Of a stretch of DNA of 64,000 nt, positions 1 to 64,000 are shown one piece after another (position 1 is the first letter of the stretch; each line of letters opens with the position of its first letter). A program made the translations under genes and the position numbers. Source of the DNA: Celeribacter baekdonensis. Its GTDB lineage: Bacteria > Pseudomonadota > Alphaproteobacteria > Rhodobacterales > Rhodobacteraceae. The stretch covers positions 3,472,001-3,536,000 of the forward strand of contig NZ_CP028475.1 of NCBI RefSeq assembly GCF_003047105.1, read 5' to 3'. A model generated the notes under the pieces. That model was not told where the DNA came from. It did not search any database and worked only from the letters and a program-made list of their open reading frames with translations.

Positions 1-73
1 TACATCGCGGATTTATCTGTTTGCTGAGGACGGCGCGCTTGTCGCCTCTGCCCCTTATGCGGAGACGGTATAA
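1..73 (+). CDS. glpS: GlpS-type glycerol ABC transporter ATPase, 3' end only
   Basis: Only the last 23 codons are in the window, read from base 2 to a TAA at 71-73. The C-terminal residues read TSRIYLFAEDGALVASAPYA, the style of the C-terminal regulatory domain of MalK/UgpC-like ABC ATPases. The stop is one base before the start of the next ATPase gene. In rhizobial glycerol operons glpS and glpT, encoding two different ATPases, lie side by side, and that order is the main argument for this name. Seen: the frame and the spacing. Inferred: the identity. Confidence 0.7.
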   Translation, partial: TSRIYLFAEDGALVASAPYAETV

Positions 74-74
74 C

Positions 75-1157
75 ATGGCCAAGATCACACTTGAGAACCT
101 CGCGCATTCCTATTTGCCATATCCAAAATGTGAGGACGATTTTGCGCTTAAGGAACTGAACCACGATTGGGCCGATGGTGAGGCCTATGCGCTTTTGGGC
201 TCGTCCGGCTGCGGTAAGTCCACACTTTTGAACATCATTTCCGGCTTGTTGATTCCCTCTCAGGGTCGCGTATTATTCGACGGCACCGATGTGACGACGT
301 CCCCCACGGCAGACCGCAACATCGCGCAGGTGTTTCAGTTCCCCGTTGTCTATGACACGATGACGGTGCGGCAAAATCTTGCATTTCCCTTGAAAAACCG
401 TGGCATGGACGCCGCCGAAATCAAACGTCGCGTGCAGCGCGTCGGTAAGATGATTGATATGGAGGCGGAGCTGGATCACAAAGCCCGCGGCCTGACAGCA
501 GATGCAAAACAAAAGATTTCGCTTGGGCGCGGCATGGTGCGCGAAGACGTCAATGCGCTGTTGTTTGACGAACCCCTGACAGTGATTGACCCGCATATGA
601 AATGGGAATTGCGCACGCAGCTCAAGCAACTGCATCAGGATTTCGGCCACACCATGATCTATGTGACCCACGACCAAACCGAGGCTCTGACCTTCGCCGA
701 TAAGGTCGTGGTTATGTATGATGGTCGCGTTGTTCAAATCGGAACGCCCCAAGACCTGTTTGAACGCCCAGCCCATACTTTTGTGGGTTATTTCATCGGA
801 TCGCCCGGTATGAATCTGTTTGAGGCGACGATTGAGGGGGCCATCGCCCGGGTGGGCAATACTGCCGTCGATCTGGGTGGCACCTATGTGGCAGATGGCA
901 AAACACAGCTTGGCGTGCGCCCTGAATTCATCCGGCTGAACGCAGGCGGCGCGGGCATTCCCGCGCAGATCAACCGTGTCGAAGACGTCGGCCGCCACAA
1001 GATTGTCCGCCTGACCGTCGAGGGGCGCGAAACAAACGCGGTCCTCGGGGAGGGGATCGACATTCCCGCAGGGACAGACCGGATCAGTTTTGCGCCCGAA
1101 GGGATCAATGTTTACGCCAATGACTGGCGCATCAGCGCAAAAGGGGACGCCGCATGA
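75..1157 (+). CDS. glpT: Glycerol ABC transporter ATP-binding protein GlpT
   Basis: One of two ATPases energising the GlpSTPQV glycerol importer at the cytoplasmic face. The ATG at 75 is chosen because it follows the glpS stop and leads straight into the ATPase fold; the frame is open upstream but that part has no family similarity. Walker A GSSGCGKST is at residues 42-50, Walker B ALLFDEP at 161-167 and the switch histidine near 199; a TOBE-like tail follows. The ABC signature is degenerate: where LSGGQ is expected the protein has LTADAKQKIS (140-149). Together with GlpS this suggests an asymmetric heterodimer with one weak composite site. The stop overlaps the glpP start by four bases (ATGA), so translation is probably coupled. 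Confidence 0.9.
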   Translation: MAKITLENLAHSYLPYPKCEDDFALKELNHDWADGEAYALLGSSGCGKSTLLNIISGLLIPSQGRVLFDGTDVTTSPTADRNIAQVFQFPVVYDTMTVRQNLAFPLKNRGMDAAEIKRRVQRVGKMIDMEAELDHKARGLTADAKQKISLGRGMVREDVNALLFDEPLTVIDPHMKWELRTQLKQLHQDFGHTMIYVTHDQTEALTFADKVVVMYDGRVVQIGTPQDLFERPAHTFVGYFIGSPGMNLFEATIEGAIARVGNTAVDLGGTYVADGKTQLGVRPEFIRLNAGGAGIPAQINRVEDVGRHKIVRLTVEGRETNAVLGEGIDIPAGTDRISFAPEGINVYANDWRISAKGDAA

Positions 1158-2026
1158 ATAAGACCGTCAATCAAAAAGCATGGTTCCTTGTCCTGCCCGT
1201 GCTGATCCTTGTCGCCTTTTCCGCCGTCATTCCGCTGATGACCGTGGTGAACTATTCCGTGCAAGACACGTTTGGGAACAACCAGTTTTTCTGGGCGGGC
1301 CTCGATTGGTTCGATGACATGCTGCATTCAGATCGGATGTGGAACGCGTTGGGGCGTCAGTTGATGTTCTCGGGCATCATTTTGGCCCTTGAGGTGCCGC
1401 TGGGGATTTATGTTGCGCTGCATATGCCGAAAAAGGGCTTTTGGTCCTCGTTCTGTCTTGTTTTGATGTCGCTGCCGTTGTTGATCCCATGGAACGTGGT
1501 TGGCACCATTTGGCAAATCTTTGGCCGCGTCGATATTGGGCTTTTGGGATACACGCTGGACGCGCTGGGGGTGGATTACAACTACACCCAAGATACGATG
1601 GACGCGTGGATCACTGTGATCGTGATGGATGTCTGGCACTGGACCTCTCTCGTGGCGCTTCTGGCCTATGCCGGTCTGCGGTCGATCCCTGATGCCTATT
1701 ATCAAGCGGCGAAAATCGACCAAGCCAGCCGTTGGGCCGTGTTTCGCTACATTGAGTTGCCCAAGATGGCTGGCGTGTTGATGATCGCGATCCTGCTGCG
1801 CTTTATGGACAGTTTCATGATCTATACCGAGCCTTTCGTTTTGACGGGAGGCGGTCCGGGCAACGCGACCACCTTCCTCTCCATCGATCTTGTAAAAATG
1901 GCCTTGGGGCAATTCGATCTTGGACCCGCCGCCGCCTTTAGCCTGATGTATTTCCTGACAATTATGGCGATCAGTTGGGTGTTTTACACGGTGATGACAA
2001 CGATTGATAAAAGGGATGGCAAATAA
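1154..2026 (+). CDS. glpP: Glycerol ABC transporter permease GlpP
   Basis: Integral membrane permease of the MalF/UgpA (BPD_transp_1) type, 290 residues, with about six hydrophobic segments starting at residue 11. The cytoplasmic EAA loop that contacts the ATPases is visible around residues 180-200 (YQAAKIDQASRWAVF). It overlaps glpT by four bases and is followed without a gap by glpQ (TAAATG), so the genes form one polycistronic unit. The glycerol assignment comes from operon order with GlpT, the DUF2160 gene, GlpV and glycerol kinase, not from the permease alone. Confidence 0.9.
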   Translation: MNKTVNQKAWFLVLPVLILVAFSAVIPLMTVVNYSVQDTFGNNQFFWAGLDWFDDMLHSDRMWNALGRQLMFSGIILALEVPLGIYVALHMPKKGFWSSFCLVLMSLPLLIPWNVVGTIWQIFGRVDIGLLGYTLDALGVDYNYTQDTMDAWITVIVMDVWHWTSLVALLAYAGLRSIPDAYYQAAKIDQASRWAVFRYIELPKMAGVLMIAILLRFMDSFMIYTEPFVLTGGGPGNATTFLSIDLVKMALGQFDLGPAAAFSLMYFLTIMAISWVFYTVMTTIDKRDGK

Positions 2027-2911
<885 letters not shown>

Positions 2912-2939
2912 AGAATGCGCCGCTTGAAAGGAATTCGTT

Positions 2940-3214
2940 ATGCTTGACTGGATGGCCTGGACATGGCCCACAGCCACTTTTTTTCTCATCATCGCAGCGC
3001 TTTTGGCCACGTTCACGGTGCTGGCGATCAAATTCCCTGAGATGCCTCGCAGGGGCATTCTACAGATCGAAACCACGCGGGGGATCGGTTGTTCATCACA
3101 CTCTTGGGGTCCGCGTTTATCAATCTGGCATGGCTTGGTTTGGGCTTCGGCCCACAAGCCTACGCCTTGATTGCCTGTCTGGTCTATGCCGCAGCGGTAT
3201 TCCGCTGGGTTTAG
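2940..3214 (+). pseudogene. glpU: DUF2160 small membrane protein (GlpU position), frameshifted
   Basis: A small two-segment membrane protein conserved between glpQ and glpV in alphaproteobacterial glycerol operons; its biochemical role is unknown to me. Frame 1 from ATG 2940 reads MLDWMAWTWPTATFF and continues to TTRG, then leaves the family pattern and runs to an early stop. From base 3083 the adjacent frame restores the expected second half (DRLFITLLGSAFINLAWLGL...) and ends at TAG 3212-3214. One base is missing in a run of five G (3079-3083); six G would repair the gene to about 91 residues. This is either a real -1 mutation, phase variation, or a homopolymer sequencing error. Confidence 0.8.
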
Positions 3215-3296
3215 GTGCTGACAAACTCCGGCTTGAAAAGGGAAGAGGTTCAGGCTGGCTCTACGTCTACGTTCAACTAAAGGGAGGAAACCTATC

Positions 3297-5000
3297 ATGA
3301 ACGTCTTACTGAAATCATCGACGGCTCTGGGATTGGCGCTTGCGCTTACCCAACCCGCTTGGGCCGATATGGCCGCAGCGACTGATTTTTTGGACAACGA
3401 AATTGCGGGCATGTCGACCCTGTCTCGTGCCGATCAAGAAGCAGAAATGCAGTGGTTCATTGATGCCGCTCAACCGTTTCAGGGCATGTCGATCAACGTG
3501 GTCTCCGAAACCATCACCACCCATGAATACGAATCTCAAGTGCTTGCTCCTGCGTTCGCAGCCATCACAGGGATCAATGTCACGCATGACTTGATTGGCG
3601 AAGGCGATGTGGTCGAAAAGCTTCAGACCCAAATGCAGTCTGGCGAAAACATCTATGACGCTTATGTCAACGACTCTGATCTGATCGGCACCCACTGGCG
3701 CTATCAACAGGTGCGCAACCTGACCGACTGGATGGCGAATGAGGGCAAGGATGTGACCTCGCCGACGCTGAACCTCGCCGATTTTATCGGCACACAATTC
3801 ACCACCGCCCCAGATGGTGACCTGTATCAGCTCCCGACCCAACAGTTCGCGAACCTCTATTGGTTCCGCTATGACTGGTTCAATGACCCTGACATAAAAG
3901 CGGCCTTTAAAGAGGCCTACGGCTATGATCTCGGTGTGCCGGTGAACTGGTCAGCCTATGAAGACATTGCCGAATTCTTTACCGGACGCACCATTGATGG
4001 CGTCGAAGTCTACGGCAACATGGATTACGGCAAGAAAGACCCCAGCCTTGGCTGGCGCTACACCGACGCGTGGATGTCCATGGCCGGGATGGGCGACAAG
4101 GGTGAACCGAACGGGCTTCCGGTCGACGAATGGGGCATCCGTGTGAATGACAAATCACAACCCGTTGGCGCCTGTGTCGATCGCGGCGGTGCGACGAACT
4201 CTCCTGCGGCTGTCTATGCCATCGACAAGGCGATCAAGTGGTTGCAAGATTACGCACCGCCCTCAGCAGCGGGCATGACCTTCTCGGAGGCGGGGCCGGT
4301 TCCGGCGCAGGGCAACATCGCGCAACAGATGTTCATGTACACCACCTTTGTCGCGCCTCTGGTCGCCTCTGATGCTGTGATGAACGAAGATGGTACACCA
4401 AAATGGCGCCTCGCCCCAAGCCCGCATGGCGTCTATTGGGAAGAGGGCATGAAAGTTGGCTACCAAGATGTGGGCAGCTGGACCTTGATGAAATCCACCC
4501 CGGTGGATCGGGCCCAGGCCGCATGGCTTTACGCACAATTCGTCACCTCTATGACGGTAGATGTGAAGAAATCTGATGTTGGTCTGACGTTTATCCGCGA
4601 GTCCACCATCAATTCCGATCACTTCACAGATCGCGCCAACAAACTTGGGGGTCTGGTTGAATTCTATCGCTCGCCCGACCGCGTCCGTTGGTCGCCCACG
4701 GGCACAAATGTGCCGGATTATCCGAAGCTTGCACAGCTGTGGTGGCAGAACATCGGCGACGCAATGTCTGGTGCGAAAACCTCGAAAGAGGCGCTCGATC
4801 AACTGTGTGACGATATGGAAAGCGTGATGGCGCGTCTGGAACGCGCTGGAATCCAAGGTGATCTTGGTCCGGTTCTCAACGACAAAGAGGATGACAGCTA
4901 TTGGTTGGAACAGCCGGGCGCACCGAAGCCTATGTTGGCCGACGAGGATGAAACCCCGATGACCATCGGCTATGACGAACTGGTTTCCTCTTGGAACTAA
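3297..5000 (+). CDS. glpV: Glycerol ABC transporter periplasmic binding protein GlpV
   Basis: Large extracellular solute-binding protein, 567 residues, that delivers glycerol to GlpPQ in the periplasm. The start is supported by the strong Shine-Dalgarno AAAGGGAGG just upstream. Residues 1-23 form a signal peptide ending in AWA. The length and the motif-rich body (QLPTQQFANLYWFRYDWF, DVGSWTLMKSTPVDRAQAAW) fit the long GlpV class of binding proteins. It is separated from the broken glpU gene by about 80 bases and followed by a hairpin before glpK. Confidence 0.9.
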   Translation: MNVLLKSSTALGLALALTQPAWADMAAATDFLDNEIAGMSTLSRADQEAEMQWFIDAAQPFQGMSINVVSETITTHEYESQVLAPAFAAITGINVTHDLIGEGDVVEKLQTQMQSGENIYDAYVNDSDLIGTHWRYQQVRNLTDWMANEGKDVTSPTLNLADFIGTQFTTAPDGDLYQLPTQQFANLYWFRYDWFNDPDIKAAFKEAYGYDLGVPVNWSAYEDIAEFFTGRTIDGVEVYGNMDYGKKDPSLGWRYTDAWMSMAGMGDKGEPNGLPVDEWGIRVNDKSQPVGACVDRGGATNSPAAVYAIDKAIKWLQDYAPPSAAGMTFSEAGPVPAQGNIAQQMFMYTTFVAPLVASDAVMNEDGTPKWRLAPSPHGVYWEEGMKVGYQDVGSWTLMKSTPVDRAQAAWLYAQFVTSMTVDVKKSDVGLTFIRESTINSDHFTDRANKLGGLVEFYRSPDRVRWSPTGTNVPDYPKLAQLWWQNIGDAMSGAKTSKEALDQLCDDMESVMARLERAGIQGDLGPVLNDKEDDSYWLEQPGAPKPMLADEDETPMTIGYDELVSSWN

Positions 5001-5019
5001 TAAACGCATGACCCTTGCT

Positions 5020-5050
5020 GGGGCGCAGCAGATTTGCTGCGCCCCGTTTT
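5020..5050 (+). terminator. Hairpin between glpV and glpK
   Basis: Perfect 11-bp stem GGGGCGCAGCA / TGCTGCGCCCC with a GATT loop (5020-5045), then GTTTT. It sits 20 bases after the glpV stop. It may end most glp transport transcripts, or act as a 3' stabiliser that lowers glpK expression relative to glpV. Confidence 0.75.
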
Positions 5051-5100
5051 GTGCCCGACGTCTGAAGTCCGGCCATTTTGCCTGAACGGGGAGGACCCTC

Positions 5101-6606
5101 ATGACACATATTCTTGCCATTGATCAGGGCACGACCTCCAGTCGGGCGATTTTGTTTGACGCTCAGTTGCAGATAACGGCTGTTGCCCAAGAAGAATTCC
5201 CGCAACATTTCCCACACTCCGGTTGGGTCGAACATGATGTGTCTGACCTCTGGTCCACGACCGCAGGCACCTGTCGTGAGGTCATCGAAAAGGCCAATGT
5301 AGACACGCGCGACATTGCCGCCATTGGCATCACCAACCAGCGCGAAACCACCGTGATTTGGAACCGCAAGACCGGCCAGCCCATCCATAATGCCATCGTC
5401 TGGCAAGACCGCCGCACCGCTGCGATCTGTGAACATTTGCGCGCTGAGGGTCATGAACAGATGTTCACCGACCGCACCGGATTGCTGATTGATCCGTATT
5501 TTTCGGGCACCAAAGTCAAATGGCTGCTCGACACAGTCGAGGGCGCGCGCGCTGCGGCCAAAGCCGGGGATCTTTTGTTCGGCACCGTCGATAGCTATTT
5601 GATCTGGAAGCTGACGGGTGGCAAAACCCATGCCACCGATGCCACCAATGCGGCCCGCACCCTGTTGTATGATATTCGCAAAGGACGTTGGAGCACGACG
5701 ATCTGTGAGCTCTTGGGCATCCCTATGGATATGCTGCCCGAGGTCCGTGATTGTGCCGCCGATTTTGGTATGACGCGCCCCGACCTGTTCGGGCGTCCCA
5801 TCCCCATTCTGGGTGTCGCAGGAGATCAACAGGCGGCCACAATCGGTCAGGCCTGCTTTCGGCCCGGCATGTTGAAATCCACCTATGGCACTGGCTGTTT
5901 TGCCTTGATGAACACTGGCGACACGCCCGTCACCTCGCAAAACCGTTTGTTGACCACCATCGCCTATCAACTGGACGGCAAACCCACCTATGCACTCGAA
6001 GGTTCGATTTTTATCGCCGGGGCTTCGGTTCAATGGCTGCGAGACGGGTTGAAAATGATCCGGGATGCGACAGAAACCCAACCCTTGGCAGCCGCCGCCG
6101 ACGAGGAACAGCCCGTGATCATGGTGCCCGCCTTCACCGGACTTGGAGCGCCCTATTGGGATGCCGAGGCGCGTGGGGCAATTTTTGGCCTATCGCGCAA
6201 TTCGGGGCCTGCCGAATTCGCCCGCGCGGCATTGCAATCTGTGGGGTATCAGACGCGCGATCTCTTAGAGGCGATGCACCGCGATTGGCGCGCGCCAGAC
6301 GGGGATGCGATCCTGCGGGTTGATGGCGGTATGAGCGCGTCAGATTGGACCATGCAATTCCTGTCCGACATTATCGGCACACCCGTTGATCGTCCTGCGT
6401 GCCAAGAAACCACCGCCATGGGGGCGGCATGGCTCGCAGGCAGTCGCGCGGGCCTTTACCCGGATCAATCAGGTTTTGCCAACATGTGGTCTTGCGACCG
6501 GCAGTTTATCCCCACCATGACGGCAGAGGATCGTGACGCCAAATACGGCGCATGGCAACGGGCCGTTCGTGCGACGCGCATGTTCACGGCGCCCTCGCCA
6601 GACTAA
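5101..6606 (+). CDS. glpK: Glycerol kinase
   Basis: FGGY-family kinase, 501 residues, the usual length. It phosphorylates glycerol with ATP in the cytoplasm, trapping the substrate imported by GlpSTPQV. The N-terminal phosphate-binding motif [13 protein letters not shown] is at residues 7-19, and the ATPase-fold core [13 protein letters not shown] lies near 238-250 with the probable catalytic Asp at about 242. [14 protein letters not shown] and the C-terminal DGGMSASDW motif are present. The start at 5101 follows a GGGAGG ribosome site. The nearest upstream gene is glpV, across the hairpin. Confidence 0.95.
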
Positions 6607-6847
6607 GGATGAATATTGAAGTTTTGCGTATTGATCAGGGACAGGACATTTGCAGCCTTGGACACAGCGGTTGCGGCGTGTTTAGCAAATGCCTTTAGCG
6701 CATTATCTGCTGTGGTCATTGTTGCTGGGCCGAAGCCCTCGCCTCATTCTGAGATCTGAAGTTTGTGGGTATGATCACGCAGGCGCGCCTGTAGCGCTTA
6801 CTTTGGAGTTGGAAGAGCAACCCGCCTCCTGATGGGGGAAGGGCAGG
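6607..6847. other. No gene seen between glpK and the IS1182 remnant
   Basis: Frames are interrupted on both strands and no transposon end, hairpin or conserved reading frame was recognised. It is probably degraded sequence at the left edge of the island that begins with the transposase remnant. Confidence 0.5.
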
Positions 6848-7269
6848 TATGTTTGCCCGGAAGGCGACCCCTTGAAACAGGTCCGTCGAAATTATTCCGA
6901 TCCACCCTGTGGCCCGACCGGCAAAGGCGTCGCCAAGTCTCAGGCCCTAAAACACACCGGTCATGCCTGCCTATAAAAATGAAATGCTGCCCCAAAGCCG
7001 ATGCGCGCAAGATTACCCGCGCAGACCACGAAGATGACCGACAGGTCGCCCGCGATATTGCCAAGACCAAGCAGTATGCGATCTCAATGAGGTTGCGAAA
7101 GGAGGTTGAGGTGCTCTTCGCACAACGCAAACGCCTCCTTGGGCTGGGACGATTGCGATTGCGCGGGCCATACGGTGCAAATGACGAATTTCTCCTCTCT
7201 GCAACCGACCAAAACCTCCGCAAGCTGGCCAAGACCTTTCCGGCACCGCAGCAAACGCGAAAAGCCTGA
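6848..7269 (+). pseudogene. Remnant of an IS1182-type DDE transposase (C-terminal part)
   Basis: Two frames joined by a frameshift near 6970 read like the C-terminal third of an IS1182-family transposase. The first, from 6848, reads YVCPEGDPLKQVRRNYSDP and ends ALKHTGHACL-stop. The second continues IKMKCCPKADARKITR, AKTKQYAISMRLRKEVEVLF, LGRLRLRGPYGANDEFLLSA and NLRKLAKTFPAPQQTRKA. The N-terminal two thirds and both IS ends are not recognisable. The fragment marks the left side of the island carrying the peptidase-helicase pair. Confidence 0.8.
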
Positions 7270-7772
7270 CAGCAAAGGCGCTCGCGCCCTATTTAAGGGC
7301 TGAATTTCTGCACGCGCAACATGGTGCTTTTCAACAGAATCGGCTCGTTTCCGCCCTTCGCTGCGTTCTCAATGACCGGTAGCTTTGGCGGAACTCCCAA
7401 TATGCGTGCTCAGTTCCTTTCAGATCACGCGGCCGATATTTTTCAGAATCAGGGTTGATCGCATGGGGATATGCAGCTCATGCCTTCGCGATAATCGTTG
7501 CCGTCTCAGTGCCGCCCCGCGGGACAACCTCGACTATTGCTAACACAGGCTATTGATATTGTAGCATCCGTTTGCATGTGCCGTACTTTTGGTGCTGCGA
7601 TGTGGCCAGTGTCACGAGAGCGGTCCTTCGCGGTAAAGACACAGCGATCATACTTGACCGTCCATACGCGCGCAGCGTGTACCAGCCGGATCAATGCCGA
7701 CCGGCTGCGCCTGTATTTCGAAAACTCGGGCTGGATTGGTCCCGTTGTCACCGCTGAAAAGCGCCTTGCCGC
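7270..7772. other. About 500 bases with no supported gene
   Basis: Short open frames occur on both strands (for example 7498-7776 +) but none reads like a known family or has a convincing ribosome site. The base order looks like decayed coding or IS sequence. The promoter of the peptidase-helicase pair should lie at its right end; I could not identify clear -35/-10 hexamers. Confidence 0.5.
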
Positions 7773-9053
7773 TTGATGATGGGGCGTCAATTTCCTTTTG
7801 CTATGACTTGGCCAAGATTGTACCGTTCCCCTTGGCGACCATCACGTCCAGTTCTTGCACGAGTAGAGCTTTTGTCCGAGATTCCCCCCTTTTTGTATTA
7901 CCACAATGCACTTGCCGATTTTTTGCAGCGCGAGGAGGCTGATATCTGGGCTTGGTTTGCCTCTGATAAGCTGACAGAACAGGCCTTTGATGAGAACCGG
8001 CTGATGCTGCTGAAAAATGCAGTGCGATTGGATGCGGGGTCTCATGACACCTTGTTTGCCGCCGCCGCCGAGGTGAAAGAAGCGTTGGACATTGACGTGC
8101 CGCTTAGTCTTTATCAGGGCACTGGGCAGCACCGGAATGCTGCGTTGGTCTATACCCCCGACGAGGTCAACATCATGTTCGAGGGTGAGACGCTTGATAT
8201 CCTCAGCGACGCCGAGCTGCGCTGCCTTTTAGGCCACGAGATGGCGCATTACCTGCACAAGACCCGCGAGGACGGGCGCTATTTCACAGCCGACCGGATG
8301 CTGGGTTGGATGTGCGGTGAAAACGGTGCGCATCCTGCGCATCTGCAGTCACTTTGGCTGTCGCAAATTTATCAGGAAATCTTTGCCGACCGGGTCGGAT
8401 TTATGGTTTGTGGCGACCGGGATGCGGCGATTTCGCTGTTGATCAAAGTGGGGTCCGGGCTGAAAAAGTTTTCGGTCGAGACGTATCTGCGACAGGCGGC
8501 GGAGGCGCTTGATTTGAATAAGAAGGACGGCTCGAGCGGGGTGTCGCACCCTGAGACATACGTCCGCGCGATTGCATTGGCCGATTGGGCCAGGGACAAA
8601 GAGGCGGCTGATGTGCGTCTGCCGGAATTGGTGGAAGGAGAAGTCCGATTGGAGCGGCTGGACCTGCTTGCGCAGCGTAAACTGACCGATCTGACACGTG
8701 CGATGATCCAGCAATTTTTGGCCGCTGACTGGGTGGAATCCGAAGAGGTTGAGGCGCACGCCCGTGCGTTTTTCCCCGATTTAGACATCACATTGAGGCC
8801 GCCTGAAGATATGGCGCTGACCGCCCTTTCCGAGACGAGCGATGATGTGAGGGATTACTTGGCCTCGGTTCTGCTTGATTTTGCGGCGGCTGATCCTGAC
8901 CTTGAAGATGAACCCCTGCTCAAGGCGATGGAATTTGCCCGCCAACATGGATTGGAGGATGCGATCACGCCGCGCATCACCCAGGACCTCGGTGTGCCCC
9001 CCAAAAAGCTGGCCGCATTGCAGAAAGCCATCAAGGAGGTAGCACATGATTGA
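7773..9053 (+). CDS. M48-like zinc metallopeptidase, island gene coupled to helicase
   Basis: Predicted soluble zinc-dependent endopeptidase, 426 residues, with no signal peptide or membrane segment. The HExxH zinc motif reads HEMAH at residues 155-159 (in LLGHEMAHYLHKT) and the third ligand is in EIFADRVG (E202, D206), the ExxxD arrangement of family M48. The last 200 residues match nothing I know. The start is uncertain: 7773, 7803 (MTWPRLYRS) and a TTG at 7872 all lack a good ribosome site, and the first 40 residues are rich in P and R. Its end overlaps the helicase start by eight bases, and a strong AAGGAGG for the helicase lies inside its 3' end, so the two form one unit. Inferred role: regulatory or effector protease of a defence-like module. 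Confidence 0.8.
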   Translation: MMMGRQFPFAMTWPRLYRSPWRPSRPVLARVELLSEIPPFLYYHNALADFLQREEADIWAWFASDKLTEQAFDENRLMLLKNAVRLDAGSHDTLFAAAAEVKEALDIDVPLSLYQGTGQHRNAALVYTPDEVNIMFEGETLDILSDAELRCLLGHEMAHYLHKTREDGRYFTADRMLGWMCGENGAHPAHLQSLWLSQIYQEIFADRVGFMVCGDRDAAISLLIKVGSGLKKFSVETYLRQAAEALDLNKKDGSSGVSHPETYVRAIALADWARDKEAADVRLPELVEGEVRLERLDLLAQRKLTDLTRAMIQQFLAADWVESEEVEAHARAFFPDLDITLRPPEDMALTALSETSDDVRDYLASVLLDFAAADPDLEDEPLLKAMEFARQHGLEDAITPRITQDLGVPPKKLAALQKAIKEVAHD

Positions 9054-12000
9054 TGCGGCCGAACAAGGGTTCTTTGAGCTTCTGCATGCGTGGAATGAAG
9101 CGCATTCCATCGGGAATGAGGATTTGTTGGCTGCAATTCTGCCCTTGATGCAACAGGTCGCAGAGGCGCACGAGGCCGGGCAGGTGGCTCCGCTGTTTCC
9201 TTTGCGCAAGCTGAAAGTGGATCATGGCCATTTGTTCTTTGTTCAGACAGATGTAGAGGCACCGGCATCAATCCACGCGGTCAGCGGTCGCAGGGACGTG
9301 CTCGCCAAAAGTGGCATCAAGGTGGTCAGCGAGCTCACAGTGACCTCGGATGATGCGTCCGGAACCGAGGTGCATGACGCCCGGGTCGCAGATGATGCCG
9401 TAGCCACCCCGCGTTTTCTGACGGAATACCGATCATGGGAGGTCGAAGCGGGCCATCATGACCCGATCACTGATATCTATGGGCTGGGTATGATCCTTGG
9501 TTCGCTGGCAACCGGCCTTGATTTTCGGCAGAAGGATCAGCTGGAAACGTTTATCCGGTATCGCGGCGATCTGGCCAGTTTGAACAACCGGCTGAGCCCT
9601 GTGATCTGTCGCGCGATTGAGCGGATGACCGAACTGGAAAGGTTTGATCGTGCACAAGATGTACCCACACTGATCCGCGCGTTTGAAAACCACCGTATGA
9701 TCGGATCGGTCTTTGAGAATGAACTGACGACCAGCGCCGCATTCGGGGCAGAGGCGGATTTGCCAAAGGGTGAGTTGCTGAAGCGGTTGCGCGCCCGCTT
9801 ATATGATATGACCCGGCGCAACCGGTTGATTTATCACAAGCCGGTCTCGACGGAATTGAACCTGACGGAAACATCCGTGCCGTTGGTGATGAATTTTCAG
9901 GCCATCAAATCGGAAGATCTGTTCACCGCAGACGCCCTCGCTATGCAAAAGTTGTTGTCAGGCAGAGAGATCGCCTTGCGGGATTATATCCGGTTTGAAG
10001 ACATGCAATTTGCACCAGCGGTGCTGTCCAAGCTCCGTTCGGAAAGTGCGAGGATCGCGCGGGAATATGGAGCAGCGCCTTTGCGATTGGTGCCTGTGTT
10101 TTTGCGGTGGTATGACCTCAAGAACGATCCCCACACGCCGATTTCGTCGCCCCTTTTGTTGCTGCGGACCGAGTTGAAGCGGCGCAAGGGTGTGAAGGAT
10201 GTGTTCACCCTACAAGCTCTGGATACAGTGGCCGAGGTCAACCCGGCCTTATCCTTTGCGCTGGAAAAACTGTTCGGAATCAAGCTGCCAACAACGGTGG
10301 ATATGTCCCAGCCGGATGCGCTGCGTGATCTTTATCGGCTGATTGAAACGCAGATCCTGTCCAGCGAACCCGGTGTGCACCTCGAATACGCCGACAAACC
10401 GCGCATCAAGGTGCTGCACCAAAAGGTGCGGCGGCGCCTGGACCAGTTCAACAAGCGCCGTGTTGGCATGGTCAAAGGCAAACGGGCGCGGTCCGGGATA
10501 CGATATTCCTATGATCACCCGGGGTACAACCCGCTGGGGCTGCAACTTTTCAAGGAATACGTCACTCCGGCACAAGCCCCAAATCAGGCCGTGATGGGGC
10601 GACCGTTGCCGCGCATGTTCAATGCATCTCATATGGTTGAACCTGCTGTGACAGAGCGTGAGGCGACCACGTTTTCGGCCGCGCAGGAGACCGATGGGCG
10701 GTTTAACTGGAGCTTTGATCTTTGCTCGGTCACCCTCGCCAATTTCAACTATCGCAAGATGTCGCTGGTGCGCGACTATGATGCCATGCTGGCTGGTGAA
10801 CTGTCGCCCAATGCGGCCTTTGATCTGCTATTTGATGACCGCAGCTATGATGTCGGCGGCATTCCCATGCTGCCCAAGCCGGAACATCGCTATCCCGTCA
10901 TCGAAATGGACCCCAGTCAGGAAAAGTCTGTTTTGAATGCGCGCAGTGGCGAAAGCTATGTCATTCAGGGCCCGCCTGGCACTGGAAAATCTCAGACCAT
11001 CACCAACCTGATTGCCGACTTTATCAGTCAGGGCAAACGTGTGCTCTTTGTGTGTGAAAAACGCGCGGCCTTGGATGTGGTGTTCAACCGCCTGACGGGG
11101 GTGGGTTTGGGCGCGCTGTGCAGTCTTGTCCACGACAGCAAGCAAAATAAACGTGAATTCATTGAGGAACTTGATGAGATTTACACCCGCTGGACAGAAG
11201 AAGACCGGCCAAAGACAATGGCCATTCTGACACAGGAACGGACTGCGCTGCTACGGCGTGTTTCGGAGGCGCTTGCCGATGTACGCGTGCATATCACGGC
11301 GATGTCGACCGCAGCGGTTGGTACTGATGAGGCGCTTTATGGGGTCATTGACCGTGCGCTGAACGCACATCCCCCCGATCTGGGCGATGATGATCGGGGG
11401 GCTTTGCCTGATCTGGCTGTTTGGCTGGAACATGAAGATGCGGTAGACCGCGCGCTGAACGGGACCAAAGGATTGGCGGGCGGGCAAAGCCTGTCAGAAC
11501 GACCCGAACGTTTGTTGGTCCCTGCGCTTTGGGGCGATGACGATGCTCTGGATCAGGTGCCGCAACGGGCCGCAAACCTGGCGTCGCGTGCTACGCGTCT
11601 TAGCGGGGCAGAAGCTGATCTGTTTGGGGGTGTCACGACAGCCGGGGCCGCTTTCGCGCAAGTTCGCTTTGCCGCGCGTGTCGCACCGATGGCTGAGGTC
11701 GGTCAATTGGGCCTGTTGGACCCTGACAGCCGCGAAAGCCGCCTGTTCAAAGGCGATATGCGTCAGGTCGACGACAAAAGACGCCTATTGGCTGAAGCGG
11801 TGCAAAAGGCATCCGCCTGGACTGACAAGCTGACCCAAGAGGAAACCAAAACAGCACTGCGGCTGGCGCAGGACAAGGAAGGTAAGTTCCTGTCGTTCCT
11901 GTCTGGCCCTTGGCGGCAGCTGAAGAAAACAATTGCGGCGCGCACCCGGACGGCGGATGCAGCAATTGCGCCCACAGCCGTCGATTTGCTGTTGCTGCTT

Positions 12001-14169
12001 GATACTGAGCATGCGTCCAGAGAGGCCTTGGTTGAAACCGAACGGCAAACCGCTGGGCGTTACGGTTTTAACGATTTTGCAGCCCTGTCGGACCTTGTTG
12101 CAGAGCGCGCCGCAGGCCGGATGGTGGACGGCGCTGCTGCCGATCCGATCCTTGCCAGCGTGGTCAGCGACCCGGCGGGGACGGAACGTCAGGTACTGGC
12201 GTTGGCGCACCACGCCCCGGTTATAGAAGGGCTGTTGGAGGATGCGGCGGGACTGATTGATGGGTTGGATACATTGGCCTTGGCGGATCTGGCCCCGGCA
12301 CTGGATGCGCTGGCACAAAGCGGGCCGCGTTTGCGCGACCTAAAGTTCATGTTGCAGCCGCTGGCGGATGCGCCTCTATCAATCTGGCGTTGTCTGCGCA
12401 GCTTTGATTTGCCGACAGACCAGCTGCACGCGGCCATCTTGTCAGAAACGGTTCGGCGCAGCGTGATCCAGACCCCCGGCCTATCGGCCATTGACCATGC
12501 CATGCTGGATCACGCCCGCGCCAAGATCGCGGACAGCCGCAAGGCATTGCAAAAGGTCAACGCCAGCCTGCTGGAGTTGCGTGCGATGGAAAATTTTGAT
12601 GCCCATATCGCGCTCACCGCTGAAATGGATCGCAATCTGTCGATGGAGGATCGGGCGCGCAAATCATCCTATGCCAATGCGCGCCGGGCGTTGGAGCATG
12701 AATTCAAAAAGACCCGCGCTTTCCGGTCTCCGCGCGAAATGCTGGACGGCCCAGCCGGAGCGCTGATCCCTGATATGAAACCGATCTGGCTGATGAGCCC
12801 TCTTTCGGTGGCCGATGTGCTGCCGCTCGACTCCGATCTGTTTGATGTGGTGATCTTTGATGAGGCATCGCAAATCCCCGTTGAGGACGCGGTGCCGACA
12901 GTCATGCGCGCTCCGCAGATCATCGTTGTGGGAGATGAGATGCAACTGCCGCCGTCGAAGTTCTTCGGCAGCGGTGATGCGGCAGAGGAATTCGATGATG
13001 CTGACGAAGATCTGAATTTTGAACTGGATCAGGACAGTTTCCTGACCCTTTCGGCAGAGCGTTTGAAGTCCACAATGCTCAGTTGGCACTATCGGTCGCG
13101 CAGTGAAGAGCTGATCAGTTTCTCCAATCGCGCATTCTACGGCGGGCGTTTGTTGACAATTCCATCGGTGCGTAACCGGCAAGAGGACCCTGAAATCCAT
13201 GTGGCGGATGCGGGCGTCCCCCCGTTGAGCGCATCCGAAGTTTTGGCCCGTCCGATTTCCTATCATATGGTCAAGGGCGGTGTTTATGCCCTGCGACGCA
13301 ACGCCGAGGAGGCCCGCTATATCGCCCACGTCCTGCGCGACATCCTCGCACAGGACAGTGGCAAGACCATTGGCATCGTTGCCTTTTCGGAGGCTCAGCA
13401 ATCCGAGGTTGAAACCGCGCTGAACGAATTGGCGCGCACTGACGAGGGCTTTGCCCGTCGACTTGATGCGGAATATGAACGCGAAAAGGATGGCGAATTC
13501 ATCGGACTGTTCGTCAAGAACCTTGAGAATGTGCAGGGCGATGAGCGTGACATTATTTTGCTATCAATCTGTTACGCTCCGCCGGCAAGTGGCAAAATGC
13601 GGATGAACTTTGGCCCCATCAACAAAGTCGGAGGCGAAAAACGCCTGAATGTTATCTTTTCGCGTGCGAAGGAAAACATGATCGTTGTGTCTTCGATCAC
13701 ATCCGAGCAGGTCACCAACGATTACAACGCTGGGGCTAACGCGCTAAAGACGTTCCTGCGGTATGCGCAACTTGCCTCAACCGGGGACGGGCCTGGCGCA
13801 GATATGGCGCTTAAGGCGGTATCGGGCAGTACAGATCAACGCGAGAAGCCGGGGAACGTGGCCGCAGAGCAGATTGCCGCTGCCTTGCAGGCGCGCGGAT
13901 GTTTTGCCGTGGTCAACCACGGCATGTCCCGCTTTTGCGTCGACGTGGCCGCCCGCCGCACGGATGAACCCGACTTTAAACTGGCTATCCTGATTGACAG
14001 CAAAGAGACATATGCCAGCAATGCCACCTTGGAAGTTCTGACCGAACGGGCCATTTTGCTGGAGGCTTTTGGGTGGACGACTGTGACTGTTACAATGCGG
14101 GAATGGAAAAGCGATCCGACCAAGATTGTCGAAGTGCTTGCTGCGCATTTGGGAGTCAATTTCGACTGA
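9046..14169 (+). CDS. Kinase-like / DUF4011 / SF1 helicase / PD-(D/E)XK nuclease-like fusion
   Basis: Protein of 1707 residues. Residues about 35-215 resemble a degraded protein-kinase C-lobe: VAEAHEAGQV...LFFV in the place of the catalytic loop without HRD, YRSWEV like the APE region, TDIYGLGMILGSLATG like helix F, then LSPVICRAIERMTELERFDR. From about 245, LLKRLRARLYDMTRRNRLIY is DUF4011-like. The SF1 (COG1112-type) helicase has Walker A GPPGTGKS at 642-649, Walker B FDEAS at about 1271 after a long insertion, GDEMQLPPS, WHYRSRSEEL, VQGDERDI and LNVIFSRAKE. The C-terminal 105 residues resemble the MTES_1575/Vsr-like nuclease fold, with D1633 and D1651-x-K1653 as candidate active-site residues. 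Strong ribosome site AAGGAGG. Known: DUF4011 helicase-nucleases and kinase-COG1112 helicases occur in phage-defence loci. Inferred: a defence ATPase-nuclease. Confidence 0.85.
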   Translation: MIDAAEQGFFELLHAWNEAHSIGNEDLLAAILPLMQQVAEAHEAGQVAPLFPLRKLKVDHGHLFFVQTDVEAPASIHAVSGRRDVLAKSGIKVVSELTVTSDDASGTEVHDARVADDAVATPRFLTEYRSWEVEAGHHDPITDIYGLGMILGSLATGLDFRQKDQLETFIRYRGDLASLNNRLSPVICRAIERMTELERFDRAQDVPTLIRAFENHRMIGSVFENELTTSAAFGAEADLPKGELLKRLRARLYDMTRRNRLIYHKPVSTELNLTETSVPLVMNFQAIKSEDLFTADALAMQKLLSGREIALRDYIRFEDMQFAPAVLSKLRSESARIAREYGAAPLRLVPVFLRWYDLKNDPHTPISSPLLLLRTELKRRKGVKDVFTLQALDTVAEVNPALSFALEKLFGIKLPTTVDMSQPDALRDLYRLIETQILSSEPGVHLEYADKPRIKVLHQKVRRRLDQFNKRRVGMVKGKRARSGIRYSYDHPGYNPLGLQLFKEYVTPAQAPNQAVMGRPLPRMFNASHMVEPAVTEREATTFSAAQETDGRFNWSFDLCSVTLANFNYRKMSLVRDYDAMLAGELSPNAAFDLLFDDRSYDVGGIPMLPKPEHRYPVIEMDPSQEKSVLNARSGESYVIQGPPGTGKSQTITNLIADFISQGKRVLFVCEKRAALDVVFNRLTGVGLGALCSLVHDSKQNKREFIEELDEIYTRWTEEDRPKTMAILTQERTALLRRVSEALADVRVHITAMSTAAVGTDEALYGVIDRALNAHPPDLGDDDRGALPDLAVWLEHEDAVDRALNGTKGLAGGQSLSERPERLLVPALWGDDDALDQVPQRAANLASRATRLSGAEADLFGGVTTAGAAFAQVRFAARVAPMAEVGQLGLLDPDSRESRLFKGDMRQVDDKRRLLAEAVQKASAWTDKLTQEETKTALRLAQDKEGKFLSFLSGPWRQLKKTIAARTRTADAAIAPTAVDLLLLLDTEHASREALVETERQTAGRYGFNDFAALSDLVAERAAGRMVDGAAADPILASVVSDPAGTERQVLALAHHAPVIEGLLEDAAGLIDGLDTLALADLAPALDALAQSGPRLRDLKFMLQPLADAPLSIWRCLRSFDLPTDQLHAAILSETVRRSVIQTPGLSAIDHAMLDHARAKIADSRKALQKVNASLLELRAMENFDAHIALTAEMDRNLSMEDRARKSSYANARRALEHEFKKTRAFRSPREMLDGPAGALIPDMKPIWLMSPLSVADVLPLDSDLFDVVIFDEASQIPVEDAVPTVMRAPQIIVVGDEMQLPPSKFFGSGDAAEEFDDADEDLNFELDQDSFLTLSAERLKSTMLSWHYRSRSEELISFSNRAFYGGRLLTIPSVRNRQEDPEIHVADAGVPPLSASEVLARPISYHMVKGGVYALRRNAEEARYIAHVLRDILAQDSGKTIGIVAFSEAQQSEVETALNELARTDEGFARRLDAEYEREKDGEFIGLFVKNLENVQGDERDIILLSICYAPPASGKMRMNFGPINKVGGEKRLNVIFSRAKENMIVVSSITSEQVTNDYNAGANALKTFLRYAQLASTGDGPGADMALKAVSGSTDQREKPGNVAAEQIAAALQARGCFAVVNHGMSRFCVDVAARRTDEPDFKLAILIDSKETYASNATLEVLTERAILLEAFGWTTVTVTMREWKSDPTKIVEVLAAHLGVNFD

Positions 14170-14401
14170 ATGTAGAGCAACGCGTTTTTCTTTCGCGTTG
14201 ATAGAATGTCAGCCCGTCATTACGCTGTCCATGACCCAGCAAGATGCCGACGACCCCATCCATCAGACGCGCGCAGCATTGTTCGCCGTCAAATGAAATG
14301 GGGCTTCAGAACGGTTTGAGCATTGGAGGCGCAGGTTCGTTTGTGTGAATGATTATATTCCGTTGCCCGGCAGATGAATGCATGCTCTCGCCGAGAGGGG
14401 G
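14170..14401. other. Intergenic, between the helicase gene and IS3 element
   Basis: No gene or clear terminator was recognised. TAGAGCAACGCG...CGCGTTGATAGA just after the helicase stop (14172-14207) contains a short inverted repeat, CAACGCG / CGCGTTG, around TTTTTCTTT. It could form a weak hairpin at the end of the transcript. Confidence 0.45.
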
Positions 14402-14440
14402 CGGTAATCCCCCCGAAAGTAAGGGGCTGCGGAAGTAGAA
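14402..14440 (+). repeat. Left terminal inverted repeat of the IS3 element
   Basis: Begins CGGTAATCCCCCC and ends GTAGAA. It pairs with 15561-15599; the first 13 positions and the last six are identical, with differences concentrated in the middle. Confidence 0.8.
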
Positions 14441-14472
14441 TTTTCTCGGCAAGATGAACGAGGCGTTTCCGA

Positions 14473-14736
14473 ATGAAGACCCGCAGAGACACTGAGGCGC
14501 AGATTCTTGCGATCCTGCGACAGGCCGAAGGCGGTGTGGCGGTGGCCGAGTTGTGCCGTGAGCATGGCATGAGCAGCGCGTCGTTTTACAAATGGCGGGC
14601 GAAGTATGGCGGCATGGATGCGTTTATGGTCAGCCAGATGAAGGCCATTGAGGAAGAGAACCGCAGGCTGAAGCGAATGTATGCGGACCTGAGCATGCAG
14701 GCCGATTTGTTGAAGGAAGCCCTCGGAAAAAAGTAG
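14473..14736 (+). CDS. IS3-family OrfA (transposase N-terminal HTH protein)
   Basis: 87 residues. The helix-turn-helix part ([38 protein letters not shown]) binds the terminal repeats. It is followed by a leucine-zipper region ([20 protein letters not shown]) used for OrfAB multimerisation. It ends GGA-AAA-AAG-TAG, so the stop directly follows the A6G frameshift site. Length and sequence are typical and there is no damage in this part. Confidence 0.9.
14727..14733 (+). other. Programmed -1 frameshift site AAAAAAG
   Basis: A AAA AAG lies directly before the orfA stop. Slipping back one base enters the orfB frame ([12 protein letters not shown]), the known way IS3 elements make OrfAB. A downstream stem (GGGCCATCTC / GAGATGGCC, 14739-14765) could stimulate slippage. 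Confidence 0.75.
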
Positions 14737-15559
14737 TTGGGCCATCTCAGCGACGAGAGATGGCCGCAACAGCGGTGGAGCGGCGCGGGGTCAGCGTTGC
14801 GCTGGCCTGCCGGGCTTTTGGTGTCAGCGAGACCTGCTATCGCTACAGCCACTTCTGAGGGATGAGAACGAGCAGATCGCTGATTTGCTGACCGGTCTGA
14901 CGGATGCCCGCAAGACTTGGGGTTTCGGGCTATGTTTTCTGCATTTGCGCAACGTGAAGGGGCATCCATGGAACCACAAACGGGTTTACCGGATCTACTG
15001 CGAGCTTGAACTGAACCTTCGGATCAAGCCGCGTAAACGGCTGAAGAGGGACAAGCCCGATGCGCTGGCGGTGCCAGAAGCACCGAATGTCACCTGGTCG
15101 ATGGATTTTATGGCCGACCGGCTCGGCGATGGTCGTGCCTTTCGGCTGCTGAACGTCTTGGATGATTTTAACCGTGAGGGCCTCGGCATCGAGGTCGACT
15201 TTTCCTTGCCCGCCGAGCGTGTGATCCGAAGCCTTGAGCGGATCATCGAGTGGCGCGGAAAACCCGGGACCATTCGGGTCGACAATGGCCCCGAATACAT
15301 CAGTGAAAAGCTGATGAAATGGGCCGAGAAACATGGGGTCACCATCCAGCATATCCAACCCGGCCAGCCTCAGCAAAACGCTTACATCGAGCGCTACAAC
15401 CGCACCGTCAGGCATGAGCGGCTCGACCAATCCATCATCGAAAGCATCGAGGAGGCCCAAGATCACGCCACTCAATGGTTATGGACTTACAACAACGACC
15501 GCCCCAACATGGGCATCGGCGGCATAACACCCGCCATGAAACTGAAAATGGCCGCATAA
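14733..15559 (+). pseudogene. IS3-family OrfB integrase, frameshifted
   Basis: DDE integrase (rve) half of the IS3 transposase. The frame entered from the A6G site reads [20 protein letters not shown] to CYRYSHF and stops at TGA 14856-14858. The rest is in the adjacent frame from 14852: [33 protein letters not shown] (first catalytic D), VDNGPEYIS (second D) and [19 protein letters not shown] (catalytic E), ending [12 protein letters not shown]. One base lost near 14852 explains the break, so catalytic residues remain but are out of frame with OrfA. Confidence 0.85.
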
Positions 15560-15560
15560 G

Positions 15561-15599
15561 TTCTACGACCGCACCCCGTTAAAAATGGGGGGATTACCG
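15561..15599 (-). repeat. Right terminal inverted repeat of the IS3 element
   Basis: Reverse complement begins CGGTAATCCCCCC and matches 14402-14440. The base after it (15600) is the first that fits the truncated DCC-family gene. Confidence 0.8.
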
Positions 15600-15745
15600 A
15601 TGCCCCAGCCGTCCCGCGCCGCCGTGTTCAGGTCGTCAAACCGGATCGGCAGGCCGTTTTTACCCGCATAGCGCGCATAATGGCCGATCTCGGTCGAACA
15701 GACCGGGCATTCACCGTTGAAAAGGACTTTGGTCGATTCATCCAT
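15600..15745 (-). pseudogene. DCC-family thiol-disulfide oxidoreductase, 3' part lost to IS3
   Basis: Reads MDESTKVLFNGECPVCSTEI on the minus strand, then HYARYAGKNGLPIRFDDL. This is the N-terminus of a DCC (DUF393) redox protein with its CxxC at CPVC. After about 48 residues it runs into the right repeat of the IS3 element (GNPPIFNGV is read from IS DNA). A full-length family member is about 130 residues, so most of the gene is missing and I did not find the remainder at the other side of the island. It lies nine bases after the rhodanese stop, so the two were probably one operon. Confidence 0.8.
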
Positions 15746-15754
15746 GTCTAAGAG

Positions 15755-16147
15755 TTAGTGCTTTTCGACCTCTTCAACAGGCCCGCCGTGCAATTTCCAC
15801 GCCGTAAACCCGCCGCCGACATGGGCCACCGGCTCCAACCCCATCTCGACACAGGTTTTCGTCGCCAAGGCCGACCGCCACGCCGAGGCGCAGTAAAACA
15901 CGTATGTCTTGCCCTCGGCAAAAATCGGTTTGTGATAAGGGCTTTCCGGGTCAATCCAGAATTCCAACATGCCCCGTGGGCAGTGGAAGGCACCGGGAAT
16001 ACGCCCCTCGCGCTCAAGCTCCCGGCGGTCCCTGAGATCGACAAACACGACGTTCTCGTCCTTGATAAGTTGGATCGCGTCCTCAGTCGGGATCGTCTCA
16101 ATCATCGCCAGCGCCGCGCCGAGCAGGTCTTTGTAGTTTTTGAGCAT
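15755..16147 (-). CDS. Rhodanese-domain protein
   Basis: Single-domain rhodanese of 130 residues, cytoplasmic, with no signal peptide. The domain starts at IPTEDAIQLI (residues 19-28) with the VDLRDRREL motif. The candidate persulfide cysteine is C86 in the loop YCASAWRSALA, and the C-terminal GGFTAWKLHG is typical. It may transfer sulfane sulfur or detoxify cyanide or sulfide; the substrate cannot be told. It lies upstream of the truncated DCC gene on the same strand. Confidence 0.88.
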   Translation of the reverse strand: MLKNYKDLLGAALAMIETIPTEDAIQLIKDENVVFVDLRDRRELEREGRIPGAFHCPRGMLEFWIDPESPYHKPIFAEGKTYVFYCASAWRSALATKTCVEMGLEPVAHVGGGFTAWKLHGGPVEEVEKH

Positions 16148-16268
16148 GGGGTCCTCCGTTTGGGTGATTTAACCCTGTGGAGGTTTGGAGGGCAATGGGG
16201 TCATAGGACAGACGCTGGACTGCCGGATAAAACTGTGATCATTTCGAACTAGTTTTGGGGGATTTTAA

Positions 16269-17066
16269 ATGGACTTTTTGAAGTCAATCTTCGACGCATG
16301 GGATGAGAGAATTAGAAGCCCTATTCTTGGGTCCATACTTTTCATATATTTGGCATGTAACTGGCGTGCGTTATTCTTTTTGTTTTTTGCAGATGACACT
16401 GCTGCTGAACGACTGGCATATTTTGATTCACATACATCACTCTGGAGCACGCTGATTTTTCCTTTGGTTGGCGGGCTAGTTTTGGCTTGGCTCGCGCCAT
16501 GGGTAAAGTTTGGTGGTGCTTGGGTAGCGAAAAAAGCGAACTTGGCGCTTGCTAAACTTCAGGAGGGGGAAGCCAGCGATAAGCGTAAACGTCAGTATGA
16601 AAAAGAAGCACAAGAGCTTGAAGCTAAGACCGGTCGAGATGTTGCTATCGTTGAAAGCCAAGGGCGTATTCGTGCTGCAGAAGAAAGACTTCAGATTCAA
16701 GATGAGCAAGTTCTGCAAGAAGCAGCTCAGGTCAGCCTAGAAACTAAAGAAGAAATTGAAACGTCGAGAGGGCGTAAAAATAATGCAATTGCCGATTCTT
16801 TATCACCTATGGCACGAAAGCTTCTTATAGCTGCTGTCAACGATAAATCGGGCATAATCATGCAGCGTAGTTATATTGGCGGCACTGCGTTTTCAGTGGG
16901 TGGGGAAGAAATCATGCATGATGGAACTCGCCGTGGGCTGGCGGAAGTCGAAGCTGCTATAGAGGAACTTGTCCGACAAAGTTTGGTTCGATCACGTGGT
17001 AGTAAAGGTGAAATTTTTGAAGTGACAAAATTGGGCTTCGAAGTAGCTGAGGCTTTGGGACAATAG
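16269..17066 (+). CDS. Orphan membrane protein with coiled coil and C-terminal winged-helix-like region
   Basis: 265 residues, family not recognised. Two hydrophobic segments occupy roughly residues 18-40 (ILGSILFIYLACNWRALFFL) and 58-80 (LWSTLIFPLVGGLVLAWLAP). A long charged stretch, about 88-175, looks like a coiled coil rich in E, K, Q and R. The C-terminal 85 residues (PMARKLLIAAVNDKSGIIMQ; VEAAIEELVRQSLVRSRGSK) resemble a small winged-helix or sensor fold. Base composition is clearly more AT-rich than the neighbours, a sign of transfer. It stands alone between the rhodanese gene and rimO. A membrane-anchored sensor or toxin-like defence protein is possible but not shown. Confidence 0.65.
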   Translation: MDFLKSIFDAWDERIRSPILGSILFIYLACNWRALFFLFFADDTAAERLAYFDSHTSLWSTLIFPLVGGLVLAWLAPWVKFGGAWVAKKANLALAKLQEGEASDKRKRQYEKEAQELEAKTGRDVAIVESQGRIRAAEERLQIQDEQVLQEAAQVSLETKEEIETSRGRKNNAIADSLSPMARKLLIAAVNDKSGIIMQRSYIGGTAFSVGGEEIMHDGTRRGLAEVEAAIEELVRQSLVRSRGSKGEIFEVTKLGFEVAEALGQ

Positions 17067-17070
17067 CGCT

Positions 17071-17099
17071 GCGCGCCACACTTCCAGTGTTCGGCGCGC
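17071..17099. other. Strong hairpin without T tail between orphan gene and rimO
   Basis: GCGCGCCACACT-TCC-AGTGT-tc-GGCGCGC forms a 12-bp stem with a two-base bulge. It lies just after the orphan gene stop and may help end transcription from either side, but no T run follows on either strand. Confidence 0.5.
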
Positions 17100-17206
17100 A
17101 AACTCGTATAATCAGCCTCTGGACTGATTGTCAGACTCTTCCCGGCGCTCCGTGCCTTCAGCACTCCCGCGCGTTGCCTCCGAGAAATGATCCCCCGGAC
17201 CATTTT

Positions 17207-18610
17207 TTAACGGAGGCAACCCCACAAATCATACTCTCCAGCCTCATCCACCTCGACAGTCACCAAATCCCCAACACTCAGCCCCTCAGTCCCCGCGTCA
17301 ATAAACAGGTTGCCATCAATCTCGGGGGCATCGGCTTTGGTGCGGCAGGTGGCGATGCCGTCTTCGTCGATGTCGTCCACAATCACTTGCATGGTTTGCC
17401 CAACTTTGGCCGCCAATTTGGTCTCGGAAATCGCTTGTGCCCGTTCCATGAACCGGTCCCAACGCTCTTGTTTGATCTCAGAGGTCACATGATCGGGCAG
17501 GGCGTTCGAGCGTGCCCCCGCGACGTTTTCGTATTGAAAACATCCCACGCGGTCCAATTGCGCCTCGTCCAGCCAATCGAGCAGATATTCAAACTCCGCC
17601 TCGGTCTCACCGGGGTAGCCGACAATGAACGTCGAGCGCAGGGTGATGTCCGGGCACATGGCCCGCCAGGCGGCGATCTCGTCCAAAACCTTGGCCGAGG
17701 CCGCAGGCCGCGCCATGCGTTTCAAAACATCCGGGTGGCCGTGTTGGAACGGGATGTCGAGGTAGGGCAGTACCGCATTGCCCGCGTCCGCCATCAAAGG
17801 GATCAGTTCTCGCACATGCGGGTAGGGGTAGACGTAATGCAGCCGCACCCAAAGGTCGTCGGCAGAGGCCAATTGCCCCAACTCGCGTGCCAGATCGGTG
17901 ATGTGGCTGCGCACCTCGCGGTCTTTCCACGGGTGGGTCGAATAGCGACGATCCAAACCATAGGCAGAGGTGTCCTGAGAGATCACCAAGAGTTCCTTGA
18001 CGCCCGCCTCGACCAGTTTTTCCGCCTCGCGCAGCACCGCATGGACCGGGCGAGAGGCCAATTTGCCGCGCATGTCCGGGATGATGCAGAATTTACAGGC
18101 GTGGTTGCAGCCTTCGGAAATTTTCAGATAGCTGAAATGGCGCGGGGTCAGGCTGACACCGGAGGCGGGCAGTAGGTCAATGAACGGATCGGGGGAGGGC
18201 GGCACGGCACCGTGGACGGCATCCAGCACCTGTTCATATTGATGCGGGCCGGTGACCGCCAGGACCTTTGGGTGGACCCCGGTGATATACTCAGGCTCAG
18301 CCCCCAAACAGCCGGTGACGATGACTTTGCCGTTTTCCTGCAAGGCCTCACCGATGGCTTCCAAACTCTCGGCTTTCGCTGAATCCAAGAACCCACAGGT
18401 GTTCACGATCACCGCATCGGCCCCGGCATAATCGGCGCTGATCTGATAGCCCTCGGCGCGTAAGCGCGTCAGAATGCGTTCGCTGTCGACCAAGGCTTTG
18501 GGGCAGCCCAAAGAGACCATCCCAATTGTGGGCTGGCCGTCACGGGGCGCAGTGTCAAACTGCGCTTTGGGCGCAAGGTCGGGGCGGAGGTTTGGCGGGT
18601 TCTGAGTCAT
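17207..18610 (-). CDS. rimO: Ribosomal protein S12 methylthiotransferase RimO
   Basis: Radical-SAM methylthiotransferase that modifies the conserved aspartate of ribosomal protein S12; 467 residues, usual length. The N-terminal UPF0004 domain carries the auxiliary cluster cysteines C36 ([12 protein letters not shown]), C72 (NTCGF) and C101 (TGCLG). The radical-SAM cluster CxxxCxxC is C168, C172, C175 (GCNHACKFC). [10 protein letters not shown] and [10 protein letters not shown] are typical, and a C-terminal TRAM domain follows. The start has about 28 poorly conserved residues before [10 protein letters not shown]. It is a single gene convergent with the orphan membrane gene. Confidence 0.95.
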
Positions 18611-18731
18611 TCCCGCGATATACTCTGAACGCGGGGATCGGAAAAGCCCTGTTGCGTTGCGGCGTGTCGGACGCTGCCGTGCGGCGGAAAAATGCGTCGC
18701 ATGATCTTAAATATTCGCATAAGTTGATGGA

Positions 18732-18749
18732 GATCACAGCGCTGTGATC
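18732..18749. promoter_or_regulatory. Perfect 18-bp palindrome upstream of the FadL-type porin
   Basis: GATCACAGCGCTGTGATC is an uninterrupted palindrome about 110 bases before the porin start and about 120 bases before the divergent rimO start. It looks like an operator; the regulator is unknown. Confidence 0.5.
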
Positions 18750-18861
18750 CCATAACTGATTTGCACAGTGTCGCGGGATATTTTGCGTGACGCGGAGTCG
18801 GGCGCGATCTCACCGCAAGGAGGAGTGCGGTTGCACCCCCGACCAACAATGGAGGGAAAGG

Positions 18862-20130
18862 ATGTTCGTCAAAGATCAAACCCGTTTTGCGGGACCTGTT
18901 GTGCTGTGCCTGATGGCTGGTGCTCTGCCTCAAACCGCCACTGCGACCGAAGGCTATTTTGCGCTGGGCTATGGCCCGGCCCAACGCGGTGTCGCGGGCG
19001 CAGGGGTTGCCTATTCCCAAGATGCCATGTCCGGCGCAATCAACCCGGCAAGTGTCGCCACTGTGGGGCGTGAAATGAGTTTCGGCCTTCAGGCGTTTTC
19101 CCCGAACCGTGGTTTCACAGGGGACAGCACGGGCTTTGTTCCCTCCGGTTCTGTGGAGAGCGGCAAATCGTTTTTCCCGGTCCCCAATGCGGCCTATAAC
19201 CTGCCGCTGGCAAATGGCGCGGTGGTCAATTTTGCCGCCTATGGCAATGGCGGGATGAACACGACATATGATGCCGTGCCCAATGCCAATTGTGGCGGTG
19301 GCACGGGGGTGTTTTGTGGCGGGGCCTCAGGGGTGGATTTGACCCAGCTTTTCGTCTCGCTTACCTATGCGCAAAAGCTTGGGCGGCTGTCTTATGGCAT
19401 CGCGCCGACTTTGGCGGTGCAGGCGTTTGAGGCCAAGGGGCTTGCGGCGTTTTCCGGCATATCCGTTGATCCAACGGCGCTCACCGACAATGGCTATGAC
19501 TATTCCACCGGCCTCGGCCTTCGGGTTGGTTTGCAATATGAGATGAGCGATCAATGGACCCTCGGCCTTGCGGCGCAAACGAAATTCAACATGTCCGAGT
19601 TCGACAAATATGCCGGGCTGTTTGCGGGCGGCGGCGATTTCGACATTCCGGCCTCTGTGACCGTTGGTCTGGCCTATCAACCGACCTCTGATCTGGCTTT
19701 CCTGTTGGATTATCAGAAAATCTTTTACTCCGATGTGTCCGCGGTGGCCAATTCAATGTCTGCAGGCCCGCTTGGGGCCGATGGTGGCGCAGGTTTTGGT
19801 TGGGAAGATGTTGAGGTGATCCGTCTGGGGGCCGAATGGAAAGCCACGCCGGATATGACCTGGCGCGTGGGATATGCGCATGCAACGAACCCGGTGGGCG
19901 CGGATGATGTGACCTTTGGCATCTTGGCACCCGGCGTGGTCGAAGATCACTTTTCTTTCGGCGGATCGCGTCAGGTGAACGCGCGCGACCGGATTGATTT
20001 TTCGATCTCTTATGTGCCGGAAAACACCGTCTCCGGCCCGGAAATGACGCCGGGCGGCCCAACCGGCGGCACGGTAGATTTGAACATGAGCCAAATCTCG
20101 GCCTCAATCGGGTGGACGCGCACCTTTTGA
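18862..20130 (+). CDS. fadL: OmpP1/FadL-family outer-membrane transport protein
   Basis: Outer-membrane beta-barrel for long-chain fatty acids or other hydrophobic compounds, 422 residues from ATG 18862. This start is preferred over an upstream one at 18787 because GGAGGGAAAGG precedes it and a signal peptide follows (MFVKDQTRFAGPVVLCLMAG, cut near TATA-TEGYF). The mature start, GYFALGYGPAQRGVAGAGVA with NPAS, is the FadL N-terminal hatch pattern. The barrel ends in phenylalanine (IGWTRTF), the usual outer-membrane signature. The exact substrate is not shown. Confidence 0.88.
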   Translation: MFVKDQTRFAGPVVLCLMAGALPQTATATEGYFALGYGPAQRGVAGAGVAYSQDAMSGAINPASVATVGREMSFGLQAFSPNRGFTGDSTGFVPSGSVESGKSFFPVPNAAYNLPLANGAVVNFAAYGNGGMNTTYDAVPNANCGGGTGVFCGGASGVDLTQLFVSLTYAQKLGRLSYGIAPTLAVQAFEAKGLAAFSGISVDPTALTDNGYDYSTGLGLRVGLQYEMSDQWTLGLAAQTKFNMSEFDKYAGLFAGGGDFDIPASVTVGLAYQPTSDLAFLLDYQKIFYSDVSAVANSMSAGPLGADGGAGFGWEDVEVIRLGAEWKATPDMTWRVGYAHATNPVGADDVTFGILAPGVVEDHFSFGGSRQVNARDRIDFSISYVPENTVSGPEMTPGGPTGGTVDLNMSQISASIGWTRTF

Positions 20131-20151
20131 TCTTTGCCAGAGCTGAGAAAA

Positions 20152-20176
20152 GGGCGTCCGTTGTGGCGCCCTTCTT
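20152..20176 (+). terminator. Probable terminator after the FadL-type gene
   Basis: GGGCGTC-CGTTGT-GGCGCCC (20152-20171) gives a seven-pair stem with one G-T pair, followed by TTCTT, 21 bases after the stop. Confidence 0.6.
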
Positions 20177-20298
20177 GCTGGGCCATAGGGAAATCGCGCG
20201 CGCCTTCGCACAAATCCTGTGCGGGCAAATCAGGTGTCTTGACGTGCCGCATGACGTTAGAGTGAGTCAAATACTTCCTCCCAACGTAAGGTTTCACA

Positions 20299-21522
20299 AT
20301 GCTGGCCAACACCGACACCCGCTACGGTCTGATCGCCCGTTTGTTTCACTGGGTCATCGCGCTTTTGATCCTGACCGATCTGGCGCTTGGCCTGATCGGC
20401 GAAAATATTCCGCGCACGGCGGAGACCGTCGAGTCTCTTAAAATCCTCTACTCCGTGCATAAAACCATCGGCGTCAGCGTCCTGTTCCTCGCCATCTTGC
20501 GCATCCTTTGGGCACTGACCCAAACGCGCCCGGTACCGGTGCACCCCGAGCGCCGGGCTGAGACGCTTTTGGCCGAGATTATTCACTGGGCGCTTTATGG
20601 TGCGATCATCGTCATGCCACTCTCCGGTTGGGTGATCCATTCCGCAGAAAGTGGCTTTGCCCCGATCCTTTGGCCCTTTGGGCAAAACCTGCCGTTCGTG
20701 GTCAAATCCGAAGCCCTCGCTCATACCGCAGGCGCGGTGCATGGGCTGTCTGCCTTGGTGATTTATCTGAGCGTCGGCCTGCACATTGCCGGGGCGCTCA
20801 AACATGCGGTGATCGAACGCGATGGCGTTTTGGCGCGGATGATCAAGGGGCGCGATGCCGGAACATCGGGTCAGAAGGCCACTACACCCCATGCCGTGCC
20901 GCCGCTGGCAGCACTCGTGCTTTGGGCCGGGGTGATTGGTTTTGCGGTCTTTGGGCCGACGCCACCGATGCCAGAGGCCGAAGCCGCACAAATGCCGACC
21001 ACTGCGCCCGTTGCAGCCGCCGCAGGTCCCGCTTCTGACCTGCCGGTTTGGACCGTACAAGATGGCAGTCTGGGGATCACCGTCACGCAAATGGGCGCGG
21101 GCGTTGAGGGCAGCTTTGCCAATTGGTCCGCCGCCATCGCCTATGACCCGGACACGGGCACAGGTGACGTCTCTGTGGCCATTGACACCACCTCGCTCAC
21201 TCTCGGATCGGTCACGACACAGGCGCAGGGACCGGAGTTTTTCGACACCGCCACCTATGCGTCTGCCACCTTTACCGGGCCGATCAGCCGCATGGGCGAC
21301 GGGCCGGACCATAAAGTTGTGGGCACGTTGAGCTTGGTTGGGCAAACCGCGCCTGTGACGCTTGAGTTCGCGCTGAATCTTGTGGATGACACCGCGACGA
21401 TGAGTGGGCAGGCCGTTATGGATCGTCGCGATTTTGGCATGGGGGCCGCCTATGCGGACGAATCAACCGTTGGATATTCTGTCACCGTGGATGTCAGCCT
21501 GACTGCAACCCGCGCGCCCTAA
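20299..21522 (+). CDS. Cytochrome b561 - YceI domain fusion protein
   Basis: 407 residues. Residues 1-185 are a four-helix bacterial cytochrome b561 with candidate haem histidines (LFHWVIA H17, SVHKTIG H54, EIIHWALYG, AVHGLSALVIYLSVGLHIAG). A further membrane segment follows near 202-218, then an Ala/Pro linker. The YceI lipocalin-like domain fills about 247-407 (DGSLGITVTQMGAGVEGSFA, DRRDFGMG) and should lie in the periplasm. Inferred: electrons from the quinone pool are passed to a lipid or quinone-like ligand held by the YceI domain. A free YceI gene lies convergent next door, which supports a shared role. Confidence 0.9.
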   Translation: MLANTDTRYGLIARLFHWVIALLILTDLALGLIGENIPRTAETVESLKILYSVHKTIGVSVLFLAILRILWALTQTRPVPVHPERRAETLLAEIIHWALYGAIIVMPLSGWVIHSAESGFAPILWPFGQNLPFVVKSEALAHTAGAVHGLSALVIYLSVGLHIAGALKHAVIERDGVLARMIKGRDAGTSGQKATTPHAVPPLAALVLWAGVIGFAVFGPTPPMPEAEAAQMPTTAPVAAAAGPASDLPVWTVQDGSLGITVTQMGAGVEGSFANWSAAIAYDPDTGTGDVSVAIDTTSLTLGSVTTQAQGPEFFDTATYASATFTGPISRMGDGPDHKVVGTLSLVGQTAPVTLEFALNLVDDTATMSGQAVMDRRDFGMGAAYADESTVGYSVTVDVSLTATRAP

Positions 21523-21544
21523 GCGGGGCGTTTCGGCGCAACAG

Positions 21545-21578
21545 AAAAGGCCGCTGGAGTGATCCAGCGGCCTTTTTT
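21545..21578. terminator. Bidirectional terminator between b561-YceI and YceI genes
   Basis: AAAA-GGCCGCTGGA-GTGA-TCCAGCGGCC-TTTTTT: a perfect 10-bp stem flanked by A and T runs, serving both convergent genes. Confidence 0.92.
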
Positions 21579-21599
21579 GTACGATTTCGGAGGAGCGGC

Positions 21600-22175
21600 T
21601 TATTCGGCCTGCATCGCCTCGATGGAGATTTCGATCTGAACTTCGTCGGAGATATACGGCACATACATGCCCATGTCGAAATCAGAACGCAGCACGGTGG
21701 TTTCGGCGTCAAAGCCGACCCAAGGCTTGCCCGCCATCGGGTGGTCGCCCATCTGGGTCATTTCCGCATCCAAAACCACCGATTTGGTGATGCCGTTGAT
21801 GGTCAGATCGCCGGTGATTTTGCCTTCGGTTTCTCCGGTCACTTCGATGCCGGTGGAGGTGAAGGAAATCGTCGGATTGGCTTCTGCGCCAAAGAAATCG
21901 TCGGTCAGAAAATGCGCGGTGCGCTCGGCCCAGCCTGTGTAAAGGCTATCGGTCGGGAAGGCGACGGTGACAGAGGAGGCGGCGGCGTCTGCGGCGTCAA
22001 ACATGATTTCGCCGTCAAAACCCGAAAACACGCCCGTGGTGGTCGAAAAGCCCAAGTGTTCATAGCTGAACACGATCTGGCTGTGCGAAGCGTCGAGCAC
22101 GTATTTCACCGGCTCTGCGGAGGCCGCAGCGGTGAGGCCAAGGATCAGGGCGGAAGACAACAGGATAGATTTCAT
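21600..22175 (-). CDS. YceI-family periplasmic protein
   Basis: 191 residues with a signal peptide (MKSILLSSALILGLTAAASA, cut before EPVKYVLD). The YceI fold pattern is complete: DASHSQIVFSYEHLGFSTTT, FDGEIMFD, FLTDDFFGAEANPTISFTST and KPWVGFDAETTVLRSDFDMG. Family members bind polyisoprenoids or related lipids in a barrel. It ends at the shared bidirectional terminator with the b561-YceI fusion. A perfect inverted repeat lies 56 bases upstream of the start. Confidence 0.92.
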   Translation of the reverse strand: MKSILLSSALILGLTAAASAEPVKYVLDASHSQIVFSYEHLGFSTTTGVFSGFDGEIMFDAADAAASSVTVAFPTDSLYTGWAERTAHFLTDDFFGAEANPTISFTSTGIEVTGETEGKITGDLTINGITKSVVLDAEMTQMGDHPMAGKPWVGFDAETTVLRSDFDMGMYVPYISDEVQIEISIEAMQAE

Positions 22176-22230
22176 ACGAAACTCTCTTTGATAAGGGGGT
22201 GTTGGTGTTGCGATGGAACAAACCTAAGCG

Positions 22231-22257
22231 CCTGTGGAATTTACACAATTCCACAGG
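22231..22257. promoter_or_regulatory. Perfect inverted repeat upstream of yceI
   Basis: CCTGTGGAATT-TACAC-AATTCCACAGG, 11-bp arms with a five-base spacer, between the end of the ABC exporter operon and the YceI gene. No T tail follows on the minus strand, so an operator is more likely than a terminator. Confidence 0.5.
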
Positions 22258-22343
22258 GTCAAACAGAATTTGTGCGCAGACGAACGATCATTGGCGGATA
22301 CCTGCGGATAGCTGTGCAAATACCAAGCAACTGATCGCGCGAT

Positions 22344-23105
22344 TTAGGATTTAAGCCGCCATCCGGTTTTGAAAATCCACCCGATGACCGCAAGGCAAAG
22401 CGTCAAAAACACCGTGATCGCCGCCAAGGAGAGGGTCACGGGCACATCTGCCACGTCGAAAAACGCCCAGCGGAAGCCGGAAATCAGGTAAAGCACCGGG
22501 TTGAATTTCACCACGACTTGCCAAATGCCCGGCAGCATCGAGGCGGAATAAAACGCCCCGCCGAGGAAGACCAAAGGCGTGACCACCAACATCGGGACGA
22601 TGTTGAGCTGTTCAAAGCTTTTCGCCCAGATGCCCAAGATGAAGCCCAAAAGCGAGAAACTTAGCGCTGTGAGAATCAAAAACACCACGGCCCAAATTGG
22701 ATGGACGATGTGTAAGTCGACAAAAACAAACGACGTGGCGATGATCAGCACGGCCACGAACAGGCTCTTGGTCGCCGCTGCGCCGACAAAGCCCATGACG
22801 ATTTCGAAAAATGACACGGGGGCGGAGAAAAGTTCAAAGACCGTGCCGGTGAATTTCGGAAAATAAATGCCGAAAGAGGCGTTGGAAATCGACTGTTGTA
22901 GCACTGACAACATCACCAGACCGGGGACGATGAAAGCGCCGTAAGCGATGCCTTCGACCGTGTCAATGCGGCCGCCGATGGCCGCGCCAAACACCACGAA
23001 ATACAGTACGGTGGAAAGAACCGGGCTGAGAATGGATTGATAGATGGTGCGGAAAAACCGCGTCATTTCAAAGCGGTAAATTGCAGCAATCGCGCGCCAG
23101 TTCAT
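22344..23105 (-). CDS. ABC-2 type exporter permease
   Basis: 253 residues, six membrane segments, ABC2_membrane family. Motifs: [20 protein letters not shown] at the N-terminus, [20 protein letters not shown], and [14 protein letters not shown] before the last helices. It overlaps the ATPase gene by four bases, so the two form a two-gene exporter (YadGH-like). The substrate cannot be told from sequence; drugs, lipids or polysaccharide are all possible. Confidence 0.88.
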
Positions 23106-24028
23106 ACCTTTTCCTCCACCAGATCGAGGAACACATCCTCAAGGCTGCTTTTCGTGCTGTCGAGATCGCGCACATGAATGCCTGCGGTGGCCAGGTCGGT
23201 GATCAGCCGGGTGATCCCGGTGCGCGCCTCCCGAGTGTCATAGGCATATGACAATTGTGTGCCGTCCTCGGAACGGGTCAAATCATAGGCAGCGAGGCTT
23301 TCGGGCAGGGAGGTAAGCGGCTCGCCCAAATCCAGCGTCAAAACCTTGCGGCCAAAGCTCTGCATCAATTGGGTTTTGTCTTCGACCAAAAGGATCGCGC
23401 CCTTGTTGATCACGGCCACGCGGTCGGCCATTTCTTCGGCTTCCTCAATATAATGCGTGGTCAAAATCACCGTCACGCCGGTGTCGCGCAGGTCTGCGAC
23501 GACTTTCCACATGTCGCGGCGCAGATTGACATCAACGCCGGCGGTTGGTTCGTCCAGAAACAACACGTCCGGGTTGTGGCTGAGCGCCTTGGCGATCATC
23601 ACCCGGCGTTTCATCCCGCCGGACAACTCTTTGCATTGATTGTCTTTTTTATCCCAAAGTGACAGGGATTTGAGCACCTTTTCGATATGGGCGTCGTCGC
23701 GGGGCAGGCCAAACAACCCGCGCGTAAATCGCACCGAATTCCACACGGTTTCAAACAGATCAAGCGCAATTTCTTGCGGCACCAATCCGATCAAACGACG
23801 GGCGCGGCGGGGCTCTTTGACCACGTCAAAGCCACCGACCGAGGCCTGCCCCGACGAGATCGTGACCAGCCCACAAATCGCGCCGATCAGCGTGGTTTTG
23901 CCGGCACCATTGGGACCAAGCAGGGCGATGATTTCGCCTTTTTCAATCTCCAAAGACACGCCTTTGAGCGCTTCAAAGCCGTTGTCATAGGATTTTGTCA
24001 GATCGCGAATGGAAATGATGGCTGTCAT
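23102..24028 (-). CDS. ABC exporter ATP-binding protein
   Basis: 308 residues from ATG 24028. The frame is open for 56 more codons upstream, but those lack family similarity, and [20 protein letters not shown] is a normal beginning. Walker [10 protein letters not shown], signature LSGGMKRR, Walker [13 protein letters not shown] and the H-loop TTHY are intact. A C-terminal regulatory part of about 80 residues follows, ending [15 protein letters not shown], typical of the CcmA/YadG class. It is coupled with the permease by a four-base overlap. Confidence 0.9.
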
Positions 24029-24227
24029 GTCGGCCCTCTTTTTATGGTGCCCTCTACATAGGGGGTGTTCGATGCGAGGCAACCTCGCAGAGTAGCAGGT
24101 CACTGTGGTCCAAAACGCACAGCCATTTGGGTTTGGGGATATTTGGCCGTTTGCAACGAGTCGCGCAAGCGGAGCGGATGTCCTCACAACTCTCATGTCG
24201 TTGAAAACAACAAACGAGGGTCAAACC

Positions 24228-24256
24228 AAAAGAGCCGTTCGTAAAACGGCTCTTTT
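24228..24256 (-). terminator. Terminator of gcrA
   Basis: AAAAGAGCCGTT / AACGGCTCTTTT, a 12-bp perfect stem with a five-base loop, 26 bases after the gcrA stop on the minus strand. A/T runs on both sides make it bidirectional in principle. Confidence 0.88.
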
Positions 24257-24282
24257 GACGTCTTCTAAGATGGAAATTGGCG

Positions 24283-24879
24283 TTAGCGGCGACGGTCGCG
24301 GCGCGATGACATCGGCTGAAACGCCACGCCCACATGTGCCTCGCAATAGGGTTTCCCCGCCTGAGAGGGCAGGCCGCAGAACCAAAAATCCTCGGTCGCC
24401 GGATCGCCGATCGGCCATTTACAGGTCTTCTCGGTCAGTTCCATCACGGAAATCCGTTTGGCCTTTTTCTCGACTTCGCTGACTTTCGCCAGTGCTTCGG
24501 CCGGAATTTCATTGGCCGAGGGTTGCGGAGGCAAAGGCTGCCCCGCCGGAATGATTTGACGGCGCGCCGCACTCATCGGTTTGGGCGCAGGCTCGGGTGC
24601 AGCTTCGATCTCTTTTTCCACAGGCGCATCGGCCTTGGATTTGAGATCGGGTTTGGGCTTTGGTGCGGGGGCGGGCTTGGGCTTTTGCGCCGGGCTTGCC
24701 GCTGCCGGTTTGGCCGCAGCACCCGTGGTGCCGGCACGGTTTGAGAGGCCCAAACGATGGACCTTACCGATCACAGCGTTGCGCGTCACACCACCAAGCT
24801 CCTTGGCGATTTGTGAGGCGGATTGACCCTCTCCCCACATTTTTTTCAAAGTTTCGACGCGCTCATCGGTCCAGGACAT
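24283..24879 (-). CDS. gcrA: GcrA-family cell-cycle regulator
   Basis: 198 residues from ATG 24879. GcrA is an alphaproteobacterial cell-cycle factor that binds RNA polymerase sigma-70 and promoters carrying CcrM-methylated GANTC. The N-terminal DNA-binding helices read MSWTDERVETLKKMWGEGQS, SQIAKELGG and RNAVIGKVHRLGLS (residues 1-45). A low-complexity Ala/Pro/Lys linker follows. The C-terminal sigma-binding region contains CKWPIGDP, FWFCG and PYCEAHVGVAFQP. The ten residues upstream in the same frame are probably untranslated. Confidence 0.95.
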   Translation of the reverse strand: MSWTDERVETLKKMWGEGQSASQIAKELGGVTRNAVIGKVHRLGLSNRAGTTGAAAKPAAASPAQKPKPAPAPKPKPDLKSKADAPVEKEIEAAPEPAPKPMSAARRQIIPAGQPLPPQPSANEIPAEALAKVSEVEKKAKRISVMELTEKTCKWPIGDPATEDFWFCGLPSQAGKPYCEAHVGVAFQPMSSRRDRRR

Positions 24880-25109
24880 GATGCTTCCTTCGGTTGTCTT
24901 GCGGCACATGGTGGCCCTTCGGCACAGCCAAACCGCGAAAAGCGCCCCTGCACAACCCGTTTGCAGGCAGGACCGCTTGAGAATTCGTGTTGACCCCTAT
25001 TTTAAACACACCGCTTGCGGTTACAAGCGGGCGCGGGTGGAAATCGTAACAGTGTTTCCACACGCGGCGTCCTTTGGGGCACAACGGGTTATAGCAAGGG
25101 AGAGCGGCA

Positions 25110-25922
25110 ATGGAAATGGCACATAATGAGGTGCAAATGGGTGTGCGGCGGTTTGGTCGGGTCAATTGGCTTGGCCTCTATACCTTGGCGATGCGCGAAG
25201 TGCGCCGCTTTGCCACCGTCTGGACCCAGACGCTTTTGGCGCCATTGATGACGGCAGCTTTGTTTTTGACGATTTTTTCGCTCGCGATTGGTCCTGCGCG
25301 TGGGGATGTCATGGGGGTGCCCTTCGTGCATTTCCTTGCTCCAGGCATCTTGACCATGACTGTGATCCAAAACGCCTTTGCCAATACGTCCTCCTCGATT
25401 GTGATCTCAAAGGTTCAGGGCAATATCGTCGACACTTTGATGCCGCCGCTTTCACCGATTGAGTTGGTTTTGGGGTATCTGGCCGGAGGCTTGGCGCGCG
25501 GGCTGTTCGTCGCCATCGCAATTTGGGTGGGCATGGCGTTGGTCGTCGGGCTTGGTCTGGCGCATCCGTTTTTTGCGCTCGCCTTTATCACGTTGGGGGC
25601 GCTGTTTTTGGGGGCTTTGGGCATTTTGGCCGGGGTTGTGTCGCAGAAATTCGACCAAATGGCCGCGATCACGAATTTCATCATCACGCCGCTGTCCTTC
25701 CTGTCCGGCACCTTCTATTCGGTCGAAAGCCTGCCGCAGTGGTTCCGCGTCATCACTCATCTCAACCCGGTGTTTTACCTGATTGATGGGGTGCGGTTTG
25801 GCATCATTGGCCGTTCGGACAGCTCGCCTTGGCTTGGCCTTGTGGTGATGAGTGTGGTGACGGCGGCGCTGATTTTCACCTGCTGGATCTTGTTCAAACG
25901 CGGCACGAAACTGAAATCCTAA
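25110..25922 (+). CDS. Orphan ABC-2 type permease
   Basis: 270 residues with six membrane segments of the ABC2_membrane family (TLLAPLMTAALFLTIFSLAI; FVHFLAPGILTMTVIQNAFA; LSFLSGTFYSVESLPQWFR). It resembles the permease at 22344-23105 in plan and even in its last residues (LKS), but has no ATPase gene beside it. It may borrow the ATPase encoded at 23102-24028, or an ATPase elsewhere. It is transcribed divergently from gcrA across about 230 bases. Confidence 0.85.
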   Translation: MEMAHNEVQMGVRRFGRVNWLGLYTLAMREVRRFATVWTQTLLAPLMTAALFLTIFSLAIGPARGDVMGVPFVHFLAPGILTMTVIQNAFANTSSSIVISKVQGNIVDTLMPPLSPIELVLGYLAGGLARGLFVAIAIWVGMALVVGLGLAHPFFALAFITLGALFLGALGILAGVVSQKFDQMAAITNFIITPLSFLSGTFYSVESLPQWFRVITHLNPVFYLIDGVRFGIIGRSDSSPWLGLVVMSVVTAALIFTCWILFKRGTKLKS

Positions 25923-25984
25923 GCGCCAAAATTTAGCCCGATTCATCACTCATAAACCATGGCATTGTCTTCTTAAGGTGTGCC

Positions 25985-26812
25985 ATGGTCCGTTTCCTTT
26001 CTGCCGTTGTCTTATCCCTGCTGCCGCTCGCGGCCTTGGCCGCCGACAGCCTGCCCAGCGAGTTGGACAGCGCGGATCGCCGTGCCGAATTGATCGGCTG
26101 GGAGGGCGTTGGGCGGCTGGATGTGGCGCGTCATTCGACCTGTTCGGGCGCGTTGATTGCGCCGGACCTGGTGTTGACGGCGGCGCATTGTGTGGTGGAT
26201 GGCAAAAATCACCCCTATGCGGCGGATCAAATCACCTTTCGCGCCGGGCTGCGCAATGGCGATTATGTCGCCGCCTCGCGCGGGATCGCCGTGGCCGTGA
26301 CACCCGGCTATGACATCACCGACGATGTCACGGCGGGCAATATTCGCCGCGATGTAGCGCTGATCAAATTGGCCTCGCCGATTGTCCGTGCCCAAGCCGC
26401 CCCGTTTCCCATTCACCGGACCTCGAAACCCCGTGGGGAGCTCATGGTCGCGTCCTATGGGCAGGGTCGCAATGATGTGCTCTCGATTCAGCGTGAATGT
26501 CATGTGATTGATTTTTATCAAGATATTTACAGTTTCGATTGTGACATCACCTTTGGCTCCTCCGGGGCTCCGGTTTTTGCCTATGATGGGGTGCGGCCTG
26601 CGATTGTCTCTGTCGTCTCCTCTATGGGGGTGCGGGACGGTCGCAAAGTCGGTTTTGGGATGGCGTTGAGTGACCGGGTTGCGGCGCTCAAACGCCAAAT
26701 TGCGCTGGGTGCGCCGCAAGTCGCGGCGAGACCGACAGTGGTCAAACGCATTTCAGTGGGCGAAGGTCGTACGCAAAGCTTGGGTAATTCCAAATTCCTG
26801 CCCGCGAAATAA
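25985..26812 (+). CDS. Secreted trypsin-like serine protease
   Basis: 275 residues with signal peptide MVRFLSAVVLSLLPLAALAA, so periplasmic or secreted. The chymotrypsin-fold triad is visible as H68 (VLTAAHC), D123 (RDVALIKL) and S193 (GSSGAP). There is no PDZ domain, so it is not a DegP-type protease. The C-terminal 35 residues (TVVKRISVGEGRTQSLGNSK) are a short tail of unknown use. The hairpin after the stop ends the transcript. Confidence 0.9.
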   Translation: MVRFLSAVVLSLLPLAALAADSLPSELDSADRRAELIGWEGVGRLDVARHSTCSGALIAPDLVLTAAHCVVDGKNHPYAADQITFRAGLRNGDYVAASRGIAVAVTPGYDITDDVTAGNIRRDVALIKLASPIVRAQAAPFPIHRTSKPRGELMVASYGQGRNDVLSIQRECHVIDFYQDIYSFDCDITFGSSGAPVFAYDGVRPAIVSVVSSMGVRDGRKVGFGMALSDRVAALKRQIALGAPQVAARPTVVKRISVGEGRTQSLGNSKFLPAK

Positions 26813-26813
26813 A

Positions 26814-26852
26814 CCTGCCAAATAAGAATTGCTTTGACTTGGCAGGCGTTTT
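26814..26852 (+). terminator. Terminator after the serine protease gene
   Basis: CCTGCCAA ... TTGGCAGG, a perfect 8-bp stem with a 17-base loop, followed by CGTTTT. It begins right after the protease stop codon. Confidence 0.65.
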
Positions 26853-27066
26853 GCCGGAAAACCCGCCGCATGAACACCGTGACCACATATATCTCCACGC
26901 CCCGACGTCGACGCTAACGCGTCTTTGACGTTCGTTCATCCGTGCCCAATCCGGCACATTTCCGCGCCAAACTGGCGCATTTGCTTCACAAATCACTCCG
27001 AAACCGTTGACAGCCCCAAGGCTTAGCGCCACCCATGGGACCTGTTCATTCAAAAGGGTAAACCCT

Positions 27067-28233
27067 ATGATCTCTTCCGTTTTGCCGACCTATAACCGGG
27101 CTCCTCTGTCTTTCGTCAAAGGCGAAGGCTCTTGGCTGATTGAGGCGGATGGGCGACGCTTTTTGGACTTGGGCGCGGGGATCGCGGTCAACACGCTGGG
27201 CCATGCCAACCCGGAACTGGCGCAGACCCTCAAAGATCAGGCCGACACGCTTTGGCATGTCTCCAACCTGTATAAAATCCCGGCACAAGAAAAACTGGCG
27301 GATATGTTGGTCGATCTGACCTTTGCCGACACCTGTTTTTTCACCAATTCAGGCACCGAGGCCGCCGAACTGGCGATCAAAATGGCGCGCAAATATTGGT
27401 ACACCAAGGGCCAGCCGGACAAGATCGAGATCATCACCTTTGAGGGCTGTTTCCATGGCCGCTCGACCGGGGCCATTGCCGCCTCGGGCGCGGAGAAAAT
27501 GGTCAAGGGCTTTGGTCCGTTGATGCCGGGCTTTGTCCATCTGCCCTATGGCGATCACGATGCGTTGATGGCGGCTGTGTCGGATAAAACCGCCGCCATC
27601 ATGATCGAGCCGATTCAGGGCGAGGGCGGCATTCGCGTGGTGCCCGATCAGTGTCTCAAAGGCCTGCGCGATCTGTGCGATGAAAAGGGCATCCTGTTGA
27701 TTTTCGACGAGGTCCAATGTGGCGTCGCTCGGACGGGTAAATTGTTCGCGCATGAATACGCGGGCGTGACGCCGGACATCATGATGATCGCCAAGGGCAT
27801 TGGCGGCGGCTTTCCTTTAGGCGCGGTTTTGGCGACTGAAGAGGCAGCCTCCGCCATGACTGCGGGCACCCATGGTTCGACCTATGGCGGCAACCCTCTG
27901 GGCTGTGCCATTGGGGCCAAAGTGCTTGAAATCGTGTCCAATCCGGTGTTCTTGGCCGAGGTGAACCGCAAGGCGAGCCTGATGCGTCAAAAGCTCGAAG
28001 GTCTTGTCGCCGCCCACCCGGACGTCTTTGAAGGCGTGCGCGGGCAGGGGCTTATGCTTGGGCTCAAATGCAAAATCGCGCCCGGCGATTTGGTTGCAAA
28101 GGGCTATGAGGCGGGCGTTTTGACCGTACCCGCCGCCGACAATGTGGTGCGGCTTTTGCCCGCGCTGAACATTTCTGACGAAGACATTTCCGACGCCGTG
28201 GCGCGGATTGATGCGGCCGCCAAGGCGCTCTGA
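27067..28233 (+). CDS. argD: Acetylornithine/succinylornithine aminotransferase
   Basis: PLP-dependent class III aminotransferase of arginine synthesis: N-acetylglutamate semialdehyde plus glutamate gives N-acetylornithine. 388 residues from ATG 27067 (MISSVLPTYNRAPLSFVKGE). The frame is open for 20 more codons, but these are not conserved. Motifs: FTNSGTEAAELAIKMARKYW, FEGCFHGRS, IFDEVQCGVARTGKLFAHEY, and the PLP lysine K243 in MIAKGIGGGFPLGA. It is followed 18 bases later by argF. Confidence 0.94.
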   Translation: MISSVLPTYNRAPLSFVKGEGSWLIEADGRRFLDLGAGIAVNTLGHANPELAQTLKDQADTLWHVSNLYKIPAQEKLADMLVDLTFADTCFFTNSGTEAAELAIKMARKYWYTKGQPDKIEIITFEGCFHGRSTGAIAASGAEKMVKGFGPLMPGFVHLPYGDHDALMAAVSDKTAAIMIEPIQGEGGIRVVPDQCLKGLRDLCDEKGILLIFDEVQCGVARTGKLFAHEYAGVTPDIMMIAKGIGGGFPLGAVLATEEAASAMTAGTHGSTYGGNPLGCAIGAKVLEIVSNPVFLAEVNRKASLMRQKLEGLVAAHPDVFEGVRGQGLMLGLKCKIAPGDLVAKGYEAGVLTVPAADNVVRLLPALNISDEDISDAVARIDAAAKAL

Positions 28234-28251
28234 GATAAGAAAAGATAACAA

Positions 28252-29178
28252 ATGAACCACTTTCTAGACATTCACACCACATCCGCCGACGATCTTCATC
28301 AGATCATCGCAAGCGCAAAGGCCACCAAACAGGCGCGTTTGGGTCAACCCAAGGGCGCATTGGATGCGGAACTCCCGCTCAAAGACAAAATGGTTGCGCT
28401 GATTTTTGAAAAGCCCTCGACGCGGACCCGCGTGTCCTTTGATGTGGGGGTGCGGCAAATGGGCGGTCAAACCATGGTGCTGTCAGGCGCGGATATGCAG
28501 TTGGGCCATGGCGAAACCATTGCTGATACGGCGCGTGTTTTGTCGCGCTATGTCGATATGATCATGATCCGCACGTTTGAGGAACAGACCCTGTTGGAGA
28601 TGGCCGAATACGCCACCGTTCCGGTGATCAACGGCCTGACCAACCGCACTCACCCCTGTCAAATCATGGCCGACATCCTGACGTTCGAGGAACATAACGG
28701 CCCGATCAAAGGCAAAAAGGTCGTGTGGTGTGGCGATGGCAACAATGTCTGCGCCTCCTTCATCCATGCCGCTGGTCAGTTCGGGTTTGATTTCACCTTT
28801 GCCGGGCCTGAGCCGCTTGATCCCGAAATGGGCTTTGTCAAAGAGGCGCGTGCGAAAGGATCGAACATCGAGATCGAGCGTGACGCTGAGAAGGCCGTTC
28901 GGGGGGCTGATCTTGTGGTCACCGACACATGGGTGTCGATGCATGATCCGCAATCGGCACGCGAGCGGCGGCACAATCAACTGCGCCCCTACCGGGTGGA
29001 TCGCAAGCTGATGTCCCATGCCAATCCCGGAGCATTGTTTATGCACTGTCTGCCCGCGCACCGCGGCGATGAGGTCAGCAACAATGTCATGGACGGTCCG
29101 CAATCGGTGATTTTCGATGAGGCGGAAAACCGGCTCCATGCGCAAAAGGCGATCATGCGCTGGTGTGTTGAGGGCTAA
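28252..29178 (+). CDS. argF: Ornithine carbamoyltransferase
   Basis: Makes citrulline from ornithine and carbamoyl phosphate, the step after the ArgD product is deacetylated. 308 residues. The carbamoyl-phosphate loop STRTR is at 56-60, HPCQ at 134-137, and the ornithine/catalytic motif [11 protein letters not shown] begins at 265. It lies 18 bases downstream of argD, an order common in Rhodobacterales, and ends at a clear hairpin terminator. Confidence 0.96.
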
Positions 29179-29201
29179 ATCGCCGTGAGGCTTTGCAAAA
29201 G

Positions 29202-29234
29202 AAAACGCGCCCGAGGACACTCTGGGCGCGTTTT
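29202..29234. terminator. Bidirectional terminator between argF and the phosphate transporter
   Basis: AAAA-CGCGCCC ... GGGCGCG-TTTT: a seven-pair GC stem, extended by one G-T pair and flanked by A and T runs. It serves argF (+) and the PiT gene (-). Confidence 0.85.
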
Positions 29235-29256
29235 GTATGTTGCGGTTTGGCCCGGT

Positions 29257-30729
29257 TCAGCTTGTGAAATGCGACAGGAGCCAAAACACCACGGCAGAGA
29301 GGACCGCCGAGGCAGGCACGGTGATGATCCAAGCCGCGACGATGGTCATGAAATGGCTGCGCCGCACCAGTTTGCGCCGTCGACGTTCTTCATCCGCCAC
29401 GCGCACGGTCTTTTTGACCACGGTCTCGCGCAGGCGCTTTTCGTGATACCATTCGCGGAAAAATCCAACGCCAAACACCGCACCTACGGCAATATGGGTT
29501 GAGGACACCGGCAGGCCCAGCCAACTTGCGACAATCACCGTGATCGCGGCCGAGAGCGCGACGCAAAAGGCGCGCATCGGGTTGAGTTTGGTGATCTGGG
29601 AGCCAACCATTTTGATCAGTTTCGGCCCAAACAGGACCAAACCAAACGAAATCCCAAGTGCGCCGATCACCATCACCCAATGGGGAATATTGACCTTGCC
29701 CGCGAATTCGCCAAAGGCGTTGGCGTGCACGATCGCCGCCAGCGGGCCGACCGCATTGGCCACATCATTGGCGCCATGGGCAAAGGACAAAAGCGCGGCG
29801 GAGATCACCAAAGGCAGTGCAAACAGGGCTTTCAGAGATTTGTTGCGATTCTCAAGTCCTTGCGACTGACGACGCACCAAAGGCGCAGAAATTACATAGG
29901 ACAGCGCGCCAATCGCCACGCCAATCAAGAGCGCAGTTATGAGGTCGAGATGGATCAGTTTCTTAAGGCCTTTGACCGCCAAATAGGTTGCAAACGACCC
30001 CATCATGATGCCGATCAACACCGGAACCCAACGACGGGCCGCGGCGATTTTGTCGTCTTGGTACATGATCTGCGCTTTGATGAACCACAAGAATCCAGCG
30101 GCAATCACGCCGCCCAACAGTGGTGAAATCACCCAAGAGGCGGCGATCAATCCCATTGAGGCCCAGTTGACCGAAGCAAAGCCCGCCGCTGTGATCCCCG
30201 CGCCCATGACCCCGCCGACAACGGCGTGGGTGGTGGAGACTGGCGCACCAATCCAAGTCGCCAAATTGACCCAAAGGGCCGAGGACAACAGCGCTGCGAG
30301 CATGGCCCAGATGAACACTTGGGTGTTTGCCATGGCAGAGGGGTCGATGATCCCCTTTGAGATTGTCGAAACCACATCGCCGCCAGCCAACAAAGCGCCC
30401 GCACTTTCACAGAGCGCGGCAATCACAATCGCACCGCCCATGGTCAGCGCGTTTGCCCCCACCGCAGGCCCCATGTTGTTGGCCACGTCATTGGCGCCAA
30501 TATTGATCGCCATATAGGCGCCCAAAGCCGCCGCAGCGATCACCAAGGCCGACCCGGGTTGGCCGCCAAACACCACCGCCGCGCCAAGCCCGGCTACGAT
30601 GATAAAGGCCAGCGCCACACCCAAGCCCACCATCGGTCGCCCGATGTACAGCGTCGCATGTTCAAGCTGGCTGATGCGGTTGAGGTCTTTGTCCAGTGTG
30701 GTCCATTGTTTGCCGTCTTGGTCACTCAT
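29257..30729 (-). CDS. PiT-family inorganic phosphate transporter
   Basis: 490 residues with many hydrophobic segments. The duplicated PHO4 signature is visible as NIGANDVANNMGPAVGANAL and FAHGANDVANAVGPLAAIVH, with the matching GAPVSTTHAVVGGVMGAGIT and GLPVSSTHIAVGAVFGVGFF. It is a low-affinity phosphate symporter of the inner membrane. The extended N-terminus and the charged C-terminal loop (VKKTVRVADEERRRRKLVRR) fit the longer PitA-like subgroup. The counter-ion (H+ or Na+) cannot be told. Confidence 0.93.
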   Translation of the reverse strand: MSDQDGKQWTTLDKDLNRISQLEHATLYIGRPMVGLGVALAFIIVAGLGAAVVFGGQPGSALVIAAAALGAYMAINIGANDVANNMGPAVGANALTMGGAIVIAALCESAGALLAGGDVVSTISKGIIDPSAMANTQVFIWAMLAALLSSALWVNLATWIGAPVSTTHAVVGGVMGAGITAAGFASVNWASMGLIAASWVISPLLGGVIAAGFLWFIKAQIMYQDDKIAAARRWVPVLIGIMMGSFATYLAVKGLKKLIHLDLITALLIGVAIGALSYVISAPLVRRQSQGLENRNKSLKALFALPLVISAALLSFAHGANDVANAVGPLAAIVHANAFGEFAGKVNIPHWVMVIGALGISFGLVLFGPKLIKMVGSQITKLNPMRAFCVALSAAITVIVASWLGLPVSSTHIAVGAVFGVGFFREWYHEKRLRETVVKKTVRVADEERRRRKLVRRSHFMTIVAAWIITVPASAVLSAVVFWLLSHFTS

Positions 30730-30910
30730 GTTGATCCCTCATGGCTTTCCCTCCCCCTGAGGGCCGTCATAAAACTGTTACAAGCGGCGCAGCGCTACCG
30801 CGCCCGCCACCGTATTTCAAGGGTTTCATGACAAAGTGAGGTATGCAAATTCGGACCTGTGACCATGGGTTTGCCTTGGTCTTAGGGGCGCACGCTTATG
30901 TCGAGCTGAT

Positions 30911-31369
30911 TCAAAACGCCCGCAACAAGTCCTGAAGTTCGGGTTCGTCCACCAACATGGCCGCCTGTTCGGGCGACATCCAGCTGCGTTTGCGTTCATG
31001 GCATTCGGGGAATTTATCCGCCAAACGCGCCACTTCGATCGGGTAGACCGAGGCCTCAATCGGGGCGGGGGCCCCGTTGGAGAGGCGTTTGACATAGTGG
31101 TAGAGGCCAAGCGGCTGACGCTTGATCTTGCCGGGTTTGACCCCGGCCTCTTCCCAGGCTTCTTGGGCTGCTGTGCCCGCGCCATCCAACCCCTCAATCG
31201 GCCAGCCTTTGGGAATGATCCAACGGCCGGTGTCACGTGAGGTGATCAAAAGCACTTCTTTGCCTTTCTTACCCTTGCGCCAACACAAAGCCGCCGCCTG
31301 TACCCGGTCCGGGCGGCGCAAAAGGGGGTCGAGCACCCCCGTCAGGGCGGATTTGAAAAGCATAACCAT
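30911..31369 (-). CDS. Nudix hydrolase, diphosphoinositol-phosphatase-like
   Basis: About 152 residues from MVMLFKSALTG at 31369 (MLFKS at 31363 is equally possible; upstream codons overlap a promoter-like AT-rich stretch). The start of the Nudix helix reads GWPIEGLDGAGTAAQEAWEE; the usual REUxEExGU is QEAWEEAGV, so the first Arg is Gln. The metal-binding EE pair is kept. The overall pattern, WRKGKKGKEVLLITSRDTGR and WIIPKGWP, is that of DIPP-type enzymes acting on dinucleoside polyphosphates or inositol pyrophosphates. It sits upstream of the phosphate transporter on the same strand, 180 bases away. Confidence 0.85.
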   Translation of the reverse strand: MVMLFKSALTGVLDPLLRRPDRVQAAALCWRKGKKGKEVLLITSRDTGRWIIPKGWPIEGLDGAGTAAQEAWEEAGVKPGKIKRQPLGLYHYVKRLSNGAPAPIEASVYPIEVARLADKFPECHERKRSWMSPEQAAMLVDEPELQDLLRAF

Positions 31370-31464
31370 CGGTAAGAAACGTGCCTGTGTTTTTGTTTGT
31401 TGTATATACATAGAGCAAGGCGCAGCGGATTTCAAGTTTTCTTGAAAAATGTCTTGTTCCTGAA

Positions 31465-31478
31465 TGATAGCGCTATAT
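31465..31478. promoter_or_regulatory. LacI-type operator-like palindrome upstream of gnd
   Basis: TGATAGCGCTATAT contains the perfect palindrome ATAGCGCTAT and fits the centre-CG, TGxTA-like half-sites of LacI-family operators. It is 90 bases before the gnd start, in a stretch also open to the divergent Nudix gene. A sugar-acid-responsive repressor is an inference. Confidence 0.5.
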
Positions 31479-31567
31479 CTGAAAGAAGAACCGGGCGGCT
31501 TGAGGACCTGATATTTCCTCGCATCCGCACACTTGCCGCATTCTCGACCGTCAAAAGGACCCTCATC

Positions 31568-32989
31568 ATGTCACACGCACGTATCGGCCTCGTCGGCCTT
31601 GGCGTCATGGGCGCAAACCTGTCGCTCAACATCGCCGATCACGGCTTTCCCATCGCTGTCTATAATCGCACGGGATCGGTCACCGACGCGTTTGTGGCCT
31701 CGGCGGGGGCTTTGACCGAGCGGCTTGTGCCAGCGCAGACCTATGAGGATTTCGTTGCCGCGCTGTCCAAACCCCGCGCGATTGTCATCATGGTCAAGGC
31801 GGGCGGGCCTGTGGATGCGGTGATCGAAGATCTGGTGCCGCTGCTTGATGAGGGCGATATGATCATTGATGCGGGCAATGCCAATTTTCACGACACCCGC
31901 CGCCGCGAGGCGGCTTTGCGCGAAAAAGGGCTGAACTTTATTGGCATGGGGGTGTCGGGCGGCGAAGAGGGCGCGCGCCACGGGCCGTCGATCATGGTTG
32001 GCGGTAACAAAGTCTCCTATGAGGTCATTCGCGACATCATCGAAGCGATTGCCGCCAAACATGACGGCCAACCCTGTGCGGCGCATTTCGGCCCGGATGG
32101 CGCCGGACATTTCGTCAAAACCGTCCACAACGGCATTGAATACGCCGATATGCAAATGATTGCCGAGGTCTACGGCCTGTTGCGCGATGGGGCAGGGCGC
32201 AGGCCGCCCGAGATCGGCGCGCTGTTTGAGGCGTGGGACAAAGGGCCGCTTAAATCTTACCTCGTGGAAATCTCCGGCAAGGTGCTTCAGACGGCGGACC
32301 CGAAAACCGGTCAGCCGATGGTCGATGTGATCGTTGATACAGCGGGCCAAAAGGGCACCGGGCGTTGGACCGCGATTGAGGCGATCACTCTGGGCCAATC
32401 GCCCTCCACCATTGAGGCCGCTGTGGCCGCGCGGTCGTGGTCGTCGGAGAAAGCCACGCGGGAGGCGGGGCAGGCGTTGTTTGGTTCAGATGTGGTTGAA
32501 ACCATGCCGATGCCCTCCGATGCCGAGCTTGAAAAAGCGCTTTTGGCGGCCAAACTCATTGCCTATGATCAAGGCTTCAAAATCCTGATTGCCGCCTCCG
32601 CGACCTATGACTGGGGGATTGATCTTGCCGCCTCCGCCGAAGTGTGGCGCGAAGGCTGTATCATCCGCTCGGCCTTGCTTGATGACATGGCGCAAGCGAT
32701 CCGCGAGGGCCTACCCCATGATCAACTGATCTTTGCCCCGACCTTTGCGGATATGATCCGCGAGGGCGCACCTGCGCTGCGGCGTGTGGTGGCCTATGCC
32801 GCGCTCAAAGGTCTGCCAATCCCGGCCTTTGCCAATGCGCTGGCTTATTTCGACACCATGCGTCAGGGCCGCGGCACCACCGATTTGGTCCAAGCTCAAC
32901 GCGATTTCTTTGGTGCCCACGGGTTTGAGCGGACCGATGGCGGTACGGGGCAACACGGGCCATGGGCCGGCACCGTGTCCCACAGTTGA
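31568..32989 (+). CDS. gnd: 6-phosphogluconate dehydrogenase, decarboxylating
   Basis: Oxidises 6-phosphogluconate to ribulose 5-phosphate and CO2, reducing NADP (or NAD). 473 residues from ATG 31568; the frame is open upstream but only MSHARIGLVGLGVMGANLSL matches the family. The Rossmann motif GLGVMGANL, substrate motif MGVSGGEEGARHGPSIM and catalytic lysine K184 (HFVKTVHNGIEYADMQ) are present. The C-terminal tail carries GTGRWTAIEA. The promoter region holds a LacI-type palindrome. Confidence 0.95.
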   Translation: MSHARIGLVGLGVMGANLSLNIADHGFPIAVYNRTGSVTDAFVASAGALTERLVPAQTYEDFVAALSKPRAIVIMVKAGGPVDAVIEDLVPLLDEGDMIIDAGNANFHDTRRREAALREKGLNFIGMGVSGGEEGARHGPSIMVGGNKVSYEVIRDIIEAIAAKHDGQPCAAHFGPDGAGHFVKTVHNGIEYADMQMIAEVYGLLRDGAGRRPPEIGALFEAWDKGPLKSYLVEISGKVLQTADPKTGQPMVDVIVDTAGQKGTGRWTAIEAITLGQSPSTIEAAVAARSWSSEKATREAGQALFGSDVVETMPMPSDAELEKALLAAKLIAYDQGFKILIAASATYDWGIDLAASAEVWREGCIIRSALLDDMAQAIREGLPHDQLIFAPTFADMIREGAPALRRVVAYAALKGLPIPAFANALAYFDTMRQGRGTTDLVQAQRDFFGAHGFERTDGGTGQHGPWAGTVSHS

Positions 32990-33177
32990 GGCGCATGGGG
33001 AGGATAGATGAGGGCGAAACACGCTTCCAAAGCGGCCTGTCCGACACAGGCTCAGGGCTAAATCCGCCGCTCATGATGCCAGCCCTTGCATGCGGCGGGG
33101 ATTTCGTGATTTTCAGGATCTGATCCCGCAGGAGCATCCGATCCCGCCCCGGCGGCCCTCAACAAGGCAAGCGGCAC

Positions 33178-34605
33178 ATGAGTTTCGTCGTCTTCATCAA
33201 CGGTCTGGTGATGGTGTTTTTCGCCGCTCTCATGGGCGTCGTGGCGCTGCTCTTTCCTGACACCTCAAGCCTGTTTGAAGAATCCGCGCTGTTGTTTGGC
33301 TTTCTCGGCGGGGCGCTGGCTTTGGCGTCGTCGCCCGACGCCACCGGCTTGCGCCCCCTGCACACGTTTTTGATGACCTCGTCGGTTTGGATGGTGGCCG
33401 CGCTATGTGGTGCGGGGCCGCTTTACCTGTTTGATCTGTCCTTTGTGGATGCGTTTTTCGAGGCGATGTCGGGCATCACCACCACCGGCTCCACCGTCAT
33501 GTCGGGTCTCGATGACACGCCGCGCGGCATCATTTTGTGGCGCGCGATGCTTCAGGCTGTCGGCGGTGTCGGCTTTATCGTCACCGGCATCGCGCTTTTG
33601 CCGATCTTGAAAGTCGGCGGGATGCAGTTGTTTCGCTCTGAAAGTTCGGAAAAAGGCGGCAAAGAGCTGCGCAATGCCACGATGTTTGCCTCTGCGACGC
33701 TGCAAATCTATTTCGCTTTGATCTTCATCTGCGGTTTGCTCTATCTGATCGGAGGCATGTCGCCTTTTGATGCGGTGACCCATGCGTTGACCACGCTCTC
33801 AACGGGGGGATATTCCGGCTATGACGCGTCTTTTGGTCATTTCGACAGCGCGTTTTTACAATGGGTCTGCACCGCATTCATGCTTGCGGGGGCTTTGCCG
33901 TTTTCGTGGTATATCAGAGGGATGCGGCGTGGCGTTTGGCAGTCCGAACAGGTCTCTGCCATGCTGGTCACCCTCGCGTTGACCATTTCCGCCCTGTCGC
34001 TTTGGCTGATGATCGTGCGCGGCGAGCATCTGTTTGATGCCCTGCGTTTGGTGGCGTTCAACGTTGTCTCAGTCGTCACCACCACGGGCTATGCCACCAC
34101 CGATTACACGCTTTGGGGACCCTTTGCGGTGGCCGCCTTTTTCGTTTTGACCGCTGTGGGCGGGGCCACCGGGTCCACCGCAGGCGGGGCCAAGGCGATG
34201 CGTTGGTTGGTGGCGGGGCGGGCGTTGATTGCGCAAATCCGCAAAAGCTACGCGCCGCACCGGGTCACCTTTGTCAAATACGAAGGCCGCCCTGTTGCCC
34301 CCGATGCGCTTTCGGGTGTCATCGCATTTTTTGTGCTCTATGCCGCCACATTTGGCGTTTTGGCCAGCCTGCTCAGTTTCTTCGGCCAAGACATGTCCAC
34401 CGCCATTTCCGGCTCACTGACCGCTTTGGCCAATGTCGGGCCGGGGGTGGGGGACATCATTGGACCTGCGGGCAATTTCGCCACGCTTAACACGCCATCA
34501 AAACTGGTTTTGACCTTTGGCATGTATTTGGGGCGGCTCGAAATGGCCACGGTCTACGCCCTGTTCGCGCCGCTGTTTTGGCGCGAACTGGTGTCGTCTC
34601 GGTAA
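33178..34605 (+). CDS. trkH: TrkH-family potassium uptake protein
   Basis: 475 residues, integral membrane K+ translocating subunit. The four-repeat channel plan is visible, with selectivity-filter-like segments SGITTTGSTV, TTLSTGGYSGYDASFG, VVTTTGYATTDY and LTALANVGPGVGDIIGPAGN. TGSTAGGAKAMRWLV is the conserved gating-loop region. It needs the cytoplasmic TrkA subunit, which is not in the window. The N-terminus is slightly short for the family and the 188 bases upstream hold no gene. Confidence 0.93.
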   Translation: MSFVVFINGLVMVFFAALMGVVALLFPDTSSLFEESALLFGFLGGALALASSPDATGLRPLHTFLMTSSVWMVAALCGAGPLYLFDLSFVDAFFEAMSGITTTGSTVMSGLDDTPRGIILWRAMLQAVGGVGFIVTGIALLPILKVGGMQLFRSESSEKGGKELRNATMFASATLQIYFALIFICGLLYLIGGMSPFDAVTHALTTLSTGGYSGYDASFGHFDSAFLQWVCTAFMLAGALPFSWYIRGMRRGVWQSEQVSAMLVTLALTISALSLWLMIVRGEHLFDALRLVAFNVVSVVTTTGYATTDYTLWGPFAVAAFFVLTAVGGATGSTAGGAKAMRWLVAGRALIAQIRKSYAPHRVTFVKYEGRPVAPDALSGVIAFFVLYAATFGVLASLLSFFGQDMSTAISGSLTALANVGPGVGDIIGPAGNFATLNTPSKLVLTFGMYLGRLEMATVYALFAPLFWRELVSSR

Positions 34606-34625
34606 GGTGCGCCTGACCTAAAAGG

Positions 34626-34946
34626 TCACAGCGCCAAAAGCACGTTGCCGTCTTCGATTTTGATCTCGAAAGTGGCGGTCTGACCCTCATCTGCACCTTG
34701 TGCCGCGCCGGTCTCAAGCGAGATCACCCAATTGTGCAAAGGGCAGGTGACACAGCCGTCATGCACGATTCCTTGGCTCAGCGGGCCATTTTTGTGCGGG
34801 CATTTGTCTTCGAGGGCAAAGACCTGATCGTGAGAGGTGCGAAATACCGCGATGCTCATGTCGCCGTTTTTGACACAGCGTGCACCTTGGCGCGGAATCT
34901 CGGTCAACGGGCCGATGTTGACCCAAGTTTTGGTCTGGACGTTCAT
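34626..34946 (-). CDS. nirD: Nitrite reductase small subunit NirD
   Basis: 106-residue Rieske-like subunit of assimilatory NADH nitrite reductase. It has the full ligand set CPHKNG ... CPLHNW (Cys-x-His, then Cys-x2-His), so a [2Fe-2S] cluster is plausible, unlike NirD proteins that lack these residues. It starts inside the last codons of nirB (four-base overlap). The convergent trkH gene ends 20 bases from its stop. Confidence 0.93.
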   Translation of the reverse strand: MNVQTKTWVNIGPLTEIPRQGARCVKNGDMSIAVFRTSHDQVFALEDKCPHKNGPLSQGIVHDGCVTCPLHNWVISLETGAAQGADEGQTATFEIKIEDGNVLLAL

Positions 34947-37390
34947 TCCGCCGCCTCCAGTTTGCTGATGTTGATCGGGTTAAATTCATGCGCGTCTTTG
35001 CCACTGACAAACTCGGCCCATGGGTCCACTTGCGCAAAGCTCTGAGCATAGGCAAAGCGCGCATTATAGGCTTTGCGCTGGTCCAGATCGTCCAAAATCA
35101 CCTCGCGGATATGATCATATCCAAGCCGATCGGCCCATTTGTAAATCCGTTCCAAATAGAACCCGGTCTCGCGGTAATATTGCGTCAGTGCGCCGACCAC
35201 TTCGATCACGTCTTCTTCGGTCGGAACGGTGCCGAGTTTGGTTGTGCCTTGGATATGAAGCCCGGCGGCCCCGCCATAGAGCACCTCATAGCCGCTATCG
35301 ACACAGACAATGCCGATATCCTTACAGGTGCTTTCCGCACAGTTGCGCGGGCAACCTGACACGGCGAGTTTGAGTTTCGCCGGAGACCAGGCGCCCCAGA
35401 GATATTGCTCAAGTTTGATGCCCAAACCCGTCGAATCTTGGGTGCCAAAGCGACACCAATCAGAACCGACACAGGTTTTCACCGTGCGCAGGCCCTTGGC
35501 ATAGGCCGCCCCGGAAATCATGCCCGCGGCATTGAGATCGGCCCACACAGGGATCAAATCCTCTTTTTTGACGCCCAAAAGGTCGATCCGCTGTCCGCCG
35601 GTGACTTTGACGGTTGGGATTTCATATTTGTCGGCCACATCGGCAATGGCGCGTAGCTCGTCCGGTGTGGTGATGCCGCCAAACATCCGGGGCACGACAG
35701 AATAGGTGCCGTCTTTTTGGATATTGGCGTGGACGCGTTCGTTGATGAAGCGCGATTGTTGATCGTCGACATACTCGCCCGGCCAATCCGCCACGAGGTA
35801 ATAATTCAACGCCGGGCGGCATTTGGCACAGCCTTCTGGTGTGGTCCATTCCAGCGCTTGCATGATGGCCGGGATGGATTTCAATCCCTTGGCTTTGATC
35901 AAGCGGCGGACATGGCCGTGGCTGTGGGTGGTGCAAGGGCACATGCCTTCGGAGGCGGGCAATTGAAACGCATCGCCCAAGGTGAGCGCCATGACATTTT
36001 CGACCAGCCCGGTGCAAGTGCCGCAAGAGGCCGAGGCTTTGGTGTGGGCGCGCACATCGGCAAGCGAGGTTAGGCCTTTGGCTTGGATCGCGGCCACAAT
36101 CGTGCCTTTGGTGATGCCATTACAGCCGCAAATCTCCGCATCATCCGACAGGTTCGCCACTGCGGCCAAAGGGTCAGCCCCCGCGCCGCCCTGATAGGCC
36201 TGACCAAAGATCAATGTCTCGCGCATCTCAGAGATGTCTTCGCCGGATTTCAACAGCTCGTTGTACCAGCCACCATCGGCCACATCGCCATAAAGCACCG
36301 CGCCGATGATCTTATTGTCCTTGAGGATCACGCGTTTATACGTCCCGCGCATCGCATCGCGCAGGACAATGTCCTCGCGCCCGTCACCTTCGGCAAAATC
36401 GCCCACGGAGTAGAGATCACAGCCGGTGACTTTCAGCTTTGTGGGGGTTTCAGCATGGGCAAAGGCCATCTCTGACGCGCCCGCCAAATGATCCGCCGCC
36501 ACTTTCGCCATACGGTAAAGCGGTGCGACAAGACCATAGACCAAGCCGCCGACCTCAACACATTCCCCGACCGAATAGATGTTCGGATCGGAGGTTTTCA
36601 TCGTTGCGTCTGTCACAATGCCCCGATTGACCTCAAGCCCGGCCTCTTGCGCCAGTTGCACATTCGGACGGATGCCCACGGCCATGACCACAAGCGAGGC
36701 GTCAATCACCCGCCCATCGGCCAGTTCCACACCCTCAACCCGGTCTTTGCCCAAAATCTGTTTGGTGTTGGCCTCGCACAGGACTTCGATCCCGCGACCT
36801 TCCAATTCCTTTTGCAACAGATAGCCCGCTGCTGTGTCGAGTTGGCGTTCCATCAACGTGGGCATCAGGTGAATGACCGTCACCTCCATGCCGCGCTGTT
36901 TCAAACCCGCCGCCGCTTCCAGCCCCAAAAGCCCGCCGCCAATCACAACCGCGCGCCCGCCTTTGTCGGAGGCTTCGATCATCGCGCCGGTGTCGTCCAG
37001 ATCGCGGTAGGCCAAAACGCCGGTCAAATCATGCCCCGGCAAAGGGATGATAAACGGGTTCGACCCGGTGGCGATCACCAGCTTGTCATAGGCCACTTCG
37101 CGCCCGGTCTCAGAGACGACTTTGCGCTCGTTGCGGTGAATTTCGGTGATCTTTTCGCCCTGATGCAGCGTGATCCCGTGTTCCTCATACCAGCCTTCGC
37201 CATGGATGATGATATCGGCATAGGTTTTTTCGCCCGACAGAACCGGCGACAGCATGATCCGGTCATAGTTCACGCGCGGTTCGGCGTTGAAAATCGTCAC
37301 GTCATAGGCGTCTGTCACCTCAAACAGATGTTCCAACATCCGCCCAGGCGCCATCCCATTTCCAACGATCACAAGGTGTTTCTTCGACAT
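34943..37390 (-). CDS. nirB: Assimilatory NAD(P)H nitrite reductase large subunit NirB
   Basis: Reduces nitrite to ammonium in the cytoplasm; 815 residues from ATG 37390 (MSKKHLVIVGNGMAPGRMLE). N-terminal FAD/NAD domains (VVIGGGLLGLEAAAGLKQRG, VVMAVGIRPN) are followed by a BFD-like [2Fe-2S] region (ICGCNGITKG, CGTCTG), then the sirohaem domain with the 4Fe-4S motif VGSDWCRFGTQDSTG ... SGCPRNCAESTCKDIG. It overlaps nirD by four bases. The 210-base leader carries paired hexaloop hairpins, so control by a NasT-type antiterminator is likely. Confidence 0.96.
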   Translation of the reverse strand: MSKKHLVIVGNGMAPGRMLEHLFEVTDAYDVTIFNAEPRVNYDRIMLSPVLSGEKTYADIIIHGEGWYEEHGITLHQGEKITEIHRNERKVVSETGREVAYDKLVIATGSNPFIIPLPGHDLTGVLAYRDLDDTGAMIEASDKGGRAVVIGGGLLGLEAAAGLKQRGMEVTVIHLMPTLMERQLDTAAGYLLQKELEGRGIEVLCEANTKQILGKDRVEGVELADGRVIDASLVVMAVGIRPNVQLAQEAGLEVNRGIVTDATMKTSDPNIYSVGECVEVGGLVYGLVAPLYRMAKVAADHLAGASEMAFAHAETPTKLKVTGCDLYSVGDFAEGDGREDIVLRDAMRGTYKRVILKDNKIIGAVLYGDVADGGWYNELLKSGEDISEMRETLIFGQAYQGGAGADPLAAVANLSDDAEICGCNGITKGTIVAAIQAKGLTSLADVRAHTKASASCGTCTGLVENVMALTLGDAFQLPASEGMCPCTTHSHGHVRRLIKAKGLKSIPAIMQALEWTTPEGCAKCRPALNYYLVADWPGEYVDDQQSRFINERVHANIQKDGTYSVVPRMFGGITTPDELRAIADVADKYEIPTVKVTGGQRIDLLGVKKEDLIPVWADLNAAGMISGAAYAKGLRTVKTCVGSDWCRFGTQDSTGLGIKLEQYLWGAWSPAKLKLAVSGCPRNCAESTCKDIGIVCVDSGYEVLYGGAAGLHIQGTTKLGTVPTEEDVIEVVGALTQYYRETGFYLERIYKWADRLGYDHIREVILDDLDQRKAYNARFAYAQSFAQVDPWAEFVSGKDAHEFNPINISKLEAAE

Positions 37391-37600
37391 AATGGCACTC
37401 CATCTCAGAACGCGGGTCGCATCATGCGAGCCCAGTTTCGTTTCAGTGAGAATGCAGCGCCATTGCCGCGTGTCCCGGTCTTTGGAACAAAAGGTCGGAT
37501 CGCCACTCTGCGATCGCCTGTGAATCAGCTTCACGCTTTGCTTTTGGGAGAGGCCCCTGAATTAAGCAATTCAGAACCCAAAGTTTTGCCTGAGTTTTGG
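37391..37600 (-). promoter_or_regulatory. nirB leader with two A1/G4 hexaloop hairpins (ANTAR/NasT target)
   Basis: On the minus strand, GATCGC-AGAGTG-GCGATC (37515-37498) and GCGGC-AATGGC-GCTGC (37469-37454) are hairpins with six-base loops having A at position 1 and G at position 4. That pair is the recognised RNA motif for ANTAR antiterminators such as NasT. An additional stem, CTGAATT-GCTT-AATTCAG (37574-37557), is near the 5' end. A later stem, GGGCTCGCAT/ATGCGACCC (around 37400-37425), could be the terminator, though it lacks a good U run. The structure was read by eye and not folded. Confidence 0.7.
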
Positions 37601-37606
37601 GTCAAA

Positions 37607-37636
37607 ATTATAGAGTGCCCGGATTTTCAGCGTCAA
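37607..37636 (-). promoter_or_regulatory. Near-consensus sigma-70 promoter of nirBD
   Basis: On the minus strand, TTGACG (37636-37631), an 18-base spacer and TATAAT (37612-37607). The predicted start, about 37600, gives a leader of about 210 bases, as expected for transcription that is controlled by antitermination. Confidence 0.75.
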
Positions 37637-37695
37637 ATGCGGGCGTAACTGTCGCTGCGCTTAGAAATGATGCAGTGCAGCAAGGCCGGACGTGC

Positions 37696-40125
37696 CTAAG
37701 TTCCGCGTCGTTTTGCCCGCAGAGTCGGGTCTGCTTCGGTCGGGTCTTCGGGCCAAGGGTGGCGCGGGTATTGTCCACGCATATCCTTGCGCACATCGGC
37801 GTAGGAGCGTTTCCAAAACCCCGGCAAATCCATCGTGACCTGTACCGGACGATGCGCCGGAGAGGTTAAAACCACCTTGAGTGGCACGCGGTTTGGCCCG
37901 ACTGTCGGGTGGGTTGTGGTGCCAAAAAACTCTTGAATACGGCCCGTCACCTCAGGGTGTTCGCCGGCATAATCAATCGGCAATTTGCGCCCGACCGGGC
38001 TGACGAACTGTCCTGGCACCTCGACATCCAACCGCTGCATCTGACCCCAATCAAGCGTCATACGCAGGGCTTCGGTGATGTCGAGTGCGCGCAATTGCGC
38101 CTCCGTGCGCGCGCCTTTTAGATGCGGCAAAAGCCATGTCTCAAGGTTTTGCATCAACGCCGCCTCAGAGAGATCGGGGAACGTTTCGCCCATCAACCGC
38201 ACCCGTGCGGCAAAGCGTTTGGCGGCGTCACCCCATGGCAGGCCAATTTGGCGCAGCCCGTCCAATGCGCCCCGCGCCATCGCCTCGGGCGGGGCCTCTT
38301 TCCACTGCCGATCCTCCAAAACCAGCGCGCCAAAACACTCCTGTTTGCGCGCCACCACCCGCTTTTCGCGCTTGTCCCATTGGCATATTTCGCGCCACGC
38401 GATTTGATCGCCGTAAAGCGCGCGCAGCTCCGCCTCAGTGAGTTCCACCGCTTGCCGGATTTTTGCCTCACGCGGCGCGCCGTCCGTGTCGGTGACGACG
38501 ATCAACCGGAGGCCAGCCATCTGATCACCATCGTCCATCACAGCACCCTTGCCGCCTGATAGGATATAGCGCGCCTGATCGCCCTTGCGGCGCAGGCCGA
38601 TCCGATCCGGGTAGGCCAATGCGGCCATTTCGCCCAGGCTCATTTTTGGGCCGTCATTCGCACCCGTGCGCAGCCGCTTGGCCTCTTGTTTCACCCGCTC
38701 GATCACGCCGCGATCCATCGTGCCAGGCGTGCCTTGGCCGGTCGCGCGCAGCGCGCGGATGCGCAGCGCCAAATCAACACCCGCACCGCGCAAAGGATCG
38801 CGTTCGTTCAACAAAGCCGCCAAATCCGCGGCCTGTACCCCCGCCAATTGCAGCATATGTGCAAGTCTTGGATGCAGCGGCTTGGTCGCCAGGGCCTTGC
38901 CATGTGCAGTGATCCGGCCTGTCGCGTCCAAAGCACCAAGCCCGTGCAACAGCGCGCGCGCTTCTGCCAAAGGCCCCGGTGGGGGCGGCGTCAAAAACGA
39001 AAGGTCGGATTCGGAGGCGCCCCAAAGTGCCAATTCCAAAGCCAATCCGGTGAGGTCCGCCGTTTCAATCTCGGCGGGGGCAAAGGCGGGCATCGCGCCT
39101 TCTTCGCCCTTGGTCCAGAACCGGAAGCAAACGCCCTCGGCAACCCTCCCGGCGCGGCCTCGGCGTTGTTCGGCCTCGGCCTTTGAGGCGCGTTCGGTGA
39201 TCAACCGCGACATGCCTGAGGCCGGATCAAACCGTGCCCGCCGCGCCCGGCCCGCGTCCACCACGATGCGCACATCTTCGATGGTCAATGAGGTTTCGGC
39301 GATCGAGGTGGCCAACACGATCTTGCGGCCCGTTGCGCAAGGTGCAATCGCCGCACGTTGGTCGGCGAATTTCATCGCTCCAAACAGGGGACGCACCACG
39401 CAATCGGTCGGCACGCGCCCGGTAAGCCGGGCTTCAACCCGGCGGATCTCGCTTTCGCCGGGCAAAAAGACCAAGGCCGATCCGCTCTCCTGTGTGACCG
39501 CCTCGATCACCAAATCCGCCAATGCGTCTTCAAAGCGGCGCACTTTGGGCGTGGGAGTCTCAAGCCAGCGGGTGTCGACCGGAAAGGCCCGGCCTTCGGA
39601 TCGGATCACCGGGGCATTGTCCAACAGCGCGGCCACAGGATCTGCGTCCAAGGTGGCCGACATGACGATCACCACAAGATCGTCGCGCAACACCTGACGC
39701 AATTCCCATGTGAGCGCCAAACCCAGATCGGCATTGAGCGAGCGTTCGTGATATTCGTCAAAAATCACCGCGCCGACGCCGGCCAATTCTGGGTCGCTTT
39801 GCAACATCCGGGTCAGAATGCCTTCGGTGACAACTTCAATCCGGGTGGATTTCGACAGTTTGGTATCGCCGCGCATCCGGTATCCGACCGTTTGCCCCAC
39901 AGCCTCGCCCAGCGTTTGCGCCATGCGTTCGGCGGCAGAGCGGGCCGCCAATCGACGCGGTTCCAACATCACGATCCGGCCCGTGACATGCGGCAAAAGC
40001 GCCAAGGGCACGCGGGTGGTTTTGCCTGCACCGGGCGGGGCCATCAACACCGCCCGGCCGGTGTCTCGCACGGCACAGGTCAGCGCATCCAGCACATCAT
40101 CAATCGGGAGCTTCGGTTCAAACAT
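37696..40125 (-). CDS. hrpB: ATP-dependent helicase HrpB
   Basis: DEAH-box helicase of about 809 residues from ATG 40125 (MFEPKLPIDDVLDALTCAVR). Upstream in-frame codons lack similarity. Walker A is at residues 29-37 (APPGAGKTTRVPL), the DEYH box in AVIFDEYHERSLNADLG, SATLDA is motif III, and VLATSIAETSLTI and RAGRVAEGVCFR are motifs V and VI. The HrpB C-terminal domain ends GFWKRSYADVRKDMRGQYPR, then HPWPEDP, characteristic of this family. The role is not well settled; it is thought to act on RNA. Confidence 0.94.
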   Translation of the reverse strand: MFEPKLPIDDVLDALTCAVRDTGRAVLMAPPGAGKTTRVPLALLPHVTGRIVMLEPRRLAARSAAERMAQTLGEAVGQTVGYRMRGDTKLSKSTRIEVVTEGILTRMLQSDPELAGVGAVIFDEYHERSLNADLGLALTWELRQVLRDDLVVIVMSATLDADPVAALLDNAPVIRSEGRAFPVDTRWLETPTPKVRRFEDALADLVIEAVTQESGSALVFLPGESEIRRVEARLTGRVPTDCVVRPLFGAMKFADQRAAIAPCATGRKIVLATSIAETSLTIEDVRIVVDAGRARRARFDPASGMSRLITERASKAEAEQRRGRAGRVAEGVCFRFWTKGEEGAMPAFAPAEIETADLTGLALELALWGASESDLSFLTPPPPGPLAEARALLHGLGALDATGRITAHGKALATKPLHPRLAHMLQLAGVQAADLAALLNERDPLRGAGVDLALRIRALRATGQGTPGTMDRGVIERVKQEAKRLRTGANDGPKMSLGEMAALAYPDRIGLRRKGDQARYILSGGKGAVMDDGDQMAGLRLIVVTDTDGAPREAKIRQAVELTEAELRALYGDQIAWREICQWDKREKRVVARKQECFGALVLEDRQWKEAPPEAMARGALDGLRQIGLPWGDAAKRFAARVRLMGETFPDLSEAALMQNLETWLLPHLKGARTEAQLRALDITEALRMTLDWGQMQRLDVEVPGQFVSPVGRKLPIDYAGEHPEVTGRIQEFFGTTTHPTVGPNRVPLKVVLTSPAHRPVQVTMDLPGFWKRSYADVRKDMRGQYPRHPWPEDPTEADPTLRAKRRGT

Positions 40126-40343
40126 GGGCCCGTTATGAGCCAAAGCGGAGCGGGCGAAAAGGGGGTCTGTGGGCGAAGGCGCGCGTGATTTCAGGCCGGG
40201 CTGCGTGGACCTGTGTCCCTGTGCAGCGTGCGCAAATCCCGCGATAGGGCTGGACATCGCCCTGTCAGAGCGGGCAAAACGGGTCTGCAAAACCGAGCTG
40301 AGGCGACTTTTAAGCGCGCGCCACATCTTATGGCAGATCAAAG

Positions 40344-41330
40344 GTGAGTGACATGGATATCAAAGACCTCGCTCAAGGGGTGATTTCAGGCAACCGCCGG
40401 GCTTTGGCCCGTGCCATCACTTTGGTCGAATCTGCCCGTGCCGATCATCGGGCGCAGGCGATTTCATTGATGGAAGAGGTCGGGACATCCGGGCGTCAGG
40501 CGCTTCGGTTGGGATTGTCGGGCACGCCGGGGGTGGGCAAATCCACCTTTATCGAAAGTTTCGGCATGATGATGATCCGCGAGGGCAAAAAGGTTGCCGT
40601 TTTGGCTGTGGACCCGTCTTCGGCGCGCTCAGGCGGTTCTATTTTGGGCGACAAAACCCGGATGGAGGAACTGTCGCGCGAACCAAATGCCTTTATCCGT
40701 CCCTCGCCCTCGCAAACCGAATTGGGCGGCGTGGCTCGGCGCACCCGCGAGGCGGTCGCCCTGTGTGAGGCGGCGGGCTATGATTTGATCCTGATCGAAA
40801 CGGTAGGGGTCGGCCAATCCGAGACCGTGGTCTCCGAGATGTCCGATCTGTTCTTACTCCTGCTGGCACCGGGCGGTGGGGATGAGCTTCAGGGCGTGAA
40901 GCGCGGCATTATGGAGATGGCCGACATTATATTGGTGAACAAAGCTGATGGCGATCTCAAGCCCGCCGCCAACCGCACCTGCGCCGACTATGCAGGCGCG
41001 CTGCGTTTGTTGCGTAAACGGGCGCAAGACCCCGAAGGCTTTCCCAAGGCGATGACCGTCTCGGCCCTTCAGGTCGATGGCCTGAAAGAGGCTTGGGTGG
41101 AGATGCAAAAACTGACACGGTGGCGGCGCGAGACCGGGCATTTTGACCAACGTCGCGCGGAGCAGGCCGAATATTGGTTTGGTCAGGAGATTCGTCAGGG
41201 GCTTTTGGGGCAGTTGCAAAAAGAGCCGCTCAAATCCATGATTTCCGATCTGGCCAAACAGGTTGCCGCCGGACGGTTGACGCCAGGCCATGCGGCGGCG
41301 GATGTTTTGACGGCGCTTCAGCACGGCTAA
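40344..41330 (+). CDS. meaB: MeaB/ArgK-type G3E GTPase
   Basis: Chaperone GTPase that protects and reloads methylmalonyl-CoA mutase (or related B12 mutases). 328 residues from GTG 40344; ATG 40353 is an alternative. P-loop GTPGVGKST is at 60-68, the switch-like DPSSARSGGSILGDKTRM follows at about 95, and ETVGVGQSE and NKADGD are the later nucleotide motifs. No mutase subunit gene lies in the window. It is divergent from hrpB across 218 bases. Confidence 0.93.
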   Translation: MSDMDIKDLAQGVISGNRRALARAITLVESARADHRAQAISLMEEVGTSGRQALRLGLSGTPGVGKSTFIESFGMMMIREGKKVAVLAVDPSSARSGGSILGDKTRMEELSREPNAFIRPSPSQTELGGVARRTREAVALCEAAGYDLILIETVGVGQSETVVSEMSDLFLLLLAPGGGDELQGVKRGIMEMADIILVNKADGDLKPAANRTCADYAGALRLLRKRAQDPEGFPKAMTVSALQVDGLKEAWVEMQKLTRWRRETGHFDQRRAEQAEYWFGQEIRQGLLGQLQKEPLKSMISDLAKQVAAGRLTPGHAAADVLTALQHG

Positions 41331-41411
41331 GGCGCATTCCTTGCGGCCCATCTCCGTTGTGGGGCTTGACGATTCCCCCATGATCGCCTATGCACCGCGA
41401 ACTGAATTTTG

Positions 41412-41438
41412 GGCGCTTCCCTCGGGCGGTGCCTTTTT
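41412..41438 (+). terminator. Probable terminator after meaB
   Basis: GGCGC / GTGCC stem with an inner CCC/GGG pairing (41412-41433), followed by TTTTT, 80 bases downstream of the meaB stop. Confidence 0.55.
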
Positions 41439-41590
41439 CTGTCTAGAAACGGATATCTGTGACAGTTTCATGTGATTTCGGGGTTGCACCTTGGGCACTT
41501 GAGCGTCAAAGAGAGCGCGAACAAGACAGAACTGAGTCTTAAGAAGTGCGGGGCGGGTGACGCTTTCGCCAGTGAAACGAGGATAAACCC

Positions 41591-41878
41591 ATGTCGCGTC
41601 GTTGCGAACTGACCGGTAAAGGCCCGATGTCTGGCAACAATGTCAGCCACGCCAAAAACAGAACCCGCCGCCGTTTTCTTCCGAACCTCAACGAAATGTC
41701 GTTGATTTCGGAAACGCTCGGTCGCTCGTTCAAGCTGCGTATTTCCGCTGCTGCGTTGCGTACTGTTGACCACCGTGGTGGTTTGGACGCTTTCTTGGCG
41801 AAAGCCAAAGACGAAGAGCTGTCCGATAGCGCGCTGAAAATCAAAAAAGAAATCAAAAAAGCTCAAGCCACCGCTTAA
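41591..41878 (+). CDS. rpmB: 50S ribosomal protein L28
   Basis: 95 residues, full length: [20 protein letters not shown], then [14 protein letters not shown], and an alphaproteobacterial C-terminal extension ending KAQATA. It is a component of the large ribosomal subunit. Single-gene unit with a strong terminator 22 bases after the stop. Confidence 0.97.
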
Positions 41879-41899
41879 GTTCTTTTTGATCGAAATGGT

Positions 41900-41935
41900 A
41901 AAACCCCCGAATGGCGTAATGCCTTCGGGGGTTTT
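41900..41935 (+). terminator. Terminator of rpmB
   Basis: AAAACCCCCGAA ... TTCGGGGGTTTT, a perfect 12-bp stem with a 12-base loop, ending in a T run. Confidence 0.93.
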
Positions 41936-41997
41936 CCTATGGGCGAATGGCACTGTGGGAGATTGACAAGGCGGCTCAAGCTCAGGCCTGATGCCTT

Positions 41998-43317
41998 ATG
42001 GCTTGGGTTTTGAGACAAACGATCCGTTGGTGGGCCATGCCCCGCTGGGCTGGACGGTCTTTATGCGTCGCGGCCAGTTTTGTTGTGACAGTCACGTTTG
42101 GGATCGTGCGGGCTGCGCAAGCGGATGATCCGCTTTGTGCCTTTGCTCCGGGGGACGGCGATGACATTCATCTATGCGCCAATTACCCCTTTGATCTGAC
42201 GTCATTTTCCTCAAGTCTGGAATATATGGTGGTGAACAAGGCGGTGCAGACGCCCTTTGATATGTTCGCCTGGCGCGCCTTCACGGCCCTGAATTGGCGC
42301 GATGTTGCGCCTTTGGAACCCGCACCGGATGCTTGGCAATCCATGCCGCGAAAAGACGCGGTGGTCGAACAAGACATGGCCGCCGCCTGTCGTAGGACAG
42401 ATGGAGAGGCAGGCCCGTTGGTGTTGAGCGATCTGGTGCAAGCGGATGGGGCCACCGTGATCGACCAGAACGGCAATCCTTTGATCTATGAAACGCGGCT
42501 CAATGGCACTGCTGCCGCTTATGTTGCGGGGCTGGCCTCGGAGGACGCCAATTTTCCACAGGGGCAGAGCACAGAGGCCCCGCCCAGCGTTCATGTCAAA
42601 ACCGCGTGGATGTGGCTGGAGTACGACGATCCCGGGTTTATCACCGAGCGCGGGGTGGCGCGGGTGCCTGCGGAACAGAGCCTTTCGGGTCAGCCTTTGT
42701 GCCTTGAAGGGCTGTTTGGTCTGGTTGGGATGCATATTGTCACCAAGGTTGGGTCCGGCAATGGCGACGAGTGGCTCTGGGCCACGTTTGAGCATCAAGA
42801 CACGGCGCCGCTTTCGCCCGTCGCGCGCCGGATCAATTCGATTTATTCTAAGGACTTGTTTCCAAACGGTTGTCCCGCCCCGCAGGCGGCGTCATCGTAC
42901 CTTTTGTTTGATCCGTCTTGCCCGAGCTGCGCCACCAATGCGCCACCGCCCAGGCCGCTTTGGTCACAGACCCCGCCCTTTGCCCGTGCCAGCGATGGCA
43001 GCCCCCTTGCGCCCAGTCGGATCACGCGATGTTGGCAAATCTTTGAGCCGACCCAAGACACCAATGCCCGCTGGCAGGCCCGGCTGGCCGACACCCCTTT
43101 GGCGCAGTACCGTTTGATCACCAATCAATGGCGCGGTGCCAATAAAAGCCCGTTGTTCGAGCATGGCGAAGTGCCGCGTTTCGTGTCCAATGTGACGATG
43201 GAAAGCTACCTGCAAGAGGCCTCAGAGGGGAGTTGTCTGGGCTGTCACGCCGAAGCCCGCACGCGGTCGGGGGGCTTTGCCGATTTTGCCTTTTACCTCT
43301 CCGAACTTGGCCGGTGA
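41998..43317 (+). CDS. Exported protein with single c-type haem motif, function unknown
   Basis: 439 residues. A charged N-terminus and hydrophobic stretch (SLCVAASFVVTVTFGIVRAA, cut near AQA) act as a signal peptide; ATG 42034 is an alternative start. A single CxxCH haem-attachment motif, CLGCHAEA, sits about 25 residues from the C-terminus. Earlier Trp-rich segments (DMFAWRAFTALNWRDVAPLE; VKTAWMWLEY; WLWATFEHQD) recur in a family of long cytochrome-c-like proteins whose role I do not know. Several more Cys pairs (CPSCAT) could bind metal. It precedes two copper-related genes. Confidence 0.7.
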   Translation: MAWVLRQTIRWWAMPRWAGRSLCVAASFVVTVTFGIVRAAQADDPLCAFAPGDGDDIHLCANYPFDLTSFSSSLEYMVVNKAVQTPFDMFAWRAFTALNWRDVAPLEPAPDAWQSMPRKDAVVEQDMAAACRRTDGEAGPLVLSDLVQADGATVIDQNGNPLIYETRLNGTAAAYVAGLASEDANFPQGQSTEAPPSVHVKTAWMWLEYDDPGFITERGVARVPAEQSLSGQPLCLEGLFGLVGMHIVTKVGSGNGDEWLWATFEHQDTAPLSPVARRINSIYSKDLFPNGCPAPQAASSYLLFDPSCPSCATNAPPPRPLWSQTPPFARASDGSPLAPSRITRCWQIFEPTQDTNARWQARLADTPLAQYRLITNQWRGANKSPLFEHGEVPRFVSNVTMESYLQEASEGSCLGCHAEARTRSGGFADFAFYLSELGR

Positions 43318-43430
43318 TGGCCGGATCTGGGGGGAGTGGATGCGGTAAAGGCGTGTGGCGGCACGTCGCAGTGCTGGTCTTGCGATGTGTTGCGCTTGCC
43401 TTCCGGTGCGGTCCGGCTAAAGTGCCGTTC

Positions 43431-43778
43431 ATGCGTTTGCCCCGTCCCATCGCGGCCTTTGTGCTCGCCTTTTTGCTGCTCGTCACGTCCCAATCCATGG
43501 CCGTGGCGCGGGGGACTATGGTTGATGCCACCGGGACGATGGTGCTGTGCACCGGCACCGGGCCGATCACCGTTTTGATGGACGAGACCGGCGAACCCAT
43601 TGGGCCACGCCACATCTGTCCCGATTGCGCGCTGAGCGTCATCGCCGGTCTGGCCGAGGCTTTCGTGTTGTCTACCCCGGATCATGCCGTGTTGCGCTTT
43701 GCGCCTGTGCCTGCGGCACGTCATATGACCGCGATCTCCCTGCCAAACCGCAAGGCTCGCGACCCACCTTTGGTCTGA
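43431..43778 (+). CDS. Small exported DUF2946-like protein
   Basis: 115 residues from ATG 43431, with signal-like MRLPRPIAAFVLAFLLLVTS, then QSMAVA. A Cys pair in ICPDC and a histidine-bearing tail are the only obvious metal-ligand candidates. It resembles DUF2946 proteins, which often neighbour copper genes. It ends 39 bases before the PCu(A)C chaperone gene, so the two are likely co-transcribed. The extra 66 codons open upstream are not conserved. Confidence 0.7.
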   Translation: MRLPRPIAAFVLAFLLLVTSQSMAVARGTMVDATGTMVLCTGTGPITVLMDETGEPIGPRHICPDCALSVIAGLAEAFVLSTPDHAVLRFAPVPAARHMTAISLPNRKARDPPLV

Positions 43779-43817
43779 TTTGTTTCGCTTTCAAACTCTT
43801 AGACCAAGGATAAAATC

Positions 43818-44321
43818 ATGCTTTTCAAAACCACCCTTCTCGCGGGCGCAGCCGCCCTGTCTCTCGCCCTTCCGGCTATGGCCGACATCACGATCGAAGA
43901 CGCCTATGCGCGCTCGTCGGGCATGATGGCCAAATCGGGCGCGGCGTTTTTCGTCATCCACAACACAGGGGACACCGATGATCGCCTGATCGCCGCGACC
44001 TCTGACATCGCCAAGCTCACTGAGCTGCACACCCACAAAGCCATGGGCGATGGCGTGATGAAAATGATGCGCGTGGACGAGGGCTTTGCGGTTCCGGCCC
44101 AAGGCACCCATGCATTGGCACGTGGAGGCGATCACGTCATGTTGATGGGGCTGCTCAAACCGATGGGGCAGGGTGATGTGGTCACCGTGACCCTGACCTT
44201 TGAACAGGCGGGCGACATCACCGTTGAGATCCCCGTCGATCTGGAGCGCCAAGATGCCCCTGCCGTCATGACCATGCCGATGGATGGCACCGGGATGCAG
44301 CAGGGCAAAATGGGCAATTGA
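43818..44321 (+). CDS. Periplasmic copper chaperone PCu(A)C
   Basis: 167 residues with signal peptide MLFKTTLLAGAAALSLALPAMA. The Cu(I) site pattern of the family is present: H71/H73 with M81/M83, then H106-x-M108 (GGDHVMLMGL). PCu(A)C proteins deliver copper to cytochrome oxidase, usually with a Sco protein; none is in the window. The tail is Met-rich (MTMPMDGTGMQQGKMGN), which may bind more copper. Confidence 0.92.
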   Translation: MLFKTTLLAGAAALSLALPAMADITIEDAYARSSGMMAKSGAAFFVIHNTGDTDDRLIAATSDIAKLTELHTHKAMGDGVMKMMRVDEGFAVPAQGTHALARGGDHVMLMGLLKPMGQGDVVTVTLTFEQAGDITVEIPVDLERQDAPAVMTMPMDGTGMQQGKMGN

Positions 44322-44389
44322 TCGCCCCTCAGGGCCTCCGTTTTGGCGGGGGCTCTGATCCCTCTTGATCTGGTTTCAAAAGAGGTTAA

Positions 44390-45007
44390 ATGGCGCGTAT
44401 GGACGCGGCAAATTTTGGGCCGCGCCGTCCCCCTTTTGAAAGTGAACCCCGGATCATGCTGAGCGCTTATGCGGTCCCGGAGGCCTTCTCGCCTGCCGAA
44501 TGTGATGCGATCATTGCCCTGTCTCATGAAAAAGACCTCGCGGATGCGGGGCTGGTTGGCAATCGGTCTGACCATAACCTTCGGCGCGCTGAACTTGCCT
44601 GGCTGGATGACCGCGATGGCGGGGGCTGGGTGATGGATCGGATCATGGCGCTTGTGGCTGAGGCCAACCGCGCGCATTTTGATTTTGCCCTCACTGAGTT
44701 TGGCGAAAGCCCGCAGGTCGCCCGCTATGGGGCCGAGCGCGAGGGGCATTTTGTGTGGCATTCCGACATCGGGGAAGGCCCGCTTGCATCCCGGCGCAAA
44801 CTGACGCTTGTGGTGCAACTGTCTGAGGGGGCGGAGTATCTGGGTGGCGTGCTTGAGCTGCAAGCGGACGCCAATCTACGGCCCTCAGATCGGGCGCGCG
44901 GCTCGGCTGTGCTGTTCCCGTCTTTCGTGCTGCATCGGGTCACTCCGGTCACCCAAGGCGAACGCTATTCCCTGACCACATGGGTGCATGGTCCGGCATT
45001 TCGGTAG
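44390..45007 (+). CDS. 2OG-Fe(II) oxygenase (PKHD-type)
   Basis: 205 residues, cytoplasmic. The double-stranded-helix iron site is H124-x-D126 (VWHSDIG) with distal H182 (VLHRVTPVTQGERYSLTTWV); R192 should bind 2-oxoglutarate. The layout matches proline-4-hydroxylase-like enzymes such as PiuC/Ofd-type proteins. The substrate is not known. No partner gene is evident; it is followed by the inverted GAGTATTT repeat pair. Confidence 0.88.
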   Translation: MARMDAANFGPRRPPFESEPRIMLSAYAVPEAFSPAECDAIIALSHEKDLADAGLVGNRSDHNLRRAELAWLDDRDGGGWVMDRIMALVAEANRAHFDFALTEFGESPQVARYGAEREGHFVWHSDIGEGPLASRRKLTLVVQLSEGAEYLGGVLELQADANLRPSDRARGSAVLFPSFVLHRVTPVTQGERYSLTTWVHGPAFR

Positions 45008-45013
45008 GGTGGC

Positions 45014-45038
45014 TTTGAGTATTTCTCCAAGAAGAAAC
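45014..45038 (+). repeat. TTTGAGTATTT...GAAAC repeat, left copy
   Basis: TTTGAGTATTTCTCCAAGAA followed by GAAAC. The right copy at 45208-45233 is its near inverse. It starts seven bases after the oxygenase stop. Confidence 0.6.
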
Positions 45039-45207
45039 AAAGGCGCGCGCGCCGGTCGCCGATCCTCCGCTCTGTGACGGACCTTCGGAAGGGGGTGTCC
45101 CACGGACCGGCGCGTCTTCTTCTTGGGCGGTCATCGGCGCTCCCGCCTGTACCGCAACACAATCCTACTGGGCTGAAAGTTAACATGCGGTTATCATAGA
45201 TGTGCCC

Positions 45208-45233
45208 GTTTCTTTTTGGCAAAAATACTCAAA
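45208..45233 (-). repeat. TTTGAGTATTT...GAAAC repeat, right inverted copy
   Basis: Reverse complement reads TTTGAGTATTTTTGCCAAAA followed by AGAAAC. It contains the stop codon of the sirtuin gene. Between the two copies, a further long imperfect inverted repeat (45029-45056 against 45105-45124) includes AAGAAG...CGCCGGTC. Confidence 0.6.
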
Positions 45234-45927
45234 TTTCTTTGCCACTTAACACTCGTGATACCCAATCGGGCACCACTTGGGTGGCAGGGCCCTCGATCAC
45301 CGCATCAAACATCGCGCCGGAGGCTTCGAGGTTCAATTCCAACGTCCTGAGCCCCAATTGCCGGGCCATTTGCGAAAATCCCGCCGCTGGGTAGACCAGA
45401 CCCGAGGTGCCGATGGAGACGAACAGATCGCTGTTTTCCAAGGCATTTTGGATCGCGTCCATGTGATAGGGGATTTCTCCAAACCACACGATGTCAGGCC
45501 GGGTGTGGGCCATGCCGCAGGACGGGCAGGGATCAGAAACGCGCATCTCCATCGGTGCGGGCCAGCGATGGCCGCAGGTCGCGCAGAGCGCGCCCATGAC
45601 TGAGCCGTGCATGTGGATCACCTCTTGCGCCCCACCGCGCTCCAACAGGTCATCGACATTTTGCGTCACCAAGGTGACTGGACTATCATAGTCGGACTGC
45701 AATTGCGCCAACGCCAGATGCGCCCTATTGGGCTGGGCTTCGGCGGCCTGCGTCCGGCGCATATTGTAAAACCGTTGCACCAATTCGGGATCGCGCTCAA
45801 AGGCCTCAAATGTGGCCACATCCTCAACCCGATGATCTTCCCAAAGCCCATCCGCAGCGCGAAAGGTGCGCAATCCGCTTTCTGCTGACAGGCCAGCGCC
45901 TGAGAGTATAAAAATTCCGCCTGCCAT
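45229..45927 (-). CDS. cobB: Sir2-family NAD-dependent protein deacylase
   Basis: 232 residues from ATG 45927. NAD motif GAGLSAESGLRTFR at 10-23, TQNVDDL at 88-94, catalytic H107 (IHMHGS), and a zinc ribbon CATC...CPSC. Y54 and R57 (FYNMRR) match the class III Tyr-x2-Arg motif, so desuccinylase or demalonylase activity as well as deacetylation is likely. It removes acyl groups from lysines using NAD. The last codons lie within the GAGTATTT repeat. Confidence 0.93.
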   Translation of the reverse strand: MAGGIFILSGAGLSAESGLRTFRAADGLWEDHRVEDVATFEAFERDPELVQRFYNMRRTQAAEAQPNRAHLALAQLQSDYDSPVTLVTQNVDDLLERGGAQEVIHMHGSVMGALCATCGHRWPAPMEMRVSDPCPSCGMAHTRPDIVWFGEIPYHMDAIQNALENSDLFVSIGTSGLVYPAAGFSQMARQLGLRTLELNLEASGAMFDAVIEGPATQVVPDWVSRVLSGKEI

Positions 45928-46008
45928 TCGAAGTCTCTCCTTTTTTTCCAAACCCTGCCTTGCTCCGCCCTGCCTGACAAGGGTAGCCTGAACGCGTAGG
46001 AGGCCCGC

Positions 46009-46461
46009 ATGCAGAAAATCGTCTTTGTCTGTCTCGGCAATATCTGCCGTTCTCCCACCGCTGAGGCGGTCGTGGCCACTCAGGCGCGCGTGCGGGCGCA
46101 GGCGATCTTGGTCGATAGCGCCGGAACCGGCAATTGGCACGTCGGTGAGCCGCCCTATGGTCCGATGCAAGCCGCCGCCGCCCGGCGCGGCTATGATCTT
46201 TCGACTCTGCGCGCGCGTCAGGTCTGCGCCGGAGATTTCGAGGCCTTCGATGTGATCGTGGTGATGGATGAGGCCAACCAGCGCGATGTCGAGGCGCTCC
46301 GCCCCAAAGGCAACACAACGCCCGTGCACCTGATGATGTCCTATGCGCCCGACATCGGCGTCACCGCCGTGCCGGACCCCTATTATACCCGCAATTTTGA
46401 TGAGGCTTTGGATCTGATCGAGGCCGCGGCCGAGGGGCTACTTGCCGTTCTCGATCCGTAG
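46009..46461 (+). CDS. Low-molecular-weight protein-tyrosine-phosphatase
   Basis: 150 residues, normal length. Catalytic loop C8-x5-R14-S (CLGNICRS) and the general acid D123 in DPYYTRNFDEALDLIE. It is divergent from the sirtuin gene. The last 24 bases overlap the 3' end of the convergent DUF4336 gene. The substrate is not known; roles in exopolysaccharide or stress signalling are common. Confidence 0.93.
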   Translation: MQKIVFVCLGNICRSPTAEAVVATQARVRAQAILVDSAGTGNWHVGEPPYGPMQAAAARRGYDLSTLRARQVCAGDFEAFDVIVVMDEANQRDVEALRPKGNTTPVHLMMSYAPDIGVTAVPDPYYTRNFDEALDLIEAAAEGLLAVLDP

Positions 46462-47181
46462 CCAGCGAAAGGCGCGTTTCAACTCCGCAGTGCCATTGTG
46501 ATCATACCAACGCCCGTGGCTGAGAATCACCTTTTCGGGCGCCCAACTGATCACTTCGCGGATCACTTTGCGCGCTTTGGCCTTGGATTTGAATGTGCCG
46601 CGCATGTCTGCCGGGGCCTTGCCATCCGGGTCCAAAATCCCCGCCAGACGCATCAAAATAGCCTTAAATCGCCCGACTTTTTCGGCCTCGAAATTCTCGA
46701 TCAAATCGGTGAGGATCAGGGTCTTGGACGGGATGTGATAAAACACCACCTCGTGCAAGAACCGATGCCCTTTCACAAGTCTTTGGCGCAGGACATCTTC
46801 GGTGCCCGTGGGCGCATCATCTCCCATAACGTCATGTTTTGGAAAGGGAATATTGTATTTCGCCGCGCGCTCTTTGACGCCGGGGGCGGCCAGAACCTGC
46901 GCTTGGGGAAAGCGTTCGTGCCACAGATGCACAGAGACATAATGGATCGGATTGGGCGCGATCAGCCAGCCGATCGGCCCCAAATCCGCCAGTTCATTCA
47001 ATAGGCCCTCATCAAGGGCAATCGGGGAATGTACCCAAAGCCGCCCGTTGATGCGCACCACCGTCATCCGGGTTGGAAATCCGATGCCATAAAACGGTAC
47101 AGGTGGCCCGTCGGCGATCCATATTTCGGGGCCGACAGGTTTGAGTGTGTTCAGCGGGTCGTAAAGAGTCTGTTCAGCCAC
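46438..47181 (-). CDS. DUF4336 (metallo-beta-lactamase-fold-like) protein
   Basis: About 247 residues from GTG 47181, which overlaps the stop of the upstream gene; open codons further upstream run through that gene and are not used. The family opening LKPVGPEIWIADGPPVPFYG and FPTRMTVVRI is clear, with LIAPNPIHYVSVHLWHERFP and VVFYHIPSKTLILTDLIENF later. The histidines are fewer than in active metallo-beta-lactamases, so enzymatic activity is uncertain. Function unknown. Confidence 0.82.
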   Translation of the reverse strand: MAEQTLYDPLNTLKPVGPEIWIADGPPVPFYGIGFPTRMTVVRINGRLWVHSPIALDEGLLNELADLGPIGWLIAPNPIHYVSVHLWHERFPQAQVLAAPGVKERAAKYNIPFPKHDVMGDDAPTGTEDVLRQRLVKGHRFLHEVVFYHIPSKTLILTDLIENFEAEKVGRFKAILMRLAGILDPDGKAPADMRGTFKSKAKARKVIREVISWAPEKVILSHGRWYDHNGTAELKRAFRWLRIENGK

Positions 47182-47503
47182 AGTATTGTTCTGCCGCTGC
47201 GCCAAAGGCTTTGTAGCGCTGCCAGAAGCTCTCATGCGAGCTGTTGTCCGACTGGCGCACATCCTGCGCCTTTTGCGGGTTCTTAAAGAACTTTGCGGCT
47301 TGGCGCTGATCCCCGTTTGTCAGGGTCATATCGGCCACCTGTTGAATACAGCCGCAGAGATTGCGGTTGTTCGCCGCCCGATCCGATGACATGCACGCCC
47401 GCTCAATCACGCCCGCTTGCGCCGGGATCGGAGCAAGTGTTGCGCTGGTGAGTGTGGCGAAAGTTGCGACTGCGATTGCGGTTTTCTTGACGGTTTTTTT
47501 CAT
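47174..47503 (-). CDS. Small exported cysteine-rich protein, function unknown
   Basis: 109 residues with signal peptide MKKTVKKTAIAVATFATLTS...AQA. The mature part is small and carries conserved cysteines (RACMSSDRAANNRNLCGCIQ; QYCG). Similar proteins are common in Rhodobacteraceae, sometimes labelled arginine transporter without evidence. It overlaps the GTG start of the DUF4336 gene, so translation is probably coupled. The exact start base may be off by one in my count. Confidence 0.75.
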   Translation of the reverse strand: MKKTVKKTAIAVATFATLTSATLAPIPAQAGVIERACMSSDRAANNRNLCGCIQQVADMTLTNGDQRQAAKFFKNPQKAQDVRQSDNSSHESFWQRYKAFGAAAEQYCG

Positions 47504-47741
47504 CTTACTGCCTCTCAATCCAAACCACGAGGCCCCGTCTTTTTGCGCTTTCATGGCACTGCCATACGCCCGCAGGGTCCGCCGTCTTGGTGAATAATGA
47601 CATAAGACTATCCTGAGTCTGCCATTTCGCGCAATTGCAGAGTTGTCGCGGGGAAGAAGGAGGCGGAGGCTTGCCGAGAGGTGGTAGCATCTTGTCGAGC
47701 CGTTGAATACAATCAGGGCTTAGATCGAAAGGATATTCTAG

Positions 47742-49088
47742 ATGCGGATGAATTGGGAAAATCTTTTGGCAATGTCATTGCTCAATGATGAAGAGCGCGA
47801 GATCAATCCGAACCGGCCCAATTACGCTCAGGATTACGACCGTCTTGTGTTTTCTTTGCCGTTTCGTCGGCTTGCAAACAAGACGCAGGTGCATCCGCTC
47901 TATGCACATGATCACATCCATCATCGGTTGATTCACAGTATAGAAACAAGCAGTGTTGGCCGTTCTCTCGGTATCGAAGTCGGGCATTGGCTTGAGACAC
48001 AGGGCGAGATCGCAGACGGGCAGAAACATGTTCTGTCTGGTGTGGTTCAGGCCGCGTGCATTGCCCACGATATTGGCAATCCTCCTTTTGGGCATTCCGG
48101 TGAAGACGCGATGGGGGCTTGGTTCGCTGCGCGGTTTGCCGAGGGGCATTCATTTTTCGATGCCGTTCAAGTCGCGGATCGGACAGAATTTGAGAAATTT
48201 GAGGGCAACGCTCAGGGCTTTCGCGTGATTTCCAGATTGGAAATGTATCGAAACGAGGGCGGTATGCGATTAAGTCATGCCGTGCTTGGCGCTTTCACGA
48301 AATACCCTGCTCTGGCTGAGGTCAGCGAAAAGGTGAAGGCGCGTGACAAGGAGAAAACATATAAAGGCTTGACGAAATTCGGTCTGTTTCGCTCAGAATG
48401 TGATCTTTTTGAACGCGTTGCTGAACGGTGTGGTTTGCTCGTTGAGCAAGGCGAGGAGGGGCGGTGGTGGCGACGTCATCCGGCTGTGTTCCTTGTCGAA
48501 GCCGCCGATGATATTTGCTATAATGTTTTAGATCTTGAAGACGCTTATGTGACGGGCGATCTTTCTGAAACGCGGGTCAAAGAGTTGCTTGGGGCACTTT
48601 TTGCGGGCGACAATCAGGATTTGTCTGGCAAGGACGTCACCTATTACCGAGCCCGCGCGATTGGGGCAGCGATCCAAGCCTGTGTCGAGGCGTTTAAGAA
48701 AAACTATGATGCAATCATGACAGGGCATTTTTCGGCTTCGTTGATCTCGAAGTCCGATGTGTCCGATCAATTCGCAAAAATCGAAGCCACTGCGCACAGT
48801 CAGATTTTCACAGCACCACGCAAAACCAAACTCGAAGTGACGGGGCGCAATATTTTGCATGCTGTGCTGACCGGGCTGCTGCCCGTTTACGAAGAGCTGG
48901 GCGCGCAGAATTGGGATACCTCGGCGCTTTCAGCTTATCATCGTCAACTTGTCGCCGCCGCCGATATCGACCTGCGCGATGTGGTGGATGAGTACACTGC
49001 GCTCCACAGTTTGGCTGATTTCGTATCTGGGATGACGGATCGGTATGCTGTTCGGGTCCATGCGATGATTGCCGGGCAAATGGGGTAA
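47742..49088 (+). CDS. dgt: dGTPase-family dNTP triphosphohydrolase
   Basis: 448 residues, HD-domain enzyme that hydrolyses dGTP (or other dNTPs) to nucleoside and triphosphate. The N-terminal PNYAQDYDRLVFSLPFRRLA is the family start. Metal ligands include H65 (HRLIHSIETS) and H109-D110 (CIAHDIGNPPFGHSGE), with a later D in VEAADDICYNVLDLED. Codon use appears a little less GC-rich than the neighbours. It may be housekeeping dNTP control; related dGTPases also restrict phages by starving DNA synthesis. It stands alone before lepA. Confidence 0.9.
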   Translation: MRMNWENLLAMSLLNDEEREINPNRPNYAQDYDRLVFSLPFRRLANKTQVHPLYAHDHIHHRLIHSIETSSVGRSLGIEVGHWLETQGEIADGQKHVLSGVVQAACIAHDIGNPPFGHSGEDAMGAWFAARFAEGHSFFDAVQVADRTEFEKFEGNAQGFRVISRLEMYRNEGGMRLSHAVLGAFTKYPALAEVSEKVKARDKEKTYKGLTKFGLFRSECDLFERVAERCGLLVEQGEEGRWWRRHPAVFLVEAADDICYNVLDLEDAYVTGDLSETRVKELLGALFAGDNQDLSGKDVTYYRARAIGAAIQACVEAFKKNYDAIMTGHFSASLISKSDVSDQFAKIEATAHSQIFTAPRKTKLEVTGRNILHAVLTGLLPVYEELGAQNWDTSALSAYHRQLVAAADIDLRDVVDEYTALHSLADFVSGMTDRYAVRVHAMIAGQMG

Positions 49089-49169
49089 GGCAGAAGGTCG
49101 TTCCCTATTGCCATTCCCCCCGTTTCCCCCCATAGAAACAGGCTCATTCTCAACCTGCGCAGGCCTTCC

Positions 49170-50969
49170 ATGACCGAGCTGAAAAACATCCGTAACTTCT
49201 CCATCGTCGCTCATATCGACCACGGGAAATCGACCCTTGCTGACCGGCTGATCCAGTCCACTCACACCGTGGCGGACCGGGATATGAAGGCGCAGATGTT
49301 GGACAGTATGGACATCGAACGCGAACGTGGGATCACGATCAAGGCCAACTCGGTGCGGATCGAATACACGGCCAAAGATGGTGAGTTGTATATTCTCAAC
49401 CTGATCGACACCCCCGGTCACGTCGATTTCGCCTACGAAGTGTCGCGCTCGATGCAGGCCGTTGAGGGGTCTTTGCTGGTCGTGGATGCCACCCAGGGCG
49501 TTGAGGCGCAAACCTTGGCCAATGTGTATCAAGCCATTGATGCGGATCACGAAATTGTCCCGGTGTTGAACAAAATCGACCTGCCCGCCGCCGAGCCTGA
49601 ACGCGTGTGTGAACAGATTGAGGATGTGATCGGCATTGATGCCTCGCAAGCCATCGAGATTTCCGCCAAGACCGGCATCGGCATCCCCGACGTTTTGGAA
49701 GCCATCGTCACCCGTCTGCCCGCGCCCAAAGGCACCCGCGATGCGCCGCTCAAGGCGATGCTGGTGGACAGTTGGTATGACGCCTACCTCGGCGTTGTGG
49801 TTCTGATCCGCGTCATCGACGGCGTGATCAAAAAGGGCGACAAGATCAAGATGATGAAGACCGGTGCCGCGTATGGCGTCGATAAACTCTCGGTGCTCAA
49901 ACCGCAGATGGTCGATATTGCCGAACTGGGGCCGGGCGAGATCGGCATTTTCACCGCCTCAATCAAACAGGTTCGCGACACCAAGGTCGGCGACACAATT
50001 ACGCATGAGAAAAAACCCTGTGCCACCGCGCTTCCGGGCTTTAAACCCTCGATCCCCGTTGTGTTCTGTGGCCTGTTCCCGGTCGATGCCAATGACTTTG
50101 ACGACCTGCGCAATGCGATTGAGAAACTGCAACTCAACGATGCGTCTTTCTCGTCCGAGATGGAAACCTCTGCCGCTTTGGGCTTTGGCTTCCGTTGTGG
50201 CTTCCTCGGCCTTTTGCACCTCGAAGTGATCCGTGACCGGCTTGAGCGCGAATATGACATCAACCTGATCACCACCGCGCCCTCGGTGATCTACAAATTG
50301 CACATGCGCGATGGCTCGATCCTTGAGCTGCACAACCCCGCCGATATGCCCGATCTGACCTATCTTGATCACATCGAAGAGCCGCGGATCAAAGCGACGA
50401 TCATGGTGCCGGACGAGTATCTGGGCGATGTATTGAAACTCTGCCAAGACCGTCGTGGCATCCAAATGGACCTGACCTACGCGGGTTCGCGCGCCATGGT
50501 CGTCTATGACCTGCCGCTCAACGAGGTGGTGTTTGATTTCTATGACCGCCTGAAATCCATCACCAAAGGCTATGCGTCTTTTGACTATCAAATGATGGGC
50601 TACCGCGAGGACAACCTTGTCAAAATGTCGATCCTTGTGAACGACGAACCGGTGGATGCGCTGTCCACCATGGTCCACCGCGACCGCGCCGATGCCCGCG
50701 GCCGCGCCATGTGTGAGAAACTCAAAGACCTGATCCCGCGCCACATGTTCAAAATCCCGATCCAAGCGGCCATCGGCGGCAAAGTCATCGCCCGCGAAAC
50801 CCTCTCCGCAATGCGCAAAGACGTGACCGCAAAATGTTACGGCGGCGACGCGACCCGGAAGAAGAAACTGTTGGAGAAGCAGAAGGCCGGTAAGAAGAAG
50901 ATGCGTCAGTTTGGGAAAGTCGAGATTCCTCAGGAAGCGTTTATTAATGCGTTGAAGATGGACGACTAA
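49170..50969 (+). CDS. lepA: Elongation factor 4 (LepA)
   Basis: 599-residue translational GTPase that back-translocates or helps stalled ribosomes and assembly. G1 [10 protein letters not shown]2 region [10 protein letters not shown]3 DTPGHVDF, G4 NKID and G5 SAKTG are intact. The LepA C-terminal domain ends [20 protein letters not shown], then ALKMDD. Start [20 protein letters not shown] is standard. Confidence 0.97.
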
Positions 50970-51059
50970 GTCACGCTTTGTGCTTTTTGAGACCTGGGAC
51001 AGCGCCGGACAGCGCCAGTGTGGCGGCAGTGATTGTAAAGCCAATCGCGTCCCCTCTCC

Positions 51060-51315
51060 GTGGAGCTTGGGCGTTGGGGGGCTCCCGCCGATGCCCATGT
51101 TGGGACGTTCGTTGGTGTAGGTCCATAGCCATTCGGGGGCGATCTACTGCAGCTCCTCGACGGTTTCAAAGATGTAGAGGTCCAGCCATTTGTGACTGGC
51201 CGTTCGGTTATCGCGCTCGATATAAGCGTTTTGCTGCGGCTTATCGGGCTGGATGTAGGTCAGGGCGATGCTCTGCTTTTCGGCCCAGGTCATCAGCGTC
51301 GCCCATCAGGGCCAG
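51060..51315 (-). pseudogene. Remnant of IS3-family OrfB C-terminus
   Basis: Reads on the minus strand [51 protein letters not shown]-stop, then [16 protein letters not shown]. This is the tail of an IS3 integrase, including the E of the DDE triad, with an in-frame TAG at 51144-51146. Everything upstream of the fragment is lost. It is a different IS3 relative from the copy at 14402. Confidence 0.85.
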
Positions 51316-51979
51316 TGGTTAAAACCGCGCAAACAGGCCGGACCCATGACTGCTTCTGACAAATGCACAAATCAGATCAAAAATGTCTTGCTATGAAGGA
51401 GACATCCACACAGGACATCCGCTCGCGACTGCGGGATGGGTAACCTATGCAGATCATACGCGTCTTTGCACCGTCGCCGCTGCCACGCTGAGCTCCTCGG
51501 GCGCGGGGCGACAAATCAGTGATGGTCCCCTCAGAGATCAACTTAAGATGTCCGGCCTGTCTGAGGCGCTGCTGATTGGCGCAACGGTAAGTTTCAGCAA
51601 AGCGGTATTTCATTGACGCGTTCGCTGGCCAAGGAGCGACCAGGACGTCCGTGTCCTGCTGTTGAGGAAACAGGTGGCGCGCGCATTTGGCAGCCCGATG
51701 CTGTCTTTTCCTGGCGGGCGGGCCTTGGAACTGGCCCATGCGCCGGATGGAGAGAGCGTCACATTTGTGGCACATTGCAGGAGTGCCGCGCGAATGGGGT
51801 CGTACAGAACGGCGGGGACATCGCCCTGAATGATCGGTTCCAAACCGGCGATGGGCGCTCCCGCCTTTGACAGCAGCTGCGCAGAGGTTGGACGCCAAGG
51901 ACTCACGGACTTGCCAATCATAGGGTATTTGCGCTTGATGGGTCGAAGCGATTTAAGTTGGACATGGGATACAAGGGTG
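51316..51979. other. About 660 bases without a supported gene
   Basis: Open frames on both strands (for example 51610-52053 minus) have no recognisable family and implausible composition. The stretch is likely decayed DNA between the IS3 remnant and the response-regulator gene; its right end should hold that gene's promoter. Confidence 0.5.
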
Positions 51980-53329
51980 ATGACGCAATCCATTCGGCGG
52001 GATGATCTTCTTACGGGAGCGCGTATCCTTGTCGTGGATGACGAACCCGGCATGCGACATTTCCTAGTTAAGATGCTCTCGCCGCTTTGCCGGGCCGTGG
52101 ATGAAGCACCCGACGCGGCTACGGCAGAGCGTCTGCTCTCCGTTCACCAATATGACATCATGGTGCTGGATAATATCATGCCCGGTCAAAAGGGCCTCGA
52201 CTGGCTGCACGCGCGGCGCGAAAGCGGCGGCTTTACCGACACGATCATGATCACCGCCTATGCCGACCTTCATACCGCAATCGAGGCATTGCGCGCGGGC
52301 GTGTCCGATTTTCTGATCAAGCCCTTCCGCTCGACCCAGATCCTGAACGCGCTACAGCGCTGCCTTCAAATGGCGGCCTTACGGCGCGAAAACTTCCTGC
52401 TTCGACGCGAGCTTGAAACGACGGCGCAGGGCACACGACGACGGGAGTTGATCGGATCCTCGGTGATCATCACTGAGGCACGGCGCCTGCTGGAACGGGT
52501 TGCCCCCCTGTCGACTCCAGTTTTGATCACGGGGCCGTCTGGGTCCGGCAAGGAAGTTGCCGCGCGCCACATCCACGACCATTCAGGACGAGGAACCGCC
52601 CCCTTCGTCGCGATTCAGTGCGGCGCGATCCCCGAGGACATGATCGAGTTCGAGCTGTTCGGCCACACGGCGGGCGCCTTTCCGGGGGCGCAATCCGGGC
52701 GCGAGGGGCTGTTGGCCTCGGCCTCTGGCGGGACTGTGTTTCTGGATGATGTCAGTGAGTTGGCGTCCAATGCGCAGACGGCTCTCTTGCGGGTGCTCGA
52801 GGATGGGGTGATCCGCCCGGTTGGCACGGAGCGCGATGTGCAACTCGACCTGCGTTTTGTGATTGCCTCCAGCAAAGCGCTAGACGAGGCCGTACGTGAG
52901 GGCCGGTTCCGTGAGGACCTTCTGTTCCGTCTCAACGTGGTCGAAATTGAGATGCCTCCGCTCATGGATCGAGGAACCGACGTTCTTGATCTTGCAGACC
53001 TGTTTCAAGCAGAGATATCCGCCGCACTGAACCTGCCGCGGCTTGACATGCCGTCGGTCGTCCGGTCGGCCATGCTGCGCTACGACTGGCCCGGCAATAT
53101 CCGTGAGTTGCACAATTTCGTGGAGCGGGCGCTGATCTTTGGCCGGTTCCCCGTTGAAACCTTGAGTGAAACCAGCCCGACCCAAGACATCACCCCGCTG
53201 GAGGTCACCGAGAAGCGCGAGATCCTGCGTGCACTGGAGGCCCTGAACGGCAACCGGACCGAGGCGGCCCGGCGGCTGTGTGTGTCGCGCAAGACAATTG
53301 ACCGCAAATGCGCGGCTTGGGGTCTGTGA
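51980..53329 (+). CDS. NtrC-family response regulator with altered sigma-54 loop (GAFPGA)
   Basis: 449 residues from ATG 51980, chosen because the receiver begins at residue 14. Receiver: acidic pair D20/D21, phospho-acceptor D64 (VLDNIMPG), K114. AAA+ domain: Walker A GPSGSGKE (185-192), Walker B FLDD (254-257). The sigma-54 contact loop, normally GAFTGA, reads GAFPGA at 232-237. The C-terminal Fis-type HTH is NRTEAARRLCVSRKTIDRKC. It overlaps the histidine kinase gene by 22 bases. The Thr-to-Pro change suggests that it may not activate sigma-54 polymerase in the usual way. It likely controls the adjacent MFS carrier. Confidence 0.9.
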   Translation: MTQSIRRDDLLTGARILVVDDEPGMRHFLVKMLSPLCRAVDEAPDAATAERLLSVHQYDIMVLDNIMPGQKGLDWLHARRESGGFTDTIMITAYADLHTAIEALRAGVSDFLIKPFRSTQILNALQRCLQMAALRRENFLLRRELETTAQGTRRRELIGSSVIITEARRLLERVAPLSTPVLITGPSGSGKEVAARHIHDHSGRGTAPFVAIQCGAIPEDMIEFELFGHTAGAFPGAQSGREGLLASASGGTVFLDDVSELASNAQTALLRVLEDGVIRPVGTERDVQLDLRFVIASSKALDEAVREGRFREDLLFRLNVVEIEMPPLMDRGTDVLDLADLFQAEISAALNLPRLDMPSVVRSAMLRYDWPGNIRELHNFVERALIFGRFPVETLSETSPTQDITPLEVTEKREILRALEALNGNRTEAARRLCVSRKTIDRKCAAWGL

Positions 53330-55284
53330 CAGTGTCACGGCTGGGGGCCTTTCTCGGTTCGGTGCGTGTCCGGCTTCTGGTCATCGCGCTCATGCCGATG
53401 CTGGTCCTTCTGCCGGTATTCTTGGGTGGCACCATGTGGCGCTGGTCGAACAAGGTTGACGATATCCTTGTCAATAAGGTCACGGGTGACCTGACGATCG
53501 CTGACCAATATCTTGCCCGCCTGGCCGAATTGTCGGGCGAACGGATTGACGCTGTCGCACGCTCCGTCGCCCTGCAGGATGCGCTTGGTACCGGGGATTC
53601 CACGACCTTCCTCAGGGGTGAGCGGGAACTTCTGGGCCTCGATTTCCTGCGGATTGAGATGGCCACACCCGAGGCGCGGCGCTGGCCAGTCATCGCGACG
53701 GCGCTGACCGGACGCCTGCACAGCGCTGTGGATGTGCTTGCGGCCGACGATCTGGAGGCCCTTTCGCCGGGCTTGGCCGAACAGGCCGAGATCCCGCTTG
53801 TCCCCACCCGTGCCGCGGTGCCGACTGACCGCACCGTCGAAACGCGCGGCATGATCATCCATTCCGCCGCCCCGCTGACGTTACCCGATGGACGTTCCGC
53901 AGCGCTGGTTGGCGGGGTCCTGCTGAACCGCAATCTCGATTTTATCGACACGATCAATGCCCTTGTCTACCGCGAACAGAGCCTACCTGAGGGCAGTCAG
54001 GGGACTGCGACACTGTTTCTTGAGGATGTGCGCGTGTCGACCAACGTGCGCCTATTCGAGAATGTCCGCGCCTTGGGTACCCGCGTCTCCGCCGAGGTGC
54101 GGACTCAGGTGCTGGACGAGGGCAGTGTGTGGCACGACCGTGCCTTTGTCGTCAACGATTGGTACATCTCGGCCTATGAACCGATCCATGACAGCTTCGG
54201 CGAACGGGTAGGGATGCTTTATGTCGGTTTTCTCGAGACCCCGTTCCGCAATGCCAAGCGCAGCTCGGTTCTGATCCTTGGCGGGGCGTTCGTGCTGATC
54301 GCGCTGGCCTCGGTCCCGGTCTTCCTCCGATGGGCCGGGCATATCTTTCGCCCGCTTGAGGCGATGACACGGACGATTGCGCGGGTCGAAGCGGGGGATC
54401 TTGCCGCGCGCAACAACCCGCGCGATGACGGCGACGAGATCGCCCAGGTTGCGGGGCATCTGGACAATTTGCTGGACCGGCTTCAGGCCCGCGACCGGGA
54501 GTTGCGCGACTGGGCCGAAAGCCTTGAGGTCCGCGTCGCCGAGCGCACCAGTGATCTTCAGGCCGCCAACCAGCGGCTGGAACGCACGACCGAACGCCTG
54601 ATCATTTCCGAGAAACTGGCTGCAGTGGGCGAGATCACCGCTTCCGTTGCCCATGAAATCAACAACCCCGTGGCGGTGATCCAGGGGAACCTCGATCTGG
54701 CCCGCAGCATGCTAGGCGCCGAGGTCGGCAAGGTCGAAGAGGAATTCCGCCTGATCGACGATCAGGTCTATCGCATCGGCGTCATCGTCTCGAAGCTGCT
54801 GCAATTCGCCCGGCCTGAGGAGTATTCAGGTGCACACAACCTGATCGCTCCCAGCGAGGTTGTCCGCGACTGCCTTGTGCTGACGCGCAACCAGATCGAG
54901 GTGGCGGGGATCACCTGCTTCCCCGCCTTTGACAGCACGGCGTCGGTCAGCATGTCACGCACCGAATTGCAGCAGGTCGTCGTCAACCTGATCCTCAATG
55001 CAGTTCACGCCATGCCCGACGGCGGCAGCCTGACCATTGCCACCGAAGACCGCGACGCCTGCGCCGTGATTGTCGTCGCCGATACCGGCACCGGCATTGC
55101 GCCCGAGGTCCTGCCACGCATCTTCGATCCGTTTTTCACCACCAAGCAAGCGCAGGGCACGGGGCTGGGTTTGTCGATCTCGCAACAGATCGTCACGCAG
55201 GCTCGCGGGCGGATCAGCGCCACTTCGATCCCCGGCAAGGGCAGCCGGTTCGAGGTTTTTCTGCCGATCGCCGAAAACGCCTGA
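53308..55284 (+). CDS. Membrane sensor histidine kinase, Cache-type periplasmic domain
   Basis: 658 residues. TM1 at about 18-40 (VRVRLLVIALMPMLVLLPVF), a periplasmic sensor of about 280 residues with the Cache-like pattern DRAFVVNDWYISAYEPIHDS and ERVGMLYVGFLE, TM2 near 325-348, then HAMP (ARVEAGDLAARNNPRDDGDE). Phospho-acceptor H449 (SVAHEINNPVAVIQGN), N box (VVNLILNAVHA), G1 DTGTGI, F FDPFFTTK, G2 GTGLGLSI. It starts inside the response-regulator gene, so both are co-translated. The small-molecule signal is not known; dicarboxylate-type ligands are common for this layout. Confidence 0.92.
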   Translation: MRGLGSVTVSRLGAFLGSVRVRLLVIALMPMLVLLPVFLGGTMWRWSNKVDDILVNKVTGDLTIADQYLARLAELSGERIDAVARSVALQDALGTGDSTTFLRGERELLGLDFLRIEMATPEARRWPVIATALTGRLHSAVDVLAADDLEALSPGLAEQAEIPLVPTRAAVPTDRTVETRGMIIHSAAPLTLPDGRSAALVGGVLLNRNLDFIDTINALVYREQSLPEGSQGTATLFLEDVRVSTNVRLFENVRALGTRVSAEVRTQVLDEGSVWHDRAFVVNDWYISAYEPIHDSFGERVGMLYVGFLETPFRNAKRSSVLILGGAFVLIALASVPVFLRWAGHIFRPLEAMTRTIARVEAGDLAARNNPRDDGDEIAQVAGHLDNLLDRLQARDRELRDWAESLEVRVAERTSDLQAANQRLERTTERLIISEKLAAVGEITASVAHEINNPVAVIQGNLDLARSMLGAEVGKVEEEFRLIDDQVYRIGVIVSKLLQFARPEEYSGAHNLIAPSEVVRDCLVLTRNQIEVAGITCFPAFDSTASVSMSRTELQQVVVNLILNAVHAMPDGGSLTIATEDRDACAVIVVADTGTGIAPEVLPRIFDPFFTTKQAQGTGLGLSISQQIVTQARGRISATSIPGKGSRFEVFLPIAENA

Positions 55285-55452
55285 TCTGGACAATTTGACC
55301 CGGTTTGACCCCTGGAATAGCAATCGGTCGGACAAAATGTCCCATTTCGGCTCTGTCAACGGGGTGTTTGTGGTCAAAATGACAATCTAAGCCATTGTTT
55401 TATTTATATATTTTCTTGACTTTGTAAGTGTCTGTGCTCCTTTCTGCGCCAT

Positions 55453-55470
55453 GGCATGTCGTCGCATGCC
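55453..55470. promoter_or_regulatory. Inverted repeat upstream of the MFS gene
   Basis: GGCATG-TCGTCG-CATGCC, about 60 bases before the MFS start. It could be the binding site of the neighbouring response regulator. Confidence 0.4.
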
Positions 55471-55527
55471 GCTCATCGGGTTCGCGGTAGGAGGCCGCCG
55501 CCCGGATCGAAAAGGGAGGTTACATCA

Positions 55528-57248
55528 ATGAAAAACGCATCTGGTGGTGCGCTGGGGTTCCTGCATAAGAGCCACATCGTCGCCGAGCCCGGTTTCAACC
55601 GCTGGCGGGTCCCGCCTGCGTCCATCGCGATCCACCTGTGCATCGGGTCGGTCTATGCCTGGTCCGTCTTTAATCAACCGCTGACCCGCGAACTGGGCGT
55701 CGTTACGTCCAGCGCCGATGACTGGAGCCTCAGCTCGGTTGTCTGGATCTTCTCTGTTGCCATCGTTTTCCTTGGCCTCTCCGCGGCCTTCGCGGGCAAG
55801 TGGCTTGAGGACGTGGGTCCGCGCATGGTCGGCGTCGTCGCTGCATTTCTCTGGGGCGGCGGGTTCATCATCGGCTCCTTCGGAATATCAAGCCACCAGC
55901 TTTGGCTGATCTATCTTGGCTATGGGGTGCTGGGCGGCTGCGGGCTCGGCCTTGGCTATGTCTCGCCCGTATCGACGCTGCTCCGCTGGTTCCCGGACCG
56001 GCGTGGCATGGCGACCGGGATGGCCATCATGGGCTTCGGCGGTGGCGCGATGATCGCCGCTCCGGTCAAGGGCTGGCTGTTGAGCCTCTATGCTAAGGCG
56101 CCCGACTTTCTTGGGGGCAGGGCACCGTGACAACCGTGGTCGAGAACGGCCGCGTCTTCGCCGAGACTGCCACAGGCAAAGTTGAGGTCGTGATCGCGTC
56201 TGCTGCGCAGGCCGCAAGTTTTGGCGGAGAGGCAGGCGTCTATGTTGTGGGCACCGGTGTGACCGGCGCGGCGCAGACTTTCCTGACGCTCGGCGTGGTC
56301 TATTTTATCGTCATGATCCTGGCCTCGTTCCAGTATCGCGTTCCCGCTGAGGGATGGAAGCCCGCCGGATGGCAGCCCAAGCCCGCCGCCTCGGGCATGG
56401 TGTCGCAAAACAACGTCCATATCGACCAGGCGCTGAAGACGCCGCAATTCTGGCAAATGTGGATTATGCTCTGCTTCAACGTGACTGCCGGGATCGGCGT
56501 CATCGGGGTTGCCAAAACGATGATGTCGGAAATCTTCGGGTCGGTCCTGCCCTTGGTGGTCACCGCCGCCTTCGCTTCGACCTATGTGCTGATGATTTCG
56601 GTTTTCAACATGGTGGGGCGGTTCTTCTGGGCCTCGACCTCTGATTTCATCGGACGCAAGACGACCTACATGTGCTTCTTCGTGCTGGGCACAATCCTGT
56701 ATCTGTCGATCCCCTATTTCGCCTCGGCCGTGGCGACGAACCCGTCGCTGATCTACCTGATCGGATTCTACGCCGCGACGATGATCATCTTTTCGATGTA
56801 TGGCGGCGGCTTTGCCACGATCCCGGCCTACCTAGCCGACATGTTCGGCACCATGCATGTGGGCGGCATCCACGGGCGGATTCTGACGGCGTGGTCCACA
56901 GCAGGCGTGTTGGGCCCATTGGCGATCACTTCGCTGCGGCAAATGTCCGTGACCTCGGCCATCAACGACTTGGCGGTTAAGGCCGACCCCGCCGCCTTCG
57001 CCGAAAAGTTCGGTGCCCCGATCACGCAGCTTCAGGAACTGGTCGCGGCCAAAACTGTGACCATCGCGAAGCTGATGGAAATCGCGCCCGAGGGCACCAT
57101 CGACCCGACCCCGTCACTTTACAACACCACCATGTATTGCATGGCGGCGTTGTTGGTCGTGGCCTTCTTCGCCAACCTGTTCATGCGCCCGGTGAAAGAA
57201 CATCACCACCATGACGAACCTGAACTTCAGGCAATTCCGGTAGAGTAA
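55528..57248 (+). pseudogene. OxlT/YhjX-like MFS carrier, split by a one-base deletion
   Basis: Anion antiporter-type MFS protein of about 573 residues if repaired. Start ATG 55528 follows AAAGGGAGGT. Frame 1 covers the first six helices (RVPPASIAIHLCIGSVYAWS; PVSTLLRWFPDRRGMATGMA) and ends KAPDFLGGRAP-stop. The adjacent frame continues GTVTTVVENGRVFAETATGK and the last helices (NMVGRFFWASTSDFIGRKTT; FSMYGGGFATIPAYLADMFG), ending in a His-rich tail (KEHHHHDEPE). One G is missing from the run at 56113-56117. Oxalate, formate or another small carboxylate is a reasonable but unproven substrate. It lies next to the two-component pair. Confidence 0.82.
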
Positions 57249-57255
57249 GACAAAC

Positions 57256-57283
57256 AAACGGGGCGCTATTCGGCGTCCCGTTT
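57256..57283 (+). terminator. Terminator after the MFS gene
   Basis: AAACGGGGCGC-TATTCG-GCGTCCCGTTT, an 11-pair stem with one G-T pair, just after the MFS stop; only a short T run (TTT) at the end. Confidence 0.65.
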
Positions 57284-57411
57284 CAGATGGTTGCGACGGA
57301 TTAGAGTGACGGGTGTCAAGCCCGCAGATTCGGAGGGAGACTAGGGTGTGAACCCAATTCCTTGTCTTGCTGAAATGGGCTCTTCATGATTCATCTGCGG
57401 AAAACAGGTGC

Positions 57412-57801
57412 ATGATGGCGAGATTTGATCTGAGCGACGAAGAATGGGCTGCAATCCGGCCTCATTTACCCAAACAAGGGCGCGGTCCGCAGCGCAAGGA
57501 TGACAGAACAGTCTTGAATGGCATTTTCTATGTTCTGCGCACGGGGGCGCCGTGGCGCGATCTGCCGGACCGGTATGGCCCGCGCACGACTGTTTACAAC
57601 CGCTATGTCCGCTGGGGTGAGCGCGGGATTTGGCAAGGGATATTTGATGTGCTGGCGACGGAATGTGAGGACGCGCTGATCTTCATTGATAGTTCAATCG
57701 TCAAGGCACACCGGGCGGCAGCAGGCTCAAAAGGGGGGAGTTGGCGCAAGGTATTGGACGCTCACGCGGCGGTCGCGGCAGCAAGGTTCACGTCGCCGTA
57801 G
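57412..57801 (+). CDS. IS5-family transposase, first frame
   Basis: 130 residues. DUF4096/HTH-type start MMARFDLSDEEWAAIRPHLP, NGIFYVLRTGAPWRDLPDRY, and the first catalytic D in LIFIDSSIVKAHRAAAG. It should be fused to the second frame by -1 slippage at AAAAGGGGGG (57729-57738); without slippage it ends SKGGSWRKVL.... Confidence 0.88.
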   Translation: MMARFDLSDEEWAAIRPHLPKQGRGPQRKDDRTVLNGIFYVLRTGAPWRDLPDRYGPRTTVYNRYVRWGERGIWQGIFDVLATECEDALIFIDSSIVKAHRAAAGSKGGSWRKVLDAHAAVAAARFTSP

Positions 57802-58163
57802 ACCATCGCGGCCTGCCTCTACGGTTCGCGATTACAGGCGCACAAAGGCATGATAGCAAGGTATTTGGTTCATTTGTCGGCTGGCAAAAACAGCCGACAG
57901 CTATCGTCGCAGACAAAGCCTATGGCTCAAAAGCCATCCGCCAAACCATCGCTGACGAAGGCGCATTGGCAGTGATCCCATCCAAGTCAAACGCCCGCAT
58001 CCACATCCCACATGACCCCGACATCTACGCCCAGCGAAACCTTGTAGAGCGGTTCTTCTGCCGCATGAAAGACATGCGAAGGCTAACAACGAGATACGAA
58101 AAGTTGAAACGCAACTTCCTGTCGATGGTCCATATCTTTGCAATCAGATGTTGGCTGAATTGA
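57738..58163 (+). CDS. IS5-family transposase, second frame (via -1 frameshift)
   Basis: About 141 residues entered by the slip: ELAQGIGRSRGGRGSKVHVA, second catalytic D in IVADKAYGSKAIR and E in NLVERFFCRMKDMRRLTTRY. Together with the first frame it gives a standard-length IS5 DDE transposase. Confidence 0.88.
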   Translation, partial: ELAQGIGRSRGGRGSKVHVAVDHRGLPLRFAITGAQRHDSKVFGSFVGWQKQPTAIVADKAYGSKAIRQTIADEGALAVIPSKSNARIHIPHDPDIYAQRNLVERFFCRMKDMRRLTTRYEKLKRNFLSMVHIFAIRCWLN

Positions 58164-58172
58164 GTCCACACC

Positions 58173-61100
58173 CTAATAGTCCTTTTCAAAATAAACCCCA
58201 ACGCCGGTGTCGCCGGTCGAGGACACGGACCCTTTGACGGTCACCTTGTCGGTGGCGTCAAGGTTGAGGTTGATCACCGATTTGCCATCACTGTCGATGG
58301 TCACGTCGGTGTAGATTTTATCCGAAATATATTTGCCGAGCTTCAACGAGCTGCCGCCCTCTTCTGAGGTTTGAAGATCAAGATCGTCGAGGCCAAAACT
58401 GTTGCGGATTGAACCGACAAGCCCGCCACCGCCGCCGGTTAAGGTCGCCACAGCCGAGGCCATTTGTGCCGCTTGCAGAGCGGAAATTTGGCTCAGACCA
58501 CGACCGAACAGCAGTTGAGAGAGGATTTCTTCTTGCGGCAAGGTGGGCGAGGAGCTGAGCGTCAAGGCCAGCGCACTCAACGGCCCTTCGGTGACCAGTT
58601 GCACGTTCAGATCAGGGGTTTGCGTTTCCGCCACAAGCCGCACCACGGGGTCCAATTCACCCTGTAAGGTCAGCGTGCCCTCTTTCATCACAATGCGTTT
58701 GCCCAAAAGCGACAAGCGCCCGCGGATCAGCGAAAACTGACCCACCGGGATCACATCTTGGGTCGTGCCGCGCAGGCGCAATTTTCCGCCCAGTTCCGCA
58801 TCCAAGCCCCGACCGCGAATGAAAATCTGGTTTGGGGCGGCGATGGTGACATTGAGCCCATAGGACGCCCCCGGTCCGCCATTGCGATCCGTGACCACAA
58901 GTCCCGCGCGCTTGCGGGTGGTGAGCACAGCGCTGGTTTGGCCGGTGTGGGTGATCTCGGGGATGTCGCCGCTGCCGCCAAGGCCGGAGGCCGACACAGT
59001 GATGTCGGTGCGGCCCAATGTAAGATCCCCGGCAATGGCAGCCCCCCCAGCCAGTGGGCCGGTGATGGCCAGACTGCCATTCAAAGAGGTGCTATAGAGC
59101 GTTGGGTCCACCAAGGTTAGGCCATTGAACGCCATCGTTAAATCGGCGGGAACTGTGCCCGAGAGGCCCAATTGACCAGAGGCGGAGATGCCGCCGCCAC
59201 TGTCGGCATTGGTCACCACGTCGATCTGGGCGCGTTCGCCCGAAAGCGTGACCGTGCCACGCTCCACCGTCAGAGCGAGCCCTGCGTTTGAGACCACCAC
59301 ACGGGCGCCGGGGGTGACTTGAATTTGTCCTGACAGCGACGAGAGCGCGAGCGGGCCGTTGAGTGAGAGGTCAAAGCCCGCGTTGCCTTGGGTCAGTGCG
59401 GCGGTGGTGAAACGGTTGGACAGGCCCAAAGGCGCGGTGCCTGTCAGCGCGAGGTTGGCTTGGCTCGCGTCTTGGGCGAGGGTGCCGGTGACGCGCGCGG
59501 TCGAACCGCCGGGACCGGTCATATTGGCCTCAGTTTGCCACGGCGCTGTTGCGCTTGAGCGGGACACATCGGCGGCAAGGGTCAGCGGACCGGAGAGGCC
59601 AACACCAAGGCGCGCCACGTCATCGAGACGGGCAGAAAGCGTCAGCGCCCCGGCCTCAGACGACAGCGTGCCTTTGGCGGAGGCGGTCACAGCCCCCGTC
59701 GTCATATCCGCTGCGCGCAGGGTCAGCCCAGTTTCGTCGCGTTTGGCAGAGAGGCTCACCGTGCTGGAGCCATTGGTCAGTGCGTCCACTTGCGCGATGC
59801 CAAAGCGCAGATTGCTGCCTTTGGCCTCAGCGGTCAGATCGAACATCCCACTCAGAGGCGCATAGCTGCCTGAGCCTGTGGCCTGAACGGCCCCTGCAAG
59901 ATCAAGGCCAGAAATGCGGGCAAATCGAGCCAGACGCGGGGAGTCGAGGCGCATGTCGCCGGTGAATTCAAGCCCTGCGTCCAACCCGGCCAGCCGACCT
60001 TGGACCGTGACGGTGGTTGCATCGGTTTTAAGCTCGACTGTCTTAAAGACGATGTCCTGCCCCTCTTGCCATGTCAGTTGGGTCAAGAGGCTGGGGTTGG
60101 CGCCAATGGCGTCTTGCACAGCAGGGTCATCAGAGACGAGACCGGTCACGGCGGCTTCAATCTTGGCGCTCACGGCGCCCAAACTGGTCAGGCCACTGTC
60201 ATCCGTCAGCCGCGCGATGGTGCCGTCCGCATTGATCGCCGCTTTGCCAAGGCGCAGCCCGTCTTGCGTATAGCCATCGACATCAATCAGCGCGGTCCAG
60301 CCGTCATCTGTGGCGGCATCATAATTGGCAATGATCAGGGCTTTATCGACCATGCTACGCGCCGAGCCAAAAGGCAGCAGCGTCGGGCGGCCATCAGGGC
60401 TTTTGAGCGACCCGGAGAGCGCGAAGGATTGCGGCAGGCCATCGGCGCCAATCTTGGCTGCACCGACCATCGACACCGCTTGGGTCGAGAGGTTGAATTG
60501 CTCAAGATCAAACCCGCCTTCAGGATAGGACAGGCCGCGCGCTTGCAGTGTTGAGGAGGGGCCAAAGAACCGCGCGTATTCGGCGCTGAACAGCGGGGTG
60601 AGATCGCCGGAGAGATCAGCCGTAAACGCACGTGGGGCAGGGGCATCCGGGGCGTTTGGATCGGGGTTAGCTTTGAGGGCCACTGTGCCGGTGAGACGAT
60701 CTTTGCCCTGTGTTGCCAAGGCGATATCGGCGGTGAAATCATCCAAAGGGCCCGCGCCCTTGGCCGTGAGAGACAGCTCAGGCGCGCCCGGTAGATTGGC
60801 CAGTGTCGCGATCAGGCCACCCGCCCCTTCGGTCAGGGCCAGATCAAGATCCAACACCTCGGTCGGACCATCAAAAGACACATCAACGGTAAAGGCACCG
60901 TCTGCGGCATCCAGGCGCTGGATGTCCAAGGTCGCAGCCCCCGATCCATCGGCCAAATTGGCGCTGCCGGCGAGGCTCAGATCCACCGCTTTGCCCAGTT
61001 TCAACACCGGAGCTCCGAGGTGGACACGCTTGGCCTCAATCGCGCCGATGTCGATCGAAACCGGCAAGTCCGGCAATGAAAATGGCTTGGCCTCGGGCGA

Positions 61101-61481
61101 GGGAGCCGTGGTCGTGGCCTCTGCCACGGGCAGACGGTCAAATAGGATTTCACCCGCCGTGATGCGGTTGATTTCGACCCGACCGGAAAAAAGCGCAGCC
61201 CGGCTCCAGTCCAGTTCGACATCGCGCAGGGTGAACCACACGCCGGTGTCATCGGCGATGGTCAGTTCGTCGAGCGTGGCGTTGGAGGACAACAGACCTT
61301 TGAACCCTTCGATGCGAATGTCGCGGCCCGCGCCTGATAGGTTGTCTTCCAAAAAGCCAACGATCACCGACCTGTCTCGGGCGGTTTGTGTGGCGTCCGT
61401 TTGTGTCGAGTCGGTGCTGTCCTGCGCCATCAGCGCCAGAGGGATGCAGATGGCGGTTATGACCGGGAGAAATTTGTTCAA
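58173..61481 (-). CDS. tamB: Translocation and assembly module protein TamB
   Basis: 1102 residues. N-terminal signal anchor MNKFLPVITAICIPLALMAQ, an acidic spacer, then a long beta-helical AsmA-like region and the conserved C-terminal TamB domain (DUF490): VGQFSLIRGRLSLLGKRIVM, LPQEEILSQLLFGRGLSQIS and the end VKGSVSSTGDTGVGVYFEKD-Y. It bridges the periplasm and, with TamA, moves lipids or outer-membrane proteins. Its stop TAG is made of TA from the genome plus G from the IS5 end, so the protein looks complete. It overlaps tamA by four bases. Confidence 0.93.
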   Translation of the reverse strand: MNKFLPVITAICIPLALMAQDSTDSTQTDATQTARDRSVIVGFLEDNLSGAGRDIRIEGFKGLLSSNATLDELTIADDTGVWFTLRDVELDWSRAALFSGRVEINRITAGEILFDRLPVAEATTTAPSPEAKPFSLPDLPVSIDIGAIEAKRVHLGAPVLKLGKAVDLSLAGSANLADGSGAATLDIQRLDAADGAFTVDVSFDGPTEVLDLDLALTEGAGGLIATLANLPGAPELSLTAKGAGPLDDFTADIALATQGKDRLTGTVALKANPDPNAPDAPAPRAFTADLSGDLTPLFSAEYARFFGPSSTLQARGLSYPEGGFDLEQFNLSTQAVSMVGAAKIGADGLPQSFALSGSLKSPDGRPTLLPFGSARSMVDKALIIANYDAATDDGWTALIDVDGYTQDGLRLGKAAINADGTIARLTDDSGLTSLGAVSAKIEAAVTGLVSDDPAVQDAIGANPSLLTQLTWQEGQDIVFKTVELKTDATTVTVQGRLAGLDAGLEFTGDMRLDSPRLARFARISGLDLAGAVQATGSGSYAPLSGMFDLTAEAKGSNLRFGIAQVDALTNGSSTVSLSAKRDETGLTLRAADMTTGAVTASAKGTLSSEAGALTLSARLDDVARLGVGLSGPLTLAADVSRSSATAPWQTEANMTGPGGSTARVTGTLAQDASQANLALTGTAPLGLSNRFTTAALTQGNAGFDLSLNGPLALSSLSGQIQVTPGARVVVSNAGLALTVERGTVTLSGERAQIDVVTNADSGGGISASGQLGLSGTVPADLTMAFNGLTLVDPTLYSTSLNGSLAITGPLAGGAAIAGDLTLGRTDITVSASGLGGSGDIPEITHTGQTSAVLTTRKRAGLVVTDRNGGPGASYGLNVTIAAPNQIFIRGRGLDAELGGKLRLRGTTQDVIPVGQFSLIRGRLSLLGKRIVMKEGTLTLQGELDPVVRLVAETQTPDLNVQLVTEGPLSALALTLSSSPTLPQEEILSQLLFGRGLSQISALQAAQMASAVATLTGGGGGLVGSIRNSFGLDDLDLQTSEEGGSSLKLGKYISDKIYTDVTIDSDGKSVINLNLDATDKVTVKGSVSSTGDTGVGVYFEKDY

Positions 61482-63253
61482 AACGCTTGCCCTATGCCGA
61501 TGTAGATTTGGAGGCCGTCGCCGGTGTCGCCCGTCACCGGTCCGGCAAGGTCAAGGCGGATTGGGCCAAAGCCGGTGTCATAACGCAGCCCAAGGCCTGC
61601 GCCCGAATGCCATTCGGCGGCGTCGCCCGGCAACGCTGATGTGCCGATGCCCCCGAGGTCATAAAAACCCACCACGGAAATCTTGCCTTTGACAACGGCA
61701 CGCAATTCGGTTGAGAGGCCAAGGAAACTTGAGCCACCTGTGGCATTGCCGCCGCCCAAATCGACGTCGAGCGATTGGTACGGTTGCCCGCGCACGGTGC
61801 CGCCGCCGCCGGAGTAAAACAGCAAATCGGGGGGCACTTCGGTATAGTCCGCCCCGGCGATGGATCCCAGTTGCAACCGCCCGGCCAGGGTGAACCGATC
61901 ATCATCCCCAAAGGAGAGATAGCCACGCCCATCGGCCATGACCCGCACGCCAGAGGCCGATCCGCTCACGCCGACAAAGGGGAGGATGTCGGCGTTGAAA
62001 TAGGTGCCGGATTTTGGATTTAGCGCAGTGTCACGCCCATCGCGACTGCCGTTGATCGGGAAAATCACATGCGAGAAGGAGCGCGAGCCAAGCGAGTCCT
62101 CGACCTCGGAATAGCGGTAGCCGAGGCCAAAGGAAAAGGTCGAGTTCTGAGAGGTTTCCACATCGGCGCTGATGGTGAATTCGCCCCGATCTGAAAGGAA
62201 ATCCGGCTCGTCCAGATGTTCGATTTCAGCGCCGAGGACGAGGGTGGTTTTGCGGGTAACCGTGGCGGGGCGGCGGTAGGTCGCGCCGAGGGAGTAATCT
62301 ATGCCCGTTGTGCCGCCGAGACCGCCGATTTCGGCATCAAAGCGCAATCTGTCGGCGCTTTTGGTGAGGTTGCGATGCATCCAATAGGCCGAAACTGTGC
62401 CGCCTTCGAGCGACGACAGCTCCGCACCAAAGCCAAGCCGACGCTTCTTTTCATCCACCAGCGTTGCGGTGATGTCGAGAGTTCCGTCGGGGTTGAGCGC
62501 ATCGGCCTCGCGCAGGGTGATCGAGCGGAACGTGCCGGTTTTTTGCAGGCGCCGGGTCACCAGATCAAGCGTGTCGGGATCATAGGCGCTCCCCGTTGGC
62601 ATGTTGGCGATGCGCCACAGCCGATCTTCGCGCACGCGGGTGTCGCCCGCGAATTTCAAGCGGCCAAAGGCAACGGCGGGGCCGGGGTCGATGGTGAGGG
62701 CGACGTCGAGTGTTTTGCTGTTGTGATCTGCGACAATCTGTTGGTCTGACAGGGCCGCTTTGGCGTGCGATGCCTGTCGCCATGCCGCGATGGCCACGTC
62801 TTTTGCCTCACCGACCAAACCGGATTTGGCCACTTCGCCTGATGCGAAATCTTCGGGCAACTGCGTGTCCGGGGCGAGCGGGGCGACGGTGGCGCTGCCA
62901 AAGCGAAACCTTGGGCCGGGGGTAACGTTGATCACCACTGTGTTGATCGTCGATGGCAATGAAATCAGGGACATATCGGCCCCCTCGCGCCCGTCTACGC
63001 GGATTGAAATACTGGGCCCATAATAGCCCTCTCGGTACAGTGCACCAATCAGGCCACGGTAATCGGACTGAACCGCAGCGATGATTTCTTCGGGGGCTGT
63101 GACCGCGTTCTTAGCGGCCTCTAAGATGGCAGAGGCGCCCTCCAGACGGGTTTTTACGTCCCCCTCTGCGGTGGTTTCAAGCTTGGCCTCAAAGGCGTTG
63201 GCCGTCCCCGCGCAAAGCAAGGCCGCCGCCACAAACATAGTCCTTCTAAGCAC
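61478..63253 (-). CDS. tamA: Translocation and assembly module outer-membrane protein TamA
   Basis: 591-residue Omp85-family barrel. Signal peptide MLRRTMFVAAALLCAGTANA, three POTRA domains to about residue 260, then the barrel. The Omp85 signature RGQPYQSLDVD and C-terminal GLGLRYDTGFGPIRLDLA are clear, and the protein ends in phenylalanine (GIGQAF), fit for BAM insertion. It partners TamB downstream. Confidence 0.94.
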   Translation of the reverse strand: MLRRTMFVAAALLCAGTANAFEAKLETTAEGDVKTRLEGASAILEAAKNAVTAPEEIIAAVQSDYRGLIGALYREGYYGPSISIRVDGREGADMSLISLPSTINTVVINVTPGPRFRFGSATVAPLAPDTQLPEDFASGEVAKSGLVGEAKDVAIAAWRQASHAKAALSDQQIVADHNSKTLDVALTIDPGPAVAFGRLKFAGDTRVREDRLWRIANMPTGSAYDPDTLDLVTRRLQKTGTFRSITLREADALNPDGTLDITATLVDEKKRRLGFGAELSSLEGGTVSAYWMHRNLTKSADRLRFDAEIGGLGGTTGIDYSLGATYRRPATVTRKTTLVLGAEIEHLDEPDFLSDRGEFTISADVETSQNSTFSFGLGYRYSEVEDSLGSRSFSHVIFPINGSRDGRDTALNPKSGTYFNADILPFVGVSGSASGVRVMADGRGYLSFGDDDRFTLAGRLQLGSIAGADYTEVPPDLLFYSGGGGTVRGQPYQSLDVDLGGGNATGGSSFLGLSTELRAVVKGKISVVGFYDLGGIGTSALPGDAAEWHSGAGLGLRYDTGFGPIRLDLAGPVTGDTGDGLQIYIGIGQAF

Positions 63254-63434
63254 CGCTCGGCCTTCCTCTTTGACGCGTTCACTCGTCTTTTACATAGAGC
63301 AATTATGCGGTGTTCCCAGCTTTGATTCCAGTGGCCGCGTGGGTCTTTTCACAAGGCTGTGAAGAGGTGGCGGTTTGTCGCTTGTGCGCTATAGGGCCAA
63401 GGCTTTAGGGTCCGCGCGAACAATGGAGGGCAGT

Positions 63435-63944
63435 ATGGCCGAATGTGAAATATGTAGCGCGGATGCGGCATTGGTGGATGTGACCGTTGCGCCGAAAACG
63501 GACGTGGCACATCTGTGCGAGACCTGTGCGGGCGGGATCAAAGGCGAGGCCGTGCCCGAGGGGCATTGGCAGGCGTTGACCACGTCAATGTGGTCGGAAA
63601 ACGATGCGATCAAAGTGCTGTCTTGGCGGCTTCTTAATCGTTTTGGATCAGAGGCTTGGGCGGCAGATGCGCTTGAAATGCTCTACCTTGAACCCGAGGT
63701 TGAAGAGTGGGCCAAGGCCGCTGGTCCCGAGGTCATTCACCGCGACAGTTTGGGCGCGGTCTTGTCCTCTGGCGATACGGTTGTGTTGATCAAGGACCTT
63801 CCGGTCAAAGGCGGCGGCTTTACCGCCAAACGCGGCACGGCCGTGCGCGGGATTTCATTGGTGCAAGACAACGCCGGGCATATCGAAGGCCGGGTGGAAG
63901 GTCAGCGGATCGTGATCCTGACCGAGTTCGTGAAGAAACGTTAA
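63435..63944 (+). CDS. PhnA/YjdM-type zinc-ribbon protein
   Basis: 169 residues from ATG 63435 (RBS GGAGGG; the 20 open codons upstream are not conserved). N-terminal zinc ribbon C4-x2-C7 ... HLCETC, then the SH3-like PhnA domain at the C-terminus (DSLGAVLSSGDTVVLIKDLP; KRGTAVRGISLV; IEGRVEGQRIVILTEFVKKR). Despite the name, PhnA/YjdM is not required for phosphonate use and its role is unclear. Divergent from tamA. Confidence 0.9.
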   Translation: MAECEICSADAALVDVTVAPKTDVAHLCETCAGGIKGEAVPEGHWQALTTSMWSENDAIKVLSWRLLNRFGSEAWAADALEMLYLEPEVEEWAKAAGPEVIHRDSLGAVLSSGDTVVLIKDLPVKGGGFTAKRGTAVRGISLVQDNAGHIEGRVEGQRIVILTEFVKKR

Positions 63945-63970
63945 TTTAAAAATCAGGGCCTAAAATGAAA

Positions 63971-64000
63971 AACGCCCGCAGAACTTAATCTGCGGGCGTT
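63971..64000 (+). terminator. Terminator after the PhnA-type gene
   Basis: AACGCCCGCAGA-ACTTAA-TCTGCGGGCGTT, a perfect 12-bp stem. The T run, if any, lies beyond the window end. Confidence 0.85.

Follow-up and report, generated by a model that had tools for sequence, protein, structure and literature searches.

A metalloprotease gene coupled to a DUF4011 helicase-nuclease gene in Celeribacter baekdonensis: a probable immune or DNA-handling machine not described before

The 64,000-nucleotide stretch of the Celeribacter baekdonensis genome analyzed here (the window) carries two adjacent genes on the forward strand. The upstream gene encodes an M48-family zinc peptidase (7872..9053), and the downstream gene encodes a 1707-residue protein that combines a kinase lobe, DUF4011, an SF1 helicase and a nuclease domain (9046..14169, ATG start, Pfam). 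The genes overlap by 8 bp (9046..9053), and the ORF coordinates 7773–9053 and 9046–14169 confirmed the overlap described in an earlier, sequence-only reading of this DNA. That reading had begun the peptidase at 7773, where the longest ORF (7773–9053, forward strand, 426 amino acids) opens with a TTG codon. This ORF exists, but the start is probably the TTG at 7872, since relatives of the peptidase start near 'SEIPPF', residues 1–33 of the long ORF had pLDDT values under 50 in the structure model, and L003, one of the nearest relatives, has an in-frame stop upstream.

Comparison by blastn with the two relatives that have the most similar flanks (G001 and G002) delimited an insert at 6612..15597 (no strand assigned), which is missing beside both flanks in these genomes. 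The insert carrying the pair is strain-specific and lies between IS pieces, as the sequence-only reading had noticed: a transposase remnant (DDE_Tnp_1_6, 41.9 bits; 6832..7269, forward strand) upstream of the pair and IS3-type transposase ORFs (HTH_Tnp_1 and rve in Pfam; 14473..15559, forward strand) downstream. Against the nearest relatives of the pair (L003 and L004), blastn recovered a cassette of 80% identical DNA at 7705..14136 (forward strand), consisting of the two genes. It was the sole part of window positions 1–24000 matched in these relatives, where its surroundings differ from those in the window.

The peptidase matched Pfam M48 (PF01435) at 27.4 bits (cut-off 20.3) and has the M48 fold; the same family matched all 32 members of the peptidase alignment at E 1 or less. 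An HExxH motif with a downstream Glu ligand was present in 81 of 81 aligned peptidases. In the window it reads HEMAH (residues 155–159 of the long ORF, 8235..8249; H155, E156 and H159 in 81/81), followed by EIFAD (8376..8390; E202 and D206 in 81/81) and HPE (residues 259–261, 8547..8555; H 80/81, P 81/81, E 80/81). The metallopeptidase assignment of the sequence-only reading was thus upheld, and by analogy with M48 enzymes E202 would be the third zinc ligand. Other comparisons were weaker or silent. NCBIfam HtpX scored only 17.9 bits against a cut-off of 369, a search of solved-structure sequences with the peptidase profile found nothing at E 0.01, and the best match of the structure model in the PDB (Foldseek) was weak (E 0.019). 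With a permissive threshold (E 1 or less), the SPRTN-type SprT-like family also matched 19 of the 32 peptidases (best 2e-6). The C-terminal domain (8664..9047) is all-helical in the structure model and collinear with the Pfam TerB domain of a fused relative described below. We call it TerB-like by position only, because Pfam was silent (TerB, PF05099, was absent among the families of the 32 stand-alone peptidases) and the profile comparison of the tail on its own was weak (E 0.035); a stand-alone TerB domain was rejected on these grounds.

In the large protein, Pfam found AAA_11, AAA_12, DUF4011 and MTES_1575, in agreement with the predicted helicase, DUF4011 and C-terminal nuclease-like parts. 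Its residues 1–220 (9046..9705), the kinase-like domain proposed from sequence, aligned to a kinase C-lobe only, and Pfam found no kinase family in the protein. DUF4011 spans residues 251–403 (9796..10254, 40.4 bits). Every residue of the Walker A motif GPPGTGKSQ (residues 642–650, 10969..10995) and of motif II DEASQ (residues 1272–1276, 12859..12873) was conserved in 73 of 73 aligned helicases. The MTES_1575-like nuclease domain (residues 1608–1702, 13867..14151) contains D1633 and D1651 and scored 36.4 bits, slightly below the cut-off of 38.2; four of five scanned relatives scored above it, and L007 fell below at 36.3. D1651 was present in 73/73 helicases and D1633 in 69/73. The suggested catalytic pair D1651/K1653 held for the aspartate but not for the lysine, as position 1653 was K in only 4/73 sequences, with P the commonest residue (18/73). 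WGR is a DNA-binding module of PARPs. At least 46 of the 73 helicases contain a WGR-type motif, a motif count that overlooks at least one look-alike tail (L019), and Pfam confirmed WGR in three of five scanned relatives. With the large protein of the window as query, sequence searches of solved structures returned SMUBP-2, UPF1, SEN1-type and similar helicases; for the relative L063 they also returned 2ra8 (WGR part).

We then asked how regularly the two genes occur together, the check that the sequence-only reading had proposed. Among the best 80 of 106 peptidase relatives, 78 had the helicase gene downstream on the same strand, with the same orientation in 78/78; at the other two the contigs end. 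Separate profiles for the two proteins found them in exactly the same 7 of 249 genomes of one genus, the same 20 of 100 genomes of a second genus and the same 3 of 398 Pseudomonadota genomes. Gene junctions overlapped in 60 of 79 loci, where gene starts were picked by rule; the values for L024 (−307) and L070 (−40) are artefacts of that rule, and a separate reading gave −4. The pairs are spread over several phyla. By these sequence comparisons, M48 peptidase and helicase are genuinely coupled over a wide range of bacteria, and none of the samples tested breaks the link. A larger operon was rejected: among 842 flanking ORFs from 81 loci (the 80 and the window), no family occurred in more than 9 loci, and of the two families that reached 9, one was restricted to Variovorax and the other lay next to the pair, less than 1.5 kb away, at 2 loci.

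A second class joins the same parts in one chain. Single-chain M48-TerB-DUF4011-helicase-nuclease proteins, one of them from Gilvimarinus, gave 217 matches, among which 120 were listed and 70 aligned; HExxH and the Glu ligand were retained in 67–70 of the 70. In the fusion, TerB (PF05099) scored 26.1, above the gathering score of 24.4. With the fusion N-terminus as query, a search of the 398 genomes found only the fusion genome and the three two-gene genomes. The one fusion locus that we read, in another bacterium, lies between GajA/GajB (Gabija) and AbiEi/AbiEii (AbiE).

The pair is patchily distributed, and in its own genus the only positive genome among 20 was the C. baekdonensis genome itself. 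The pairs of genome G329 and Pseudomonas cedrina (L061) were up to 96% identical, with megablast aligning ~6.9 kb of 20 kb; we take the genus of G329 to be Pseudomonas since its closest pair is that of P. cedrina, yet its flanks do not align to that locus. The 20-kb stretch of another genome (G398) was 100% identical to Variovorax sp. Root473, and Variovorax loci had common surroundings over 14–18 kb, indicating a stable place. In four of them the gene adjoining the pair is one that we take by eye to be dnaE; other flanking ORFs, also named by eye, are presumably LysR and serine recombinase genes. The helicase tree, built with FastTree only and with long branches flagged, agreed rather well with classes (12 changes against a minimum of 10). 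The peptidase had no match among 72,556 plasmid records, 50,697 phage records or the viral contigs searched, and mobile carriage was rejected for it. Kin of the helicase and of the fusion occurred in 407 and 432 plasmid records, respectively, and never covered 80% of the query; an annotated 'DNA repair exonuclease' stood alongside these distant relatives in 2 of 4 regions read. Few defence genes flank the two-gene form: 38 PADLOC families, each matched by 1 or 2 members, were found over 138 ORFs (130–700 amino acids, within 6 kb) at 38 loci (size limit) among 57 listed of the 80. We claim neither enrichment nor depletion, because these counts have no control set.

Since the genes are always together in the genomes checked, across distant bacteria, and the fusion lies amid anti-virus genes, they probably make up an immune or DNA-handling machine that has not been described in bacteria. 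On sequence grounds, the pairing is dedicated, the protease, helicase and nuclease-Asp residues are conserved, and a related single-chain form exists. We infer an anti-invader role from kinship, patchy distribution and the one fusion island, and we give a probability of roughly 0.58 that the two proteins form one obligate protease/helicase-nuclease unit, whose likeliest role is anti-phage. Pairing, fusion form, the Gabija/AbiE island, the Hhe, ProA and PDC-S37 kin, patchiness, the differing surroundings of the cassette and the SprT-like matches speak for such a unit. The few PADLOC flank families, the stable Variovorax place, the lack of mobile carriage of the peptidase, the tree that tracks classes, the weak Foldseek match and the single fusion locus read speak against it. 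The defence role suggested by the sequence-only reading gains partial support from kinship, patchiness and the fusion island, but not from the flanks of the two-gene form. We tentatively suggest an undescribed class of immunity, with two-gene and single-chain forms, in which a helicase-nuclease carries a dedicated metalloprotease along invading DNA, and recognition of the DNA steers proteolysis towards proteins that are DNA-bound or infection-specific. The M48 protease with its helical TerB-like tail would act with a helicase-nuclease bearing a kinase-lobe platform. The SF1 helicase would load on aberrant or incoming DNA, aided in many relatives by the C-terminal WGR domain, and would move along the DNA and cut it, while the tethered protease may digest DNA-bound proteins or cleave a target once DNA is engaged. 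We rate DNA-tethered proteolysis in cis somewhat above a protease that acts as a free effector.

One alternative is abortive infection, in which DNA sensing by the helicase-nuclease would activate the M48 protease to cleave host or phage proteins in trans. The separate protease chain of the two-gene form and the possibly regulatory kinase-lobe and TerB-like parts agree with this reading, but the fusion keeps protease and helicase on one chain and, given the conserved Asp residues of the nuclease, cutting of DNA could by itself be the effector; we consider this reading improbable. An accessory DNA-repair machine, in which the protease removes an adduct and the helicase-nuclease resects protein-blocked or crosslinked DNA, is the less doubtful of these two, though still unlikely. 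SPRTN, a DNA-tethered crosslink protease, would be its model, and the SprT-like matches, the WGR-type motifs, the stable Variovorax place with four loci beside the presumed dnaE-like gene and the repair exonucleases near distant plasmid relatives are all compatible with it. Its weakness is the very patchy distribution (as in the genus with 7 positive genomes), together with the anti-phage nature of the closest named families and the position of the fused relative. If the pair does repair DNA, bacteria would have in it a counterpart to such DNA-tethered proteases of crosslinks. That the genes are unrelated and adjacent by chance or clade inheritance is very improbable: the correlation of their protein distances (0.96) includes shared genome ancestry and is no proof of contact, but the 78/80 pairing, the matching genome sets, the fusion class and the fusion-N-terminus search contradict it in the samples tested.

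Compared with known systems, the pair stands closest to several DUF4011 or helicase-nuclease proteins. PADLOC models did not match the peptidase, and the helicase scored below NCBIfam cut-offs. Hhe, a one-gene system, is a DUF4011 anti-phage protein (NF042953; PADLOC Hhe) to which the helicase-nuclease is kin (423.7 bits in NCBIfam, far below the 2000-bit cut-off; 294 bits in PADLOC), and the pair differs from it by the M48 partner. By profile score only, the helicase reached 616.2 bits to 'anti-phage protein ProA' (NF058533; best stretch residues 612–1701), under the cut-off of 1500; L063, L048, L015 and the fusion scored 506–701 bits. The single-gene PADLOC candidate PDC-S37 scored 609 bits (profile 213–1337 of 1550, helicase residues 550–1701), leaving residues 1–549 outside the best stretch, and is not known to include an M48 protein. 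Mokosh type I comprises a PLD nuclease partner and a kinase domain. The pair shares with Mokosh (MkoA/MkoB) an SF1 helicase, which scored 132 bits against one of the MkoA models, and a kinase-like part, but it has M48 instead of PLD and the kinase C-lobe only, and no PLD family was among the Pfam matches of either gene at E 0.01 or less. Shango, in the part of its description consulted, comprises three genes (TerB-like, ATPase and DEAD/DEAH helicase) with no mention of M48; the pair resembles it in a TerB-like domain with a helicase, but is a two-gene cassette with no flank family in more than 9 of 81 loci (PMC10250203). The functional anti-phage RptR-RMS-DarTG-M48 island of EPEC contains an M48 gene which, in the portion seen, adjoins type I R-M and DarTG and not a DUF4011 helicase (PMC12255303). 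Among the open PMC papers that our searches listed, we recognised none that describes a DUF4011 helicase with an M48 partner. If the pair defends, it would add proteolysis to the DUF4011 helicase-nucleases represented by Hhe and ProA.

The two coding regions proposed in the sequence-only reading were confirmed at 7773–9053 and 9046–14169 on the plus strand, together with their 8-bp overlap. The first product matched the Pfam M48 peptidase family (27.4 bits, cut-off 20.3), while the large protein matched DUF4011, AAA_11, and AAA_12, with MTES_1575 just short of its cut-off (36.4 vs 38.2 bits). Relatives of the peptidase begin ~33 residues downstream of the long-ORF start, residues 1–33 of the peptidase model had pLDDT values below 50, and the TTG at 7872 is the start codon corresponding to the relatives' start. 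Ordinary genes for a NirB-like nitrite reductase, HrpB helicase, TamB, and an Omp85 protein were found at 34943–40341 and 58173–63253.

Genome contigs were scanned with a peptidase alignment, and the best 80 of 106 relatives were used. By their titles, these came from alpha-, beta-, and gammaproteobacteria, Planctomycetota, Verrucomicrobiota, and Myxococcota, with one record labelled Oceanobacillus. The suggested coupling of M48 and helicase genes held in unrelated genomes: in 78 of these 80 loci, a same-strand helicase gene lay downstream of the peptidase gene, and in the two exceptions (L039 and L068) the sequence ended within the peptidase gene or directly after it. With the window added to the 78 loci, 60 of 79 gene junctions overlapped, 41 of those by 4 bp; the gap was 869 bp at one locus (L031), and the helicase reading frame was broken at two (L005 and L029). 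Peptidase and helicase protein distances had a correlation of 0.96 across 73 genomes (maximum over 2000 permutations, 0.147), a value that includes the genomes' shared ancestry and thus shows common inheritance, not contact. A WGR-type C-terminal tail was present in at least 46 of 73 helicases from loci L003–L082 (including L063, L048, and L012), with seven changes on the helicase tree.

Each set of genomes was searched twice, once with a profile of the peptidase and once with a profile of the helicase N-terminal part (E ≤ 1e-20). Both profiles matched the identical 7 of 249 genomes in the G329 genus, which is probably Pseudomonas, and the identical 20 of 100 in the G398 genus, Variovorax. Among 398 Pseudomonadota genomes, the helicase profile scored 737–805 bits in G000, G329, and G398 and at most 55 bits in 18 others. 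The peptidase profile scored 396–597 bits in the same three genomes, 109.5 bits in G205, and at most 34 bits in the remaining 176 of 180 matches, which we read as generic M48 proteins. No genome in the samples of 249, 100, and 398 contained a full-strength peptidase without the helicase, or the reverse. We regard it as close to certain that the two proteins form one functional unit. In a copy at G495:C1:442819–445675, the peptidase was split across two frames and the helicase open frame was only 887 residues, apparently a case of joint decay of the pair.

The G205 match was a 2073-residue fusion of M48 (109–238, 22.7 bits, cut-off 20.3), TerB (302–397, 26.1 bits, cut-off 24.4), DUF4011, helicase, and MTES_1575 (31.9 bits, below its cut-off), identical to P0064, a protein named Gilvimarinus agarilyticus. 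Its first 460 residues retrieved 217 proteins. Of the 120 fusion matches listed, 106 were 1850–2100 residues long, and Pfam labels gave M48 on 39 and TerB on 31. These proteins (P0064–P0183) represent a large family of this architecture, from gamma-, beta-, and myxobacteria by the few names given, and no system name was found among the matches listed. In 70 aligned fusions of the 217, the two HExxH histidines were kept in 67 and 70, the motif's glutamate in 69, and the glutamate ligand in all 70. Profile comparison of the two-gene and fused forms gave a probability of 99.9 (E 4e-32) for the peptidase cores and E 0.035 for the tails on their own. A search of the 398 genomes with the 460-residue stretch gave matches (E ≤ 1e-10) in G205 and the three genomes with the two-gene form, and in no others. 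The G205 locus (L113:1–20000) is a defence island, with the Gabija genes GajA/GajB (616 and 456 bits) on one side of the fusion, at a distance of 175 bp for GajA, and AbiEi/AbiEii on the other (360 and 367 bits, ~4 kb away).

Within its own genus, the peptidase was found in 1 of 20 genomes, that of the window itself. In G001 and G002, the genomes with the most similar flanks (91–92%), neither flank had window positions 6612–15597 next to it; since these flanks lie on different contigs there, the insert may in addition be the site of a rearrangement. Two Pseudophaeobacter loci (L003 and L004) aligned with window 1–24000 only at 7705–14136 (80%, blastn), and the pairs of G329 and locus L061 were up to 96% identical, with only ~6.9 of 20 kb alignable. 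From the missing insert and these two alignments, we conclude that the two genes move together. Against mobility count the 14–18 kb common to Variovorax loci, a helicase tree that tracks classes (12 changes vs a minimum of 10), and the mostly ordinary flanks of the two-gene form: 138 ORFs from 38 loci matched 38 PADLOC and 138 Pfam families, each with one or two members matching. In four Variovorax loci (L015, L041, L044, and L047), the pair adjoins an ORF read by eye as DnaE, a stable chromosomal place. The sequence of an ORF near the pair at L003:16702–17421 resembles the start of a putative serine recombinase.

The peptidase–helicase unit is likely anti-phage (probability about 0.6–0.7); that the protease acts on DNA-bound proteins is a guess, less likely true than not, and a role of the unit in DNA repair is a less probable rival. 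Searches of open PMC papers revealed no description of an M48 partner of a DUF4011 helicase, and no M48 gene was annotated within 6 kb in four regions with plasmid-borne distant relatives, whose gene table is incomplete. Plasmid DUF3320 helicase genes at two loci (L122 and L123) adjoin AAA/YhaN ATPase genes and a gene annotated as a DNA repair exonuclease, another recurrent neighbourhood. The window's peptidase had no PADLOC match at E 0.1. Its helicase scored below the NCBIfam cut-offs for ProA (616 bits, cut-off 1500) and Hhe (424 bits, cut-off 2000), and reached 609, 294, and 132 bits with the PADLOC models PDC-S37, Hhe, and MkoA, respectively, a score pattern against known systems that was alike in the four relatives tested.
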